A DNA stretch of 64,000 bases from the NCBI GenBank assembly GCA_039944855.1, contig JBDUXZ010000023.1, positions 1-64,000 of the forward strand, in the 5' to 3' direction. How positions within the stretch are numbered: the stretch's first letter is position 1; each line of letters opens with the position of its first letter. The notes below the pieces were generated by a model, which made no database searches, had not been told where the DNA came from, and was given only the letters and a program-made list of their open reading frames with translations. The stretch comes from Rhodothermales bacterium. GTDB lineage: Bacteria > Bacteroidota > Rhodothermia > Rhodothermales > JANQRZ01. A program made the position numbers and the translations under genes. This document shows, one piece after another, positions 1 to 64,000 of the stretch.

Positions 1-538
1 CAACGTCGAGGTGACGGAGAACACGTTCGTGCCGGGCGCCCCCCGCGCCGACTTCACGATCACGCGGCTCGACAATACGCAGACGGGGACCTACGGGCTC
101 ATCGCCGCCTCCGCTTGCAACGCGACCGTGATCGACCCCGACCTCGACTACTCGGGGACCGGCGCTCGGGGGGATATCGGGATGGCCTCGACCGAAGTGG
201 GGAGCGGCAGTATGCTCGACGCGTTGACGAGAGAGGGCGACGCTGCCTCGCGAGGTGCGGAGGCGACCTTGCCCGGTACCTTCGCTGTCGGCCAGAACTA
301 CCCGAATCCGTTCCGGGCCTCAACTAGCATCGCGGTCGAGTTGCCTGAGTCAACGGAGTTGCTACTCGAGGTATATAACCTGCTGGGGCAGCGCATCGCT
401 GTTGTGGCGAATGACCTTTACGGGGCCGGGTCGCATACGTTCAGCTTCGAGGCGCGTGATCTGCCGAGCGGGACCTACATCTACCGCATCGTCACGCCGG
501 AACTGTCGGTTGCTCGGCGGATGGTGGTGCTCAACTAA
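1..538 (+). CDS. type IX secretion sorting-domain protein, C-terminal fragment
   Basis: The frame is open to the left edge (codons from base 2), so only the last ~178 residues of a secreted protein are visible. The final ~80 residues form a type A type IX secretion C-terminal domain: the YPNPF motif, then a strand with YNLLGQR, then GTYIYR, ending in MVVLN and a TAA at 536-538. In Bacteroidota this domain takes the folded cargo through the T9SS translocon to the cell surface and is then usually removed. The region before it is low in recognisable motifs, so the catalytic or binding part lies outside the window and its function cannot be named. A GC-rich hairpin follows 16 bases after the stop. 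Confidence 0.85.
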   Translation, partial: NVEVTENTFVPGAPRADFTITRLDNTQTGTYGLIAASACNATVIDPDLDYSGTGARGDIGMASTEVGSGSMLDALTREGDAASRGAEATLPGTFAVGQNYPNPFRASTSIAVELPESTELLLEVYNLLGQRIAVVANDLYGAGSHTFSFEARDLPSGTYIYRIVTPELSVARRMVVLN

Positions 539-554
539 ACTCTACACAATAAGG

Positions 555-583
555 CCAGCCGGTCCTCTCGAGCGACCGGCTGG
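555..583 (+). terminator. GC-rich hairpin after the type IX cargo gene
   Basis: A perfect 10-bp stem (555-564 with 574-583) and 9-nt loop begin 16 nt after the stop codon. No clear T-tract follows, so it may act as a weak or Rho-assisted terminator. It separates the cargo gene from the small peptide gene at 646. Confidence 0.55.
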
Positions 584-645
584 TCCAACTTCCGAAGGGT
601 AGCCACTGCGGGAGTTATTCTCAACTCATCCAACACGAGGTGCTC

Positions 646-801
646 ATGAAATCTCCCTCCACCCAGATCAAAATCAAAGCATCCACTCCGAAGAAGGCGT
701 TCGTCGCGCCCCGACTCGACCAGCACGAGAAGCTTGCGAGACTGACGTTTGACTGCAGTACTGGGGGCAACTGTGGCTCCGGGGAAAACCCGTTCCCGTA
801 A
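646..801 (+). CDS. short RiPP-like precursor peptide with lasso-type leader motif (51 aa)
   Basis: ATG at 646 is preceded by GAGG at 637-640 with 5-nt spacing, and the frame ends at TAA 799-801, giving 51 residues. Residues 1-18 are basic and polar with four lysine pairs or near-pairs. Residues 19-34 read F-x-x-P-x-L-x6-(A/L)-x-x-L-T, close to the YxxPxL...LT leader signature that RiPP recognition elements bind in lasso and related RiPP precursors. The tail after Thr34 is a 17-residue Gly/Asn/Cys-rich segment with Cys37 and Cys43, ending NPFP. That tail has no Asp or Glu at positions 7-9 after the expected cleavage, so a classical lasso ring is unlikely. No maturation enzyme is in the window. 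A strong terminator follows at 824, so it looks like a monocistronic unit. The gene assignment is strong; the product class is an inference. Confidence 0.72.
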   Translation: MKSPSTQIKIKASTPKKAFVAPRLDQHEKLARLTFDCSTGGNCGSGENPFP

Positions 802-823
802 GCGCAGTTGACTTTTCATCGCC

Positions 824-863
824 GAGGCCCGAGCACTAGTACGGTGCTCGGGCCTCATTTCTT
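824..863 (+). terminator. intrinsic terminator of the small peptide gene
   Basis: A perfect 13-bp GC-rich stem (824-836 with 844-856) with a 7-nt loop is followed by ATTTCTT at 857-863. It sits 22 nt after the peptide gene stop and supports a short independent transcript. Confidence 0.8.
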
Positions 864-903
864 CATATCCGCGGCATGCAGTTAGTAAGTGCAACTCCCT
901 CTG

Positions 904-986
904 TACCCGGGGTGGGAATCGAACCCACACGACCTTGCGGCCAACGGAGTTTGAGTCCGTCGCGTCTACCGTTCCGCCACCCGGGC
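904..986 (-). tRNA. tRNA-Leu (anticodon CAA)
   Basis: Read on the minus strand from 986, the 83-nt sequence folds as a class II tRNA. The 7-bp acceptor stem is GCCCGGG with CCCGGGT (one terminal G-U pair), followed by a D arm and a 5-bp anticodon stem ACGGA/TCCGT around CTCAAAC, giving anticodon CAA. It has a long variable arm typical of tRNA-Leu and a T arm GTGGG-TTCGATT-CCCAC. Discriminator A73 is at 904. The encoded bases after it read CA rather than CCA, so CCA is probably added by the nucleotidyltransferase. It decodes UUG. Confidence 0.95.
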
Positions 987-995
987 AGGCTACTC

Positions 996-1006
996 CAATA
1001 TAAATC
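996..1006 (-). promoter_or_regulatory. possible -10 region of the tRNA-Leu gene
   Basis: Minus-strand TTTATATTGG lies about 10 nt upstream of the tRNA 5' end in otherwise GC-rich sequence. No convincing -35 element is visible, so this is tentative. Confidence 0.3.
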
Positions 1007-1179
1007 CGCCGAGGTGCGGATACGGTGAGGACTCCCCATGCCGTGCGCCTCGGTGAGAAGGGGCGTTGTACCTTGCGTGTTCGCATCCTTGCGGCTTTCA
1101 TAAATTACTGAAACCGTCTGTTGCGTCTCCCGTTTAGACCATACCGCTCCCGCGCCGCTGCATCGTCTTCTGGTTCTGC

Positions 1180-2577
1180 ATGGCTCGCCCCCACCCCTCC
1201 TGTCCCGTTGCTACCCCCCTGCGCACTGATGCCGTGCGCCGCCTCGCGGCCGGGGTTCGCCGCCGTCTTGAGCGTGGACCTGCCTCCGGTACATGGCGGG
1301 TCGAATGCATTGAGGTCGAGGCCGAGGTGTGCGAGCCGTTGACGTGGCTGGCTGCACAGACCTCGCCCGCGAAGCTGTACTGGCACGGGCGTGGGGAGGA
1401 GGAGGTACTGGCTGGGACAGGCGTGGCCGACCTGATCGCTGGAACCGGAGCGGCGGCCCTGGATCAAGTGCAGGGCAGGTTAGACCGTCTGACCTCGTCG
1501 CGGGTGCGGTACGTTGGTGGGCTTCGGTTTGAGTCACTGCAGCCGGCAAATCCGGAATGGGAAGCGTTCGGGGCAGCCCGGTTCGTGCTACCCCGCGTGG
1601 AGTTGAGACGAGCGGGCGGGCGGGCACGCCTGGCCGCTAACCTCGTGCTCCCGCGCGATGCCCGCGAGGTCGAGCGGGTGGTGGCCGAGATCGAAGGGAT
1701 CCGGTGGCCGGATGCAACGCGCAGCGCGGCGCTTCCGCTCCCCGTCGCCCGCACCGATGCGCCCGGTCCCGAAGGGTGGCGGCAGAGCATTAAAGCGGCG
1801 CTGCATGCGTTCGAATCGACGGACCTTCAGAAGGTCGTCCTTGCTCGGCGGGCGCGGTACGAGTTCGACGAGCCGCTTGACCCGTTCGCCCTCACGCGGC
1901 GGCTTGAAGCGGCGACGCCGGCGTGCTTTCACTTCCTGGTCCAGCCCGTGCCCGGCGTCGCGTTCGTCGGGGCCTCGCCGGAGCGGCTGTTCCGGCGCGA
2001 CGGGACGGCGCTGCGCAGCGAAGCCGTAGCGGGCACCCGGCCACGAGGGCAGTCCGACGCGGCCGACGCGCAACTCCGCGACGAGCTTCGGATGAGCGAC
2101 AAGGATCAGCGCGAGCACGGGTTCGTCCGCGAGCAGATCCGCAACGTGCTCACCCCCTTCAGCGAGACGCTTGACGTGGAGAGCGAGGCGTCGGACATGG
2201 TGCTCGCGCGCGGGCGCCACCTCTATTCCGGCATCACGGCCACACTCAAGTCCGACGTGCGCAGCCTCGACCTCCTCCGCGCGCTCCACCCGACCCCCGC
2301 CGTGGGCGGCACGCCGACCGACGCGGCCCGCGCGATGATCCGGACAGCCGAGCCGTTCGACCGGGGCTGGTACGCCGGGCCGGTCGGCTGGGTGGGGAAG
2401 GATGCGGCGGAGTTCGCCGTCGGCATCCGGTCCGGGCTCGTGCAGGAGGGGGCGACGCCTTCGCTCGCGCTCTATTCCGGCGCCGGGATCGTGCGCGGCT
2501 CCGAGGCTGGGGCGGAGTGGGCCGAGATCGAGCACAAGATCAGCGACTTCGCCCGCGTCCTCGGCCTCGACGCCTGA
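1180..2577 (+). CDS. menF: isochorismate synthase MenF
   Basis: Converts chorismate to isochorismate, the entry step of the classical menaquinone pathway; Mg-dependent and cytosolic. At 465 residues it matches MenF/EntC. The chorismate-binding domain occupies about residues 200-460. Visible family motifs are the general-base lysine in LQKVVLARR (K218), the SEAVAGTRPRG segment with E281, the ELRMSDKDQREH stretch, HPTPAVGG at 370-377, and the C-terminal SGAGIVRGSEA...EIEHK. It is first in an eight-gene men operon; menD begins 14 nt later. The start at ATG 1180 is chosen because earlier in-frame starts are lacking; no strong ribosome site precedes it, so the N-terminus is less certain than the identity. 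A salicylate or siderophore role is less likely given the neighbours. Confidence 0.95.
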   Translation: MARPHPSCPVATPLRTDAVRRLAAGVRRRLERGPASGTWRVECIEVEAEVCEPLTWLAAQTSPAKLYWHGRGEEEVLAGTGVADLIAGTGAAALDQVQGRLDRLTSSRVRYVGGLRFESLQPANPEWEAFGAARFVLPRVELRRAGGRARLAANLVLPRDAREVERVVAEIEGIRWPDATRSAALPLPVARTDAPGPEGWRQSIKAALHAFESTDLQKVVLARRARYEFDEPLDPFALTRRLEAATPACFHFLVQPVPGVAFVGASPERLFRRDGTALRSEAVAGTRPRGQSDAADAQLRDELRMSDKDQREHGFVREQIRNVLTPFSETLDVESEASDMVLARGRHLYSGITATLKSDVRSLDLLRALHPTPAVGGTPTDAARAMIRTAEPFDRGWYAGPVGWVGKDAAEFAVGIRSGLVQEGATPSLALYSGAGIVRGSEAGAEWAEIEHKISDFARVLGLDA

Positions 2578-2591
2578 ACCCCGCGTCCGCG

Positions 2592-4379
2592 ATGTCCGAG
2601 TCCGCTGCCCCGTCCCCGAATCAACGCTGGGCCGATCTCCTCGTCGAAGAGCTCGTGCGGGCAGGTGTCGGGCTGTTCTGCCTCGCGCCGGGCTCGCGCT
2701 CGACCCCGCTCACAGCCGCTGTGGCGGCGAACCCGAAGGCCCAGCACGTCGTCCACTTCGACGAGCGGGGAACGGCGTTCTGTGCGCTCGGCTATGCCCG
2801 CGCGACGGGTCGGCCGGCCGCGTGGATCACGACGAGCGGCACGGCCGTGGCGAATGGGTTGCCCGCCGTCGTCGAGGCGTCAGTGGACGGCGTGCCACTC
2901 CTCCTCCTCACGGCCGACCGGCCACCGGAGCTACGCGACACCGGCGCGAATCAGACGATCCCGCAGCCTTCCATCTTTGGAGACTACGTCCGCTGGCGGT
3001 TCGACCTACCCGTGCCGACCGAGGCCATCGATCCGGCATTCGTGCTGACGACGGCAGACCAGGCCGTCTACCGCGCCACGGGCCGCCCGGCGGGGCCGGT
3101 GCACCTCAATTGCATGTTCCGCGAGCCGCTGGCGCCAGAAGTGAACAAGGCGCTGCCTATCCCCGAAGCATTGCAGCGATGGGCCGACAGCGTCGAGCCG
3201 TATACCCGCTACACCGCCCCGTCGGCCGTCGAAGCGACCGAGATCGAGGGGCTGATCGGGCGACTGCGCGCGGCCGAGCGCGGGCTCGTCGTGGCCGGGC
3301 GGCTGCGGACGCGGGCGGAGGGAGCATGGGCCACTATGCTCGCGGAGGCGCTCGACTGGCCGCTCCTGCCGGATATCGCCTCCCAGGTCCGGCTCGGTAC
3401 GATCTCGATGGGGGCGTGCGCCGGGTTCGATCACGCGCTCGGCAGCGAGGGCTTCGCCGCAGCGCACGCCCCCGATGCGGTCGTTTACCTCGGCGGCCGG
3501 AGCACGTCGAAGCGGCTCGGGCAGTACCTCGCACGGCACCGGCCGGCTACGTTTGTTGTCGTCCGCGACGATCCCTTCCGGTTCGACCCCCATCACCTCG
3601 TTACTGACCGCGTGGTGGCCGATGTGACGGCGTTCTGCAAAGCGTTTGAGGACGATTCCAGTGCAGCGGATCCGGCGTGGCTCGACGCGTGGCGTACCGC
3701 GTCCGATGCCGCACTCGGTGCGATTGCACAACGGATTGAGGCTTCCTCCGTTCTTACAGAGCCTGCCACGGCGCGGCTCGCTGCCGGCCACGCAGCACAC
3801 GCCGGGCACGGGCTCGTCCTCGCCGCGAGCATGCCCGTCCGCGACGCCGACAGTTTCGCGAGTCCCTACGACGACGACCCGCCGCTCGTCGTCTCGAACC
3901 GGGGGGCGAGCGGGATCGACGGGACCGTGGCGACGGCGGCGGGGGTGGCGCGCGGGCTCGGCACGCCGGTCACCCTGCTGATCGGCGACCTCGCCCTCCT
4001 GCACGACCTCAACTCGCTCGCGCTTCTCCGCGACCCGGCGCAGCCGCCCGTGACGGTCGTCGTCGTCAACAACGACGGCGGCGGAATTTTCCATTTCCTG
4101 CCGATCGCGCAGAACGAACGGCTCTTTGAGCCGTATTTCGGGACGCCGCACGGGCTCGGCTTCGAGCACGCCGCCCGGATGTTCGGGCTGCCGTACGCCC
4201 GGCCCGAGACGCCCACCGCGCTGGCGGAAGCGCTCGCCGGAACGCAACGCAGCGGCGCCTCTTCTCTCATCGAAGTCCCCACCGACCGCACTGCGAACCG
4301 CGCCCTCCACGCCGACCTGCTCGCCCGCGCGGCGGCGGCCGTCACCGACACCCTCTCTTCCGCGGCTCCGACGCCATGA
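2592..4379 (+). CDS. menD: MenD, SEPHCHC synthase
   Basis: Thiamine-diphosphate enzyme joining 2-oxoglutarate to isochorismate to give SEPHCHC. ATG 2592 gives 595 residues, the usual MenD length; the frame extends 25 codons upstream into menF but that part is Arg/Pro-rich out-of-frame sequence and is discarded. The N-terminal TPP domain shows the PGSRSTPL motif near residue 33 and FDERGTAFCALGYA with the conserved glutamate near 58. The C-terminal TPP domain shows GDLALLHD near 465 and the NNDGGGIFHFLP diphosphate-binding segment near 495. Its last four bases overlap the start of menH (ATGA), implying translational coupling. Confidence 0.96.
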   Translation: MSESAAPSPNQRWADLLVEELVRAGVGLFCLAPGSRSTPLTAAVAANPKAQHVVHFDERGTAFCALGYARATGRPAAWITTSGTAVANGLPAVVEASVDGVPLLLLTADRPPELRDTGANQTIPQPSIFGDYVRWRFDLPVPTEAIDPAFVLTTADQAVYRATGRPAGPVHLNCMFREPLAPEVNKALPIPEALQRWADSVEPYTRYTAPSAVEATEIEGLIGRLRAAERGLVVAGRLRTRAEGAWATMLAEALDWPLLPDIASQVRLGTISMGACAGFDHALGSEGFAAAHAPDAVVYLGGRSTSKRLGQYLARHRPATFVVVRDDPFRFDPHHLVTDRVVADVTAFCKAFEDDSSAADPAWLDAWRTASDAALGAIAQRIEASSVLTEPATARLAAGHAAHAGHGLVLAASMPVRDADSFASPYDDDPPLVVSNRGASGIDGTVATAAGVARGLGTPVTLLIGDLALLHDLNSLALLRDPAQPPVTVVVVNNDGGGIFHFLPIAQNERLFEPYFGTPHGLGFEHAARMFGLPYARPETPTALAEALAGTQRSGASSLIEVPTDRTANRALHADLLARAAAAVTDTLSSAAPTP

Positions 4380-5187
4380 CGACGCTGCCTCACACGATCA
4401 CCGGCCCGGCCGAGGCACCCGCCGTGCTGCTGCTCCACGGGTTCATAGGCGCCGCCGATGACTGGCACGCCGTCGCCGCCGACCTCTCCGACGCATTCCG
4501 CTGCATCGCAGTCGATCTCCCCGGCCACGGCGAGGCCGTCGACCTGCCGGACGAGGCATACACGGCCGAGGGCACGACAGCGACGCTCATGGCGACGCTC
4601 GACGCACTCGGCGTGGAGCGGTGCCACGTCGTGGGTTACTCGATGGGCGGACGGCTCGCGCTGTACCTCGCGCTACGGCATCCCGAGCGCTGCGCGCGGC
4701 TCGTGCTCGAATCGGCGTCGCCGGGGCTGCGGAGGGAGGCCGAGCGGGCCGAGCGCCGGGCGCTCGACGAGGACCGCGCCGTCGCCATCGAGCGGGACTT
4801 CCTTCGCTTTCTCGACACGTGGTACCGAATGCCGCTGTTCGCCTCGCTGAAGGATCACCCCGACGTGCGCGCGGCGATCATCGAGCGGCGGCGGCGGAAC
4901 CGGCCGGACGAGATCGCGCGTTCCCTCCGAGGCTTCGGAACGGGACAGCAACCCTCGCTGTGGGAAGACCTCCCCCGGCTCGCCATCCCGACGCTCGCCG
5001 TCGCCGGCAGCCGCGACCGCAAGTACGCCGACCTCGCCTTCGAGATGGCTGTCGCCGGGCCGCCCGTGATGCCCCTCGTCGTGCGGACGGGCCACACCGT
5101 CCACGCCGAGCAGCCCGCGCTCTTCGCCGCGCTCGTTCGCGACTTCATCCGCGACCCTGTTCCCCATCCACAACCCGCCCTGACCTG

Positions 5188-5188
<1 letters not shown>
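4376..5188 (+). CDS. menH: MenH, SHCHC synthase (alpha/beta hydrolase)
   Basis: Eliminates pyruvate from SEPHCHC to make SHCHC, the third step of the pathway. The 270-residue alpha/beta-hydrolase fold carries LLHGFIG near the N-terminus (oxyanion side) and a complete triad: Ser89 in GYSMGG, Asp214 in GSRDRK, and His240 in TGHTVH. Many related hydrolases cannot be told apart by sequence alone. Its position between menD and menB, with 4-nt and 1-nt overlaps, makes MenH the best call. Confidence 0.92.
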
Positions 5189-6069
<881 letters not shown>

Positions 6070-6073
6070 CCCG

Positions 6074-6427
6074 ATGCCCAGTGTGCCCTTCGAGATCGAG
6101 AACGTCGGCCACGGCTTCGCGAAGTCGCAGGGTGTGCTCCGCGTGGAGGGGGAGGACCTCACCTTCGAGGTGCAGACGACCGTGGTCGGCCTCCTCCGTT
6201 TGCCCGCTAAAATCTACCGTCTCGACTTGACTGACCTCGACGAGGTCCGCTACAAAAAGGGCCTGTTGAGCGACCGGCTCACGATCCGCACCCGGCCCCT
6301 CGACCGTATCACGAGTCTCCCCGGCGCTGCCGATGGGGCGCTCTGCCTCCGGATCAAGCGGGCGGATCGGGGAGCCGTCGAGGCGATCCTCGACCAACTG
6401 CACCTGTGGCGACCGACCGAGACGTGA
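6074..6427 (+). CDS. uncharacterised 117-aa protein within the men operon
   Basis: I do not recognise this gene by name. ATG 6074 lies 4 nt after the menB stop, and the end overlaps the menA GTG start by 4 nt (GTGA), so it is embedded and translationally coupled. The 117 residues have no signal peptide, membrane segment or cysteine cluster. The pattern of alternating beta-strands (residues 5-100) followed by a terminal helix ending LHLW resembles small bacterial PH-like or DUF304-type folds, but this is structural guesswork. A role tied to menaquinone or to a neighbouring enzyme is possible only from context. Confidence 0.85.
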   Translation: MPSVPFEIENVGHGFAKSQGVLRVEGEDLTFEVQTTVVGLLRLPAKIYRLDLTDLDEVRYKKGLLSDRLTIRTRPLDRITSLPGAADGALCLRIKRADRGAVEAILDQLHLWRPTET

Positions 6428-7344
6428 CCGCGTCTCCCCCACTCTCCCTTCCGCCCGCCCGCATCTGGCTTCTGGCGGCGCGGCCGAAGACGCTGCCGGC
6501 GGCCGTCGCGCCGGTCGTCGTCGGGATCGCCCTCGCGGTGGAGGCGGGGGCGTTCCACGCGCTCGCCGCGGCGTGTGCCCTCCTCGGGGCTATCTTCATT
6601 CAGATCGGCACGAACTACGCGAACGACTACCACGACTTCGCGCAAGGCGCAGACACGGCCGACCGGAAAGGACCGATGCGCGTGACGCAGGCGGGCCTCG
6701 TCTCGCCCGTCGCGACGCGGAGGGCGGCAATCATCGCCTTCGCACTTGCCGTCGCGGCGGGGACGTACCTCATGATCCGTGGCGGCTGGCCGATCGTCGC
6801 GATCGGCGTGGCGTCGCTCCTCTGCGGCTGGCTCTACACGGCGGGGCGCTACTCGCTCGCGTACCTCGGCATCGCCGACCTCTTCGTGCTCGCGTTCTTC
6901 GGACCGGTCGCCGTCGCGGGAACGTATTACGTGCAGGCCGTCGGCGACACTGGGGCGCTCGCGCTGCTGCCCGTCGTGATCGTCGCCGGGCTCGGCCCAG
7001 GGCTGCTGGCGACGGCGATCCTGCTCGTCAACAACATCCGCGACGTGGACGAGGACCGGGCGGCGAACAAACGGACGCTCATCGTCCGGCTCGGGCGGCC
7101 GTTCGGCGTCCGGCTGTGGGCACTGTGCGTCGCCGCCGCCGCGCTCGTCCCCGTCGCGCTGTGGCTGTGGACGGGCGCGCACGCGCTGTCGATGCTGGCC
7201 GTGCTCATCCTTCCGCTTGCGCTGCCGACCGTCCGCACCCTCCGCGACGAGCGCGACGCGCGGAACCTCAACCCGCTCCTCGGGGCGACGGCGCGGCTGC
7301 TGCTTGTCTACAGCGCGCTGTTTTCCGTCGGTTGGCTGCTCTGA
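6424..7344 (+). CDS. menA: MenA, DHNA polyprenyltransferase
   Basis: UbiA-family membrane enzyme that attaches the polyprenyl chain to 1,4-dihydroxy-2-naphthoate with loss of CO2, giving demethylmenaquinone. The first aspartate-rich motif appears as NYANDYHDFAQGAD...DRKGP at about residues 64-85. The second conserved loop contains NNIRDVDEDRAANKRTL near residue 200. Around eight hydrophobic helices span the protein. GTG 6424 is preferred because it overlaps the previous stop as GTGA; an in-frame GTG at 6406 would add six residues. It depends on DHNA, yet no DHNA-CoA thioesterase gene is present in the operon. Confidence 0.95.
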   Translation: MTASPPLSLPPARIWLLAARPKTLPAAVAPVVVGIALAVEAGAFHALAAACALLGAIFIQIGTNYANDYHDFAQGADTADRKGPMRVTQAGLVSPVATRRAAIIAFALAVAAGTYLMIRGGWPIVAIGVASLLCGWLYTAGRYSLAYLGIADLFVLAFFGPVAVAGTYYVQAVGDTGALALLPVVIVAGLGPGLLATAILLVNNIRDVDEDRAANKRTLIVRLGRPFGVRLWALCVAAAALVPVALWLWTGAHALSMLAVLILPLALPTVRTLRDERDARNLNPLLGATARLLLVYSALFSVGWLL

Positions 7345-7363
7345 CGGGGCACCGTGCCATCCC

Positions 7364-7443
7364 GTAGACGCAGCATGCTGCGTCTCTACGGTCAAATCGG
7401 CGTTTCGCCGTGTCTCGAAGACGCCCCGCCGGGGCGTCTCTAC
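7364..7443. repeat. cluster of palindromic repeats upstream of menC
   Basis: Two palindromes with the same flanks lie in the menA-menC spacer. One is at 7364-7389 (core GACGCAGCATGCTGCGTC). The other is at 7419-7443 (GACGCCCCG, one base, CGGGGCGTC). Both end in TCTCTAC. A small hairpin CGGCG-TTT-CGCCG lies between them. The second matches, apart from the centre, copies at 8894-8922 and 28365-28393, so this is a dispersed family. The spacer 7345-7464 contains nothing else recognisable. Confidence 0.8.
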
Positions 7444-7464
7444 CTTTGCATCGCCACTACGCCG

Positions 7465-8526
7465 ATGAACCTCTCGCTCCGTCGCTACACCCTTCCGCTT
7501 ACCGCGCCGCTCACGCTGAAGGGCACCGAGCACACCGCACGTGAGGGCGCGCTCGTCCGGCTCGACGACGACGCGCACACGGGCTGGGGCGATGTCGCGC
7601 CGCTGCCCGGTTTCAGCGCGGAGACACTGACGGAAGCCCTCGCCGATATCCGTCGGGCCACGGACGTGTTTGCCGGACGGACGCCGGGGCCGGAGTGGGC
7701 CGATCCGAACGCCGAGATCCACCGCGCGCTCGATGCGCTCGGGCTTGTCCCGTCGGCGCGGTTCGGGCTCGACCTCGCCGTGTTCGACCTCGCGGCGCAG
7801 GCATCGGGCCGGACGCTCGCCCAAGCGATGCACCCCGATCCCGAAGTGACGGTGCCGGTAAACGCACTCCTCACGGGCGAGGGCGACGTGCCCGCCGAGG
7901 CTGAGCGGCTCGCAACGGCGGGCTATCGGACGCTGAAGCTGAAAGTCGGACGCGCCGGGTTGGACGACGAGATTGCGCTCGTCCGCACGCTCCGCGAACG
8001 GCTTCCCGACATCGCGCTTCGGCTCGACGCGAATCAGGCGTGGACGATGGACGAGGCGGTCCGCTTCGCCGAAGGCGTCGCCGGGGTCGGGCTCGACTAT
8101 GTCGAAGAACCGCTGCGCGAGCCGGCCGACCTGCCCGTGCTGTGGTTCGACACGCAGCTTCCCGTCGCGCTCGACGAGTCACTCGTCGGCACCGAGCCCG
8201 ATGCGTTGCAGGGGAAGGGCTGGGCGACGGCGGCCGTGCTCAAACCGACGCTCCTGGGTGGCGTCGTGCGGACGCTCCGGTTCGCGGCGCAGGCGAAGTC
8301 GCTCGGCATTCGGCCTGTGCTCAGCGGGGCGTTCGAGAGCGGCGTCGCGATGCGCGGCCACGTCGCCCTCGCCGCCGCGACGGGCGCGGCCCCAGCCGGG
8401 CTCGACCCGTACCGCCGCCTCGCCGCCGATGTGCTCACGCCCCGCCTCCCGCTCGACCGCCCGACCGTCGACGTGCCGGCGTTCTTCCGCACCGAGCGCG
8501 CCGTCGAAATCCCCGAGCCGTGGTGA
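7465..8526 (+). CDS. menC: MenC, o-succinylbenzoate synthase
   Basis: Enolase-superfamily dehydratase making o-succinylbenzoate from SHCHC. ATG 7465 gives 353 residues; the frame runs further back to 7354 but only through repeat sequence, so that extension is rejected. All catalytic elements are visible: the KxK pair K158/K160, metal ligands D188 (RLDANQ), E214 (VEEPL) and D237 (LDESL), and the second-face lysine K260 (LKPTLLGG). Some enolase-superfamily relatives epimerise dipeptides or racemise N-acyl amino acids, but the operon context fixes the role. It overlaps menE by 4 nt (GTGA). Confidence 0.95.
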   Translation: MNLSLRRYTLPLTAPLTLKGTEHTAREGALVRLDDDAHTGWGDVAPLPGFSAETLTEALADIRRATDVFAGRTPGPEWADPNAEIHRALDALGLVPSARFGLDLAVFDLAAQASGRTLAQAMHPDPEVTVPVNALLTGEGDVPAEAERLATAGYRTLKLKVGRAGLDDEIALVRTLRERLPDIALRLDANQAWTMDEAVRFAEGVAGVGLDYVEEPLREPADLPVLWFDTQLPVALDESLVGTEPDALQGKGWATAAVLKPTLLGGVVRTLRFAAQAKSLGIRPVLSGAFESGVAMRGHVALAAATGAAPAGLDPYRRLAADVLTPRLPLDRPTVDVPAFFRTERAVEIPEPW

Positions 8527-9980
8527 CCGCGATCCCCGATCCCGTCCGCATCGCCGCACGCGAGCGCCCCGATGCGCCCGCCGTCATCGCACCGGGCGAA
8601 ACGCTGAGCTACGCCGACCTCGACCGCCGCGTCGACGGAATAGCCGCCGCGCTGCACGCGCACGGATTGAGCCGAGGCGACCGGCTCACCGTGTATCGTT
8701 CGGCGGATGTGGATTATCTCGTTTTGCTCCTCGCTGCCTTCCGAGCCGGGATCGTCGTCTGTCCGCTCAACACCCGGCAGCCCGTCGCCGCCGTGCCCGC
8801 GCTACTCGAACGGATCGCTTGCCGCACGCTCGTCGCCGAACCGGATCCGGCGTGGGGCGGATTCGACGTGATCGAGGCCGAATACCTCACGTCGTACAGA
8901 CGCCCCGGCGGGGCGTCTCTACACGAACCCTCCGACTGGCGGCTCGATGCGCCCGCGACGCTCGTCTTCACGTCGGGCAGCACGGGCACGCCGAAGGCGG
9001 CGCTCCACACGCTCGGCAACCACGTCATGAGCGCGCGCGGCTCCGTCGCGTTCTTCGGATTCGGGCCGGGCGATCGCTGGTTGCTCGATCTCCCGCTCTA
9101 CCACGTCGGCGGGCTCGCGGTGCTCGTCCGCTGCGTCCTCGCCGGAGCCGCCGTCGTGCTCCCCACTCGCGGCGTTCCGGTCGAGGAGACGGTAGCGGCG
9201 CACGGAGTGACGCACGCCTCGTTCGTCGCGACGCAGCTCCTCCGCATCGTCCAGTCGGGCGGGGCAGACGCGCTCGTGGGGATGAAAGCGATCCTGCTCG
9301 GCGGCAGCGCAATCCCGCCCGGCCTCGTCGCAGACGCCCACGCGCTCGGCCTCCCGATCTCGACCTCGTACGGCCTCTCGGAGATGGCCTCGACCGTCGC
9401 CGCCACGTCGCCCGGCGCGTCGCTCGACGCGCTCGGCACGTCAGGCGTCGTGCTCCCGCACCGCGAACTGAAGCTGGCCGGTGATGGCGAAATCCTCGTC
9501 CGCGGCGCGACGCTCTTCGCGGGCTACGCCGAAGGCGAGGCCGTCGAGCGGCCCGATGCCGACGGCTGGTTTCCTACCGGCGACCTCGGCGCGTGGGCGG
9601 GGGTGGAGGGCATGCGGATGCTCCGCGTCGTCGGGCGGAAGGACCACCTGTTCATCTCGGGCGGCGAGAATGTGCAGCCCGAAGAGGTCGAGGCCGCGCT
9701 CGGCCGACTCGCAGGCGTACACCGCGCCATCGTCGTGCCCGTCGCCGACGCCGAGTTCGGGCAGCGCCCGGTGGTGTTCGTCGATGCCGAGGCGTGGGAG
9801 CCGGAGGCGTGGCGCGACGGGCTCGGCGAGACGGTCGCCCGCTTCAAGATCCCCGTCGCCTTCCACCCGTGGCCGGGCGACGCCGACGGCGAGATGAAAG
9901 TCAGCCGTGCTGCGCTCCGCGAGCGGGCGACATCGCTTCAGTTGGGGAAGGGTGCTTCGCGCAGCGACCACACGCCGTAG
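8523..9980 (+). CDS. menE: MenE, o-succinylbenzoate-CoA ligase
   Basis: Adenylate-forming (ANL) enzyme activating o-succinylbenzoate with ATP and CoA for MenB. GTG 8523 overlaps the menC stop as GTGA; the product is 485 residues. Core motifs are TSGSTGTPKAA (P-loop, about residue 150), STSYGLSEMAS (A5), PTGDLG (A7), the hinge GRKDHLFISGGENVQPEE, and a C-terminal lysine in GEMKVSR. Oddity: residues ~125-136 (SYRRPGGASLHE) are encoded by a 29-bp dispersed palindrome at 8894-8922, just before the P-loop domain. The 3' end overlaps the convergent lipoprotein gene by 43 bp. Confidence 0.95.
   Translation: MTAIPDPVRIAARERPDAPAVIAPGETLSYADLDRRVDGIAAALHAHGLSRGDRLTVYRSADVDYLVLLLAAFRAGIVVCPLNTRQPVAAVPALLERIACRTLVAEPDPAWGGFDVIEAEYLTSYRRPGGASLHEPSDWRLDAPATLVFTSGSTGTPKAALHTLGNHVMSARGSVAFFGFGPGDRWLLDLPLYHVGGLAVLVRCVLAGAAVVLPTRGVPVEETVAAHGVTHASFVATQLLRIVQSGGADALVGMKAILLGGSAIPPGLVADAHALGLPISTSYGLSEMASTVAATSPGASLDALGTSGVVLPHRELKLAGDGEILVRGATLFAGYAEGEAVERPDADGWFPTGDLGAWAGVEGMRMLRVVGRKDHLFISGGENVQPEEVEAALGRLAGVHRAIVVPVADAEFGQRPVVFVDAEAWEPEAWRDGLGETVARFKIPVAFHPWPGDADGEMKVSRAALRERATSLQLGKGASRSDHTP
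8894..8922. repeat. palindromic repeat inserted in menE
   Basis: The 29-bp sequence has a perfect 9-bp inverted core (GACGCCCCG-G-CGGGGCGTC, 8899-8917) and the TCTCTAC right end seen in the menC-upstream and mla copies. It is read in frame as part of MenE without a stop codon. Confidence 0.85.
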
Positions 9981-10621
9981 CGCTCGGTCACGGTCATCGT
10001 GCCGCCGGGGAACGCGACGGTCTGGTCGCGGCCGGCGGGCCAGCCCGTCGCGGCGTCGAGCCAGAGCGTGACGTCGGCGGCGTCGGTGCCGGCGACGCGG
10101 AGCGTGAAGGTGAGCGCTTTCGCCTTCCGTCCCGCGATCTCCTCGGTCGGTCCCCACGCCGCATCGAAGGCTTCGATCCAGCCCTCGACCCCGGCCTCGG
10201 CGTGGTCCGGGGAGCGGCCTGCGGTCAGACGGGCGAGGTTGTGGAGCAGCCCCATCCGCGTGAGTCCGAGCAGGAGTGCCTCGCGGAGCGCGGGCGGCGT
10301 GGACGTTCCGAACGCGACCGAGTCGGCGAGCAGCCCGCGCATCGTGTCGTCCTCGGCCGTGAGGAGCAGCCGCTGCGGCACGCCGCCGAACGAGCCGTTG
10401 CCGACGAGCAGCGTCCGGCCGCGCACGCCGAGCCCGAGCGTTCCCTCGAACTCGGCCGCGAATGCACCGTCGGCCGTGACGCGGTAGTCGACGCGGGCCG
10501 TGGGTGCGGCGAGCATCCGCGCCTCGATGGCGGCGAGCGCAGCGTCCGCGTCGGGCGGCCATGGCGGGCGGGACGCGCACCCCGCGCCGAGCAGAACGAG
10601 GGCGAGGAGCGCCGCTCTCAC
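9938..10621 (-). CDS. putative lipoprotein, LolA/DUF4292-like
   Basis: The 227-residue protein starts with a lipoprotein signal: a basic N-terminus, a hydrophobic stretch, and the lipobox LLGAGC with Cys at ~15. The rest is mainly beta (residues 40-220), with a central helical linker, as expected for outer-membrane-facing lipoproteins of the LolA/DUF4292 type. That family assignment is tentative. GTG at 10621 overlaps the stop of the upstream dipeptidase gene by 4 nt (GTGA), so the two are co-translated. Its 3' end runs 43 bp into the convergent menE end. Confidence 0.75.
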   Translation of the reverse strand: MRAALLALVLLGAGCASRPPWPPDADAALAAIEARMLAAPTARVDYRVTADGAFAAEFEGTLGLGVRGRTLLVGNGSFGGVPQRLLLTAEDDTMRGLLADSVAFGTSTPPALREALLLGLTRMGLLHNLARLTAGRSPDHAEAGVEGWIEAFDAAWGPTEEIAGRKAKALTFTLRVAGTDAADVTLWLDAATGWPAGRDQTVAFPGGTMTVTERYGVWSLREAPFPN

Positions 10622-11991
10622 CGCTCCTGCTTCGCGTAGGCGTCCATGAACCGGATCGACGCCTCGATGCCCTGGTGGAAGCGGTCGAGGCCGAAGCGCT
10701 CGTTCGGACTGTGGATCGAGTCCGAGTCCAGCCCGAAGCCCATCAGCACGGTGTCGAGCCCGAGGATCTTTTTGAAGTCGGCGACGACGGGAATCGAGCC
10801 GCCCTCGCGCGTGAAGTGCGGGCGCTGGCCGAAGACGCCTTCGAGTGCGTCGGCGGCGGCCTGCATCGCAGGGGCGGACGTGTCGACGATCGCGCCGTGG
10901 CCGCCGTGGAGGTCGCGGAAGTCGAGCGTCATCGTGTCGGGGACGTGGGCCTCGAAGTGGCGGCGGAGCTTCTTCGTAATCTCCTCCGGCCCCTGGTCCG
11001 GGACGAGGCGGCAGGAGATCTTCGCCGTAGCCTTCGAGGGAAGGACGGTCTTCGCGCCCTTGCCCGTGTAACCGCCCCAGATGCCGTTCACGTCGAGCGT
11101 GGGCCGCCCACTCGTGCCTTCGAGCGCGCTATACCCTTTCTCGGTCTTCGTGGTCTTGACGCCAGCCTCTTCCATCCACGCATCGAGGTCGAAGGGGAGG
11201 GCCTTGTAGGCCTCGCGCTCCTCGTCGCTCAGATCGCGGACGTTGTCGTAGAACCCCTCGACGGTGACGCGGTGGTCGGCGTCGTGGAGGTCGGCGATCA
11301 TCTTGGCGAGCGCGTTGACCGGGTTCTCGACGCCGCCGCCGTAGACGCCGGAGTGGAGGTCCTTGCTCGGGCCCTTCAGTTCGACCTCGACGTAGGCCAG
11401 CCCGCGCAGGCCGTACGCGATGCTCGGCACGCCGGGCGCGAAGAGCGACGTGTCGCTCACGAGCACGACGTCAGCGGCGAGGAGGTCCTTGTGCTTCTCG
11501 ATGAACGGCGCGAGGTGGACGCTCCCGCTCTCCTCCTCACCCTCGATCATCATCTTGAGGTTGACCGGCAGCGCGGTCCCGCTCTGGAGGTACGCCTCGA
11601 CGGACTTCACGTGCATGAACGCCTGCCCTTTGTCGTCGGCCGAGCCGCGCGCCACGATGTCGCCGTTTTTGATGACGGGCTCGAACGGCGGGCTCTCCCA
11701 CAGGTCGAGCGGGTCGGGCGGCTGTACGTCGTAGTGGCCGTAGACGAGGACGGTCGGGGCGTCGTCGGCGACGTGGTGCTCGGCGTAGACGATGGGGTGC
11801 CCCCCGGTCTCCATAATGTCCACGGTCTGCACGCCGATGCGGCGGAGGTCGGCGGCGAGCCACTCGGCGGCGCGGCGCGTGTCGGCGTCGTAGTCGGCGT
11901 CGGTGGAGATGGAGGGGATGCGGAGCCAGTCGGTGAGCTGGTCGACGAACGCGTCGGCGTGGGACTGGGCGTACTGGATGGCGTCTTGCAT
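10618..11991 (-). CDS. M20-family metallodipeptidase
   Basis: A 457-residue zinc-dependent peptidase of family M20 (carnosinase-like dipeptidase branch), expected to cleave dipeptides in the cytosol since no signal peptide is seen. The catalytic centre is intact: H86 and D88 in YGHYDVQPP, the bridging aspartate in GSADDKG (119-120), the catalytic glutamate in EGEEESG (152-153), and D180 in VSDTS. The dimerisation or lid domain occupies about residues 190-350. It lies in a minus-strand run after the methyltransferase gene, separated from it by a heptamer-based inverted repeat, and overlaps the lipoprotein start downstream. Confidence 0.93.
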   Translation of the reverse strand: MQDAIQYAQSHADAFVDQLTDWLRIPSISTDADYDADTRRAAEWLAADLRRIGVQTVDIMETGGHPIVYAEHHVADDAPTVLVYGHYDVQPPDPLDLWESPPFEPVIKNGDIVARGSADDKGQAFMHVKSVEAYLQSGTALPVNLKMMIEGEEESGSVHLAPFIEKHKDLLAADVVLVSDTSLFAPGVPSIAYGLRGLAYVEVELKGPSKDLHSGVYGGGVENPVNALAKMIADLHDADHRVTVEGFYDNVRDLSDEEREAYKALPFDLDAWMEEAGVKTTKTEKGYSALEGTSGRPTLDVNGIWGGYTGKGAKTVLPSKATAKISCRLVPDQGPEEITKKLRRHFEAHVPDTMTLDFRDLHGGHGAIVDTSAPAMQAAADALEGVFGQRPHFTREGGSIPVVADFKKILGLDTVLMGFGLDSDSIHSPNERFGLDRFHQGIEASIRFMDAYAKQER

Positions 11992-12003
11992 GAGGGGTCG
12001 TCC

Positions 12004-12078
12004 GTGGTTAGTGGTCAGTTGTTAGTGGCTGCGTGGTCATTCGGGGGCAACGGACCACGAACTGCGGACCACTAACCC
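12004..12078 (-). repeat. intercistronic heptamer-type inverted repeat A
   Basis: On the minus strand the spacer begins GGGTTAGTGGTC and ends GACCACTAACCAC. The arms are built from imperfect 7-mers of the GTTAGTG/GTCAGTT kind. The left arm includes the TAG stop of the methyltransferase gene (12074-12072), and the element runs almost to the dipeptidase start at 11991. Confidence 0.75.
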
Positions 12079-12839
12079 GCCCGCTTGCGGGCGCACAAAA
12101 TAAGCCGGGGCGAGGTGGGGGTGTGCGGGCCGCCGCCGTAGTCGCCGAAGGTGGCGCGGAGGGCGAGCCCGGCGGCGGCGTACATCCGCTCGAAGTCGCC
12201 GAGCGTGAGGAGGCGGACGGACTCGGTAAAGGTGGGTGGGTCGCTCTGCCGATCTCCGTTGCGGTGGAGCGTGATCTCTTTGTTAATGCGGCGACCGGCC
12301 GCGCCGTCCTCCACCCAGCGGCGCTGCGCGATGCGGACGCCGTCGACCGTGCGCTCGTCGTCGGGGATGAGGTGGGAGACGGCGTAGGGCGCGTTGAGGA
12401 AGTCCTGCACGAACCAGCCGCCGGGCCGGAGCGACCGGGCGATCCCGTCGATCACCTCCTGGTGCTCGGCATCGTCCTCGAAGTAGCCGAACGTGGTGAA
12501 GAGGTTGACGGCGCCGTCGAAGGCGGCCTCGAACGGGAGGTGCCGCATGTCGGCCTGCCGGAACGTGACCGTCAGTCCCTCGCGGTCGGCACGTTGGCGC
12601 GCGGTGCGGAGGGCGGTCTCGGAGAGGTCCACGCCGGTGACGGCGTAGCCGCGCGCGGCGAGGATGCGCGAGTGCCGCCCCCGACCGCAGCCCACGTCGA
12701 GGACCGCCGAGCCGGGCGCGGGCGACACCGTCCGCTCGATGAGGTCGGCGAGGCGGCGGGCTTCGGAGAGGTCGCGCTGGTCGTAGACGAGTTCGTACGC
12801 CTCGGAGTCGAACCAGTCTTCGTACCAGGGCACGGCCAT
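12072..12839 (-). CDS. class I SAM-dependent methyltransferase
   Basis: A 255-residue Rossmann-fold methyltransferase with motif I VLDVGCGRGRHS (residues 46-57), an acidic end of strand 2 (VDLSE), and the DMRHLPFEAAFD region corresponding to motifs II-III. It resembles the methyltransferase-25 group with unknown small-molecule substrates. It is not UbiE/MenG: the UbiE signature blocks are absent, so it cannot be taken as the missing last step of menaquinone synthesis. It sits between ispH and the dipeptidase gene, flanked on both sides by heptamer-type inverted repeats. Confidence 0.85.
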   Translation of the reverse strand: MAVPWYEDWFDSEAYELVYDQRDLSEARRLADLIERTVSPAPGSAVLDVGCGRGRHSRILAARGYAVTGVDLSETALRTARQRADREGLTVTFRQADMRHLPFEAAFDGAVNLFTTFGYFEDDAEHQEVIDGIARSLRPGGWFVQDFLNAPYAVSHLIPDDERTVDGVRIAQRRWVEDGAAGRRINKEITLHRNGDRQSDPPTFTESVRLLTLGDFERMYAAAGLALRATFGDYGGGPHTPTSPRLILCARKRAG

Positions 12840-12844
12840 GGGGC

Positions 12845-12917
12845 GATTTGTTGATGGAGTGGTTGGGTGATGGAGGAGCGGGAATCACCCAATCAGCCAT
12901 TCGCCAAATCAGCAAAT
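12845..12917 (-). repeat. intercistronic heptamer-type inverted repeat B
   Basis: On the minus strand the left arm (CATTTGCTGATTTGGCG..., ending TTGGGTGATT) is answered by a right arm ending CATCAACAAATCGCC. The left arm carries the last codons and the TGA stop of ispH (12895-12893). The element ends 5 nt before the methyltransferase start. Confidence 0.72.
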
Positions 12918-14152
12918 GGGAGGAGGGCATCGTCGACGGGCCGCGTGGCGTCGAACCAATCGAGCACGCGGCGGACGACGCCGTCGAGCAGGGCGTCGGG
13001 GCACGACGCGCCGGCCGTCAGCACGATATCCACGGGGCGCTTGGCCGCGGCGTCCCACGGGAACCAGCCGGCCGTTTCAGCGAGCGCGCGGGCGTGGAGG
13101 TCGAAGTGGCGGATCGTGTCGCGGGCGAGCGCGTCGGCGTCGGAGACGAAGTACGTCGGCATGTGCTCCTCGCAGAGCTCGACGAGGTGGCTCGTGTTCG
13201 ACGAGTTGAACCCGCCGACGACGATGGCGAGGTCGGCGCCGTCTTCGATGAGGGCGTACGTCGCGTCCTGGTTCTCCTTCGTCGCGTAGCAGAGCGTGTC
13301 CGAGGTGTCGGCGAAGTGCTCGCGGATGTCGGCCTCGCCGTAGCGCGCGATGATCGCTTCGCGCAACAGGTCGGCGATGGCCTGCGTCTCGGTGGCCAGC
13401 ATCGTCGTCTGGTTCACGACGCCGATCCGCCGGAGGTCGCGCTCGGGGTCGAAGCCGGCGGTGTGGCGGTCGGGGAAGCGCTCGAAGAAGAACGCCGCGT
13501 CGCGCTCGCCCCGGATGACGGCGGCGAGGTCCTCGGCCTCGTCCATGTCGCGGACGACGATGACGGCCTTGGCGTCGGCCTTGGCATGGGAGATCGTCGC
13601 GCGCGTCTCCTCGTGGTAGCGCTTGCCGTGGACGACGATCGTGTAGTCCTTCTTCCCGATCTGCGCGCTCCGCTTCCACACCTTCTCGACGAACGGGCAC
13701 GTCGTGTTGTACGCCTCCGTCGAGACGCCGCGCGCCTTCAGCTCGGCCTCGATCTCGCGCGTCGTGCCGAAGGCGGGGATGATGACGAGGTCGTCGGCGT
13801 CGAGCGAGTCGAAGGGGATGAGCTGCTCGCCGGACGTCGTGCGGAGGAAGCGGATGCCGCGCGCCTGGAGGTCGTCGTTGACGTGGGGGTTGTGGATCAT
13901 CTCCGAGAGGAGGAAGATCCGCCCGGCGGCGGCCTTGTCCGGGTGCTCGTCGAGCGCGCGGTAGGCGATGTCGATGGCGTTCTCGACGCCGTAGCAGAAC
14001 CCGAAGTGGCGGGCGATCTTGAACCGGACGGGGCCGAAGTCGAGCACGCTCGGGGCGAGATCGCGCTTGCGTGGGTCGGCCGTGCGCCGCGCCTCTTTGA
14101 CGACGGAGATGATCGGGCTCTGGTAAAACGTGGGGACGTCGAACTGGCGCAT
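12893..14152 (-). CDS. ispH: IspH, 4-hydroxy-3-methylbut-2-enyl diphosphate reductase
   Basis: Iron-sulfur reductase producing IPP and DMAPP, the last step of the MEP isoprenoid pathway; these supply the menaquinone side chain. The 419 residues exceed the ~315 of the E. coli enzyme and match the longer cyanobacterial/plant-like form. Cluster ligands are C53 (FCYGV), C152 (TTCPF) and C384 (GASCPD). Other conserved blocks are SEMIHNPHV, IIPAFGTT, VVNQTTM and GGFNSSNTSH. The final residues PFADLANG are encoded by the left arm of repeat B, so the C-terminal tail appears repeat-derived. Confidence 0.95.
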   Translation of the reverse strand: MRQFDVPTFYQSPIISVVKEARRTADPRKRDLAPSVLDFGPVRFKIARHFGFCYGVENAIDIAYRALDEHPDKAAAGRIFLLSEMIHNPHVNDDLQARGIRFLRTTSGEQLIPFDSLDADDLVIIPAFGTTREIEAELKARGVSTEAYNTTCPFVEKVWKRSAQIGKKDYTIVVHGKRYHEETRATISHAKADAKAVIVVRDMDEAEDLAAVIRGERDAAFFFERFPDRHTAGFDPERDLRRIGVVNQTTMLATETQAIADLLREAIIARYGEADIREHFADTSDTLCYATKENQDATYALIEDGADLAIVVGGFNSSNTSHLVELCEEHMPTYFVSDADALARDTIRHFDLHARALAETAGWFPWDAAAKRPVDIVLTAGASCPDALLDGVVRRVLDWFDATRPVDDALLPFADLANG

Positions 14153-14417
14153 GAGGGGCTCCGAGGGCTGGGCGGCGGTGATACGTGGGAGTCGGTGCCC
14201 GGTTCGTGAATCGTGCGTGACGGGGGACGGAACCTCGGCCGCGCCCGCCGCCTATCTACCTCCCATGCTAGCCTGACGCCGGAACGCTCCACGACAGCGT
14301 TACGGAACCATAGCCATCGAGCGCCCGGCTCTCCGGGCTCCCTCTGCCCCCGCGTAGGTTCCGCGCTGAGGGCTCTGGCCCTGCTCCTCTCTTTTCTCCG
14401 ATCTAACCGTTCTCCTC

Positions 14418-17400
14418 ATGTCTCTTGCGACCACGCCGGGCCGCCTCGCGTACGCGCTGAGCCTCGCCCTCCTCCTCGCCCTCTTCGCCACCGGCACCGC
14501 ACAGGCGCAGTGGATCAACGAATTCCACTACGACAACGCGAGCACGGACGAGGGAGAAGCCATCGAGATCGTCCTCCCAAGCTCTGCTGACCCCGCTGAC
14601 TTTGACCTCTACCTCTACAACGGGAACGGCGGTGCCGTGTACGACGGCCCGATCAACCTCGCCACCTTCACTGCCGGAGCATCGGAGACGGGGTTCACGG
14701 TCTACTCTGCCGCCATCGCCGGCATCCAGAACGGGCCGGATGGCCTCGCGCTGACGGAAAACGGCGTGCTCGTCTCCGGCCAGTTCCTCTCGTATGAGGG
14801 CGCGTTCGACGGCGTGGGCGGCCCGGCCGATGGAGTAACCTCCACCGACATCGGCGTGATGGAGCCGAGCGATACGCCCCTCGGTCAGTCGCTCCAACTT
14901 ATCGGCACCGGTAGTGCCTACGCCGACTTCACGTGGGCCGGCCCGGTCGCGTCCTCGTTCGGCAGCATCAACGACGGCCAGACGGCGGCGGCCAGCGGTA
15001 CGCCGGTCGTCACGTTCACGGCAGCCGGTGGCAGCGTGGCCGAGGGCGACGACGCCACGCTCACCGTCGCGCTCGACTTCCCGAACGACACGCCCGACGG
15101 CAACCCCGTCACCGTCACCGTCACGTTCGACGAGGACGCGAGCACGGCCAGCGCGAGCGACTTCTCCGGCCCGACGCCGGTGCAGGTCACCTTCGACGGT
15201 ACCGCCGACAACGAGGAGCAGTCCGTCATCGTGAGCGCGGTGCCGGACGAGGCTATCGAGGGCGACGAGACGGCCGTTTTCGACCTCTTCGTCGCGGGCG
15301 GCATCGCTGAGCTCGGGACGCCCGCCACGTTCACCCTCACCATTGAGGACGGCGACGCCCCCGAGCCCGCCCGCGTGCAGGTGATCCACAACGCGCCCGA
15401 CCCGCTTGCCGAGTTCGTGGACATCTCGATCGTGGACGTCGGCGCAGGCGGCGACGGGGCCACGTTCCAGGACGTGCCGTTCCGCGGCGCTACGCCGTTC
15501 TTCGACCTCGCCCCCGGCACCTACAACGTGCTCGTCACCGACGAGGAGGATCTCGCCGTCGTCATCATCGACGAGACGGTGACCGTCGTGTCCGGCGAGG
15601 CCTACCAGCTCATCGCGAGCGGCGTCGCCGACCCGAGCCAGTTCGAGCCGAACCCGAGCGGGCAGCCCATCGCCGCCACGCTCATCGTCGAGGCGAACGC
15701 GCAGGAAACCTCGACCTCACCGGACGCGGTTCACGTCAACGTCGTCCACGGGGTCACCGATGCCCCGGAGTTCGACGTGCTCAACGCGGGGAACGGTGCC
15801 GTGCTCGTAGACGACATCGTCTACGGTGAGCTTTCTGGTTACTCGGGGTTCGATGACGACCAGATCCTCCTCGCGGTCTCCGCGACGGATGGGAGCGGAA
15901 TCCTTGGCCTCTTCGTCGCCGACTTCAACGGCGCGAACGGCGAGGCGCTGACGCTCCTCCTCTCCGGCTTCCTCACGCCGGAGAACGATCAGGGCGGGCC
16001 GGGCCTCGGCATAGTAGCCGTACGGCCAGACGGCACGTCCTTCCTGCTGACACGGTTTTACGACGTGGACATCGCCGAGGCGCGGGCGCTCCCCAACGGG
16101 AGTCTTGTGCTGATCGAAGGCGTCGTCACGCGGGCGATGGGCGCGTTCACGCGGATGCAGGACGCGACCGGCGGCATCACGATCCGCCAGACCAACGGCG
16201 CCTTCTTCGACGACGTGGCCGACGGCACGATCGCGCCCGGCACGGAGGTCGGGCTCATCGGTTTCACGAGCGAGTTCAACCAACTCAAGCAGATCAACGG
16301 GAGCGACCTCCAGGATTACACGGTCTTCGGCACAACGGGCGTACCGGAGCCCCAGCTCGTGAGCCTCGAGGAGATCGCGAACAACGGCGAGGCGTACGAG
16401 AGCGAGCTGATCCAGGTATCGACGCTCGTCGCGCTGACCGGCGATGAAACGTTTCAGGCGGCCACGACCTACGAGATTGCGGAGTTCGACGTCCAATTCC
16501 CCGTCACGCTCCGCGTCCCGAGCGCGGACGACACAGCCATTGACGGCACGCCGATACCCGATGGGTTCTTCACGTTCACCGGCGTCCTCGGCCAGTTCGA
16601 CAGCGCCGACCCGGACGCGGGCTACCAGCTCCTCCCGGTGCAGGAGGACGACGTCGAGGCGCAGGAGGTCGTGACGGCGCCCGTCCAGATCATCCATAAC
16701 GCGCCCGACCCGGCCCTCGCTGAAGTGGATGTCTACGTCGATGGGCAACTCCTCCTCGACGACTTCGCGTTCCGCACCGCGACGCCGTTTGTCGGCGTGC
16801 CAGCGGACGTGGAGGTGGAGGTCGCCGTGGCGCCGGGCGACTCTGACAGTGCGGACGACGCGATTTTCACGGCGACGTACACCCTCGCTTCCGAGGACGC
16901 GGCCTACCAGCTCATCGCGTCCGGCGTTGGCGAGGGAGACTTCGAGCCGAACCCCGAAGGCGAGGACATCGCCTTCACCCTCCTCGTCAATCCAGATGTA
17001 CTCACCAAGTTCACCCCCGACTCCAACGTAGATCTCAACTTCGTCCACGGCACGCCGGACGCGCCGACCATCGACGTGCGCACGGGCGTGACGCAGGACA
17101 TCATCCTCTTCAACGATGTGGTTTACGGCGGCATCACGGGGTACCAATCCATTGCCCCAACCGCTCAAGTTCTAGAGGTGAGCACGGCTGATGGGGCCAC
17201 GACTGTGGCAGTGTTCGACGTGGACCTCACGGACCGTGAGGACGAGTACGGGACGATCCTCGCGTCGGGCTTCCTCACGCCGGGCAACGAGCCGGGCGAT
17301 GCGCCGAGCTTCGGCCTCCTCGTCGTGTTGGCCGATGGCTCGGAGTTCTTTGCCGCCCCGAGGATCACGCCGGGCACCGAAGACGGAACGACCGTCCCGA

Positions 17401-17675
17401 CCGCCTTCGCTGTCGACGGTACCTACCCGAACCCGTTCGTCACGACGACGACGCTGCGCTACGACCTCCCGGCCGACGCGCTCGTGAGCGTCGAGGTGTA
17501 CGACGTGCTCGGCCGCCGCGTGGCCGAGGTCGCGCCCGAGGCCGTGTCCGCCGGGTCCGGCCGCACGGTCACGCTCGACGCGGCGCTCCCGTCGGGGACG
17601 TACGTCTACCGCCTCACGGCCGAGATGCCGGCGGAGACGCGCACCGAGACGGGCCGGATGACCGTCGTTCGCTAA
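14418..17675 (+). CDS. large secreted multidomain protein with DUF4397 repeats and T9SS sorting domain
   Basis: The 1085-residue protein begins with a signal peptide ending near ATGTAQAQ (about residue 30). Next comes a lamin-tail-like or ExeM-type N-terminal domain (WINEFHYDNAS...), then a Calx-beta-like stretch (~190-315) with GSVAEGDDATLTV. A first DUF4397 unit follows (VQVIHNAPDP, ~320-530), then an OB-fold-like segment (~560-740: LVLIEGVVTRAMG). A second DUF4397 unit (VQIIHNAPDP, ~755-990) precedes the sorting domain (YPNPF, YDVLGRR, GTYVYRL). No catalytic nuclease motif is visible despite the ExeM-like parts, so an adhesive or structural surface role is more likely. A 12-bp terminator hairpin follows. 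Confidence 0.88.
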   Translation: MSLATTPGRLAYALSLALLLALFATGTAQAQWINEFHYDNASTDEGEAIEIVLPSSADPADFDLYLYNGNGGAVYDGPINLATFTAGASETGFTVYSAAIAGIQNGPDGLALTENGVLVSGQFLSYEGAFDGVGGPADGVTSTDIGVMEPSDTPLGQSLQLIGTGSAYADFTWAGPVASSFGSINDGQTAAASGTPVVTFTAAGGSVAEGDDATLTVALDFPNDTPDGNPVTVTVTFDEDASTASASDFSGPTPVQVTFDGTADNEEQSVIVSAVPDEAIEGDETAVFDLFVAGGIAELGTPATFTLTIEDGDAPEPARVQVIHNAPDPLAEFVDISIVDVGAGGDGATFQDVPFRGATPFFDLAPGTYNVLVTDEEDLAVVIIDETVTVVSGEAYQLIASGVADPSQFEPNPSGQPIAATLIVEANAQETSTSPDAVHVNVVHGVTDAPEFDVLNAGNGAVLVDDIVYGELSGYSGFDDDQILLAVSATDGSGILGLFVADFNGANGEALTLLLSGFLTPENDQGGPGLGIVAVRPDGTSFLLTRFYDVDIAEARALPNGSLVLIEGVVTRAMGAFTRMQDATGGITIRQTNGAFFDDVADGTIAPGTEVGLIGFTSEFNQLKQINGSDLQDYTVFGTTGVPEPQLVSLEEIANNGEAYESELIQVSTLVALTGDETFQAATTYEIAEFDVQFPVTLRVPSADDTAIDGTPIPDGFFTFTGVLGQFDSADPDAGYQLLPVQEDDVEAQEVVTAPVQIIHNAPDPALAEVDVYVDGQLLLDDFAFRTATPFVGVPADVEVEVAVAPGDSDSADDAIFTATYTLASEDAAYQLIASGVGEGDFEPNPEGEDIAFTLLVNPDVLTKFTPDSNVDLNFVHGTPDAPTIDVRTGVTQDIILFNDVVYGGITGYQSIAPTAQVLEVSTADGATTVAVFDVDLTDREDEYGTILASGFLTPGNEPGDAPSFGLLVVLADGSEFFAAPRITPGTEDGTTVPTAFAVDGTYPNPFVTTTTLRYDLPADALVSVEVYDVLGRRVAEVAPEAVSAGSGRTVTLDAALPSGTYVYRLTAEMPAETRTETGRMTVVR

Positions 17676-17697
17676 ACGCACAGATCGATCCCAGACC

Positions 17698-17735
17698 GCG
17701 AGGTCGGGCGAGGCCGTAGCCCGGCCCGACCTCGC
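17698..17735 (+). terminator. terminator hairpin after the DUF4397 protein gene
   Basis: A perfect 12-bp stem (17698-17709 with 17724-17735) encloses a 14-nt loop, 22 nt after the stop. No T-tract follows. Confidence 0.65.
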
Positions 17736-17799
17736 ACTTAATGCCCGGTGGCAGTGCAATTCCTGAGCATTTTCCGGGATCTGCCGTCCTCCTTGCTCC

Positions 17800-17893
17800 C
17801 TGTCATCCTGAGCTTGTCGAAGGATCTCCCGTGCTGAACCGGCTTGTTCAAGAGAGATCCTTCGGCTCCGCTGCGCTTCGCTCAGGATGACAG
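17800..17893. repeat. TGTCATCCTGAGC-type inverted repeat element
   Basis: The left arm TGTCATCCTGAGC...GAAGGATCTC (17801-17828) is complemented by GAGATCCTTCGG...GCTCAGGATGACA (17853-17892). This intergenic inverted repeat resembles sequences known to recur widely in bacterial genomes. It lies between the converging DUF4397 protein gene and tgt. Confidence 0.8.
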
Positions 17894-17919
17894 AGGAGAG
17901 GCAGCGGCAAGCTGGAACG

Positions 17920-19050
17920 TCAAATCCGGCGGCTGATGCGGGGCAGGATCTCCGCCTTCCACGCGGCGAAGCGGCCGTCGCGAATCGCGGCGCGGGCCTC
18001 GCGCATGAGCCACGTGTAGAACGCGAGGTTCTGCATCGAGGCGAGCTGGAGGCCGAGGATCTCGTTCGCGACGAGGAGGTGGCGGAGGTACGCCTTCGTG
18101 AAGTGCCGGCTCGCGTACGCGTCGAGGCCCGGGTCGATGGGCTCGAAGTGCGTCTTCCACTTCGCGTTCTTGATGTTGACCGTGCCCTCGGTCGTGAAGA
18201 GCGTGCCGTTGCGGCCGTTGCGCGTCGGCATCACGCAGTCGAACATGTCGATGCCGCGCGCGATGTTCTCGAGCAGGTTCTCCGGGGTCCCGACGCCCAT
18301 GAGGTAGCGCGGCTTAGCCTTCGGCAGCAGCGGCGCGACGACCTCGACCATCTCGTACATCACCGGCGCCGCCTCGCCGACGGAGAGCCCGCCGATCGCG
18401 TAGCCCTCGAAGTCTAGCTCCACGAGCCGCCGCGCCGACTCGCGCCGGATCTCGGGGTAGGTCACGCCCTGCACGATCGCGAAGAGGGCCTGGTGGTGGC
18501 CGTAGAGCGGGGCGGTCGCGCGTAGCCGGTCCTGACACCGCTTCGCCCAGCGGATCGTCAGTTCGTTCGAGCGGCGCGCGTAGGTCTCGCTGACGTCGGC
18601 GGCCGGGCACTCGTCGAGCACCATCATGATGTCCGAGCCGATCGAGCGCTGCGTATCGACGACGGACTCCGGCGTGAAGAGATGGTACGAGCCGTCGAGG
18701 TGGCTCTGAAAGCGGACGCCCTCTTCGGTGATCTTCCGCCGGTCGGAGAGGGAGAAGACTTGGAAGCCGCCGGAGTCGGTGAGGAGCGGGCGGGGCCAGC
18801 GGATGAACTCGTGGAGCCCGCCGGCCGCTTCGAGCACATCCGTGCCGGGGCGGAGGTAGAGGTGGTACGTGTTGCCGAGGATGATCTCGGCCTGGACGTC
18901 GTCCATCAACTCGCGCGGCTGCACCGCCTTCACGCTGCCGACGGTGCCGACGGGCATGAAGACGGGCGTCTCGATCGCGCCGTGGTCGGTCTCGATGCGG
19001 CCGAGGCGGGCGTCGGTCTCGGCGTCTTCGTGGAGGAGGGTGAACGTCAC
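17920..19050 (-). CDS. tgt: tRNA-guanine transglycosylase (Tgt)
   Basis: Exchanges guanine-34 for preQ1 in queuosine tRNAs. The 376-residue TIM-barrel protein has the expected active-site elements: D92 in LTDSGGFQ, D146 in LDECPA, GGLSVGE near 222, and nucleophile D271 in MFDCVMPTRNGRNG. Oddity: the C-terminal zinc site of the E. coli/Zymomonas enzymes (C-x-C-x2-C...H) is not conserved. The aligned positions are L309, A311 and S314, and only H324 remains. The flanking fold (KAYLRHL...NEILG) is intact, so the protein is probably active without structural zinc, possibly as a lineage trait. Confidence 0.94.
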   Translation of the reverse strand: MTFTLLHEDAETDARLGRIETDHGAIETPVFMPVGTVGSVKAVQPRELMDDVQAEIILGNTYHLYLRPGTDVLEAAGGLHEFIRWPRPLLTDSGGFQVFSLSDRRKITEEGVRFQSHLDGSYHLFTPESVVDTQRSIGSDIMMVLDECPAADVSETYARRSNELTIRWAKRCQDRLRATAPLYGHHQALFAIVQGVTYPEIRRESARRLVELDFEGYAIGGLSVGEAAPVMYEMVEVVAPLLPKAKPRYLMGVGTPENLLENIARGIDMFDCVMPTRNGRNGTLFTTEGTVNIKNAKWKTHFEPIDPGLDAYASRHFTKAYLRHLLVANEILGLQLASMQNLAFYTWLMREARAAIRDGRFAAWKAEILPRISRRI

Positions 19051-19132
19051 GGGGCGAGCGGGCGGGTAGGACGGCGGGGTCCGAAGCTACGCGCCTGCCC
19101 TCGGCCGCGCCGTCCGTTCACGCGAAGTTGCG

Positions 19133-20452
19133 CTACCCCAATTCGGCAATCGCGGCGACCGTGCGGTCCACCTCGGCTTCGTCGTTGAGCAGGCTCGGGG
19201 CGATGCGGGCGTACGAGACGGGATAGGGGCTCGTGCTGCCGACGATCCCCCGTTCGTGCAAGTGCGCCACGACCTCGTCCGGCGTGTGTCCGTCGACGTC
19301 GAAGCAGATGATGCCGGCGGAGAGGGCGGGGCTCATCGGGGTGTAGAGCCGGACGTGCGGGAGGGCGGCGAGCGCCTCCTTCGCCCGCGTGTTGAGCCCG
19401 TAGATCCGCTCCTGCACGCGCGCTTTCCCGATCTGCTGATGGAATCGGAACGCCTCGCCGAGCGCCCACCGGTGCTCGAACGAGTGGAAGCCGCCGGGGC
19501 TGAACCGGTTGCCCGGCGTCACGTACGGCGTGTCCGGCGGGAGCGCGCCGAGCCACACGCCCACCGCCGGGCCGAAGCTCGGGATGACGAGGTCGAGCCG
19601 CTCCCACGCCTCGGGCCGGCCGTAGACGATCCCCGTCCCGCGCGGGCCGAAGAGCCACTTGTGCGTCCCCGCGATGAAGAAGTCGGCGCCGAGGCCGTCC
19701 ATCGTCACGTCCTCGATGCCGATGCCGTGGACGCCATCCACGCAGAGGAGCACGCGGTCGGCCGCGCCGCGGCCGGCGTTGAGGTCGCGGAGCGCCTCGG
19801 CCATCGCGGCGATGGGCAGCTTCACGCCCGTCGAGGAGTGGACCCACGTGACGGCGAGCACGCGCGTCCGGTCTGTGACCGCCGCCCGCATCCGCCCGGC
19901 GACCTCGTCCACTGACGTCGCGGCGGGGTCGTCGTAGAGCGCCACGCGGCGGACGGTCGCGCCCGTCCGCTCGGCGCGGAGGCGGAGGGACTCGATCGTG
20001 GCGTAGTGGTCGTGCGGCGTCGTGAGGATCTCGTCGCCGGGCTGAAGGCGGAGCCCGCCGTAGATGAGGCCGAGCCCCATCGTCGTGCTGTCGGTGAGGG
20101 CGACGAGGGCGGGGGCGACGCCGAGGTAGTCGGCGGCGGCGGCCTCCACTTCGGGCTCGGCCGTCATGAAACGCTCCTCCCAGTACGTCACGGGGTCTTC
20201 GTCGAACCCGCGTCGGTGGCGCTCGATGGCATCGGCGACGGGCCGGGGGTGGCTGGCGAGGAGGAACGTCGCCATATGGACGTGGGCCCGCGTCAGCGCG
20301 AACTGATCGCGCACGGAATCCCAAGCCATCGGGTCGAAGGGACGGGGGACGACCGGGGCGAGTGCGGCCGGGGCGGCGGCACCGAGGACGGGGAGGGTTC
20401 CGGCGGCTCCGAGGGCCAGACCCGCCTGCTTGAAGAAGGCTCTGCGTTCCAT
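19133..20452 (-). CDS. exported class V aminotransferase-fold PLP enzyme
   Basis: A 439-residue PLP protein of aminotransferase class V, nearest in pattern to isopenicillin-N-epimerase or cysteine-desulfurase-like enzymes. PLP lysine K265 lies in GTHKWLFGP and the cofactor aspartate D239 in VDGVHG. TTPHDHYAT and TDSTTMG match the phosphate-binding part. The N-terminus MERRAFFKQAG followed by an Ala-rich hydrophobic stretch looks like a twin-arginine signal, predicting export of the folded holoenzyme to the periplasm. The substrate is unknown. The start codon lies in one arm of an 8-bp inverted repeat (20451-20488), and zwf lies directly upstream. Confidence 0.85.
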   Translation of the reverse strand: MERRAFFKQAGLALGAAGTLPVLGAAAPAALAPVVPRPFDPMAWDSVRDQFALTRAHVHMATFLLASHPRPVADAIERHRRGFDEDPVTYWEERFMTAEPEVEAAAADYLGVAPALVALTDSTTMGLGLIYGGLRLQPGDEILTTPHDHYATIESLRLRAERTGATVRRVALYDDPAATSVDEVAGRMRAAVTDRTRVLAVTWVHSSTGVKLPIAAMAEALRDLNAGRGAADRVLLCVDGVHGIGIEDVTMDGLGADFFIAGTHKWLFGPRGTGIVYGRPEAWERLDLVIPSFGPAVGVWLGALPPDTPYVTPGNRFSPGGFHSFEHRWALGEAFRFHQQIGKARVQERIYGLNTRAKEALAALPHVRLYTPMSPALSAGIICFDVDGHTPDEVVAHLHERGIVGSTSPYPVSYARIAPSLLNDEAEVDRTVAAIAELG

Positions 20453-20488
20453 TGGATAATCTCCGACGATAGGACAAACCTATCCAAT
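20451..20488 (-). promoter_or_regulatory. inverted repeat covering the PLP-enzyme start codon
   Basis: In the mRNA sense, ATTGGATA (20488-20481) is complementary to TATCCAAT (20458-20451), whose last two bases are the first two of the ATG at 20452-20450. The GGAG ribosome-binding candidate is in the loop. Pairing would occlude the start codon. Regulation is inferred, not shown. Confidence 0.35.
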
Positions 20489-20526
20489 GTAGTGCGGAGA
20501 ATCGTTCTGCGTATCCGCCCGCTTCG

Positions 20527-22059
20527 TCAGATAATCGCGCCGGGAACGGGGGCCGGCGTGTCGACGAGGGGCTCGATCCACGCGCGGCCTTCGTGCGCGA
20601 GGAGGCGGTCGGCGGCGGCGGGGCCCCACGTGCCGGACATGTAGTTCGGGAACTCGCTCGGCGCCCCCTTCCACGCTTCGAGCACGGGGGCGACGACGGC
20701 CCACGCCGTCTCCACCTGATCGGAGCGCATGAAGAGGGTCGCGTCGCCGCGGACGGCGTCGAGCAGGAGCGTCTCGTAGGCGTCGGGCGGGGCGGCGCCG
20801 AAGGTCTCGTCGTAGTCGAACCGCATCGAGACGGGGCGGAGCAGCATCGACGGGCCGGGCCGCTTGGCCTGGAAGCGGAGGACGATGCCCTCGTCGGGCT
20901 GGATGCGGAGGATGAGTCGGTTGGGCTGCCACGCCTCGTCGGCGCCGGCGGGGAAGGCGCGGTGCGGGACGGGGCGGAACTGGACCGAGATCTCGCTCAC
21001 GCGCCGCGGCATCCGCTTCCCCGTCCGGAGGTAGAACGGCACCCCGTGCCAGCGCCAGTTGTCGACGTCGAGCTTGAGCGCGGCGTAGGTCTCGGTGATG
21101 GAGTGCGGGTCCACGCCGGGCTCGGTGCGGTACGCCGGGACCTCCTCCCCTTCGATGTAGCCGCGCCCGTACTGCCCGCGCACGGCGACGTCGTGGACGT
21201 GCTCGGCGGGGATCGGACGGACGGCCCGCAGCACGTCCACCTTCTTGTCGCGCACCTCGTCGGCCCGGAACGCGACGGGCGGCTCCATCGCGACGAGGCA
21301 GAGGAGCTGGAGGAGGTGGTTCTGCATCATGTCGCGGAGGGCGCCGGCCCGCTCGTAGTACCCGCCCCGGTGCTCGACGCCGACCGTCTCGGCGACGGTG
21401 ATCTGCACGTGGTCGATGTAGCGGCGGTCCCAGATCGGCTCGAAGAGCGCGTTCGCGAAGCGGAAGGCGAGGAGGTTCTGCACCGTCTCCTTCCCGAGGT
21501 AGTGGTCGATCCGGTAGATCTGGCACTCGTCGGCGGCCTTGAGCAGGGTCTTGTCGAGCGCGCGGGCGCTGGCGAGGTCGTGTCCGAACGGCTTCTCGAC
21601 CACGAGCCGCGTCCGCTTCTCGTCGCGGAGGAGCCGGGCGTGGGCGAGCCCCTCGGCGATGGGCTCGACGAGGAACGGGGCGACAGCGAGGTAGAACACG
21701 CGCTCCGGCTCCTGCCCGTTGCCCCCCGCGAGGGCGTCGAGCCGCTGCGTGAGCGCGTCGTACGTCTCCGGCACCGTCACGTCGCCCTGCACGTAGGCGA
21801 GGCGCTCGGCGAACGCGGACCAGCTCTCGGCGTCGGCGCTCTTGGGGAAGAAGCGGCCGAGGGTCTCGGCGGCGTCGGTGGCGAAGGCGCGGAACGCGTC
21901 GTCGTCCATCTCCCGCCGGTCCACACCGACGATGGCGAGGTGCTCGGGGAGGTAGCCCTCGCGGTAGAGGTCGTAGAGGGCGGGGAGGAGCTTGCGGTGC
22001 GCGAGGTCGCCGGCCGCGCCGAAGAGGACGAGCTGGACGGTATCGGGGAGCTGGGGCAT
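20527..22059 (-). CDS. zwf: glucose-6-phosphate 1-dehydrogenase
   Basis: Oxidises glucose-6-phosphate to 6-phosphogluconolactone with NADP(+), the entry to the oxidative pentose phosphate pathway. The 510 residues match the family length. The nucleotide-binding motif GAAGDLAHRK is at 14-23, EKPFGHD at 155-161, and the substrate-binding RIDHYLGKE at 183-191 with the catalytic histidine. No gnd or pgl gene accompanies it here. It is transcribed divergently from the multicopper oxidase gene, with 129 bp between them. Confidence 0.97.
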   Translation of the reverse strand: MPQLPDTVQLVLFGAAGDLAHRKLLPALYDLYREGYLPEHLAIVGVDRREMDDDAFRAFATDAAETLGRFFPKSADAESWSAFAERLAYVQGDVTVPETYDALTQRLDALAGGNGQEPERVFYLAVAPFLVEPIAEGLAHARLLRDEKRTRLVVEKPFGHDLASARALDKTLLKAADECQIYRIDHYLGKETVQNLLAFRFANALFEPIWDRRYIDHVQITVAETVGVEHRGGYYERAGALRDMMQNHLLQLLCLVAMEPPVAFRADEVRDKKVDVLRAVRPIPAEHVHDVAVRGQYGRGYIEGEEVPAYRTEPGVDPHSITETYAALKLDVDNWRWHGVPFYLRTGKRMPRRVSEISVQFRPVPHRAFPAGADEAWQPNRLILRIQPDEGIVLRFQAKRPGPSMLLRPVSMRFDYDETFGAAPPDAYETLLLDAVRGDATLFMRSDQVETAWAVVAPVLEAWKGAPSEFPNYMSGTWGPAAADRLLAHEGRAWIEPLVDTPAPVPGAII

Positions 22060-22150
22060 GGCGTCGGCGAGAAGGGGGAGCGGGGCGAAGCGGAGGTTTC
22101 TCCAGGGATTAACAGGGGGAGGATAGGGCAGACGGCGCGAGGGTGGTTAA

Positions 22151-22167
22151 TTTGGAATCGATCTAAA
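22151..22167. promoter_or_regulatory. imperfect palindrome upstream of the multicopper oxidase gene
   Basis: TTTGGAATCGATCTAAA lies 22 nt before the ATG, centred on ATCGAT, in an AT-rich patch of an otherwise GC-rich spacer. Its size and place suit a metalloregulator operator (Fur or DtxR type), but no consensus match is claimed. Confidence 0.3.
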
Positions 22168-22188
22168 TACGACTCCCCGCCCAGCCTC

Positions 22189-23304
22189 ATGCGCGCTCTG
22201 CTACCGATCCTCGCCGCCGTCCTCCTCCTCTGTTCGCCCACCGCGCAGGCGCAGCCCGATCCCGGCGGCATGACGCGGACGTACTACGTCGCCGCCGAGG
22301 AAGCGCTGTGGGACTACGCCCCCTCCGGCACCGAGCAGATGATGGGTCGCCCCTTTACCCCAGACGACAGCGTCTTCGTCGCGAGTGGCCGCGACCGCAT
22401 CGGAAGCACCTACCTCAAGGCCCGCTACGTCGAGTACACCGACAGCACGTTCACCACACCGAAGCCTGTCCCGCCGGCGTGGGCGCACAAAGGCGTCCTC
22501 GGCCCCGTCATCCGCGCCGAGGTCGGCGACTCGATCCACGTCGTCTTCCGCAACAACGCGCGCCGTCCGTACTCCGTCCACCCCCACGGCGTCGCGTACT
22601 CGAAGGCCCACGAGGGCGCGATGACCGCCGACGGCACGACGGGCGCCGACCGCGCCGACGACCTCGTCCCGCCCGGTGGCACGTACACCTACCGCTGGTT
22701 CGTGCCCGAGCGCGCCGGCCCCGGCCCCGCCGACCCGTCCTCGATCGTCTGGCTCTACCACTCCCACATCGACCCGACCGCCGACATCAACACCGGCCTC
22801 GTCGGCGTCCTCCTCGTCACCCGACGGGGCGCGGCCGACGCCGAGGGCCGCCCGGCGGACGTGGACCGCGAGTTCGTCACGCTCTTCAACGTCTTCGACG
22901 AGAACCGGAGCTGGTACCTCGCCGAGAACGCCCGCCGCACGATCCCCGACGCGGACCTCGAGGCGCTCACGGAAGACGAGGTGTTCGTCGAGGGCAACCT
23001 GATGCACGCCATGAACGGGTTCGTCTTCGGCAACCTCCCGCTGCTGCAGATGACCGAGGGCGAGCGCGTCCGGTGGTACCTCGTCGGGCTCGGGACGGAG
23101 ATCGACATCCACACGCCGCACTGGCACGGCAACACCGTGCTCTGGAACGGCCACCGGACCGACGTCCTCCCCCTCATGCCCGCCGTCATGCTCACGGCCG
23201 ACATGGTCCCCGACAGCCCCGGCATCTGGATGTACCACTGCCACGTCGACGACCACCTCGACGCGGGGATGACGGGCCGCTACGAAGTGATCCCCCGGCG
23301 TTGA
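22189..23304 (+). CDS. two-domain multicopper oxidase
   Basis: The ATG at 22189 is followed by a Sec signal peptide ending AQAQ, giving 371 residues; the frame extends far upstream but that part is antisense to zwf. Two cupredoxin domains (about 30-212 and 225-371) carry the complete copper set. Trinuclear ligands are H131/H133 (HPHG), H191/H193 (HSH), H311/H313 (HWH) and H350/H352. The type 1 site is H308, C351, H356 and M361. Such short laccase or ceruloplasmin-like enzymes oxidise phenols or metals such as Cu(I) or Mn(II) in the periplasm, normally as trimers. The substrate cannot be told from sequence. Confidence 0.93.
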   Translation: MRALLPILAAVLLLCSPTAQAQPDPGGMTRTYYVAAEEALWDYAPSGTEQMMGRPFTPDDSVFVASGRDRIGSTYLKARYVEYTDSTFTTPKPVPPAWAHKGVLGPVIRAEVGDSIHVVFRNNARRPYSVHPHGVAYSKAHEGAMTADGTTGADRADDLVPPGGTYTYRWFVPERAGPGPADPSSIVWLYHSHIDPTADINTGLVGVLLVTRRGAADAEGRPADVDREFVTLFNVFDENRSWYLAENARRTIPDADLEALTEDEVFVEGNLMHAMNGFVFGNLPLLQMTEGERVRWYLVGLGTEIDIHTPHWHGNTVLWNGHRTDVLPLMPAVMLTADMVPDSPGIWMYHCHVDDHLDAGMTGRYEVIPRR

Positions 23305-23326
23305 TGTGTGCGAGTAGCTGGGTCGG

Positions 23327-23668
23327 TCACCCGTGCAGCAGCCATGCGAGCCCCGTCACGAGCAGTCCGACGACGAACAGCGTCCCGAAGATCTGCTTGT
23401 TGTAGCGCGCCAGCCAGAGCGGGAGGTAGATGTCGAAGTTGTCGGGCCGGTCGTCGGTATAGCGCGCCGCCACGTCCGTCAGCGGGCAGCGCCAGCGGTT
23501 GGCGAGGAGCACCAGCACCTCGACGAGCACGAGGCCGATGAGCACGAGGGCGAGCGCGAAGTGCCCCCGCCACGCAGCAATCGGGATGACGACGATGCTG
23601 CCCGCGAAGACGGCCCAGACGACCGTGTGAACCAGCTTGACGAGGCGGAGCACCGTGTCGGGCGTCAT
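23327..23668 (-). CDS. small integral membrane protein, unknown function
   Basis: ATG 23668 gives 113 residues with about three or four hydrophobic segments (7-32, 38-56, 94-112). The soluble-looking centre contains RWRCPLTDVAARYTDD and NFDIYLPLWLARYNK, a recognisable conserved-looking block, but I cannot name the family. The frame continues to 23941, but upstream sequence overlaps the next gene in another phase, so the shorter start is preferred. It lies 52 nt after the DUF2007 gene on the same strand and may be co-transcribed. Confidence 0.75.
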   Translation of the reverse strand: MTPDTVLRLVKLVHTVVWAVFAGSIVVIPIAAWRGHFALALVLIGLVLVEVLVLLANRWRCPLTDVAARYTDDRPDNFDIYLPLWLARYNKQIFGTLFVVGLLVTGLAWLLHG

Positions 23669-23720
23669 GACGCAATGCGGGCGAATCGGCTGCCAGGCCC
23701 CGGCGAGCGGGCAGCACTGT

Positions 23721-24143
23721 TCATCGGTGGCGAAGAACTCCCAACGCTTCCTCGGCGACGGGCTCCGGTACGAGGACCGATACACGTCCGCCTGCCCCGA
23801 ACGCTCCTTCACCCATGATGCTGTGGGGGAGACCAGCGTCATTGAGAGACGCCGCGGCGGCGTGGGCATCGAGAGGATTGTCGAAGGCAGCGACGGCGAC
23901 GAGTTGGGAGTGGTCCTCTTCATCCTCCGGCGGCTCAACATCAGCGAGGATCTCCTGTGCTGCTTCCGCGGCGTCCTCAGGCACTTGAAGCTGGACGCCG
24001 CCCAGCGCTACAGAGCTGAGCCCATCAGCGTTGACCATGTGCTCGTTGGCTAGGCGACAGAAGATGTCTTCGCTCTCCAGCAGCGCTTTCATGAGGTGCG
24101 CTTGAGCCGGAAAGGTGAAGGTGGCGACCGTGATGAGGCGCAT
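23721..24143 (-). CDS. DUF2007-domain protein
   Basis: ATG 24143 gives a soluble 140-residue protein. Residues 1-70 fit the DUF2007 ferredoxin-like domain (ITVATFTFPAQAHLMKALLES...GGVQLQVPEDAAEAAQEIL), described in databases as a putative signal-transducing unit. Residues 78-140 look like a second, diverged copy (AVAAFDNPLDAHAAAASL...VLVPEPVAEEALGVL). A tandem arrangement is thus visible. Function is unknown. It is flanked by two other uncharacterised genes on the same strand. Confidence 0.85.
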   Translation of the reverse strand: MRLITVATFTFPAQAHLMKALLESEDIFCRLANEHMVNADGLSSVALGGVQLQVPEDAAEAAQEILADVEPPEDEEDHSQLVAVAAFDNPLDAHAAAASLNDAGLPHSIMGEGAFGAGGRVSVLVPEPVAEEALGVLRHR

Positions 24144-24178
24144 ACAGATCGGGGCTGCGGAGTGTATGTAACCGCCGT

Positions 24179-24760
24179 TTACGCCGCGCGCACGAGCGGG
24201 GCCGAGGTCTGAACCTCCGTCCGCACGGCGAGGTGGGCTTCCAGCCGGTCGAGATCTTCCGGGGCGAGGCCGAGGACGAGCGGGCCGCTCGCGGTGCGGA
24301 GCAGCAGCAGCTCGGCGGGGAGGCGGTTGACGAACGCGCGCGTCGCGGCGTAGCGTCGCCAGTGTCGGTGGTAGGCGTCGGCCGAGATCCGCTCGGCGGC
24401 GTGGATGCGGGCGTAGGGAAGCGACAGCGCCTCCGTCCCCTGCCGGACGTCGAGCCCACCCTCGTGTGCCTCGACCGTGACGGCGGGCTTCCAGCCGAGG
24501 AGACAAACACCGCCGAGCAGTAATCCGCCGACGATCTGCACGGCGAAGTACCACGGCTCCGGCGTCCCGCCCGGCCCGATCGCCCCGAACGCCACCCAGC
24601 CCCACTGGCTCAGCAGCGACCCCACGCACAGCACGAGCGCGGCGGCGACGAAGTAAAAGCTCTCCGCCTGCCGGCGGTCCTGCGCCCAACGCCCCGCCAG
24701 CCGGCCGAGGAGCGAGGCGGGGGGATAGAACGACGGCGGCGTGACGAAGCGAAGGGGCAC
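24179..24760 (-). CDS. membrane protein with PH-like C-terminal domain
   Basis: Two hydrophobic helices lie around residues 35-55 and 70-90. They are followed by a soluble region starting VTVEAHEGGLDVRQG, whose strand pattern resembles bacterial PH/DUF304 domains and which ends in a helix (LAPEDLDRLEAHL). No enzyme motif is seen. GTG 24760 (reading MPLRFVTPPSFYPP) gives 193 residues. An in-frame GTG at 24814 would add 18 residues of weak-looking sequence. The gene is followed after 35 nt by the DUF2007 gene. Confidence 0.7.
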   Translation of the reverse strand: MPLRFVTPPSFYPPASLLGRLAGRWAQDRRQAESFYFVAAALVLCVGSLLSQWGWVAFGAIGPGGTPEPWYFAVQIVGGLLLGGVCLLGWKPAVTVEAHEGGLDVRQGTEALSLPYARIHAAERISADAYHRHWRRYAATRAFVNRLPAELLLLRTASGPLVLGLAPEDLDRLEAHLAVRTEVQTSAPLVRAA

Positions 24761-24817
24761 AGGCTGCGGGGTGCGTGAGCGCTGAAAATAAGGTGGATAT
24801 CTCAAAAGGGCCACGCG

Positions 24818-26149
24818 TCAGCCGGCGGGCCGTGTACGCCCGTCCGAGCCGCCGTTCGGCGACTCCGGCGCGACGATCAGCGGCGCCGTTCGCGTCCCCG
24901 CATCTTCCATCAACTTCAGCGTCATTTCCTCCCGGTACGTCGTGTAAAACGTCACGAGCAGCGCCGTAAGCGGTACCGCGATGAGGAGGCCGAAGAACCC
25001 CATCGTCGCGCCGAAGACGAGGAGCGAGAGGATCACGAGGACGGGGTGGAGCCCGACCTGGTGGCTCAGGATGTTCGGCGAGAGGATCGTCGCCTCTAGG
25101 ATCTGCTGCCCGAAGAGGACGAGGACCACGACGAGGGCGTCGATCGGCGTCCCGAAGATGAGGGCCACGACGACGCCGAGCACGTTCGTCAGGATGATCC
25201 CCACGTTCGGGATCATATTCAACAGGCCGGCGACGAGCCCGATGAGGAGCGGGAACGGGGCGCCGAAGAGGGCGAGGAAGAGCGACACGTTGAACGCCGC
25301 GATCGCCGAGATCACGAACTGCCCGCGGAGGTACGAGCCGACGATGTGGCCGATCCGCGTGAGGTAGTCCCGGTCGCCGCGCACCTTCGGGAAGAGCCCG
25401 ATCAGGTTGCGTTCGATCGTCGGGAAGTCGCGGAGCGTGTAGAAGAGGAGGACGGGGACGAGCGTCACGGTTGTGACGAGGGCAATGATGGAGGAGACGC
25501 TCTGCGTGAGGGTCTGGAGCATCACCGGGATCTGGGCCACGAGACCGCCGACCTGCTCCGGCAGGATCGACGTGAGCTTCGCTTCGAGCTCGGCCCGCTC
25601 GACGAGCCCCGACGTCTCGAGGTACGCCACGAGCGAGCTGTCGAGGATCCAGTTCACCACGTTCGAGAGGTTCGAGAGCAGCCCCGCGGCCAGCACCTCC
25701 ACCTTCCCGATCACGTTCGGCACGAGGATGACGGCGGCCGCGACGAGCGCGCCGACGGCGACGAGCGTCAGCGCCAGCGATGGCGCCCAGCGCGGGACGT
25801 TCCAGCGGCGCTTCGCCGCGCTCACGGCCGGGTCGAGGAGGTACGCCAGCAGGTACACCACGGCGAACGGGAGGAGCACGCTACCCATCACCGAAACGAG
25901 CCACACGAGCAGCAGCAGTCCGCCCGCGAGAAGCATCGACTGCACGACGCGGTGCTCGCGCAGCGGCCACACGAGGACGCCGCCCGCCGCCGCGAGCAGG
26001 AGTGGGCTCAGCACCGCGCGCAGCTCGACGGCGAGGAGGAAGAGGGCGACGAGCCCGCCCAGCACAAGCAGGCCCTGGAAGACGACCACCCGCGAGAGCG
26101 AGAACCGCTCGCGCTGCTCCTCGTCGGCAGGGGGAAGGGGAGAGGACAT
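24818..26149 (-). CDS. AI-2E family transporter (PerM/TqsA-like)
   Basis: A 443-residue polytopic protein with about eight helices and the family arrangement: two N-terminal hairpins, a long periplasmic-type central region (~170-245, GLLSNLSNVVNWIL...), and the conserved C-terminal block PNVGIILTNVLG...GTPIDALVVVLVLFGQQILEATILSPNI. Family members were named for AI-2 export (TqsA) but many act on other solutes or ions. It is last in the minus-strand run mlaE-mlaF-mlaD and 51 nt after mlaD, so it may be co-expressed with the lipid-transport genes. Confidence 0.9.
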   Translation of the reverse strand: MSSPLPPADEEQRERFSLSRVVVFQGLLVLGGLVALFLLAVELRAVLSPLLLAAAGGVLVWPLREHRVVQSMLLAGGLLLLVWLVSVMGSVLLPFAVVYLLAYLLDPAVSAAKRRWNVPRWAPSLALTLVAVGALVAAAVILVPNVIGKVEVLAAGLLSNLSNVVNWILDSSLVAYLETSGLVERAELEAKLTSILPEQVGGLVAQIPVMLQTLTQSVSSIIALVTTVTLVPVLLFYTLRDFPTIERNLIGLFPKVRGDRDYLTRIGHIVGSYLRGQFVISAIAAFNVSLFLALFGAPFPLLIGLVAGLLNMIPNVGIILTNVLGVVVALIFGTPIDALVVVLVLFGQQILEATILSPNILSHQVGLHPVLVILSLLVFGATMGFFGLLIAVPLTALLVTFYTTYREEMTLKLMEDAGTRTAPLIVAPESPNGGSDGRTRPAG

Positions 26150-26200
26150 GGGGCGGGAGGGGTGCGGGGGACGTGGCCCGCGCCCGGCAGTCAGCGGCCG

Positions 26201-27328
26201 CTACTGGTCGCCGGAGGGAGCCGGGTCACGGAGGCCCAACGTGCCGGCCTCGTCGTCCGCGTCCGCGTCGAGATTCACGTCGGGCACGGGCGCGTCGGCG
26301 GGGACGACGACGCCTTCCTCTTCGGCGAGGCGCTGCTGCCACTCGTAGAGCTCGCGCTCGCGCTGTTCGAGGGCCTGGTACGTCTCTTGGAGCGCTTGCT
26401 CGCGGATCTCGAACGGGGCCTTCTCGCGGTAGCCGCGCCGCTCGTAGTACCCCTTGAAGAACCAGTTCTCCTTGAGCGCCTCCATGTTCTCGGCGAGCCT
26501 GAACATGGCGAGCGTGCCCCAGTTGGCCGCGTCTTCCATCCGGTCCGTCACCGTCTCCACGTCGTCAGCGGCGGCGCTGAAGGCGGCCGTCGCGTCGAGC
26601 GCGTTCTGGTAGAGGTCGTCGTCGTTGAGGATGCGGGCGAGGGAGCCATCGCCGGTGTTGATCTTCTGGATCATCTCGTTGATCCCTCCCGACGCGTCGG
26701 CCGCGATGCCGACGAGGGCGTCGGCCTGCTGCGTGAGGCTGCGGAGGGCGACGCGGGTCTCCTGCGTCGTCAGCACGGTCTCCTCGTAGAGCCGGTCGTC
26801 GTAGAGGAACGCACCGAGCGTGCCCTCGCCGCTGCGGATGTCGCCCATGATGCCGGTGAACGCAACGGTTACCGAGTCGAAGCGCGCGACGGACTCAAAC
26901 ATCCGGTCCGTCACTTCGGTGAAGTTGAAGGGGTCCACGCCGCTGATCGTCCCGCCCTCGGCGACGATGGGCTCCGTGTCGCTCCCCCCGGCCAGCACCA
27001 CCATCATGTTGCCGACGAGGCCCTGCGTCTGGATCAGCGCGCGGCTGTCTTGGCGGACGAGCTTCCGCGCCTCCTCCCGGATCGCCATGCCGACGGTGAT
27101 CGGCGCGCCGGGCACCTCGGGCAGCGCGATGTACTCGACGCGGCCGACGCCGATGCCCTGATACTGCACGGGGGCGCCGGGCAGGAGGCCGCCGGCGTCG
27201 TAGAACTCCGCCTTCACGCGGAACGTGTCGGAGAGGAGGAACGTGCGGTTGGCGAGGACGAAGAGCGCCAGCATGAACGCGACGACGCCGCCGAGGACGA
27301 TGAGGCCGAGCCGGGCTTGACGGGACAT
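26201..27328 (-). CDS. mlaD: MlaD/MCE-family lipid-transport substrate-binding protein
   Basis: The 375-residue protein has an N-terminal membrane anchor (about 8-28) and one MCE domain (~37-115, containing GLLPGAPVQYQGIGVGRVEYIAL). A long helical region follows (~170-345), ending in an Asp-rich tail. MCE proteins form hexameric rings that bind phospholipids in the periplasm and pass them between membranes through an MlaFE-type ABC transporter. The upstream genes encode exactly that permease and ATPase. The direction of transport is not decided by sequence. An 87-nt heptamer-type repeat region separates it from mlaF. Confidence 0.9.
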   Translation of the reverse strand: MSRQARLGLIVLGGVVAFMLALFVLANRTFLLSDTFRVKAEFYDAGGLLPGAPVQYQGIGVGRVEYIALPEVPGAPITVGMAIREEARKLVRQDSRALIQTQGLVGNMMVVLAGGSDTEPIVAEGGTISGVDPFNFTEVTDRMFESVARFDSVTVAFTGIMGDIRSGEGTLGAFLYDDRLYEETVLTTQETRVALRSLTQQADALVGIAADASGGINEMIQKINTGDGSLARILNDDDLYQNALDATAAFSAAADDVETVTDRMEDAANWGTLAMFRLAENMEALKENWFFKGYYERRGYREKAPFEIREQALQETYQALEQRERELYEWQQRLAEEEGVVVPADAPVPDVNLDADADDEAGTLGLRDPAPSGDQ

Positions 27329-27401
27329 GGGGGATACCGGTTGCGTGGGGCTGAGGGAGTATAGCTAACTACGGCGGTGAGTCGGTAGTATCCGGCGAGC
27401 C

Positions 27402-27484
27402 GGAACGACGAGTTTCGAGCTACGAACGACGAATGGGTACTCGTCGAAAACTCGTCACTCGTCGGTCGAAACTCGTCGCTCGCG
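27402..27484 (-). repeat. intercistronic heptamer-type inverted repeat C
   Basis: It begins one base after the mlaF stop. The arms contain repeated GACGAGT/TTCGACC heptamers. The outer 14 bases ACGACGAGTTTCGA (27405-27418) are complementary to 27466-27479 (imperfect at the ends), and further copies of GACGAGT lie between. Confidence 0.8.
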
Positions 27485-28336
27485 TCACGTGCCGTATTCC
27501 TCGGTGCCGTAGAAGAACTCCTCGAGGATGGGGTCTTTCGTCTCGCGGATCTCGTCGAGCGAGCCGCTCGCGATGAAGCGGCCCTGGTAGAGGAAGTGGG
27601 CCTCGTCGGTGATGATGCTCGCGGCGAGGAGGTCGTGCGTGATGGCGACGGACGAGATCCCGCGCTCGTCGCGCAGCCGCACGATGAGGTCGGAGACGAC
27701 GCGGACGCTGACGGGGTCGAGCCCGGTCGTGGGCTCGTCGTAGAGGATGATCTCGGGCTCGAGGATGACGGCGCGGGCGAGGCCGATCCGCTTCTTCTGC
27801 CCGCCGGAGAGCTCGGCCGGGAACTGCTTCAGCGTCTGCGAGAGGTTCACGTCCTCCACGGCCCGCTCGATGCGGTCCTGCTTCTCGCCCTTCGAGAGCG
27901 TCGTGTGGCGGTCGAGGTAGAACCGCATGTTCTCCTCCACCGTCATCGAGTCGAAGAGGGCGCCGCCCTGGAAGAGGTAGCCGATCGAGAGGCGGACGCG
28001 GTCGAGCGCGTTGCCGTCGAGGAGGTCCACGCGCTGGCCCTTCACCCACACCTCGCCCTGGTCCGGACTGAGGAGGCCGACGATGTGGCGGATGAGCACG
28101 CTCTTGCCCGAGCCCGAGCCGCCGAGCACGACGGCGCTCGTCCCCTTCTTCACCGAGAGCGAGACGCCGCGCAGCACGTGGTTCTCGCCGAACGTTTTGT
28201 GGACGTTCCGCATCTGCACGATGACGTCGTCCGGCGGCGGCGGCGAGCCCCCGGTGACGGGCGCGGCGTCGGAGCCGTCGACCGGGGCGGTCTCGGGCAT
28301 CGCGTCGGGGCCGGAGGTCTTAAAGGCGTCGAACAT
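27485..28336 (-). CDS. mlaF: MlaF-type ABC transporter ATPase
   Basis: The 283-residue ATPase energises the MlaE/MlaD lipid transporter at the inner membrane. Walker A GGSGSGKS is at 72-79, the signature LSGGQKKRIGLARAV near 168, Walker B IILYDEPTTGLDP near 190, and the switch histidine in AITHD near 222. The first ~38 residues (Pro/Asp-rich) are an extension not needed for the fold. The stop is followed directly by repeat C; upstream lies mlaE with a palindromic repeat in the spacer. Confidence 0.93.
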   Translation of the reverse strand: MFDAFKTSGPDAMPETAPVDGSDAAPVTGGSPPPPDDVIVQMRNVHKTFGENHVLRGVSLSVKKGTSAVVLGGSGSGKSVLIRHIVGLLSPDQGEVWVKGQRVDLLDGNALDRVRLSIGYLFQGGALFDSMTVEENMRFYLDRHTTLSKGEKQDRIERAVEDVNLSQTLKQFPAELSGGQKKRIGLARAVILEPEIILYDEPTTGLDPVSVRVVSDLIVRLRDERGISSVAITHDLLAASIITDEAHFLYQGRFIASGSLDEIRETKDPILEEFFYGTEEYGT

Positions 28337-28364
28337 GGGGGACTGGGACGTCGGGGAATCGGAG

Positions 28365-28393
28365 GTAGAGACGCCGCGCCGGGGCGTCTCTAC
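28365..28393. repeat. dispersed palindromic repeat in the mlaE-mlaF spacer
   Basis: The 29-bp element GTAGAGACGCC-GCGCCGG-GGCGTCTCTAC has perfect 11-bp arms. It belongs to the same family as 7419-7443 and 8894-8922. Confidence 0.85.
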
Positions 28394-28417
28394 GGGATGG
28401 CGCGGGGCCGAGGGTCG

Positions 28418-29347
28418 CTACCCGCCGGACACGTCGCCGAAGACGAAGAGCGAGATCCGCACGACGACGACGTCGGCGATGAGGATGAGGAGAGACGAGA
28501 GCACGACGGCCTGCATCGCCGCCTGCCCCACCTCGCGTGTGCCGCCGCGCACGGTGTAGCCGAGGTAGCACGCCACGATGCCGACGATGAACCCGAAGAT
28601 GCTCGTCTTCATCGTGTCCACGATCACGTCCACGAAGCGCATCGACGAGAACGCCGTGTCGATGAACACGCGCCAGTCCATGCCCGAGGCGAGGTTGGAC
28701 TCGAGGAACCCGCCCGAGAGCGCGATCACGTCCACGAGGATCGTCATGAGCGGGAACATGATGACGCAGGCGAGCACGCGCGTCACGACGAGGTAGTGGA
28801 ACGGCTTGAGCGCGGCGGCCTCCATCGCGTCGATCTGCTCGGTGACCTTCATCGAGCCGATCTCGGCGGCGAAGCCGGCCCCGAGCCGGCCGGCGAGCAC
28901 GAGGCCCGTGATGACGGGGCCGATCTCTTTGAACACGCTGAGCGCGAGCATGCTCGGCAGGAACGCCTCGGCGCCGAAGCGCGCGAGCGTGCCTCGGCTC
29001 TGCATCGCGAGCACGATGCCGATCGCGAGGCCGCAGACGCTGACGAGCAGGAAGCTCTTGCTCCCCACCTCGTCCATCTGGTTCAGCAGCTCCTTGAACT
29101 CGAACGGGCGCCGCCAGAACCGCTTGAAGAACTGGCCGATGAAGGTGAAGAGCCGGCCGGCCTCGTCGAGGAAGCCGTAGAGCACGCTCTGCGAGTGGCG
29201 GATGCGCTCGATCGTCCGCTCGGTGAAGCTCTTCTCGCGGAGGATCTTCTCGTTCGCGCGCGCCTTCCGCGCCTGCCGCGTCCGCTCGGCGAACGAGGTG
29301 TCCGGGGCGGACCGGGACTCTGGATCGGTAACGCGGGAGGGCTCCAT
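28418..29347 (-). CDS. mlaE: MlaE-type ABC transporter permease
   Basis: Permease of the lipid-transport complex, 309 residues from ATG 29347. It has five or six hydrophobic segments in the C-terminal 260 residues, plus the family blocks GLVLAGRLGAGFAAEIGSMKVTEQIDAMEAAA and LNQMDEVG. The N-terminal ~50 residues are charged and may be cytosolic. The frame runs to 29470, but the extra part is Arg/Pro-rich without family similarity. It is the first gene of the set mlaE-mlaF-mlaD-permease. The region upstream is AT-rich and shared with the divergent lipoprotein gene. Confidence 0.9.
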   Translation of the reverse strand: MEPSRVTDPESRSAPDTSFAERTRQARKARANEKILREKSFTERTIERIRHSQSVLYGFLDEAGRLFTFIGQFFKRFWRRPFEFKELLNQMDEVGSKSFLLVSVCGLAIGIVLAMQSRGTLARFGAEAFLPSMLALSVFKEIGPVITGLVLAGRLGAGFAAEIGSMKVTEQIDAMEAAALKPFHYLVVTRVLACVIMFPLMTILVDVIALSGGFLESNLASGMDWRVFIDTAFSSMRFVDVIVDTMKTSIFGFIVGIVACYLGYTVRGGTREVGQAAMQAVVLSSLLILIADVVVVRISLFVFGDVSGG

Positions 29348-29496
29348 GCGGGCGGCGGCGAGGAAGACGGGCGGCGGGTCAGACGGCGGTCCCGTAAGGT
29401 AGGCGCGGACGGGGGTGAAAAGAACGGGGCGCGGCCGGTTCCGACAGGCCCTGAAGCGACTTCGCGGCATGAAATCGAAGCCGGGTGTCTATTTAT

Positions 29497-29529
29497 TTGT
29501 CGCTTACAATGCTCATTTTTATAAGTTTG
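29497..29529 (+). promoter_or_regulatory. candidate Bacteroidota-type promoter
   Basis: TTG at 29497-29499 and TAAGTTTG at 29522-29529 are 22 bp apart. This fits the Bacteroidetes primary-sigma consensus (TTG, 17-23 bp, TAnnTTTG). The patch is AT-rich in a GC-rich genome and lies 66 bp before the beta-propeller lipoprotein start. Confidence 0.45.
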
Positions 29530-29594
29530 GGAGGGCGCCTCCTGGTTGGGCGACCTCCTCTCCTCCAACATAGCTCCCCGCGAGGGCAACGATA

Positions 29595-30788
29595 ATGGCA
29601 CACTTCATCGGACGTTTTGGTCTCCTCCTCCTCTTGGTTACGACGTTCATCGCCCTGCCCGGCTGCGACTCGGACGACCCCGAGGACGAGCCGCTCGGGG
29701 CCGTGTTCACGATGACGAACGCGGCGGCCGGCAACGAGGTGGTCGCCTTTCGGCGGGCGCTAGACGGCGGGCTAACCCGCATCGGCGCCGTCTCAGCGGG
29801 CGGGCTCGGCGGCGACCTGCCGACCATGCTGCCGGTGGATCCACTCGAATCGCAGGACGCGCTGATCCTGAGCGCGGACAACCAGTTCCTCTTCGCCGTC
29901 AACGCGGGGAGTGATACGGTCGCTTCGTTCCGGGTGCAGGACGACGGTTCGGTCGTGCTCATCGGGACCGTACCGTCCGGGGGCGGCTTCCCCGTGAGCC
30001 TCGCCGCGAACGGCGACCTCCTCTACGTCCTCAACGTCGCCGGGCAGGGGAACATCAGCGGCTTCCGCGTCGCCGCCGACGGCGCGCTGACCCCGCTCCC
30101 CAACTCGACGCGCCCGCTCAGCGGCACGCCCACGCCGCCCCCCCTCAACGGCTTCGTGGCGCCCGGCAACCTCTCCTTCAGCCCGGACGGCCGGCACCTC
30201 GTCGTGACGGAGAAGGCGACCGACCTCATCGACGTGTACGTGGTGGGGAGCGACGGCACGCCGAGCGCGCCCATCGTCCAGGCGTCGGCCGGGCCGACGC
30301 CCTTCGGCGGCGAGTTCGACAGCGGCGGGTTCTTCATCGTCTCTGAGGCGAACGCGATGAACCCGCTCATGCCCGTCCCCGGCGGCTCCTCTGTCACGTC
30401 GTACTCCATCGCCGCCGACGGCACCCTTAGCGCCGTCACCGCTGCCGCGCCAACGCTCGGCACCGCCGCGTGCTGGATCGAGGTCTCCGACGACAACCGC
30501 TACGTCTACACGACGAACACGCTCTCCGACACCATCACCGGATTCCGGCTCGGCGCCGACGGCACGCTCACCGCGCTCGACCCGGCGGACGGGGTGACGG
30601 CGCAACTCGGTGCGATGAGCTTCCCGCTCGACATGGCCTTCGCCGGGGAGTACATGTACGTCCTCGCGGCGGGCGGCGGCGCGGTCAACGGGTTCCGCGT
30701 CGGGGACGACGGGAGCCTGACGGCGATCCCGGGTGCCACGGTCGGCGGGCTCCCCGGCCCGACGGTCGAAGGGCTCGCGGCCTTCTGA
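29595..30788 (+). CDS. beta-propeller lipoprotein (lactonase/YncE-like)
   Basis: A 397-residue protein with a lipoprotein signal: hydrophobic stretch and lipobox FIALPGC with Cys24, followed by acidic residues. The mature part contains about seven repeats of the form D-x-x-F-L-F-A-V-N-x-G-S-D-T-V-x-x-F-R-V, typical of seven-bladed propellers of the 6-phosphogluconolactonase (YbhE)/YncE type. The lipoprotein anchor argues against a cytosolic lactonase. An envelope binding or scaffold role is more likely but unproven. It has its own promoter candidate and is divergent from mlaE. Confidence 0.85.
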   Translation: MAHFIGRFGLLLLLVTTFIALPGCDSDDPEDEPLGAVFTMTNAAAGNEVVAFRRALDGGLTRIGAVSAGGLGGDLPTMLPVDPLESQDALILSADNQFLFAVNAGSDTVASFRVQDDGSVVLIGTVPSGGGFPVSLAANGDLLYVLNVAGQGNISGFRVAADGALTPLPNSTRPLSGTPTPPPLNGFVAPGNLSFSPDGRHLVVTEKATDLIDVYVVGSDGTPSAPIVQASAGPTPFGGEFDSGGFFIVSEANAMNPLMPVPGGSSVTSYSIAADGTLSAVTAAAPTLGTAACWIEVSDDNRYVYTTNTLSDTITGFRLGADGTLTALDPADGVTAQLGAMSFPLDMAFAGEYMYVLAAGGGAVNGFRVGDDGSLTAIPGATVGGLPGPTVEGLAAF

Positions 30789-30923
30789 GCTGGCCTGCGG
30801 CGGACCCCCTGCCGCTCTCGCGGTCACCCGCAAGGCTCGTTCCCGGCTTCGCGCGGCTGTCCCCCTCGTCGAGGGGGACAGCTTTGCGAAGTGCCCGGAG
30901 GGACGAGCAAGGCTGGGGGTACG

Positions 30924-33900
30924 TCAGTACGAGAGCTCGATCTGCGCCGCGCCGCCCGTGCCGCCGGTGTTGCGGCGCTCCAGCCGGAGCAGCAGCCAGT
31001 TCAGGAGCTGGTACTCGATCGTCACCTCGGGAATCCGCCCGTCCTGCTCCTCCCGGCGGCCCCGGCCCTCGACGACGACCTGGCTCACGGAGGCGAACGT
31101 CCGGCTCGTGACGTAGCTGCCGAACGTGACGACGATGGCCTCGTCCGGCCGCTGCGTCACCTCGACGACGTCGAGCCCGAGGGAGTTCGCCGCGAGGCCC
31201 TCGACGATCGAGGCGAGCTGGCTGACGGCGAGGTTCGAGGCCCCGGCCCCGCCCTGAAACGCTGTCCCGGCGGGACGTCCGGTGGCGATGTACGAGATGA
31301 TGTCGGTGTTCTCCATCGCCGGGTCCGCCGAGAGCGTGAGTTCGAGGCCGTCCTCGGCCTGCTCGCCCTCGGCTCCAAGCCGGCCGGCGAAGGTGAGGAA
31401 GATTGTGGCCTCATCTTCTGGCCCCTGGCGCGCCGGGACGCGGAACGCCGCCTCGATGTCGATCATCGTCTCGGAGACCGGCCCGTTGAAGGTGAGCAGG
31501 CCGCGCGTGATGTCGAAGTTGCGGCCGTAGAGCTCGACTTTCCCGCGGACGACTTCGATGGAGCGGAAGAGCTGGTTCTCGCCGCCGGGCGCCTTCTCGA
31601 CGAGGAGCGTCCCGACGAACTCGATGTCGAAGACCGGATTCGTCCGGCTCCGCAGCCACACGTTCCGGTTGATGTTGATGTCGAGGTCGAGCGCGAGGTT
31701 CTGCACGAAGACGGAGCGCGCCGTGTCGGCCTCGGTGATGCGGGTGCCGAACGTGGCCTCGATCCGCTGGATCTGCGCGTCCGTCAGCTCCACCTCGGCG
31801 ATGTCGGGTCCGGTGAGCTCTTCGGTGAGGTAGATGTCGCCGGAGTCGAGCGTGAGCGCGCCGACGAGGCGGGGGAACTCCGTGGTGCCCGTGAAGAGGA
31901 GCGGGCCCTCGCGCGTGGTCAGCCGGAGCTCCTGGTAGGTCGGCGTCTCGATGACGTTGAAGTCGTCCATCTCGAGCGCGATCGCGAGCTCGCCGAGGGA
32001 GAGCTTCGGGAGGGTGATCGTGCCTTCGGCGAAGAGGCGGCCGTTGCCGCCGGTGCCCGCGCTCGCCTCGCGGATGCGGACGGTGTTGCCCTCGAACGTG
32101 AGGGGGATCCTGACGTCCTGGATCGTCCGGCCGAGCGTGAGGACGCCGAGGCGGCCGTCGGCGAGGAGGGCGTCGCCGCTGAGCTGGGGGTCGGACTGCG
32201 TGCCGGTGATGGCGAGGTCGATGTCGAGCGCGCCGCCGACCTCGGTGAACGTCTCCGGCGGGAGGAACGGCTCGGCCCACGCGACGGGGAACGAGTCCGC
32301 GCGGACGACGAAGTCGACGTCGGCCGAGGGCGCGGCCTCGCTGACGGGCCCGCCGAGGGAGAAGTCGAGGGGGAGGAAGCCCTCGGCGCGGAGCTCGCGG
32401 CCAGAGACGTGCGTGAGCAGGGCGTCGAGCGTGAGCCGGAAGTTGGCGTAGTCGAGGTCGAGGTCGAGCGCGCCGACGGTCTCGCCGCCGGCGACGAGGC
32501 TGTCCACGCGGAGCGTTCCGTCGATCACGGGCGAGGCGGCAGGGCCACTCAGCACGAGCGTCGTCGAGAGCACGCCGCCGACGCCGTCGTAGCCGACGAG
32601 GTCGGTGACGACATCAATCTCGAACTGCTCGACGGTGAGCACGAGGTTCTGCTCGCCGTCGAGGTCGACGACGCCGTCGACGGCGATCTGCTGGTCGCCG
32701 GAGTAGAGGAGGAGGTTGCGGAAACGGTACTGCTGGCCGTACGAGATCGTCGACTCCTGCAGCAGCTCCCACCGCTCGCCGTCCACGCGGAAGGAGAGCG
32801 CTTCGAGTGTGACCGTCTGCTGCTCGGGGTTGAGGTCGGTGCGGAGGCGGAAGTTGAGGTCGCGCCGCTGGTCCACGCCGATCTCGCCCGAGGCGGCGAG
32901 GTTCTCGCCGTCGTAGGTGAGGTCGATGTCGCCGCCGTCGATCCGGATCGACGGCAGGGCGAGGAAGCCGAACTCGACGCGGGCCGTGCCGATGAAGCCG
33001 AGGCCGAACGCCGTCGAGTCGGCCGCCGTCGAATCCACCCCGACGGCGACCGGCGTGGCGTCGGCGAGGCCGCCGACGTACTCACCGTTGAGGCGGGCGT
33101 CGAGCGTGGAGATGCGGACGTCGCCGTAGGCGAACTGCTGCGCCGAGGCCTGCACGTCGAGGCGGAGCGGCCGGCCGGGCTCGCCGCTGACGCTTCCGAC
33201 GAGCCGGCCCTCTTCGAGCGTGAGCGGCTGCGCGAGGAAGGGGTTCAGCGGGGCCGTGTCTTTCACCGTGGCGTCGAACGTGAGCTGGGTCCGCTGCGTC
33301 TGCTGCGCGTCGAAGAGGGCGATCTGCCCCTCGCCCGTGGCGTCGGCGAACGACGAGCGGAGTTCGAGCCCGTCGAGGCGCAGCACGGACTCGGCGAGGG
33401 CGAACTCGGTGCGGAGCGTGTCCACGGTCGCGCCGACGAGCTGGCTGTCGCCGCCGCGGAGCGAGCCCGAAAGCGTCATCGTCGCAGGGTCGAACCCCTC
33501 GCCCTTCACGTCGAAGGCGAGGTTGACGGAGGTCGCCTCGGCCTGGTCGTCGCCGAAGAGCGCGGCCACGTCGAGGCTGTCGAGCGTGCCGGCCGTGTTG
33601 TAGGTCGGGCGCTCGTCGAAGGGGCGGCCGGAGAACGTGAACGCCGCCGCGCCCTGCTCGAAGTCGAGGTCGGCCGAGGCCTCGGCGTAGCCCCGCGCGA
33701 GGTCGAACTCGACCGTCCCGGCGTCGAGGCGCGCGCCGTTGATGCGCGACGGGAGGAGGATGACGCGGCCCGTGATGTCCGACAGCTGCGGGTCGAAGCC
33801 GTCAGCGTCGAGCTCGAGCCGGCCGTTGAGGTCGGTCTGGAGGGCGGGGTTGTCGAGCACGAGCGCGAGGTTGACGCCGCGGAACGTGCCCTCGCTGAGC

Positions 33901-36182
33901 CGGAGCGTGGGGACCTCGTCGAACGGCCGCCCGGCGACGGCGAACGTGAGCGCGCCCTCGGGCGTCGTCGCGTCCACGGTGAGGTCGAGCGCGCCGCTGC
34001 GGAGCGTGCCTGTGACGGTGCCGGCGGTGAGTTGCTGCTGGCGGTAGCGGGAGTCGCGGAGGTCGAGGCGGAGGTCGAGCGCGAGCGTCTGCGGGTCCGT
34101 CCCCGTGCCCGTCACGTCGAACGCGCCGGTGAGGTCGCTGGACTGGCCAGGGTCGCCGGTGAGCGCGGCGAGGTCGAGGTTGCGGACGTTGCCGCGGGCC
34201 TGATACGTGAGGGGCTCAGCGAAGGGCCGCGCCGAACCCACGGCGTCGACCCGGCCGATCTCGGCGAAGTCGGCCTCGGCGTCGAAGGTCAGATTGCCGC
34301 CGCGAAGCGTGGCGGACACGTCGGCGGCGCTGATGGCGTAGGTGTCGTAGCGGGAATCGCGGAGGCCGAGGGCGAGGTCGAGCGCGAGCGTCTGCGGGTC
34401 GGTGCCGCTGCCGGAGAGGGCGAAGGGCCCGGTGAGGTCGGTGTGCGTCGTGTCGCCGGTGACGGCGGCGATGTCGAAGTTCTGCAGCCGGCCCTCGTCC
34501 ACGGTGTAGGCGAGCACGTCGGCGAAGGGGCGGACGGTGCCCTGCGCGGTGACGGAGCCGTCGCCGTCGCTGAAGTCGAGGTCGGCGTTGTAGCGGACCT
34601 CGCCCCGCGTGAGCGCGGCGGTGACGGCGGCGCGGTCGAGGTCGATCTCGCCGTATTGCGTGCGGCCGAGGTTGAGCGACGCCGTCGCGATCATCTCCTC
34701 CGGGTCGATCCCCCGGCCCTCGACGGCGAACGTCCCGCTGAAGCGGCCGGACTGGCTCGGGTCGCTGAGGAGGCGGGCGAGGTCGATGTCGTTGAGTTCG
34801 CCGCGGAGGTCGTAGGTCGGCGTCTCGGCGAAGGGACGGGCAGTGCCGCGCGCGATCAGCTTGCCGCCCGGCACGGCGCCGCCGAGCGTGAAGTCGGCGA
34901 GCCCGTCGTCGAAGGTGCCGACGAAGTCGAGCCGCTGGATCTGCTGCTCGCCGAAGGACGAGGCGCTCATTTCGAGGTCCACACGGCCGTCGATCTCCTG
35001 CAGCGACGGGCCGCTGAGGTCCACGTCGAGGTCGCCCGTGAGGTCGCCCGCGAGCGCGGGGTCGCCGAGGATGCGGCCGGGGTCGAGGTTGCGGACGGTG
35101 CCCTCGGCGGCGTAGCGGACGGGGCCGTCGGCGCCGGCCGAGAAGACGCCGTTGAGGTCGAGCGCGCCGCCCTCGCGGAACTCGGCGTCGACGCGGGCGA
35201 GGATGTCGTCGGGCGTGCCCTGCGCCTGGAGCCGGAGGTCGAGCGTGCCGTAGACCTCGACGGGGGCAAAGGCGCGGACGTCGCTGAAGGCGAGCGGGCT
35301 GGCCTGCACGTCGACGTCGAAGGTGAGCGGGCGGTCGGGATCGCCGTAGTCGAGGGCGCCGCTCGCGCGGACGTCGCTGTCGGCGGAGTTGAGGAGGAAG
35401 GCGTCGACGCGCGTCTGCGCGGCGGTGAAGGCCCCGGCCCCGGCGAGGCGGACGGGCCCGGCCTCGCCCGTCGTCGGCGCGGGCGGCGTCGCCGTCGCCC
35501 ACAGCGTATCGAGCGTGCCTTCGAGCCCGTCGGCCCCGCCCGTGGTGAAGTCGAGGATGCGGGCGTGGAGGCCGTCGACGGTGAGGACGGAATCGCGGCG
35601 GGGCGAGTAGAACCGGACCTCGGCGGCGGCGCGCGCGATGCGGGCCTCGTCGATGAAAACGGTGAAGCCGGGTGACGTGGCCGTGGTGTCGGCGGCGTCG
35701 GCCGGGGCGAGGAGGCGGGCGACGTTCCACGTCGAGTCCGCGTCCTGCCGGGCGTAGACGGCGAGGCCGGCGGCGTACACCTCGCCGACCGAGAGCCGCT
35801 TGTCGAGGAGCGTCGTGAGGTTGTAGTCGATCTCGACCGTGTCGAGCGTGATCACCGTCTCGCCGCGCTCGCTGATTTCGAGCCCGATCAGGTACGCACC
35901 CGTGAGGAAGTTGCCGTCGATGCGCTCGACGGAGACCGTGGCGCTGTCGGAGAGGAGGCCGCGGATCTGGTCGACGGCGATGTTCTCCACCTTCTGCCGC
36001 CCGAATTCCGTCTGCAGCAGGAGCACGACGAGGAGGACGAGCCCGAGCACGACGGCGAGCGCGATGAGCAGGCCGCGCCCGATGCCCCGCAGCACGCGCT
36101 GCCACCGGGCCCGCTCGCGCTCGCGCTGCGGCTCCGGATCGGGCTCCGGCATCGGGCTGTCTCGGGTGTAGACGTCGGCCAT
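30924..36182 (-). CDS. tamB: TamB-like translocation and assembly module protein
   Basis: A very large (1752 residues) protein with a short cytosolic N-terminus, one membrane helix (~34-57), then a long repetitive beta-rich region, and a C-terminal TamB/DUF490 domain (~1300-1752). The repeats include recurring GTDPQTLALDL and ARPFAETLTY-like units about every 105 residues. TamB-like proteins form a hydrophobic-grooved bridge across the periplasm for barrel assembly or phospholipid transfer. The gene directly follows a BamA/TamA-type protein gene by 13 nt, the usual pairing. With the nearby mla genes this makes an envelope-biogenesis neighbourhood. Confidence 0.93.
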   Translation of the reverse strand: MADVYTRDSPMPEPDPEPQRERERARWQRVLRGIGRGLLIALAVVLGLVLLVVLLLQTEFGRQKVENIAVDQIRGLLSDSATVSVERIDGNFLTGAYLIGLEISERGETVITLDTVEIDYNLTTLLDKRLSVGEVYAAGLAVYARQDADSTWNVARLLAPADAADTTATSPGFTVFIDEARIARAAAEVRFYSPRRDSVLTVDGLHARILDFTTGGADGLEGTLDTLWATATPPAPTTGEAGPVRLAGAGAFTAAQTRVDAFLLNSADSDVRASGALDYGDPDRPLTFDVDVQASPLAFSDVRAFAPVEVYGTLDLRLQAQGTPDDILARVDAEFREGGALDLNGVFSAGADGPVRYAAEGTVRNLDPGRILGDPALAGDLTGDLDVDLSGPSLQEIDGRVDLEMSASSFGEQQIQRLDFVGTFDDGLADFTLGGAVPGGKLIARGTARPFAETPTYDLRGELNDIDLARLLSDPSQSGRFSGTFAVEGRGIDPEEMIATASLNLGRTQYGEIDLDRAAVTAALTRGEVRYNADLDFSDGDGSVTAQGTVRPFADVLAYTVDEGRLQNFDIAAVTGDTTHTDLTGPFALSGSGTDPQTLALDLALGLRDSRYDTYAISAADVSATLRGGNLTFDAEADFAEIGRVDAVGSARPFAEPLTYQARGNVRNLDLAALTGDPGQSSDLTGAFDVTGTGTDPQTLALDLRLDLRDSRYRQQQLTAGTVTGTLRSGALDLTVDATTPEGALTFAVAGRPFDEVPTLRLSEGTFRGVNLALVLDNPALQTDLNGRLELDADGFDPQLSDITGRVILLPSRINGARLDAGTVEFDLARGYAEASADLDFEQGAAAFTFSGRPFDERPTYNTAGTLDSLDVAALFGDDQAEATSVNLAFDVKGEGFDPATMTLSGSLRGGDSQLVGATVDTLRTEFALAESVLRLDGLELRSSFADATGEGQIALFDAQQTQRTQLTFDATVKDTAPLNPFLAQPLTLEEGRLVGSVSGEPGRPLRLDVQASAQQFAYGDVRISTLDARLNGEYVGGLADATPVAVGVDSTAADSTAFGLGFIGTARVEFGFLALPSIRIDGGDIDLTYDGENLAASGEIGVDQRRDLNFRLRTDLNPEQQTVTLEALSFRVDGERWELLQESTISYGQQYRFRNLLLYSGDQQIAVDGVVDLDGEQNLVLTVEQFEIDVVTDLVGYDGVGGVLSTTLVLSGPAASPVIDGTLRVDSLVAGGETVGALDLDLDYANFRLTLDALLTHVSGRELRAEGFLPLDFSLGGPVSEAAPSADVDFVVRADSFPVAWAEPFLPPETFTEVGGALDIDLAITGTQSDPQLSGDALLADGRLGVLTLGRTIQDVRIPLTFEGNTVRIREASAGTGGNGRLFAEGTITLPKLSLGELAIALEMDDFNVIETPTYQELRLTTREGPLLFTGTTEFPRLVGALTLDSGDIYLTEELTGPDIAEVELTDAQIQRIEATFGTRITEADTARSVFVQNLALDLDININRNVWLRSRTNPVFDIEFVGTLLVEKAPGGENQLFRSIEVVRGKVELYGRNFDITRGLLTFNGPVSETMIDIEAAFRVPARQGPEDEATIFLTFAGRLGAEGEQAEDGLELTLSADPAMENTDIISYIATGRPAGTAFQGGAGASNLAVSQLASIVEGLAANSLGLDVVEVTQRPDEAIVVTFGSYVTSRTFASVSQVVVEGRGRREEQDGRIPEVTIEYQLLNWLLLRLERRNTGGTGGAAQIELSY

Positions 36183-36195
36183 CGGGGCGCCCCGG

Positions 36196-38451
36196 TCAGA
36201 AGGTCTGACCGATCGTGAGGTGGAGGTGGATGCGGTTGGACTCGGGGATGCCCCAGAACGAGTTCGTGGGGGTGTCGCGGACGGCCGCTTCGAGCTGCTC
36301 GCGCGTCACGTCGGCGCCGAAGTCTTGAATCGTCTTCCCAATCGCGTCGGCGATGTCCTGCGGCGAGCGGAGGTCGAAGAACGACGGGTTCAGCTTGTAC
36401 CCGACGGCGAAGCGGAGAGCACCGACGGGCGTGGCGAACGAGAACCCGCCGCCGACGGCGTAGAACAGCCGCTCGGGGTCGCCGTAGGTGTCTTCGAGGA
36501 GGAAGGCGCCGGGGGAGCCGGAGAGGTCGAACCGCTCGTTCTGCGTCGAGACGCTGCCGATGTCGAAGAACGCGAAGGTGCCCCACGTGGGCCCGAGGCC
36601 GGGGAACGGCAGCCGGGCCTCGACGGTGCCGACGAGCTTGGTGAGCCCGCCGAGCGCGAAGTAGCGTTCGGCGGTGTACGTCGTGTCTACGACGACATCG
36701 TCCTCGATGACCTGCTCCTCGACGAGGTCGAGCACTTTGGGGCCGAGGAGGCCGTTGCCCCAGCCGCGCACGTCGCCCGTGCCGCCGCCGAGGAAGAGCG
36801 AGCTGCGCAGGCGGAGCAACTCGCTGAACGCCTCGCCCTCGTCGGGGAGGCTCTGGCCGAAGGGGAAGAGCCGCCCGCCGGTCACACGCGCGAGCAGCCC
36901 GATGCGGTCGGTGAGCGGGTAGAAGCCCGTCGCGGTGAGGCTGGCACGGCCGTACTCCACCGAGCTGAGCGCCGGCGGCCCGGCGACCTCGACGCTGGGT
37001 CGGAAGATGTAGCCGAGCTGCGGGTCGAGGTCGTTGTCCACGTTGCCGTACGTCGCCGTGAGCCCGAGCGTGTTCCGGTTGATCACGCCGAGCTCGACGG
37101 CGTCCTCCTGCAGCGACTCGATGAAGCCGGTCTGCGTGTCGTCCGAGGTGCCGAACCGGTAGTCCTGCACGTCCCGCGACTCGAACCCGAACTGGAGCGA
37201 GGCCGTCTTGAGCTGCTCGAGCTCGTAGAGGAGCGTCGCGTTCCCGCCGAACGACGTGGACTTGTCGAACTCGTCGTCGCGGTACTCGGCGAAGGGGGAG
37301 CCGAGGAGGGCGAGGCGGCGGTTGAGGAAGTACGGCTGGCGAAGCGAGACGGAGGCGCGGTAGAGCACGGACGGCTGCGTCACGAACGAGCCGAAGCCGG
37401 TGTTGGCGAGCGTCGAGGCCGTGAACGTCCGCGCGCCGCCGAAGAAGTTGCGGTGGGTCCACTGCGCCTGCCCCGTGAGGCCGGCCTCGGAGAGGTAGCC
37501 GGCCTGCGCCGTGATGATGCGCGGGTCGCCCTCGCGCACGCGGAGGCGGACGACGACCGTCGAGTCCTCGGGCTGCTCCTCGGGCACGTCGGCGAGGGCG
37601 ATCTGGAAGAGGTTCAGCCCGAACACCTCGCGCTGCCCCTCGATCAGCTTGCTCGCCGAGAACCGGTCGCCGACGCGGAACGGGAGCTCGCGGCGCACGA
37701 CGGTGGAGCTGACGGACTCGGCCCCCTCGATCTGGATCTCGCTGACCCGGCCGCGCGGGCCCGGCCGGACCCCGATCACGACGTCGGCCCGGTTGCGGAG
37801 GGAGTCGACCTGGGAGACGGCGATGACGTCGGCGAAGGCGTAGCCCTGGTCGCGGACCCAGCCGAGCGTCCGGCTCTCGAGCTGGAGCAGGGTGAAGTCG
37901 TCGAGCCGCGTGCCCTGCTGGAGCGCGATCTCGTCGCGGAAGCCCCGCCAGTCATCGCGCAGCGCCGGCGGGAAGAGGCCGATGGCGGGCTCGTCGTCCG
38001 ACCCGACGAAGACGAGGCCGTCGAGGAGCAGCGGCGGCCCCTCCTCGACCGTGTAGACGAGGCGGACCGTGTTCTTCGCGGAGTCCAACCGGACGAGCCA
38101 GTCGACCTCGGGGAAGAGGAACCCGTTCCGGTTGTAGAACCGCTCCAGCCGAACGACGTCCTTCTGCATCTCGATGGGCGAGAACAGGTGGGTCCCGACC
38201 GGGGGGACGAACGGGATAAACGAGAACCGCCGACGGAAGCCGACGAGGGCTCCCATATCCGTGAGGGCGATCTGCTCCTCCAGAAGGGCGGGCTCGAACG
38301 TCTGGCTCCCGGAGAACTTGAACTCGATCGCGCGGACCTCCGTCCGGTCGTTGACGAGGTAGAGCGGGGTCTGCGCGGCGGCGGCCCCGGCCCACAGGGC
38401 AGCAGCGAGGAGGAGCGCAGTGAAGAGGTGGAGGGGAGAGCGGCGGCGCAT
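36196..38451 (-). CDS. BamA/TamA-family outer membrane assembly protein
   Basis: ATG 38451 gives 751 residues and places a Sec signal peptide (ALWAGAAAAQ) at the start; the frame extends 50 codons upstream through Pro/Arg-rich sequence that is rejected. POTRA domains cover roughly 35-340 (e.g. VRAIEFKFSGSQTF..., RNRADVVIGVRPG). The C-terminal Omp85 barrel spans ~345-751 and ends in IGQTF, a beta-signal with terminal phenylalanine. Adjacent tamB suggests a TamA role, but Bacteroidota often carry several BamA paralogs, so the subfamily is left open. Confidence 0.9.
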   Translation of the reverse strand: MRRRSPLHLFTALLLAAALWAGAAAAQTPLYLVNDRTEVRAIEFKFSGSQTFEPALLEEQIALTDMGALVGFRRRFSFIPFVPPVGTHLFSPIEMQKDVVRLERFYNRNGFLFPEVDWLVRLDSAKNTVRLVYTVEEGPPLLLDGLVFVGSDDEPAIGLFPPALRDDWRGFRDEIALQQGTRLDDFTLLQLESRTLGWVRDQGYAFADVIAVSQVDSLRNRADVVIGVRPGPRGRVSEIQIEGAESVSSTVVRRELPFRVGDRFSASKLIEGQREVFGLNLFQIALADVPEEQPEDSTVVVRLRVREGDPRIITAQAGYLSEAGLTGQAQWTHRNFFGGARTFTASTLANTGFGSFVTQPSVLYRASVSLRQPYFLNRRLALLGSPFAEYRDDEFDKSTSFGGNATLLYELEQLKTASLQFGFESRDVQDYRFGTSDDTQTGFIESLQEDAVELGVINRNTLGLTATYGNVDNDLDPQLGYIFRPSVEVAGPPALSSVEYGRASLTATGFYPLTDRIGLLARVTGGRLFPFGQSLPDEGEAFSELLRLRSSLFLGGGTGDVRGWGNGLLGPKVLDLVEEQVIEDDVVVDTTYTAERYFALGGLTKLVGTVEARLPFPGLGPTWGTFAFFDIGSVSTQNERFDLSGSPGAFLLEDTYGDPERLFYAVGGGFSFATPVGALRFAVGYKLNPSFFDLRSPQDIADAIGKTIQDFGADVTREQLEAAVRDTPTNSFWGIPESNRIHLHLTIGQTF

Positions 38452-38488
38452 GGGCCGGGGCAGCAGCGCGGGATGAGAAGGGAGGACG

Positions 38489-39610
38489 CTAGCGGTCGGA
38501 CGTGGGCTGGGATTCCGGCGCGGGCGTGGCGGGCGTGGCGGCCCCGTCACCGGCAGGCGAGGCGGCTCGTTCATCGCGGGGCGCGGCGGTCGGTTCCGCA
38601 ACGTCGAGCGCGTCTTCGGCCGGGGCGTCGGGGGCGGGGCGTTGCTTCGCCCACAGCGAGCGGAAGAAGTGGCCGAGCCGGCTGCGCGGAGGCTGGTGGC
38701 GGTGCTCGTGCAGCCCCGTCATGATCGCTCCGATGATAAGGACGAGGCCGGAGAAATAGACCCAGAAAACGAACGCCAGGAGGAGCCCGAAGATGCCGCC
38801 GAGCCCGCCGAGCGCGGCGTCGGTCTCGCCGCTCGCGTAGCGGTTGAAGATGCCGGTGTAGGTGGCGTAGAGGGTGAACCCGTTCTTCGCGATCTCGAAC
38901 AGCACGGCCGACACGGTGGCGCCGAAGAACGCGCTCCGCGACGGCGGCGACGGCCGGGGGATGAAGTAGAAGAGCTGCACGAACATCAGGAGGGAGATCC
39001 CGTACGGCACGAGGATCGACACGACGCGGAGGACGATCCGCCACCCCCGCTTCAGCATGTCCGGGTCGAACCCGATGCGGGCGAGGACGGCCGTGCTCTC
39101 CGTGCTGACGTAGTTGATGGCGAACGTGAGCGCGAACGAGAGGAGGAACAGGAGTCCCACCTGCACCACCATCCGGAGGTCGAAGGCGTAGCCGCCGAGG
39201 ATGGAGCGGTACGTATGCCGGTCGCCGACGGCCGTCGCGATGATGTAGCGGAGGGCGGAGAACAGCGTGATCACGGTGAGGAAGAGGAACACGCCGCCGA
39301 AGATCGTGATCGTCGAACTCGCCTCCTGCAGCTGGTAGAGCAGCGTGACGAGGCTCTCGTTCTGCCCCGCCGGCAGGAACGTCCGGAGGTAGCCGGCGAC
39401 CGTGTCGAACGGGTTCTCCTGCCGCAACACGAGCCCGAAGATGCCCGTCGCGATGAGGATGAGCGGGAGGATCGTGACGAGGACTTTGAAGGCGATGGCC
39501 TGCGCCCAGATGAATACGGGCACCTCGTTGGCGCGCTTCCAGATCCCCGCGAGGTAATACCTCACGGCGCCCACGGTCGAGCGCACGACGGGGGGGACGG
39601 CAGCGGGCAT
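38489..39610 (-). CDS. YihY/BrkB family membrane protein
   Basis: An integral membrane protein with six hydrophobic helices and the BrkB core (about residues 25-295): FIWAQAIAFKVLVTILPL, the SALRYII region, RSAFFGATVSAVLFEIAKNGFTLYA, and a C-terminal VFWVYFSGLVLIIGA. ATG 39610 gives 373 residues; a GTG at 39643 would add 11 but lies next to a likely promoter. The C-terminal ~75 residues are Ala/Pro/Glu-rich and probably disordered. Once annotated as ribonuclease BN in error, the family's real function is unsettled. It lies directly upstream of the BamA-like gene on the same strand. Confidence 0.88.
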   Translation of the reverse strand: MPAAVPPVVRSTVGAVRYYLAGIWKRANEVPVFIWAQAIAFKVLVTILPLILIATGIFGLVLRQENPFDTVAGYLRTFLPAGQNESLVTLLYQLQEASSTITIFGGVFLFLTVITLFSALRYIIATAVGDRHTYRSILGGYAFDLRMVVQVGLLFLLSFALTFAINYVSTESTAVLARIGFDPDMLKRGWRIVLRVVSILVPYGISLLMFVQLFYFIPRPSPPSRSAFFGATVSAVLFEIAKNGFTLYATYTGIFNRYASGETDAALGGLGGIFGLLLAFVFWVYFSGLVLIIGAIMTGLHEHRHQPPRSRLGHFFRSLWAKQRPAPDAPAEDALDVAEPTAAPRDERAASPAGDGAATPATPAPESQPTSDR

Positions 39611-39647
39611 CGGAGAGGATTCGGGGAAATGGGGGCCGGACACAGTA

Positions 39648-39660
39648 TTCTAATATAGAA
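39648..39660 (-). promoter_or_regulatory. AT-rich palindrome upstream of yihY
   Basis: TTCTA-ATA-TAGAA is a perfect 13-nt palindrome with minus-strand TATATT and TAGAAT as possible -10 hexamers, 38-50 nt upstream of the chosen ATG. It could be promoter, operator or both. Confidence 0.3.
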
Positions 39661-39844
39661 CGCGCGCCCGGCGTTCGGGCTCAGGAGGACCCAGAGGGCG
39701 CGTCGGGCCGCTTCTGCGCCTACGGGGACAGCACGGCGAGCGGTCATGTGGGCTCTCTCCTGCGCGCCGGGGATTTAACGGTTGCATTTCGACGGCCGAT
39801 GTCAGTATTTACCCTGACCCCTCGATCCGACGTCCCCCGAACGC

Positions 39845-41104
<1,260 letters not shown>

Positions 41105-41171
41105 GCGGGGCTCGGGGAACTGATCGAGCGAACGCGCGAGAAAGGCGCACCGCCCACGTTCCAGCCGCCGC

Positions 41172-42134
41172 ATGCCTGTCTTCCCCGACGCATTTCTCGA
41201 CCGCCTCCGCACCGTCGTTCCGCCGGAGCACCTCGACGCGACGCTGGCGAGCTTCTCGGCTCCGCAGGCGACGGGCTTCCGCGTCAACACGCTGCGCGCC
41301 GAGTCCGCCGATGTGATCGCGTCGCTCGAAGCAGAGGGCGTGCACCCCCACGCCGTGGACGGTCTGCCGGACGGCTACTGGGTACCGGCGGAGCAGCGCG
41401 CCGCGCTCCTCGCGTCGGCGGCGTACGCCGAGGATCGGATCTATGTACAGAACCTTGCCAGCCAGCTCCCGCCCGTCGTCCTCGACCCGCAGCCGGGCGA
41501 GCGCGTGCTCGACCTTTGCGCCGCGCCGGGGAGCAAGACGCGGCAGCTTGCCTGTCTGATGCACGACGAGGGCGAGATCGCGGCCGTGGAATCCGTGCGT
41601 GGCCGGTTCTTCAAGCTGCGCGCGAACCTCGAGGCGCAGGGGACGACGATCGTCCGCACCTTCCACCGCGACGGCGCGACCGTCTGGCACCACCGCCCCG
41701 AGCACTTCGACCGCGTCCTCCTCGACGCGCCGTGCTCCACGGAGGGCCGCTTCCGCACGGATGAGCCGGAGACGTTCGCATACTGGAGCGAGCGGAAGGT
41801 GAAGGAAATGGCGCGGAAGCAGAAGAAGCTGCTGTTCTCTGCGATCCAGTCGCTGCGGCCGGGCGGGACGCTCGTCTACTCGACGTGCACGTTCGCGCCC
41901 GAGGAGAACGAGGTCGCGCTGGAACGGATGCTGCGGAAGTTCGACGGCCGCGTGGAGGCCGTCCCGGTTGTCCTCCCGCCGAGTGGCCGAGTGCAGCCCG
42001 CGCTCGCCGAGTGGAAGGGGAAGCCGTTGGAGCGCGCGGGTGAGGCGCGCCGCCTGCTGCCGACGGAGACGATGGAGGCCTTCTTCGTCGCCAAGCTCGT
42101 CAAGCACGAGAGCACGCTGCCCGAACGTCGGTGA
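41172..42134 (+). CDS. RsmB/NOP2-family RNA cytosine-C5 methyltransferase
   Basis: A 320-residue class I methyltransferase. Motif I DLCAAPGSK is at 114-122. The catalytic cysteine pair of m5C RNA methyltransferases is present: C188 in DAPCSTEG (motif IV) and C239 in YSTCTFAPEENE (motif VI). This marks a cytosine-5 rRNA or tRNA enzyme (RsmB/RsmF/NOP2 superfamily). No N-terminal NusB-like or C-terminal PUA domain is visible, so it is smaller than RsmB and RsmF. The exact target base is unknown. Confidence 0.9.
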   Translation: MPVFPDAFLDRLRTVVPPEHLDATLASFSAPQATGFRVNTLRAESADVIASLEAEGVHPHAVDGLPDGYWVPAEQRAALLASAAYAEDRIYVQNLASQLPPVVLDPQPGERVLDLCAAPGSKTRQLACLMHDEGEIAAVESVRGRFFKLRANLEAQGTTIVRTFHRDGATVWHHRPEHFDRVLLDAPCSTEGRFRTDEPETFAYWSERKVKEMARKQKKLLFSAIQSLRPGGTLVYSTCTFAPEENEVALERMLRKFDGRVEAVPVVLPPSGRVQPALAEWKGKPLERAGEARRLLPTETMEAFFVAKLVKHESTLPERR

Positions 42135-42141
42135 GCGCGGC

Positions 42142-42178
42142 ATAAAAAAGCGGCGGGCCCCCGTTTGGGAGCCCGCTA
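42142..42178. terminator. bidirectional terminator between convergent genes
   Basis: A GC-rich hairpin (GCGGGC...GCCCGC with inner CCC/GGG pairs) is flanked on the left by A6, which reads as U6 on the minus strand. It serves at least the minus-strand barrel gene ending at 42204. Confidence 0.75.
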
Positions 42179-42203
42179 CCTGCCGACGAGGTCGAAGTCG
42201 CGC

Positions 42204-42797
42204 TCAATTGAAATAGAAGCGGACGAAGACGGAGCCGATGGTGTTGATGGAGGAGAGGTCCAGGTCGAGGTCCTCGCCATCGGACTCCAGACCGTACGAT
42301 TGGTAGAGGAAGCCCGCTTCGCCTCCCAAGCTGAACCGCGACGAGAAGTAGTGCTCGCCTCCGACAACAGGCCCGATGCCAAGCACCGAGCGCGAGAACT
42401 CGTCATCGCCGAAGGGGGACTCGTCCTTCTCCGTGGACCGGGTGTATTGGAGTCGCCCCCCTGCATAGAACACGAAGGAGCCGTCGGAGAGCAGCTTCAT
42501 GAGCCCCACGCCGGTGCGGAATTGGGTCGACGTCTGGCTGAAATCGCCGTCGCCTCCACCCGATGAAGCGCGGCCGAATCCGATCTCCGGCTCGATGCGG
42601 AAGGAGGTGCCGACGTTGATCGGCACGAGGAGCGTAGCGCCTGAAGAGAGGGCGCCGTTCTCCAGAAACGTCGCGGAAGCGAGGTTGCTCAGCAGATCGT
42701 TGACGCGTACGCCAATACCCCACTGCGTCCCTGCACGGGCTTGCTGTGCGTGGAGCGGCGCGGCGAAGAGGAGAAGACAGAGCGGAAGGAAGCGCAT
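42204..42797 (-). CDS. outer membrane beta-barrel protein
   Basis: The 197 residues begin with a Sec signal peptide (LLLFAAPLHAQ). The rest shows alternating amphipathic strands such as TSFRIEPEIGFG, QFRTGVGLMKL and FVFYAGGRLQYT, and the C-terminus FVRFYFN ends in an aromatic strand as barrel proteins do. It resembles small porin-like beta-barrel domain proteins of 8 strands. No specific function is visible. The GC usage is slightly lower than that of its neighbours. Confidence 0.8.
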   Translation of the reverse strand: MRFLPLCLLLFAAPLHAQQARAGTQWGIGVRVNDLLSNLASATFLENGALSSGATLLVPINVGTSFRIEPEIGFGRASSGGGDGDFSQTSTQFRTGVGLMKLLSDGSFVFYAGGRLQYTRSTEKDESPFGDDEFSRSVLGIGPVVGGEHYFSSRFSLGGEAGFLYQSYGLESDGEDLDLDLSSINTIGSVFVRFYFN

Positions 42798-42910
42798 GGG
42801 CCGTTCGGGTTGATGAATGAGGGTGTCCAGAGACAGAATAACGGCGGGAATATACAGGGGCCTGGAATCAGAAAGCCTCGGGAGCAGTCCATCGTACCGA
42901 GACCAAACGG

Positions 42911-42950
42911 AAAAAAAGCGGCGGACCCCCGCTCGGGAGCCCGCCGCTTT
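42911..42950 (-). terminator. terminator of the first M36 protease gene
   Basis: On the minus strand, AAAGCGGCGG...CCGCCGCTTT forms a 10-bp or longer stem followed by a run of T (seven A on the plus strand at 42911-42917). It lies 22 nt past the protease stop. Confidence 0.85.
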
Positions 42951-42971
42951 GTGCTCAGGAGAGCGGTGCCG

Positions 42972-45629
42972 CTAGCGCAGCAGCGTCATCCGCCGCGTCT
43001 CGGCGAACTGCTCGCCCGCGACGCGGACGAGGTAGACGCCCGACGCCAGCGCGCGCCCGTCGACCTCGAAGGTGTGGCGCGTGCCGCCGGCGAGGACGCC
43101 GTCGTGGAGCGTGGCGACGGTCCGGCCCATCACGTCGTAGACGGCGACGGTGACGGCCTGCGCCTCGGCGACTTCGAGCGTGAACTGCGCCCGATCCGCG
43201 AACGGGTTCGGGAACGCCGACGAGAGGGCGTAGCCGTTCGGGAGCACGTCGCTCTCGCTCGCCACCGGGAAGACGCCCGGCGGGAGGTCGAACGCCTCGG
43301 TGCCGTCGGAACGGCTGGCGGACGTGCCCTGGTCGGCGCTGAAGCCGAGCCCGCGCTTGGCGAAGGCGCGCCAGATGATGTCCGAGTACGCGCCGTCGTA
43401 GGTGAGCGTGTCAGCCATCAGGATGGCGTCGCGGCCGTCGACGAAGCCGGGGCCGCAGGGCTGCATCTTCATCCCCTCGGTGACGAGCGTGAGGGCGATG
43501 TTGTTACCGGCGGTGCCGTTGATGAGGTCGGCGTCGAAGCCCTCCTCATCGATGAGGCCCCACGTCATCTCCCACAGCATGGCGGCCCAGACCGAGCCGA
43601 CGCCGTGCGGGATGGCTTCGCCCTGGATGTCGTTGTAGGTGTGCGGGTTGAGGCCCATGTCCGTGCTGTAACGGAAGGTCCGGATGCCTCCCCCGTCGAT
43701 GCCTTCGTACTGGAGGTAGGTCCCGATGCCGCGGCCGGTCTCGCCTTCGTCCCCTTCGTTCATCGTGAGCGCGAGGCCGTAGTAGTCGCTCCAGCCCTCG
43801 CCCATCTGCTCGTCGCCCGTGAGGCAGCCAGCCGAAGAGGGGCCGCCCGTGAGGCGGTTGGAGATGCCGTGGCCGTACTCGTGTACGATCACGCCCGCAT
43901 CGAGGTCGCTGTCACGGTTGAGCGCGCTGCGGACGTAGCCCTCGGCGGGCTCGTTGTCGAACAGGAGCTGGCCCGTGCTCTGCGCCACGAAGGCGGAGGG
44001 GATGACGAGGTCGTTGAGGTCGAACGGCAGGTCCGCCTGGTTCGCGCTCATGTTGAGGATGTCCTCAGGCGACCCCGTTTCACCGGCTCCGTTGCGGGAG
44101 TTGTTGTGGATGATGACAGCGATCGCGCCGGCCTCCTGCGCGTTCCACGCCTTCAGTGCGAAGGGGCAGTCGCCGCGCTCGACGAGGGCGATCTTGCCTT
44201 CAACCTCATCGGGATTGAAGAACTCCTCGCAGGCGCGGTCCGCCAGGTCGAGGTCGGGTTCGCCGCCGGGGTAGTCGCCGCCGTCGCCGGTCTCGGCCAC
44301 GATGATCTCGGTCGCGGGGAAGTCCACGGGGAAGGGCTGGCCGAATTGGGCGGTGCCGACCGCGTACACGCCGGCGATGCCGCCGGGCGCTACAATCGTG
44401 AGGCCGCCGCTACCGGTCCACTGGAACATCTGCATCCGCGGGCGGGAGCCGTCCGGCGGCGTGGAGAAGTTCGCGTTGTTCGTGCCGCTGCCGTCCTGCG
44501 CCTCGGCGCGGACGTAGTCGTTGCCGACCCCTGCAGCGGTGAAGTTCTCCGCCTGGAAGTTGCCCGCCGCTTCGTCGAAGCCGGCGGCGACGAGGACGTC
44601 GTGGACAATGTTGTTCCAGTAGAAGAGGTTCGTGATCGCGGCGTCCTCGTAGTCCACAGGCGTCTGGTTTTCGAGATCGACCTCGAAATCGAAGGCGAGG
44701 TCTTCGCCGCCGTCCGGGCTGTAGCCGGCGACGTTCGTGCCGGCGCGGTCCTCGTAGGCGTGGACGTTGTTGCCGCGCGTGGTCGTGTACTGAGCGTCGG
44801 AGTCGTCGTGCCAGCCCAGCGGCGAGGCCGTCGGGTCTTCGGGCGAGACGGCGAGCGAGCGGTCGCCGTGGCTCGGGGACTCGACGGGGTAGGCCCACAC
44901 GTTGTAGGACGCGCCGCCGCTGCGGGCGCCGACGAACGGGCTCGCGGCGATCGGGCGGTAGTCGGCGGGCGCGGCGTCCTCGGCGATCCACTCGTCGTGG
45001 ACGGTCCAGTCGATCTGGTCGAGGACGGCGCCGGTCTCGGCGTCGACCCGGAGGCTCCACCAGTGGCGCGCGTCGAGCTGCTCGATCGAGAGGTCCCACG
45101 CGAGGCGGAGCGTGCCGTCCTCCTGCACGAAGTAGACGAGCTGGACGGGGATCGCTTCGAGCGATACGCCGGCGTCGCTGAGCAGGAGCTGGTGGCGCTC
45201 GTTGGCGGCCCGCAGCACGCTCGGCGCGCTCGTGAGCGCGAGGCCGAGGTGGCGCGCGGCGGCCTCGACGGCGGCCTCGGCCGTGATCGACGGTGCGGGC
45301 GCGTTCGCCACGCGGCTCGCGTTCGGCACGAACCGGCTCTTCACGCCGACGACGCGGTTGTCGGTCGTGACGTGGGCGTTGAGCTGGCCGTTGTACACCT
45401 CGACGCCGTTGACCTTCTGGCGGAGGTAGACGTGGGTCACGCCGTTGACGCGGCTGACGTACTCGTCGGTGACGGCGACGTCGCCGAGGTCGCCGGCGGC
45501 GAGGCCGAGGGCGGCGCGGCTGGCGCGGAGGTGGTCGAGCGCCGTCGTGACGGCGCGGCTCTGGCTCTGGGCCTGGGCCAGCGGCGCGCTCATCGCGAGC
45601 GCTACAAGTAGGAGTAAATATTTGTGCAT
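42972..45629 (-). CDS. secreted M36 (fungalysin) metalloprotease with PA and T9SS domains
   Basis: The 885-residue extracellular zinc protease has a signal peptide (ending PLAQAQ), then an FTP propeptide (~30-250) and an M36 catalytic domain with an inserted PA domain (~385-520: GKIALVERGDCPFALK). The zinc motif HEYGH is at 583-587 and the third-ligand region QMGEGWSDYY lies downstream. The C-terminal T9SS sorting domain starts near 810 (FPNPFADRAQF...) and is almost identical to that of the neighbouring protease. Secreted proteolysis of peptides or proteins for nutrition is the likely role. Confidence 0.93.
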   Translation of the reverse strand: MHKYLLLLVALAMSAPLAQAQSQSRAVTTALDHLRASRAALGLAAGDLGDVAVTDEYVSRVNGVTHVYLRQKVNGVEVYNGQLNAHVTTDNRVVGVKSRFVPNASRVANAPAPSITAEAAVEAAARHLGLALTSAPSVLRAANERHQLLLSDAGVSLEAIPVQLVYFVQEDGTLRLAWDLSIEQLDARHWWSLRVDAETGAVLDQIDWTVHDEWIAEDAAPADYRPIAASPFVGARSGGASYNVWAYPVESPSHGDRSLAVSPEDPTASPLGWHDDSDAQYTTTRGNNVHAYEDRAGTNVAGYSPDGGEDLAFDFEVDLENQTPVDYEDAAITNLFYWNNIVHDVLVAAGFDEAAGNFQAENFTAAGVGNDYVRAEAQDGSGTNNANFSTPPDGSRPRMQMFQWTGSGGLTIVAPGGIAGVYAVGTAQFGQPFPVDFPATEIIVAETGDGGDYPGGEPDLDLADRACEEFFNPDEVEGKIALVERGDCPFALKAWNAQEAGAIAVIIHNNSRNGAGETGSPEDILNMSANQADLPFDLNDLVIPSAFVAQSTGQLLFDNEPAEGYVRSALNRDSDLDAGVIVHEYGHGISNRLTGGPSSAGCLTGDEQMGEGWSDYYGLALTMNEGDEGETGRGIGTYLQYEGIDGGGIRTFRYSTDMGLNPHTYNDIQGEAIPHGVGSVWAAMLWEMTWGLIDEEGFDADLINGTAGNNIALTLVTEGMKMQPCGPGFVDGRDAILMADTLTYDGAYSDIIWRAFAKRGLGFSADQGTSASRSDGTEAFDLPPGVFPVASESDVLPNGYALSSAFPNPFADRAQFTLEVAEAQAVTVAVYDVMGRTVATLHDGVLAGGTRHTFEVDGRALASGVYLVRVAGEQFAETRRMTLLR

Positions 45630-45670
45630 GATCCCGTGGTGTGAGTTGTGTTGGTGGGAATGGCGAATGC

Positions 45671-45704
45671 CGAGGCCGGCGCTCCGTGGCGAGCGCCGGC
45701 CTCG
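45671..45704 (-). terminator. terminator hairpin between the two M36 genes
   Basis: A perfect 14-bp stem (45671-45684 with 45691-45704) with loop CGTGGC lies 12 nt after the stop of the upstream protease gene. No T-run follows. Confidence 0.7.
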
Positions 45705-45715
45705 TCTCGGTCTGA

Positions 45716-48700
45716 CTACTTGAGCAAGGTGATGCGCCGCGTCTCGGCGAACTGCTCGCCGGTGACGCGGACGAGGTAGACGCCCGACGCCAGCGCGCGC
45801 CCGTCGACCTCGAAGCCGTGGCGCGTGCCCGCGGCGAGGGCGCCGTCGTGGAGCGTGGCGACGGTTCGGCCCATCACGTCGTAGACGGCGACGGTGACGG
45901 CCTGCGCCTCAGCGACCTCGAGCGTGAACTGCGCCCGCTCCGCGAACGGGTTCGGGAACAGCTCGCCGAGCGCGTACGGACCCGGTAGCGCCGAGCCGTC
46001 CTCATTCGCGACGCCGGCGACGGTCAGCGTCACGGCGATATCCGACACGAGGTTCTCGGGGTCGTTGGAGTAGACCCCGAGCAGCTCTTCGGAGATCTCC
46101 TCCGTGATGTCCGTCGCGTCGAACGTGAGCGTGACGACCTGCTCCTCGCCGACTTCGATCGTGCCCGAGGCGGGGTCCGCGCTCAGCCACGAGGCCGGGG
46201 CTTCGAGCTGCGAGCCGATCTGCCAGTCGAGGGCGCGCTCGCCGTCGTTCGTGATCGTGATCTCGACGGTGTCGGTCCCGCCCGGCTCGAGGGCGACCGC
46301 CACGTCGTCGTCGGAGACGTCGATCGCCGGGGCCGGCGCGAGGGGGTCGATCACGAGGATGCTGCTCTCGACGCAGTCCGTCTCGGTGCCCGGCGCGCAG
46401 ACCTCGACGTCGACCGCGACGGGGGCCGTGCCGATCACGACGTCATCCACGTACCACCCGTCGTCGCTGACGCTGACGTCGGTGGCGAAGCGGAAGCGGA
46501 TGAGCACGTCTTGGCCCACGTAATCGCCGAGGTCAGCGATCGTCGTGATGAAGCCGGAGCTGGCGCCGGAGAAGGCCATGCGGCCGCCGATCGGGCTGCT
46601 GAAGCTCGTGCTGATCGTGCTGTTGTAGCCGTTTTCGGTCATCGCGTCGCCGAGGTCCTCCCACGTCGCGCCGTCGTCCGTCGAGATCTCGACGACACCG
46701 CCGTCGAAGTTGGTCTCGGAGTCGTAACGGTGCGTGAAGCGGAGCTCCGCGTCGTCGTCGAGCGCGAGGGCTTCGGCGAAGAAGAGGTACTGGTCGGTGA
46801 CGGAGGCGATGTCGTCGGCGAACCAACCGGCCGAGCCGCCCTCGCCGTTGCCGTCGCCGAGCGTCCAGTCGATGGTGCCTGCGCCGCGCTCGACGGTCCA
46901 GTTATCCGAGCCTTCCTCCATGTCGTCGTCGAAGAAGATCTGCGCCGTGGCGTCGGCGTTCGCGAGGAGGCGGAACGTGCGCACCGTCTCCGAGCCCGTC
47001 GCGGCGTCGAAGGCGGGGAACGACACGACGCCGTCGGCGAAGGTGCCGCCGTCGCTGGCCGAGCCGCCGACGTAGATGGCGTCGTCGGGGACGGGGGCGG
47101 ACATCACCACGTTCGAGACCTCGTCGCGCGCCGTCCCATTGCTGAAGGTGAGGGTGTAGTCGATGAACTCGAAGTTGTTGACGGGGTCCGGCGTGGCTTC
47201 GAGGAAGACGAAGCGGCCGAGGCCCGGCGGGAGGTCGAAGCTCTCGACTTCGTCGCCGGTGGAGTTGGGGCTGCCCTGGCTGGCGCCGAAGCCGATGCCG
47301 CGCTTGGCGAAGGCCTCCCAGATCGCCACATTGTTGGCCCCGTCGTAGAGCGCTTCGTCGGCGGCGAGGATCGCGTCGCGGCCGGTGACGAAGCCGGGCG
47401 AGCACGGCTGCATCTTGAGCGCCTCGGTGATGAGGGCGAGGGCGACGTTGTTGCCGCCCGTGCCCGCGATGAGGTCGGGGTCGAAGCCGTGGATGTCGAT
47501 GAGATTCCACGTCATCTCCCACACCGCCGTGGCCCACATGAAGCCGACGCCGTGGGGCACGGCGAGCCCGCCGATGTCACCGTACGTGAAGGCGTTGACG
47601 CCCATGTCGGTGGAGTAGCGGGCGGGGCGGATGCCGGGGCCCGTGATGGGCTGGTTCAGCGCGTAGGTCCCGATGCCACGGCCGGTCTCCGCGACGTCGC
47701 CTTCCTGGATCGACATGATGAGGCCGTACCAGTCGCTCCAGCCCTCGCCCATCTGCTCGCTGTTCGTGAGGCAGTTGTCGGTGCTGGGGCCGCCGGTGAT
47801 GCGGATGGAGATGCCGTGGCCGACCTCGTGCGCGATGATGCCGTTGTCGAAGTCGCCGTCGCGCTGGGGGTTCGAGGTGTTCCAGAGGTACATCTCGATG
47901 CGGGAGATGCCCCCGTCGGGCGAGCGGAAGTAGCGGGCGTTGTTGAGGTCGCTGCCGTCCTGCCCTTCTGCGCGGAGGGCGTCGCCACCCAGGCCGCCAT
48001 TCTCGAAGTTGTTTTCCTGGAAGTTGCCCGCGGCCTCGTCGAACCCGTACTGGTACATCACGTCGTGGATGAGGTTGTTCCAGTAGAACAGGTTCGTGAC
48101 GGCGGCCGGGCGGTAGGCGCTGGGCTGCATCATGAAGTCGAGCTCGAAGTCGAACTCGAGGGCCTCACCGCCGTCGGGCTCGGCATTCGTGCCGTTGGGG
48201 CCGCCGTTGCCGCTGGCGTCGACGTAGGCCCACGTGTTGTTGCCGCGCGTCTTGGTGTACTGCGTGTCGCCGGTGTCGTGCCAGCCCAGCGGGGAGGCGA
48301 TGGGGTCGGCGGGGTCGGTGACGAGCGTGCGGCCTCCGAAGCTCGGGCTCTCGAACGGGCTGTCGAAGACGCGGTAGCTGCCGCCGCCGCCGAGCCGGCC
48401 GGAGCGGACGTTCTCTGCCGTGGCGAGGGGCCCGTAGGCGTCCGTCGAGGCGAGCGGCGCGAGGTCAACGACCGCGCTGGCGGCAGCGCCATCGGGCATG
48501 CCCCAGTGATCGTGGACCACCTGGTCCCACTGCAGCAGCACCTCGCCGGTGGCTGCGTCGACGCGGACGGTCCAGACATGCTCCTTCTGTTCGATCTCGA
48601 CGTCCCACGCGAGGACGGCGTCTTTCACTTCGACGGGGTGGTAGACGAGCTTGGCCGGGATCGGCGCGAGCGAAACGCCGCCGCCGGAGAACGTCGTGGC

Positions 48701-49132
48701 GCGGGCGGCGCCGGTCGCGCGGCTCTGCACCGCGAGGGGCTCGGTGAACGTGAGGCCGAGGTGGCCCACAGCCGTCGCCACCGCGCTCTCCGCCGAAAGC
48801 GAGGGGGAGGCCGACCGCTGCGTGGTCCCGAGTGTGGGGTTGAACGCGCCCCCGGCGAGGAGCATGCTGCCGTCGCGCTTCACGTTGACCGTGATCCGCG
48901 CGTCGGCGACCTCGATGCCGCCCCGATGCTGCTGGAAGTAGACGTGGGTGACACCACTTCGCTTGCTCGTGTACGCATCGGTGACGACGGCCTCATCGAG
49001 AGCGGTGCCCGTGATGCCGAACTGATCGGCGTGCTGCTGGAGGTACTGGCGGGCCGTCTCGATCTGGGCGCTCTGGGCCCAGGCGACCGAGGGGAGGAGG
49101 AGCCCAACGAGGAGCAGGAGCAAGCGGTTCAT
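45716..49132 (-). CDS. secreted M36 (fungalysin) metalloprotease with accessory domains and T9SS domain
   Basis: The 1138-residue paralog of the previous gene has a signal peptide (PSVAWAQS), an FTP propeptide (~25-230) and an M36 catalytic domain with HEVGH at 435-439 and QMGEGWSDWYG. It lacks the inserted PA domain. After the catalytic part it has a MAM/immune-inhibitor-A-like jelly-roll region (~720-915, DDDMEEGSDNWT...WYVDDVVIG), then an Ig-like BACON/choice-of-anchor region (~945-1050: ITNDGERALDWQI). The sorting domain ends in TLLK. It is separated from its partner by a strong hairpin, so the two genes may be transcribed separately. Confidence 0.92.
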   Translation of the reverse strand: MNRLLLLLVGLLLPSVAWAQSAQIETARQYLQQHADQFGITGTALDEAVVTDAYTSKRSGVTHVYFQQHRGGIEVADARITVNVKRDGSMLLAGGAFNPTLGTTQRSASPSLSAESAVATAVGHLGLTFTEPLAVQSRATGAARATTFSGGGVSLAPIPAKLVYHPVEVKDAVLAWDVEIEQKEHVWTVRVDAATGEVLLQWDQVVHDHWGMPDGAAASAVVDLAPLASTDAYGPLATAENVRSGRLGGGGSYRVFDSPFESPSFGGRTLVTDPADPIASPLGWHDTGDTQYTKTRGNNTWAYVDASGNGGPNGTNAEPDGGEALEFDFELDFMMQPSAYRPAAVTNLFYWNNLIHDVMYQYGFDEAAGNFQENNFENGGLGGDALRAEGQDGSDLNNARYFRSPDGGISRIEMYLWNTSNPQRDGDFDNGIIAHEVGHGISIRITGGPSTDNCLTNSEQMGEGWSDWYGLIMSIQEGDVAETGRGIGTYALNQPITGPGIRPARYSTDMGVNAFTYGDIGGLAVPHGVGFMWATAVWEMTWNLIDIHGFDPDLIAGTGGNNVALALITEALKMQPCSPGFVTGRDAILAADEALYDGANNVAIWEAFAKRGIGFGASQGSPNSTGDEVESFDLPPGLGRFVFLEATPDPVNNFEFIDYTLTFSNGTARDEVSNVVMSAPVPDDAIYVGGSASDGGTFADGVVSFPAFDAATGSETVRTFRLLANADATAQIFFDDDMEEGSDNWTVERGAGTIDWTLGDGNGEGGSAGWFADDIASVTDQYLFFAEALALDDDAELRFTHRYDSETNFDGGVVEISTDDGATWEDLGDAMTENGYNSTISTSFSSPIGGRMAFSGASSGFITTIADLGDYVGQDVLIRFRFATDVSVSDDGWYVDDVVIGTAPVAVDVEVCAPGTETDCVESSILVIDPLAPAPAIDVSDDDVAVALEPGGTDTVEITITNDGERALDWQIGSQLEAPASWLSADPASGTIEVGEEQVVTLTFDATDITEEISEELLGVYSNDPENLVSDIAVTLTVAGVANEDGSALPGPYALGELFPNPFAERAQFTLEVAEAQAVTVAVYDVMGRTVATLHDGALAAGTRHGFEVDGRALASGVYLVRVTGEQFAETRRITLLK

Positions 49133-49432
49133 AGAACAGGAGTCTAGGGTGAGAACGTGAAGAGGGCGCGCATCGCACGTCGGAACGCACGGACACCGAG
49201 CGAAGCGGCTCTAAATCGTGCACGTCTTACCCCTTGCCTGAGCCACACCACGGCCCCGAATATAGGGCACGGTTTCGCCTCTATAAAGGGCGGATTAAGA
49301 TATTCCGAATTGTCCGCGATCTAACTCGCGGATGCAGAGCGTAGGCGCTTCCCTACTGCCCACATCGCGCCATGCCTCTTCGGCGGCGGCGCCTTGGAGA
49401 AACGGTCCAGCCTCCTGCGCGGCCTACCGGTA
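49133..49432. other. intergenic region upstream of the M36 protease gene
   Basis: This 300-bp gene-free spacer separates the protease gene start from the end of the DUF4177-like gene. It holds an AT-rich stretch (49258-49313, e.g. minus-strand TTTATA and TATATT hexamers) suitable for the protease promoter, and a 6-bp hairpin CCGCGA-TCTAAC-TCGCGG (49314-49331). No ORF with a ribosome site was found. Confidence 0.5.
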
Positions 49433-49756
49433 TCACTCGAGTTCGGGATTCTTCCAGCCGCCATTCTCGATTTCCGATTCCACGACGTAGCCGCCCTCAA
49501 GCGCCTGCTCGATCTGCCCCTCGATGTCGACCTCGGCCTGCTCTTCGAGCTCTTCCATCCGGCGCGTGGCCTCGCGCTCGCTCTGTTCGAGCACGACCAT
49601 CGCCGCGAACCGGCTGCCCTCACTGCTCCCTGCTCCACCCATCGGGGCGATCTGCACGACGCGCCACCCCTCGCGGAGGTCCTTGTTGACCGAGGTGAGC
49701 CCTTGCGTGCCGTTGGCTCCCGTGGTGACGATGATGACCTTCTGCGAAACGCTCAT
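49433..49756 (-). CDS. DUF4177-like small protein
   Basis: ATG 49756 yields 107 residues; the frame reaches 49813 but lacks a ribosome site there. The N-terminal 55 residues (VIIVTTG...LTSVNKDLREGWRVVQIAPMG...AAMVVLEQ) follow the DUF4177 pattern of a small alpha-beta fold with a GW turn. The rest is a charged helix with many Glu residues that could form a coiled coil (about 58-92). Function is unknown. It is downstream of purL on the same strand, 136 nt away. Confidence 0.72.
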   Translation of the reverse strand: MSVSQKVIIVTTGANGTQGLTSVNKDLREGWRVVQIAPMGGAGSSEGSRFAAMVVLEQSEREATRRMEELEEQAEVDIEGQIEQALEGGYVVESEIENGGWKNPELE

Positions 49757-49892
49757 AAACGGAGTAGCAAATGGGTGGTGTGGGGTGAGGTCGCCCACGC
49801 TGTCGAGGTCCACCCGGTAGCGTAGGGAGAGGCTATAAAGCGCTGGAATATAATTAACGGGACCGATGTGGGGGGGCGCTCGCAGCGGTCGC

Positions 49893-52160
49893 CTATCGGC
49901 TCATCGCAGCCGGAATCGTTGCTTCGTGCCGCTCGGCGAGAACGTTCGCCGTCTCGTCCACGACGACGGTGCCGCCGACTTCGATCCGCAGCCGGTCGCC
50001 GCCGACGCGGCCGATGGGGAGGGCCTGTGCACCCGTCCCGACGATCGTGTCCTGCACCATCTCGCCGTCGTCGTACGCCGTGGTGAAGACGATCCGGCTC
50101 TGCGCTTCGCCGAAGAGCGCGGCGTCGAGCCGGAGCCCGGAGGCGTCGAGCGAGATCTCCGCGCCGAGGCCGTCGAGCGTGCATTCGGCGAGGCAGACGG
50201 CGAGGCCGCCGTCGGAGACGTCGTGTGCGCTCTTGACGAGGCCGCTGCGGATCAGGTCCAGCATCGCTCCTTGCACGGCGGCTTCTTCCGCGAGGTCGAG
50301 GTGGGGCGCGTCGCCGGTCGTCCGGCCGCGCACGGCGGCGAGGTACTCGGTCCCGCCGATCTCATCTTTGAACTGCCAGCCGTCGGGCGAGAGGAGGAAG
50401 ACGACGTCGCCCTCGTCGCGGAACGGGATCGTCGTCGCGTCGCGCTCCACGTCCTCGACGAGCCCGAGCATCCCGATCGTCGGCGTGGGGAAGACGGCGC
50501 TCTCGGGGTTCTCGTTGTAGAAGCTGACGTTGCCGCCGGTGACGGGCGTGCCGAACGCGCGGCAGGCGTCGCCCATCCCGCCGACGGCTTCGGTGAACTG
50601 CCAGTAGACTTCGGGCTTGTACGGGTTGCCGAAGTTGAGGCAGTTGGTGATCGCGAGCGGCTTGCCGCCGGCGCAGACGACGTTCCGCGCCGCCTCGGCC
50701 ACGGCGATCTGCCCGCCTTTGCGCGGGTTGAGGTAGACGTAGCGCCCGTTGCAGTCGGTCTTGACGGCGAGGCCCTTGTTCGTGTCTTTGATGCGTACGA
50801 CGGCGGCGTCGCTCGGGCCGGGGCCGACGACGGTGTTCGTGCGGACCGTCGTGTCGTACTGCTCGAACACCCACCGTTTCGACGCGATGTTCGGCGAGGC
50901 GAGGAGCTGCTGCAACACGTCGCCCGCATCGTCGGCGCTCACGTCGGGCACGGAGTTCGGGTCGAAGGCGTGGGCGGCGTCGAGGTAGGCCGGCCGCCGC
51001 GTCTCGCGGTGGTAGACCGGCGCGCCGCCGCCGAGGACGAGGTGCTCGGCGGGCACGTCGGCGACGAGGTCGCCGTGCCAGTGGACCTTCACCCGGCCGT
51101 CATCGGTGACCTCGCCGATGTTCTCCACGTGGAGGTCCCACTTCTCGAACACGCGCTCGACCTCCGCCTCGCGTCCTTTCTCGACGACGAGCAGCATCCG
51201 CTCCTGGCTCTCGGAGAGCATCAGCTCGTACGGCGTCATGCCCGACTCGCGCGCCGGCACGCGCTCGAGGTGGAGCACCATGCCCGCCTCGCCCTTCGCG
51301 CTCATCTCGCACGACGAGCACGTGATCCCCGCCGCGCCCATGTCCTGAATCCCGACGACCGCGCCCGTGGCGAGCGCTTCGAGCGTCGCTTCGAGCAGGA
51401 GCTTCTCCGTGAACGGGTCGCCGACCTGCACGCTCGGCCGCTTGGCCTCGCTGGCTTCGGAGATCTCTTCTGATGCGAACGTCGCGCCGTGGATGCCGTC
51501 GCGGCCCGTCGCGCTCCCGACGATGTAGACGGGATTGCCGACGCCCGTCGCGATGGCGCTCGCCGTCTCGCCGACTTTCACGACGCCGACACTCATCGCG
51601 TTGACGAGCGGGTTGCCCTCGTACGACGGGTCGAAGTAGACCTCGCCGCCGACGGTCGGGACGCCGAACGAGTTGCCGTAGTCGCCGATGCCGCGCACGA
51701 CGCCGTCGAAGAGGTAGCGCACGCGGGGGTTGTCGAGCGAGCCGAAGCGGAGAGAGTTGAGGCTCGCGATTGGGCGGGCACCCATCGTGAAGATGTCCCG
51801 CTGGATCCCGCCGACGCCCGTCGCCGCACCCTGGTACGGCTCGACGGCGGAGGGGTGGTTGTGGCTCTCGATCTTGAACGCGACGGCGAGCCCGTCGCCG
51901 ATGTCGACGAGGCCGGCGTTCTCTTCGCCCGCTTCGACGAGGAGCTGCTCGCCCTCGCGCGGTAGCGTCTTCAGCAGGGCGATGGAGTTCTTGTACGAGC
52001 AGTGCTCGCTCCACATCACCGAGTAGATCCCAAGCTCGACGAAGGTGGGCGTGCGCCCGAGCGCGTCGAGCACCCACTGGTACTCCTCGTCGGTGAGCCC
52101 GTGCTCGCGGGCGAGTTCGATCGTGACGTCGGGTTCGTGGAGGGTAGCGGCGTCGGACAT
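49893..52160 (-). CDS. purL: PurL, phosphoribosylformylglycinamidine synthase subunit
   Basis: Catalyses the ATP-dependent amidation of FGAR in purine synthesis, as the synthetase subunit of the PurLQS complex. The 755 residues match the short PurL. Conserved blocks are SEHCSYKNS with catalytic H53, [30 protein letters not shown], and the second ATP-grasp-like repeat [11 protein letters not shown] and [10 protein letters not shown]. PurQ and PurS are not in this window. A 28-bp palindrome (52182-52209) lies just upstream of its start. Confidence 0.96.
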
Positions 52161-52181
52161 GGTGGGGCGTGGTGGAATGAC

Positions 52182-52209
52182 GTAGGGGCGACCGGCCGGT
52201 CGCCCCTAC
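52182..52209. repeat. perfect 28-bp palindrome GTAGGGGCGACCGG
   Basis: The 14-bp arms GTAGGGGCGACCGG and CCGGTCGCCCCTAC are perfectly complementary with no loop. The sequence sits between the cupredoxin gene stop and the purL start. Its style (GTAG ends) resembles the GTAGAGACGC family elsewhere in the window. Confidence 0.85.
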
Positions 52210-52256
52210 CGAGGGCGGTGCAGAAAAATACGGCGCATCGCCGGTGCCGGGGAGAA

Positions 52257-52958
52257 TCAGCGCACGAGCGTCACGCGGCGCTCGACGGTGCGCTCGCCCG
52301 CCGTCGCGCGGACCACGTACGTCCCGTCGGCGAGGCCGGCGGCGTCGAGCGTGAACGGGTGCGCGCGGCCGCTCGGCAGGATTCCGCGATGCAGCGTCGC
52401 CACGCGGCGGCCGTTCGTGCTGAACACCTCAATGGCTACGTCCTGCGGGCTCGCGAGCGTGAGCGTCAGCGTGGTCGCGTCGGCGAAGGGGTTGGGGAAC
52501 GCGGCGTCGAGCGCGAGCGCCGCCGGCTGCGTGTCCTCTTCGTTGGCGGTCGCGTTCACGATGTTCATCCGCCACCCCATCTGTTGGTGGATGGCGCACT
52601 GGTAGTAGAGCAGGCCCGGCGCCGTCATCGGGACGGTGAAGACGAGCTGCTCGTTGCCCGTAGCGCCGCTGTTCGTCACGCCGTCGGTGAACTCGCCCGC
52701 GCCGCCGCCGCTCGCGCTCGTCGAGAGGTAGAACGGGTGGATGGCGGAGACGCTGTTCATCTGGAAGACGTAGGTCTGCCCGCGCGTCAGCGTCAGCTCT
52801 TGCCCTTGCACGCCGTCGAGGGCGTACACCTCGAAGCGGGCGCTGGGGTTGGGGTGGTTGGTGTTCGAAACCACGGCGACCTGGAAGGTCGTCTGGGCCT
52901 GCGCGACCGGCAGCAACAGGGCGAAGAGGAGCGGGACGAAGACGTAGCGGTGTTTCAT
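52257..52958 (-). CDS. secreted cupredoxin with T9SS sorting domain
   Basis: ATG 52958 is preceded by GAGG at a 5-nt spacing and gives 233 residues; a GTG six bases earlier is less likely. A signal peptide ends VAQAQ near residue 22. The cupredoxin domain (~24-135) carries apparent type 1 copper ligands: H74 in AIHPFYL, C121 and H124 in CAIHQQM, and M127. Then a T9SS sorting domain begins FPNPFADATTL and ends VTLVR. It therefore looks like a small surface blue-copper protein, possibly an electron carrier. A partnership with the multicopper oxidase at 22189 would be speculation. Confidence 0.85.
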   Translation of the reverse strand: MKHRYVFVPLLFALLLPVAQAQTTFQVAVVSNTNHPNPSARFEVYALDGVQGQELTLTRGQTYVFQMNSVSAIHPFYLSTSASGGGAGEFTDGVTNSGATGNEQLVFTVPMTAPGLLYYQCAIHQQMGWRMNIVNATANEEDTQPAALALDAAFPNPFADATTLTLTLASPQDVAIEVFSTNGRRVATLHRGILPSGRAHPFTLDAAGLADGTYVVRATAGERTVERRVTLVR

Positions 52959-53096
52959 GGGCACCTCGCGAGATGAAGGGGAGGGCCAACATAGGCAATC
53001 CGCTCCCGCGTGGTGCGACCGCCCCCCGAGCCCATGTCACGAATGGAACGGTGGCGTGCCATGCGCCGGGGCGGGCACTTCTTCTCGGCCCCGCGC

Positions 53097-53134
53097 AAAA
53101 AAGGAGCGCCGGACCCGTCACGGCCCGGCGCTCC
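53097..53134 (-). terminator. minus-strand intrinsic terminator
   Basis: A perfect 10-bp stem (53103-53112 with 53125-53134) is followed on the minus strand by T6 (A6 at 53097-53102). The stem is near-fully GC. Confidence 0.75.
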
Positions 53135-53414
53135 CCAGTCACAGCCCGCTCGACCTCTATCCATCACCAGCGTCACCTGGCGCTCTCACGGACTGTTGGG
53201 TGCGATACCCGCGAGCGGGCATCTACACGCAGCCAAAACGGCTGATGTGCTGTCATTGTTACGCCGTGCAAACGGCGGACCATTCCCGGCAGCGCCGGGA
53301 GCCCCGCCCCCCGATACGAAAGGGTGTGGGAGTATGGAGGTATGGAAGTGTCTCTTCCGCTCGCGTTGCGAGGCCCCCTCCACCCCCACGCTCCCCTCGC
53401 CTATACACAAAGGC

Positions 53415-53451
53415 GGACGCCGGCCTCCCTCCCACGAAGAGACCGGCGTCC
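53415..53451 (-). terminator. hairpin after the beta-helix protein gene
   Basis: A 9-bp stem GGACGCCGG/CCGGCGTCC with a 19-nt loop lies about 45 nt past the stop codon at 53497. No T-tract follows. Confidence 0.5.
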
Positions 53452-53496
53452 TGTCTGGCTATACCGGGAGGTACAGCGCAGGTATGGTGCAGACAG

Positions 53497-55254
53497 TTAG
53501 CGGACGACCGCCACCTTCTGCGTTGCCGTCGCCGTGTCGGTGGTGAGGCGGACGAAGTAGACCCCCGTCGGCAGCGACGCGGCGTCGAAGCGGACCGTCG
53601 TGGTGCCGGCTGCCTGCGGGCCGGCGGCGAGCACGGCGACTTCGCGGCCGAGCATGTCGTAGACGGCGAGCGTGGCCGTCTCGGCGCGGCCGAGCTCGAA
53701 CGTCACCGTGGCGGACTCCGCGAGCGGGTTCGGATAGACCGACGCCAGGCCGAAGCCCGTCGGCGCAGCGTTGCTCTCGTTCGGGACGGCCGGGCCGCTG
53801 AGGTACCCGTTCGTCGCGAGGACGGACCAGCCGGCCAGCCACGTGGCCTCGCCCGGCGCGAAGGCGCCGAGGTAGTCGACCGCCGTGAAGAAGTCGTCGG
53901 CGCCGTCATCGTCGAGCGCGTCGAAGCCGAAGCTGGCGGCGTTGACGACCGGGCTGCTCGCCGTCGGGCGGGGGTCGAGGTCGGAGCCGCGGGCGCGGCC
54001 GGAGAGGTTGACGAGCTGCGGATCGGAGAAGAGGTTCGAGGCCCCGATCAGGGTCTCGATTTCCGACTGGCGCGCGGGCGTGTTGTCGCTGTCGTCGTTG
54101 ACGATCGCGGCGAACGTGGTGCCGTCGCCGAAGCCGAAGAAGTAGTTGTTCCGGATCGTGAGGTCGTCGGCCTCGGTGTTCTGGCCGAACCGGTTCTCCG
54201 TGTCCTCGCCGCTGGAGAGGGCCTCGAGGTCGAGCGCGGACTGGGGGAAGTCGACGAGGATCGAGTTGTAGATCTTGCCGCCGGTGTTGTCGCGGAGCTG
54301 GAGCGCGGCGGAGTTGCCCTCCTCGCCGAGCTGCGTGATGTCGGCGTCCTCGCCGGCCCCGATGCAGGTGATGTTGGAGTAGATCGGGATCGAGAACGGC
54401 GTCGCATCCTCGCCGCCGAGGCTGGAGACGCCGCCGTCGTTCTCGAAGCAGCGGCCGGCGTCGGCGCCGGGGGTGTTGAGCGAGAGGCCGAACTGGAAGC
54501 GGCCCCGGAAGCCGCGGTCGGTGTCGAACGTGTCGTCGCCCGAGAAGGCGCCGACGAGGTACTTCGCGCTCACGGTCCCGCCGAAGAACTCGAAATTGTC
54601 GTCGGAGTTGGCGAAGACCTCGACGTACTCGACCGTCGTCCCACGGCCGACGGCGCCGAAGGTGATGCCGTTGATCTCGCTGTCGGTCTCGAACCCGAAG
54701 CCGCCGTGGCGGACGGAGACGTAGCGGAGGATGCCCGAGCTGTCCTCGTCGTCGCAGACGAAGCCGGGCGAGCCGTCGCAGCCGAAGCGGGTGTCGTCGG
54801 AGGGCGGGATGCCTTCGATGTTGGTGACGCCCGGCGTGGCGTTCGTCGTGGCGCGGCCGAGGAGGATGAGGCCGCCCCAGAGCGCGCGGTCGAACTCGTC
54901 GAGGTCCGTGGCGATGGAGACGTTGTCGGCCTCGGCCGTCATGATGATCGGGGCGTCAGACCGGCCGTCGGCGATGAGGTCGGCGTCGACCATCACGACG
55001 AGGCCCGAGGCGAGGTCACCCGTCGCGGGGGAGGGCACGGCCCGGCCTTTGATGATGGTGCCGGGCTGGATCGTGAGCGTGACGTTCGGGCGGACGTAGA
55101 TGAGGCCGTCGAGGAGGTAGACGTTGTCGGCGGTCCAAGTCGTGTTGGCCGCGACGTCGTTCGTGACGGTGACGGTGGGCGCTTGCGCGGAGGCGCGCGG
55201 GGCGAGCATGAGGAGGCTCAGCAGCGCGAGGAGGGGGGCGGTAGAGAGTCGCAT
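53497..55254 (-). CDS. secreted beta-helix protein with T9SS domain (TonB-receptor partner)
   Basis: ATG 55254 gives 585 residues with a signal peptide ending ASAQA. The body (~28-495) shows NTTWTADNVYLLDGLIYVRPNVTLTIQPGTIIKG-style strands and NSDDNFEFFGGTV turns typical of right-handed parallel beta-helices. The sorting domain begins YPNPLAESATV and ends KVAVVR. It lies 47 nt after a TonB receptor gene on the same strand. Receptor-plus-beta-helix pairs occur in Bacteroidota, where the secreted partner is likely a surface ligand-capture protein. The ligand is not evident. Confidence 0.86.
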   Translation of the reverse strand: MRLSTAPLLALLSLLMLAPRASAQAPTVTVTNDVAANTTWTADNVYLLDGLIYVRPNVTLTIQPGTIIKGRAVPSPATGDLASGLVVMVDADLIADGRSDAPIIMTAEADNVSIATDLDEFDRALWGGLILLGRATTNATPGVTNIEGIPPSDDTRFGCDGSPGFVCDDEDSSGILRYVSVRHGGFGFETDSEINGITFGAVGRGTTVEYVEVFANSDDNFEFFGGTVSAKYLVGAFSGDDTFDTDRGFRGRFQFGLSLNTPGADAGRCFENDGGVSSLGGEDATPFSIPIYSNITCIGAGEDADITQLGEEGNSAALQLRDNTGGKIYNSILVDFPQSALDLEALSSGEDTENRFGQNTEADDLTIRNNYFFGFGDGTTFAAIVNDDSDNTPARQSEIETLIGASNLFSDPQLVNLSGRARGSDLDPRPTASSPVVNAASFGFDALDDDGADDFFTAVDYLGAFAPGEATWLAGWSVLATNGYLSGPAVPNESNAAPTGFGLASVYPNPLAESATVTFELGRAETATLAVYDMLGREVAVLAAGPQAAGTTTVRFDAASLPTGVYFVRLTTDTATATQKVAVVR

Positions 55255-55301
55255 GGTGGTCGGCTGGAGGTAGCGGGTGAAGGGAGGAGAGCGGGAAGGG
55301 G

Positions 55302-58300
55302 TCAGGGGCCCGAAACGGAGCCGTGGATCGACGGGGCGGGCACGGCCGGAGCGGCGGGGCCAGAGATGCCGAAGCCGGGCGAGAACGTGATGCCGATCGA
55401 GAAGCTGGTGCCCGGGTTGTATTCGAGGAAGGGGACGACGTCCTGGTCGATGTCGTAAACCTCGCGGTACGACGAGTTGAGGACGTTCTTCGCCGTCGCC
55501 TTGACGACGAACCGGTCGAAGAACTCCTGCGAGACGACGAAGTCGAGCTGGGGCGCGGACGCCTCGTACACGTCGGGGAGCGGGTTGCCGACGCGCGAGA
55601 GCCGGCGGCCGGCGACGTTGAAAAAGACGCTCGCCGTCGTGCCCCGCGCGAAGTCCTCGTACGAAAGGTTGGCGTTGAAGAGGTAGGGCGACTGGCCCTG
55701 GAGGTCGCGCGTGTCGTCGGCGCCGGGGTCGACGGCGCGGCGTGCGGCGAGTTCGCGCTCGGTGATCGTGATGCTGGACTGCGCAACGGAGAGGTTCGCC
55801 CCGAGAGAGAGCCGCTCGCCGAGGACGCCGCCGAGCCCGAACGAACGGAGCGGCTGACGGAGCTCGAACTCGGCTCCGAGCACCTGTGCCTGCTCCACGT
55901 TCGCGAACGACGTCGAGCCGTTCTCGGGGTCGATGATCACGCGCTCGATGGGGTTCGCGAGGTCCTTGTAATACCCGCTCACGGCGAGGACGCGGCCGGG
56001 GCCGTTGAACCACTCCCAGCGGAGGTCGAGGTTCGTGATCAGCGTCCGCTCGAGGGCGGGGTTCCCGATGAGCGCGCCGTCGGAGGCGAAGTCGAACGTG
56101 GCGACGGGGGCGACCTCGCGGAACGTCGGCCGCGCGAGCGTCCGCGTGGCGGCGGCCCGGAGGTTCATGTCGTCGGAGAGCGCGTAGACGAGGTTCAGCG
56201 CCGGGAGCAGGTCGTTGTACGTGCGGTCGGTGCCGAGGAAGTACTGCCCGTCGATCGTCACGACGGAGTCGGCCGGCGTGTCGTCCTGCGCGAGAGCGCC
56301 GGTGGCGACCATGAGGCTCGACCCCTCGTAGCGCGCACCGACGATCGCGCGGAGCCGGCCGAGCGGGACCTCGATCATGGCGTACCCGGCCCCCACGTCG
56401 AAGGCGCCGCTGTAGCTGTTCTGGTCGCGCGTGGCGTCGATGAGGAAGTGGCCGAACTCGTAGCGGTCCGGCACGCCGTCGCCGTCCTGATCCCGCGTGC
56501 TCACGATGCCGACGTTGCCCGGCGCGAGGTACGCCGCGATCGAGTCGCCGCTGACCCCGCCGAGCTGGGCCGTCCGGTTGTTGAGCTGGTAGAAGAAGAA
56601 CCGCTCGTTGTATGCGCGGTCCGTTTGCTCCACGAGGCCGCCCACTTTGACTTCGGCGCCGCGGCCGAGGAAGCGGAAGGGCACCGTCACGTCGACGGCC
56701 CCGCTGCCGAGGGTCTCGTCGAGGTCGCGGAAGTAGCGCTGGGGTCCGGGCGGCGTCCCGCTCGCGGTGAACACCTCCGACACGTTGCCGTCCTCGTCGG
56801 TGCGCTCCTGCGTGCGGACGGCGAAGAAGCGGAGGTCGGGCTGGTCGAGCCGCGTGTTCGAGTAGTTCCCGCGCCACGCCACCTCGGCCCCGCCGAGGCG
56901 GGGGATGTTATGGCGGCCCCGAAGCTGCGCCGAGGCCAGCGTCCGCTCCTCGTACCCCGCCACCTGGTCCACGACGCGGGCGCCGTTCGAGAGGATGTTG
57001 TCGACGCCGTCGAGCACGCGCGCCTCCGACTCCGTGGTGTGGGAGAAGAGCGTGTTGAGGTTGAACTCGTTGTAGGCCCCGAGGCGGAAGGCGACGTTCG
57101 CGAGCCCGCCGAGCTTCGCCTCGCGCGTCGAGCGCCGGTCCGTGCGCACCGTCGTCGTATCGACCGAGAACGCGCCCGTCGGGTTGCCCGCGTCGTCGCT
57201 GAGGCCCTGAACTTCGATGCGGCCGAGCGTGCCCTCGTCGTAATAGCTCACGCCCTGGTCGGCCGTCGCGCTGACGACAAAGCCGAGGAGGTTGCGGCCG
57301 AGCGGGATCTGGTTGCCCACCGTCAGCCCGAAGCTCCCGTTCAGCGGGAGGGTCCCCTCGACCGGGGCGATCTGCGCCGGGAGCGCGTTCGAGAGGTCGT
57401 TGAGGCGCTGCGAGGCGGCGGCGTTGTCGCGCACGAGCACCTGCGCTCCGTCGGGCCCCTCAACGAGGGAAGTCGGGGCGAGGAAATCCTCGCGCCCTGT
57501 GTTCGAGAGAAGGTCCGGCATGGCGAGGGCGCCTGCGCCGAAGCGGAACGGGCTCGCGCCCTGCACGGGATCGACGAGGTACGCATCGCCCGGAAGGGCC
57601 TGGGACGTGAAGCCGGTCGAGGCGGAGAACGAAGCGGAGAACGCGCCGGGGAACGACTTCGTCGAGATGTCGACGAGGCCGCCGGAGAAGCTGCCGGGCT
57701 TGTCCGGCGTGAAGGTCTTCAGCGTGACGATGTTCTCGAGGAAGCTCGACGGGAAGAGGTCGAACTGTACGGCGCGGCGGTCGGGGTCGGCCGTCGGGAG
57801 GACGGCGCCGTTGAGTTGGGTGTTGGCGTAGCGGTCGCCGAGGCCGCGGACGAACACGTACTGCCCGCCCTGCACGGACGCGCCGGTGACGCGCTCCATG
57901 GCGTCGGCGGCGTCGGAGGAGCCGCTCTTCGAGATCGTCTCGGCCGAGATCGCGTCGCTGACGGCGGCGGACTTCTGGCGGTCTTTGAGGAGGGCCGCCT
58001 CGTTGTTGCGGATCGCCTCGGCCTCGACGACGACCTCCCCGCCTTCGAGTTCGAGCGCCTGCTCGGAGAGCGCGAGGTCGATCGTCGTCGTCGCGCCGCT
58101 CGTGACGGTGACGCCGGTGACGCGCTGCGTGTCGTAGCCGAGGTAGGAGAAGACGAGGTCGTAGGTGCCGGCGGGCACACGCGCGATGCGGTAGTCGCCG
58201 TCGAGCCCGGTGGCGCCGCCGAAGCCCGTTCCGTCGACGAGCACGTTGACGCCGATGAGCGTCTCGCCCGTCTCGCCGTCCACGACGACGCCGGCGACCG

Positions 58301-58418
58301 TGCCGGTCTGGGCGAGGGCGGCCGGAGCCGCGGCGGCGAGGAAGAGGAGGAGCCCGAGCCGGATCGGCGGGCGGACGGTGCGTAACAAACGCACGGGTGA
58401 CGCGGTAGGGAGGGCCAT
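55302..58418 (-). CDS. TonB-dependent receptor with carboxypeptidase-regulatory domain
   Basis: ATG 58418 gives 1038 residues; the 21-codon upstream extension is rejected. Domain order: signal peptide (ending AALAQ), a CarboxypepD_reg-like beta-sandwich (~38-120, GVNVLVDGTG...DGDYRI), a TonB plug (~140-260, ISAETISKSGSSDAADAMERVTG...VRGLGDRY), and a 22-strand barrel. The last strand-like segment SFSIGITFSPGF is followed by ~22 extra residues rich in Ala/Pro/Ser, unlike typical receptors that end at the aromatic strand. It imports an unknown ligand, presumably delivered by the adjacent beta-helix protein. Confidence 0.92.
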   Translation of the reverse strand: MALPTASPVRLLRTVRPPIRLGLLLFLAAAAPAALAQTGTVAGVVVDGETGETLIGVNVLVDGTGFGGATGLDGDYRIARVPAGTYDLVFSYLGYDTQRVTGVTVTSGATTTIDLALSEQALELEGGEVVVEAEAIRNNEAALLKDRQKSAAVSDAISAETISKSGSSDAADAMERVTGASVQGGQYVFVRGLGDRYANTQLNGAVLPTADPDRRAVQFDLFPSSFLENIVTLKTFTPDKPGSFSGGLVDISTKSFPGAFSASFSASTGFTSQALPGDAYLVDPVQGASPFRFGAGALAMPDLLSNTGREDFLAPTSLVEGPDGAQVLVRDNAAASQRLNDLSNALPAQIAPVEGTLPLNGSFGLTVGNQIPLGRNLLGFVVSATADQGVSYYDEGTLGRIEVQGLSDDAGNPTGAFSVDTTTVRTDRRSTREAKLGGLANVAFRLGAYNEFNLNTLFSHTTESEARVLDGVDNILSNGARVVDQVAGYEERTLASAQLRGRHNIPRLGGAEVAWRGNYSNTRLDQPDLRFFAVRTQERTDEDGNVSEVFTASGTPPGPQRYFRDLDETLGSGAVDVTVPFRFLGRGAEVKVGGLVEQTDRAYNERFFFYQLNNRTAQLGGVSGDSIAAYLAPGNVGIVSTRDQDGDGVPDRYEFGHFLIDATRDQNSYSGAFDVGAGYAMIEVPLGRLRAIVGARYEGSSLMVATGALAQDDTPADSVVTIDGQYFLGTDRTYNDLLPALNLVYALSDDMNLRAAATRTLARPTFREVAPVATFDFASDGALIGNPALERTLITNLDLRWEWFNGPGRVLAVSGYYKDLANPIERVIIDPENGSTSFANVEQAQVLGAEFELRQPLRSFGLGGVLGERLSLGANLSVAQSSITITERELAARRAVDPGADDTRDLQGQSPYLFNANLSYEDFARGTTASVFFNVAGRRLSRVGNPLPDVYEASAPQLDFVVSQEFFDRFVVKATAKNVLNSSYREVYDIDQDVVPFLEYNPGTSFSIGITFSPGFGISGPAAPAVPAPSIHGSVSGP

Positions 58419-58598
58419 GGGGGAGGGTTGTTCAGTGGGAGGGAGCGCAGTGGGAGCCCCTCTCCCATCGCTCGGCCGCAACCTAGCCGCCCGGCATTAC
58501 GACGCTGTTAGCACGCCGTTACCGTAGTGTTACCCGCTCCGTCTTCACCGGCCGTTCACGTCCGCTTGGTCCGGCGTATCGTGGGATGTTGAGGCCCG

Positions 58599-59933
58599 GT
58601 GCAACTTTTCGCGGGGCCGGGCTTTCCGAACCCTCGTTCCAACAGATTTCCCTTGGCCACCCCCTCCCTCCGCACCTACGGCATCCTCCTCTCGCTCTGG
58701 CTGATGGTGTTCACCGCCGCCAGTCAGACGATCATCGTCACCCCGATCCTCCCGCTCATCGGCGACGAACTCGGCGTGGCGGAGGCGCTGCTCGGGCTCC
58801 TCGTGACGGTGTACTCCCTCGCCCTCGCCGTCGCGGCCGTGGTGATGGGGCCGATCTCGGACCGGATCGGGCGGCGGCAGGTGCTCCTCATCGGCTCGGG
58901 CACGCTCGCGGTGATGCTGCTCCTCCACGGCCTCGTGCAGACGTTCACGGGGCTCCTCTTCGTCCGCGCGCTCGCGGGCGCGGCGGGCGGGATGCTCAGC
59001 GGCGCCGCCGTCTCCTACGTCGGCGACTACTTCCCGTACGAGCGGCGCGGGTGGGCGACGGGCTGGGTGATGAGCGGCGTCGCGTTCGGCCTCGTCATCG
59101 GCATCCCGCTCGGGCGTGTGCTCGCCGCGGCGTCGAGCTTCCGCATGCCGTTTCTCGCGTTCTCCGCCCTCATGGCCGCCGCGTTCGTGCTGATCTGGCG
59201 CGTCGTCCCACAGCCCGACGTCGAACTCGACCCGAACCGCGTGACGGTCATGGGCTCGCTGCGCCGCTACCGCGACCTGCTGAAGGTGCCGTCGGTGCGC
59301 GTGGCGTCACTGACGTTCTTCCTGATGTACCTCAGCCTGAGCCTGCTCATCGTCTACCTCCCGCAGTGGCTCACGGCGAACTTCGCCCTCGGCATCGAAC
59401 TGTTCGGCCGGCCGCTGCAGATCGCGGGCGCTGACATCGACTTCATCGCGACGCTGTTCCTCGTCGGTGGGACGGCGAGTGTGCTGACGGGGCCGGCGGC
59501 GGGCACGCTCTCGGACCGGATCGGGCGGAAGCCGTTGATTCTGGCGTCGTGCTTCGGGTTAGCCGTGGTGACGGCGGGGCTGACGTTCGCCGTGACGGAG
59601 CGGTGGGTGGCCTACCCGCTCTATATCGCCATCATGGGCCTGTTCTCGATGCGGATGTCGCCGCTGCAGGCGCTCCTGACGGCGCTCGTGCCGGACCGGC
59701 TGCGGGGCACGCTGATGTCGCTCGCGATCGCCTTCGGGCAGGTCGGCACCGGCATCGGTGCGAGCATCGCGGGGCTGGCGTACGGCGGCTACGGCTACCG
59801 TTCGACGACCCTCCTCTCGACGGCGACGATCCTCGTGATGGCGTGGCTCGTGTGGCGCTTCCTCCCCGAGCCGGACAGCCCCGACGCCGTCGCCGCGCAG
59901 GCCACGGTCGTGACGGAGATCGCCGAGGTGTGA
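58599..59933 (+). CDS. MFS transporter
   Basis: A 444-residue protein with 12 predicted membrane helices and family signatures: GPISDRIGRRQVLL after TM2 (motif A) and its second-half copy GTLSDRIGRKPLIL. The long central cytosolic loop (~210-235) separates the two halves. The fold fits drug or metabolite exporters of the DHA1 type, but the substrate cannot be named. GTG 58599 has a GAGG at 58584-58587 and is preferred; a TTG at 58653 is possible. It is divergent from the TonB receptor. Confidence 0.9.
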   Translation: MQLFAGPGFPNPRSNRFPLATPSLRTYGILLSLWLMVFTAASQTIIVTPILPLIGDELGVAEALLGLLVTVYSLALAVAAVVMGPISDRIGRRQVLLIGSGTLAVMLLLHGLVQTFTGLLFVRALAGAAGGMLSGAAVSYVGDYFPYERRGWATGWVMSGVAFGLVIGIPLGRVLAAASSFRMPFLAFSALMAAAFVLIWRVVPQPDVELDPNRVTVMGSLRRYRDLLKVPSVRVASLTFFLMYLSLSLLIVYLPQWLTANFALGIELFGRPLQIAGADIDFIATLFLVGGTASVLTGPAAGTLSDRIGRKPLILASCFGLAVVTAGLTFAVTERWVAYPLYIAIMGLFSMRMSPLQALLTALVPDRLRGTLMSLAIAFGQVGTGIGASIAGLAYGGYGYRSTTLLSTATILVMAWLVWRFLPEPDSPDAVAAQATVVTEIAEV

Positions 59934-59938
59934 CCGCG

Positions 59939-60637
59939 TTACAGGTCCCGGACCGCGCGCTCGACGTCGTTCACGTCGTGGATGACGACTTCGGCGCCGG
60001 CGGCGAGGAGCGTCTGCCGGTGGGCGTCGGCGGGGAGGTACGGCGGGACGACGCCCACTGCGCGGAGCCCAGCCGCCCGCGCTGCTCTCATGTCATCGAC
60101 GGTGTCGCCGACGTAGACGGCGTCGGCCGGGGCGATCACGCTCCCGCCGCGCTCGCCGAGTCGTTCGAGGGCGACTTCGAGCGGGTACGGGTCCGGCTTC
60201 TCGCGCCCCGCCTGCGTCTCCATCCCCACGACGACGGGGAAGAACCGCGCCCAGCCGAAGCGGTCCAGCGTCCACCGCGCTTCGCGCTCCTGCCGCCCGG
60301 TCACGAGCGCGAGGTCGCCCACGCTAGCCAGCCGTTCCAGCGTCGCCGTCTGCATCAGCGGCGGCTCCTCAGCGATCAGTCCGTCCCAGTCCGCGCCCCG
60401 GTAGCGGAGGTTAAAGGCGTCCACGACTTCGGCGTACGGCATTTCCACGCCGGCCTCGCGGACGAGCGTGTGCGTGAGCACCCAGTCGTTGTTGTAGCCG
60501 CCGCGGTCTTTGTACGCCTGCACGTCGGCGGGTGTCACCGTGCGGCCGGAGAGGGCGGCCGTCGTCTCGATCACGGCGCGGCGGAACGAGCCGGAGACGT
60601 CGACGAGCACGCCGTCCATGTCGAAGAGGAAACGCAT
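59939..60637 (-). CDS. HAD-superfamily phosphatase (TIGR01548-like)
   Basis: The 232-residue hydrolase has the nucleophile motif FDMDGVLVD (D6, D8), the YKDRGGYNNDWVLTH block shared with the TIGR01548 HAD-IA group found beside histidine or sugar-phosphate genes, motif II LVTGRQ (~112) and motif IV VYVGDTVDDMRAA (~177). Such enzymes hydrolyse small phosphate esters; the substrate is unresolved. It follows rho on the same strand after an 89-nt spacer largely filled by heptamer-type repeat D. Confidence 0.86.
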   Translation of the reverse strand: MRFLFDMDGVLVDVSGSFRRAVIETTAALSGRTVTPADVQAYKDRGGYNNDWVLTHTLVREAGVEMPYAEVVDAFNLRYRGADWDGLIAEEPPLMQTATLERLASVGDLALVTGRQEREARWTLDRFGWARFFPVVVGMETQAGREKPDPYPLEVALERLGERGGSVIAPADAVYVGDTVDDMRAARAAGLRAVGVVPPYLPADAHRQTLLAAGAEVVIHDVNDVERAVRDL

Positions 60638-60638
60638 G

Positions 60639-60721
60639 AGTCGGGGGTCCGGTGTCGAGGGTCGGCGGGTGTCGGTCCATCAGGCTCTTTCCGACTCCTG
60701 ACCCCCGACTCCTGACCCTCA
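60639..60721 (-). repeat. intercistronic heptamer-type inverted repeat D
   Basis: On the minus strand the spacer starts GAGGGTCAGGAGTCGG-GGGTCAGGAGTCGG (GGAGTCG/GGGGTCA heptamers) and ends in the complementary C-rich arm, with GGACCCCCGACTC abutting the HAD start codon. It begins 6 nt after the rho stop. Confidence 0.8.
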
Positions 60722-60726
60722 ACGCA

Positions 60727-62268
60727 CTACGAGTTCATCGTGGCGAGGAACTCGACGTTGCTCTTCGTGCCGCGCATCCGGTCGAGGAGGAAGGTCATGG
60801 CCTCGGTCGGGTTCATGTCGGCGAGGAAGCGGCGGAGGATGTGGATCCGCTGCAGCTTCTCTTCGGGAACGAGGAGCTCCTCGCGCCGCGTCCCGCTTTT
60901 GAGGATGTCGATGGCGGGGTAGATCCGGCGATTCGCGAGCTCGCGGCTGAGCACGAGCTCCATGTTGCCGGTGCCCTTGAACTCCTCGAAGATCACGTCG
61001 TCCATCCGGCTGCCGGTGTCCACGAGCGCCGTCCCGATGATCGTCAGCGAGCCGCCTTCCTCGACGGCGCGGGCGCTGCCGAAGAACCGTTTCGGCCCGC
61101 GGAGCGCGCCGGCCTCGAGCCCGCCCGACATCGTCCGGCCCTGCCCGGTGAACACGGCGTTGTGCGCCCGCGCGAGCCGCGTGATCGAGTCGAGCAGGAC
61201 GACGACGTCGCGCCCGCTCTCGACGAGCCGCTTCGCCTTCTCCAGCACCACGTCCGCCACCTCGACGTGCCGCGCCGCCTCCTCGTCGAAGGTCGAGGCG
61301 ATGACCTCGCCCTCGACGTTGCGCTCGAAGTCGGTCACTTCCTCGGGCCGCTCGTCGACGAGCAGGATGAGGAGGTGGACGTTGGGGTAGTTCGTCGTGA
61401 TCGCATTCGCGATCTTCTGGAGGAGGATCGTCTTGCCCGTCTTCGGCTGCGCCACGATGAGCCCGCGCTGGCCCTTCCCGATGGGGCAGAAGAGGTCCAT
61501 GATCCGCGTCGAGTACTCGTCTGCCGTCGTCTCCAGCCGCAGCGGCTCCTCGGCGAAGAGCGGCGTGAGGTGGTCGAAGTCCACGCGCTCGACGACGGCG
61601 TCGGGCTCGCGGTCGTTGATGGAATTGACGCGGATGAGCGCGAAGAAGCGCTGGCCCTCTTTCGGCGGTCGGATCTCGCCGTCGACGGTGTCGCCTTTCT
61701 GGAGGCTGAACCGCTTGATCTGCGACGGCGAGACGTAGATGTCGTCGGCGGAGGGGAGGTAGTTGAACTCGGCGGAGCGGAGGAAGCCGTAACCGTCGGG
61801 GAGGATTTCGAGCACGCCGACTTTGCGGAGCATCCCTTCGAGCGGCGTCTTCGAGGGGTCGAAGTCGCGCATGTAGGCCGGGTACGCGTCCGAGATAGGC
61901 TGCCGACCCCGGTCGCGCCCGCGGCGCTCGGTCCGGCGTGGGCGCTGCTCGCGGGCCTGGGGCGGTGGTGCTGGCTCGGCACGCGGCTCGCTCGGCCTCG
62001 GCGCGCGCTCGGCGCCCTTCGGCGCGGCGGACTCGGACTGGCCGGCTTCGGGGCGGCTGGCCTCGGGCCGGCTGCGGCGGAGGCCGCGCGCCGAAGGGCG
62101 CCGCTCAGCCACGTCTTCATCGCGGTCGGCGTCGGCGACGGCGTTGGCCTCGAGGATCTGGTAGATCAGGTCCTCTTTGCGGAGGTGCGAGTAGTCCGGG
62201 ATGTCGAGGTCGCGGGCGATCCGTTGCAGCTCGGCGACCTTTTTGCGCTGAAGGGAGGTGATGTTCAT
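60727..62268 (-). CDS. rho: transcription termination factor Rho
   Basis: Hexameric RNA-dependent ATPase ending transcription, 513 residues. The Rho_N helix domain (about 6-44) is followed by a ~85-residue Arg/Pro/Ala/Glu-rich, probably disordered insert (48-135). Then come the CSD RNA-binding domain (~140-225) and the ATPase core with Walker A AQPKTGKT at 273-280, the Q/R loops and [11 protein letters not shown]. Such inserts are known from Bacteroidota Rho, where they can drive condensation. Given the many GC hairpins without T-tracts here, Rho may be important for termination. Confidence 0.97.
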
Positions 62269-62348
62269 GAGAGGGGCCGGTTACGCACGGCCGGGGGGAA
62301 TCAGAGAGGGGACGAGGAGAGGGCGAGCGCCCGGAGCCGAAAGGCAGG

Positions 62349-63656
62349 CTAGGAAGTCGAGCGCGTTCCGAGCGCGGTGCGGGCCGCGGCGACGGTCAGG
62401 TGAGATCCGGTAACGAGCAAGCTGTCGGCCGCCCCCGCGTGCCGAACGAACCAGTCGATCCCTTCTCGGACGCCGCCGACGTCGACGACGCGTAGCCCGC
62501 GGAGGAGGAGCGCCTCCCGCAATAGACGTAAAGGTACGGCACGGGACGAAGGGAGGGGCACCGGGAGGACGATTACGTCTCCTTCGACCATCCCGTCGGT
62601 CATCGCATGGAGGTCTTTGTCGCGCATCGTGCCGAAGAGCACGTGGAGTTGCCCACGCCGGAGCCCCCCTGCGAAAGCGAGCGAGGCCCGCAGCCCATCT
62701 GCGTTATGGGCCACATCGCTCAAGATGAGAGGAGTTGCGCAGAGTAATTCACAACGGCCGGTTAATCCGCTATGTTTCCTCACCTTCAAGAGCCCTTCGT
62801 AAATCGGTGCCGCGTCATGCGCTGCTGCGGCCACGACGTGTTCCGCCGCACGTACGGCGAGCGCGGCGTTCCACACCTGGTGCCGCCCCGGCAGCCCGAT
62901 CTCTAACTCCGCGTACGTCCGCATCGGCGTGGTCAAGTCCATGACGAGCCGGTCCGGCTGCACGTCCACGCGGCCCACGTCGACTTCGTCCTGCACGCGC
63001 ACGAACGTCGCGCCGCGCGCCTCGGCCGTCTCGCGGATCGCCGCCGCGACGCCGTCGCCCTCGGCCGCCGTCAGCAGCGGAACGCCCGGCTTCGCGATGC
63101 CCGCCTTCTCCCGCGCCACGGCTTCGAGCGTGTCGCCGAGCAGGTCAGCGTGGTCGAGCCCGATGTGGGTGATGAGCGCGAGGTCAGGCCGGAGCACGTT
63201 CGTCGCGTCGAGCCGCCCGCCGAGGCCGACTTCGATGACGGCGAGGTCCACGTCCATCTCGGCAAAGTAGAGGAAGCTGAGCGCTACGGTGGCTTCGAAA
63301 AAGCTCGGCTCCGTGGCGACGAACGCGGAGCCGAGGCGGGCGACGGCGTCGGCGATCCAGCCGTGCGGGGCGGGGACACCGTCGAGGCGGAGGCGCTCGG
63401 CGAGGTCGTGGAGGTGGGGCGAGGTGTGGAGCCCGACGCGGAGCCCGGCCGCCGTCGCGATCGACGCGACGAGGGACGCCGTCGAGCCCTTCCCGTTCGT
63501 GCCGGCGACATGGACGCTGCGGAACCGCTCGTGCGGATTGCCGGCCGCGTCGAGGAGGGCGTGCATCCGCTCCAGCCCCGGCTTGAACGCCGCACTGCCT
63601 TGGTCGGCAAAGCGCGGGAGATCGAGCAGGAGGGCTTCGGCCTCGGGCCAGGTCAT
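62349..63656 (-). CDS. folC: FolC, folylpolyglutamate/dihydrofolate synthase
   Basis: ATG 63656 overlaps the tsaE stop as ATGA and gives 435 residues; the longer frame to 63752 is the antisense phase of tsaE. The Mur-ligase fold shows the P-loop GTNGKGS at 52-58, the HTSPHLH motif near 85, EVGLGGRLDATN near 145, and DVAHNADGL near 322 for the C-terminal domain. It adds glutamate to folates and may also condense dihydropteroate. Bifunctionality is common in bacteria but cannot be told here. Confidence 0.94.
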   Translation of the reverse strand: MTWPEAEALLLDLPRFADQGSAAFKPGLERMHALLDAAGNPHERFRSVHVAGTNGKGSTASLVASIATAAGLRVGLHTSPHLHDLAERLRLDGVPAPHGWIADAVARLGSAFVATEPSFFEATVALSFLYFAEMDVDLAVIEVGLGGRLDATNVLRPDLALITHIGLDHADLLGDTLEAVAREKAGIAKPGVPLLTAAEGDGVAAAIRETAEARGATFVRVQDEVDVGRVDVQPDRLVMDLTTPMRTYAELEIGLPGRHQVWNAALAVRAAEHVVAAAAHDAAPIYEGLLKVRKHSGLTGRCELLCATPLILSDVAHNADGLRASLAFAGGLRRGQLHVLFGTMRDKDLHAMTDGMVEGDVIVLPVPLPSSRAVPLRLLREALLLRGLRVVDVGGVREGIDWFVRHAGAADSLLVTGSHLTVAAARTALGTRSTS

Positions 63657-64000
63657 CGCGCCACCTCGATCCGCCGCCGGTCCCCGCCGAGGTGCGTCAG
63701 CCGTAGGCGGAGCGCGTGGTCCGGGACGAGCGGCTCCACCCGCTCCGGCCACTCGACGAGGCAGACGCCGTCGCCGAAGAAGTAGGTCTCGTAGCCCAGC
63801 TCGAAGAACTCCTCCGTCCGTTCGATCCGGTACGCGTCGATGTGGTAGACCGGGAGCGCGCCGTCGTACTCGTTAACGAGCGTGAACGTCGGCGAGCTGA
63901 CGGACGCGGCGGGAATGCCGAGGCCGGCGCAAAGCCCTTTGACGAGGTGCGTCTTGCCTGCGCCGAGGTCTCCGTAGAGCGCGAGCACGTCGCCGGGCTG
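63653..64000 (-). CDS. tsaE: TsaE, tRNA threonylcarbamoyladenosine ATPase (5' part missing)
   Basis: The frame is open through the right edge (reading QPGDVLALYG), so the start lies outside. The P-loop GDLGAGKT and the SSPTFTLVNEY and HIDAYRIE motifs of TsaE are present, and the stop at 63655-63653 overlaps the folC start. TsaE is the ATPase supporting TsaBD in t6A modification of ANN-decoding tRNAs. The usual length is ~140-150 residues, so about 25-30 N-terminal residues are missing. Confidence 0.93.
   Translation of the reverse strand, partial: QPGDVLALYGDLGAGKTHLVKGLCAGLGIPAASVSSPTFTLVNEYDGALPVYHIDAYRIERTEEFFELGYETYFFGDGVCLVEWPERVEPLVPDHALRLRLTHLGGDRRRIEVAR

Follow-up and report, generated by a model that had tools for sequence, protein, structure and literature searches.

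The DNA analysed here (referred to as the window) is a stretch of 64 kb that starts at base 1 of contig C23 in a genome of 4.6 Mb and 41 contigs. At its start, a gene for a small peptide follows the 3' part of a gene for a protein of the type IX secretion system (T9SS) cargo type, and the following features were recognized:

2..538, + strand: 3' portion of the gene for a type IX-secreted protein with a Por_Secre_tail C-terminal sorting domain (PF18962, E=2e-07, 31.6 bits versus a cut-off of 27); the 5' part is lost at the contig start
555..583, + strand: inverted repeat with perfect 10-bp arms, located between the T9SS cargo gene and the gene for the peptide; a putative terminator without a T-run
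637..640, + strand: ribosome-binding site GAGG, 5 nt ahead of the ATG
646..801, + strand: peptide precursor gene (leader and tail), ATG to TAA, 51 codons, translation MKSPSTQIKIKASTPKKAFVAPRLDQHEKLARLTFDCSTGGNCGSGENPFP
691..750, + strand: leader block KKAFVAPRLDQHEKLARLTF (residues 16-35) with an RRE-docking type motif, F1-x-x-P4-x-L6...H9...L12...T16; it matches the profiles described below, with spacing that is invariant in 12 members
748..798, + strand: putative core or tail FDCSTGGNCGSGENPFP with two cysteines; S38 and T39 are candidate phospho-acceptors
824..856, + strand: terminator with a perfect 13-bp stem (arms 824-836 and 844-856, 7-nt loop), followed by ATTTCTT

The 51-codon gene, its ribosome-binding site and its perfect 13-bp terminator had been described in an earlier sequence-only reading of this DNA and proved exact to the base, and an inverted-repeat scan of the region around the peptide gene returned 824-856 as the sole terminator-like site. 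The motif F-x-x-P-x-L...L-x-x-L-T, which had been placed at residues 19-34, is present as F19-V-A-P22-R-L24...L30...L33-T34, and is followed by a tail that contains Cys37 and Cys43 and ends in NPFP, not in the Ser that is a feature of paeninodin-type kinase substrates. By the lasso Thr(-2) rule, the core would start at D36; counted from either F35 or D36, core positions 7-9 hold Gly, Asn or Cys and no Asp or Glu, in agreement with the earlier view that a classical macrolactam would not be formed. A Pfam/NCBIfam search with the peptide returned no match.

No maturation gene was seen beside the window peptide gene, the upstream side being unseen since the window begins at a contig start, so that any modification would occur in trans, which had been put forward as one option in the sequence-only reading. 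G001 and G002, the nearest relatives, have a conserved tRNA-Leu/menF site but no peptide gene there, indicating that the gene has not long been at this position. The tRNA-Leu(CAA) gene (window 903-986, minus strand) also lies near menF in G002 and, by sequence reading, in G001, and the surrounding DNA differs among genomes, which marks it as a variable site. From 1180 to 9980, the window carries a menaquinone row that was read from translations as isochorismate synthase, menD, menH-like, menB, menA, menC-like and menE-like genes.

A single-sequence search of the window's own genome returned one other match (E=1e-3), a 71-aa ORF on contig C29 that carries KVFVVPRIQRHQKLSTLTF, compared with KAFVAPRLDQHEKLARLTF in the window peptide; 11 of the 20 leader residues are identical, and the tails differ. 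When the kinase encoded beside this C29 paralogue was used to search relatives, a kinase subfamily was obtained, and short ORFs with the same leader were found near four of its members (in G095, G103, G068 and G033). A profile of these six leaders returned six further ORFs, with G097 contributing three, G003 and G075 one apiece and G103 an additional copy, giving a family of 12 members from 8 genomes, all within the order and including that of the window; the sample comprised one genome per species, with several fragmentary assemblies. An HMM of the four kinase-linked leaders only retrieved the window ORF as the best match in the 64 kb (E=9e-4, next 0.18), and inclusion of the C29 paralogue lowered this value to E=3e-6. 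With the 12-member profile, a sharp gap separated the members (E=1.8e-11 to 1.5e-8) from the next sequence (2.4e-4). The leaders of loci L148-L150, which first surfaced at weak single-genome E-values of 0.01-0.03, are in agreement with the family in their gene context.

All 12 members have F/Y1, P4, L/I6 and T16 at exact, gap-free spacing, with position 1 occupied by Phe in 11 members and by Tyr in one (G097b), and H9 is present in seven. The tails, in contrast, span 7-24 residues, are mutually unrelated and end in Ser in 8/12 members. The pattern that the sequence-only reading had named as supportive, i.e. conservation of residues 19-34 with a variable tail, is thus observed as an invariant F/Y-x-x-P-x-L/I-(9)-T among 12 members with unrelated tails; neither a lack of conserved homologues nor uniform conservation without maturation genes, either of which it had held to speak against a precursor, was found. 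A conserved RRE-docking leader with a variable tail in short ORFs is characteristic of RRE-dependent RiPP precursors, and we conclude that the 51-codon ORF is a genuine gene from a dispersed and apparently undescribed family of modified-peptide precursors. Searches of viral contigs and plasmids yielded no relatives of the peptide, a strict DNA pattern applied to 84,980 genomes matched only the G095 copy and four sites that translate to unrelated stretches, and a phylum-wide search with a two-sequence leader profile returned mostly noise.

The gene immediately preceding that of the window peptide encodes a type IX-secreted protein; missed in the sequence-only reading, it turned out to be a recurrent partner. 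A T9SS cargo gene is located directly upstream and in tandem at 7 of the 10 assessable loci (window, L105, L106, L147, L148, L149 and L150), and the peptide gene converges on such a gene at two more (L103 and L104); the C29 paralogue has no T9SS neighbour, while L151 and L152 were not counted because their contigs end there. The loci had been found through the leader or the kinase and not through the T9SS neighbour. Against a background of ~5 % of genes, tandem placement at six of nine non-syntenic loci (L105 and L106 being counted once) corresponds to P ~1e-6, a rough estimate because the lineages are related. No leader peptide of this kind follows any other T9SS gene of the window or of the related loci.

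Five of these other ORFs with a T9SS sorting domain are located in the window (14370-17672, 42975-45908, 45719-49210, 52260-53036 and 53500-56907). The type of cargo varies while the leader is kept, and includes a subtilase-family Peptidase_S8 (L147:6656-9727, in G003), an NHL/SMP-30-like protein (L149) and beta-helix proteins (L105 and L106). Contig breaks fall in or at the peptide-neighbouring cargo gene at window base 1, at the ends of L148 and L152 and at the starts of L150 and L151, which suggests that repeats in the cargo genes hide loci in draft assemblies. A literature search, in which subscription journals were sparsely covered, retrieved no report linking RiPP precursors, leaders or RREs with type IX secretion.

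Maturation genes near homologues, a search for which had been proposed in the sequence-only reading, were found as PqqD, HprK-like kinase and/or NTP_transf_5 genes beside several copies. On C29, the peptide ORF is immediately followed by genes for an HprK-related kinase and a PqqD-family protein, the latter ~1.2 kb from the peptide match; the only other PqqD gene of the genome is part of a complete lasso-type cluster on contig C30. The kinase-linked loci in G095, G103, G068 and G033 carry PqqD/RRE and HprK genes, and NTP_transf_5 adjoins the copies in G095, G103, G075 and G097; in the window's genome, it is located only near the C30 lasso cluster. The family-linked kinases form a subfamily distinct from the lasso-cluster kinases, and retain the residues that have been reported to be catalytic in lasso kinases, namely His, Lys (P-loop) and Asp-Asp (PMC9266682). 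The C29 RRE matches TbiB1 (E=1.4e-9), and no solved structure was found to be similar in sequence to the C29 kinase.

Cyclase and B2 protease genes are absent from the C29, L103, L104 and L106 loci as far as the available sequence extends; a B2 and an Asn-synthase-like cyclase occur only on C30, where the sole lasso B2 of the window's genome resides, and in a lasso set neighbouring the L105 locus. TIGR02228, representing the archaeal-type SpI signal peptidase, had no match in the window's genome at E<=1, compared with matches in 13 of 14 control genomes.

Among known systems, the nearest is found in Bacillota, namely that of the linear polyphosphorylated peptides (LPPs), which combines an RRE, an HprK-like kinase, an NTP transferase, an SpI-type peptidase and an MsbA-like transporter without a cyclase (Popov et al., Nat Commun 2026, PMC13381572), and for which the leader consensus YxxPxVLxHQxIxFETxxS and a restriction to Bacillota have been reported (PMC13381572). 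A stand-alone RRE and an HprK-like kinase without a macrolactam cyclase (the C29 pair, L103, L104 and L106), an NTP transferase (beside some copies, but in the window's genome only near the C30 lasso cluster), short precursors with variable tails and a lasso cluster in the same genome are all points of likeness, as is the leader, of which the aromatic residue 1, P4, L6, H9, L12 and T16 are in register with the LPP consensus, although only part of that consensus is matched. Conversely, Phe replaces Tyr in 11/12 leaders, the linked RREs lack the Tyr-binding Asp, the search of the window's genome for an SpI-type leader peptidase gave no match, and the precursors are scattered, often behind T9SS cargo genes, in hosts outside Bacillota. 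On account of the Phe leader and the peptidase that was not found, the family was not filed as LPP, and is better described as LPP-like in mechanism.

In paeninodin, an HprK-type kinase phosphorylates the C-terminal Ser (PMC9266682). Phosphorylated lasso systems of this type (with PadeK/ThcoK kinases) share with the family an HprK-like kinase, an NTP transferase, an RRE and, in most members, the C-terminal Ser; they differ in that the kinase-only loci lack a cyclase or B2, in that the family tails are too short or without a ring acceptor, and in a leader change from W/Y to F. Relative to T9SS cargo proteins themselves, the Por_Secre_tail sorting domain is found on the protein of the upstream neighbour and not on the peptide.

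In LppB, Asp70 (D70) forms a hydrogen bond with the hydroxyl group of the leader Tyr, while Asn33 binds the Pro kink (PMC13381572). If Phe leaders are read by the RREs linked to them, the Tyr-binding Asp should be dispensable, and this prediction held: in a comparison with part of the LppB sequence, the D70-equivalent is H, Y, S or Q in every RRE linked to the family kinase subfamily at the loci read, whereas it is Asp in two lasso-cluster RREs (C30 and L105). Asn33 is retained in all compared RREs, both family-linked and lasso. The correlation between the Phe leader and the lost Asp is imperfect because the G097b leader has Tyr. The window's genome and G068, each with an F-leader RRE without the Asp and a lasso RRE with it, represent a natural test of leader discrimination by RREs.

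Based on these findings, we consider it reasonably probable that the window ORF encodes an orphan precursor of the RiPP type from a family scattered in Rhodothermota (the phylum name being that of the sequence-only reading), that it is modified via the C29 RRE and kinase, and that it acts with T9SS cargo. The earlier proposal of a RiPP-like peptide with a non-lasso modification holds in its core, with the refinement that the relevant modification is probably of the kinase type. Modification of the window copy is most likely to take place in trans by the C29 pair: its leader (F-V-A-P-R-L...H...L...L-T) would dock in a stand-alone PqqD-type RRE, for which C29 provides the best candidate in the genome, and the HprK-like kinase would phosphorylate Ser or Thr in the tail, with S38 and T39 as candidates. 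Because loci with only the kinase possess no cyclase gene of their own, and because the tails either are too short or contain no ring acceptor, the modified peptide would remain linear. Its leader may be cut off by some peptidase or be retained, and the product would be exported to act outside the cell. As the peptide gene lies behind a gene for a T9SS-secreted protein, joint action is proposed, with the secreted protein being the probable partner or target of the modified peptide at the cell surface. Counting against this proposal are that no maturation gene was seen beside the window copy, that its tail does not have the terminal Ser of most kinase-linked copies, that C29 has no T9SS neighbour, that the gene is absent from this site in G001 and G002, that the L148-L150 leaders were at first weak matches, and that the genome lacks a dedicated leader peptidase. 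With its two-Cys, Gly-rich tail and no terminal Ser, the window copy is unusual, and may undergo a different modification or be a drifted orphan.

The former of these options, i.e. an RRE-recognized linear precursor that carries a disulfide or thioether on its two cysteines, or an adduct made by NTP_transf_5, instead of phosphates, is regarded as unlikely. The two-Cys, Gly-rich tail noted in the sequence-only reading is a property of the window peptide and not a family trait: NTP_transf_5 does accompany the family and both peptides of the window's genome contain two cysteines, but these are spaced by 6 versus 11 and all other members lack Cys, and targeted Pfam scans at the family copies examined called no radical-SAM, LanB/C or YcaO gene beside them. 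A decayed or unused orphan, with a copied leader, a drifted tail and lost maturation, would agree with the absence of local maturation genes, the atypical tail without a C-terminal Ser and the absence of the gene from the same site in related genomes. This reading is nevertheless rather improbable, as the ORF is intact with a good ribosome site and a strong terminator, the leader has been kept since the split from C29 while the tails differ, and a scattered location is the usual situation in this family (G103, G097 and G003). Processing in trans as a lasso precursor by the C30 cluster (B1, B2, C, HprK, NTP transferase and transporter) is highly improbable and was rejected: although the genome holds this full lasso-type set and RREs outside Bacillota can be promiscuous, e.g. 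FusB1 (PMC13381572), the peptide has an F leader and no Asp/Glu ring acceptor at positions 7-9, the C30 precursors carry YTAPQL leaders matched by an RRE that retains the Tyr-binding Asp, and a lasso could not be formed from tails of only 7-12 aa, as found in the family.

Returning to the orphan precursor modified via C29, we tentatively envisage a wider T9SS-coupled RiPP system, in which each of the scattered precursors would have a type IX-secreted protein as its counterpart and be served by a central RRE/HprK/NTP-transferase set; the F-x-x-P docking code would insulate this set from the Y-x-x-P lasso pathway in the same cell, and the phosphorylated peptides might partner, tag or anchor proteins at the surface. 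The family itself extends kinase-type, apparently linear RiPPs beyond Bacillota, a limit set for LPPs by the one paper that describes them, and its genetic tie to type IX-secreted proteins provides a first lead on the possible role of such peptides.

The C30 cluster (L041:13860-18388 and L042:247-4681) encodes two tandem precursors with a common leader, MKKLYTAPQLSDFGSISQLT, together with B1, B2, a cyclase, an HprK-like kinase, an ABC transporter and NTP_transf_5, and is of the phosphorylated-lasso type outside Bacillota. At L105 (G068:C1:245000-262000), a lasso set (ABC transporter, PqqD, Asn synthase and HprK) adjoins the F-leader kinase/RRE/precursor/T9SS locus, an arrangement that resembles the co-localization of LPP and paeninodin genes reported in Bacillota.
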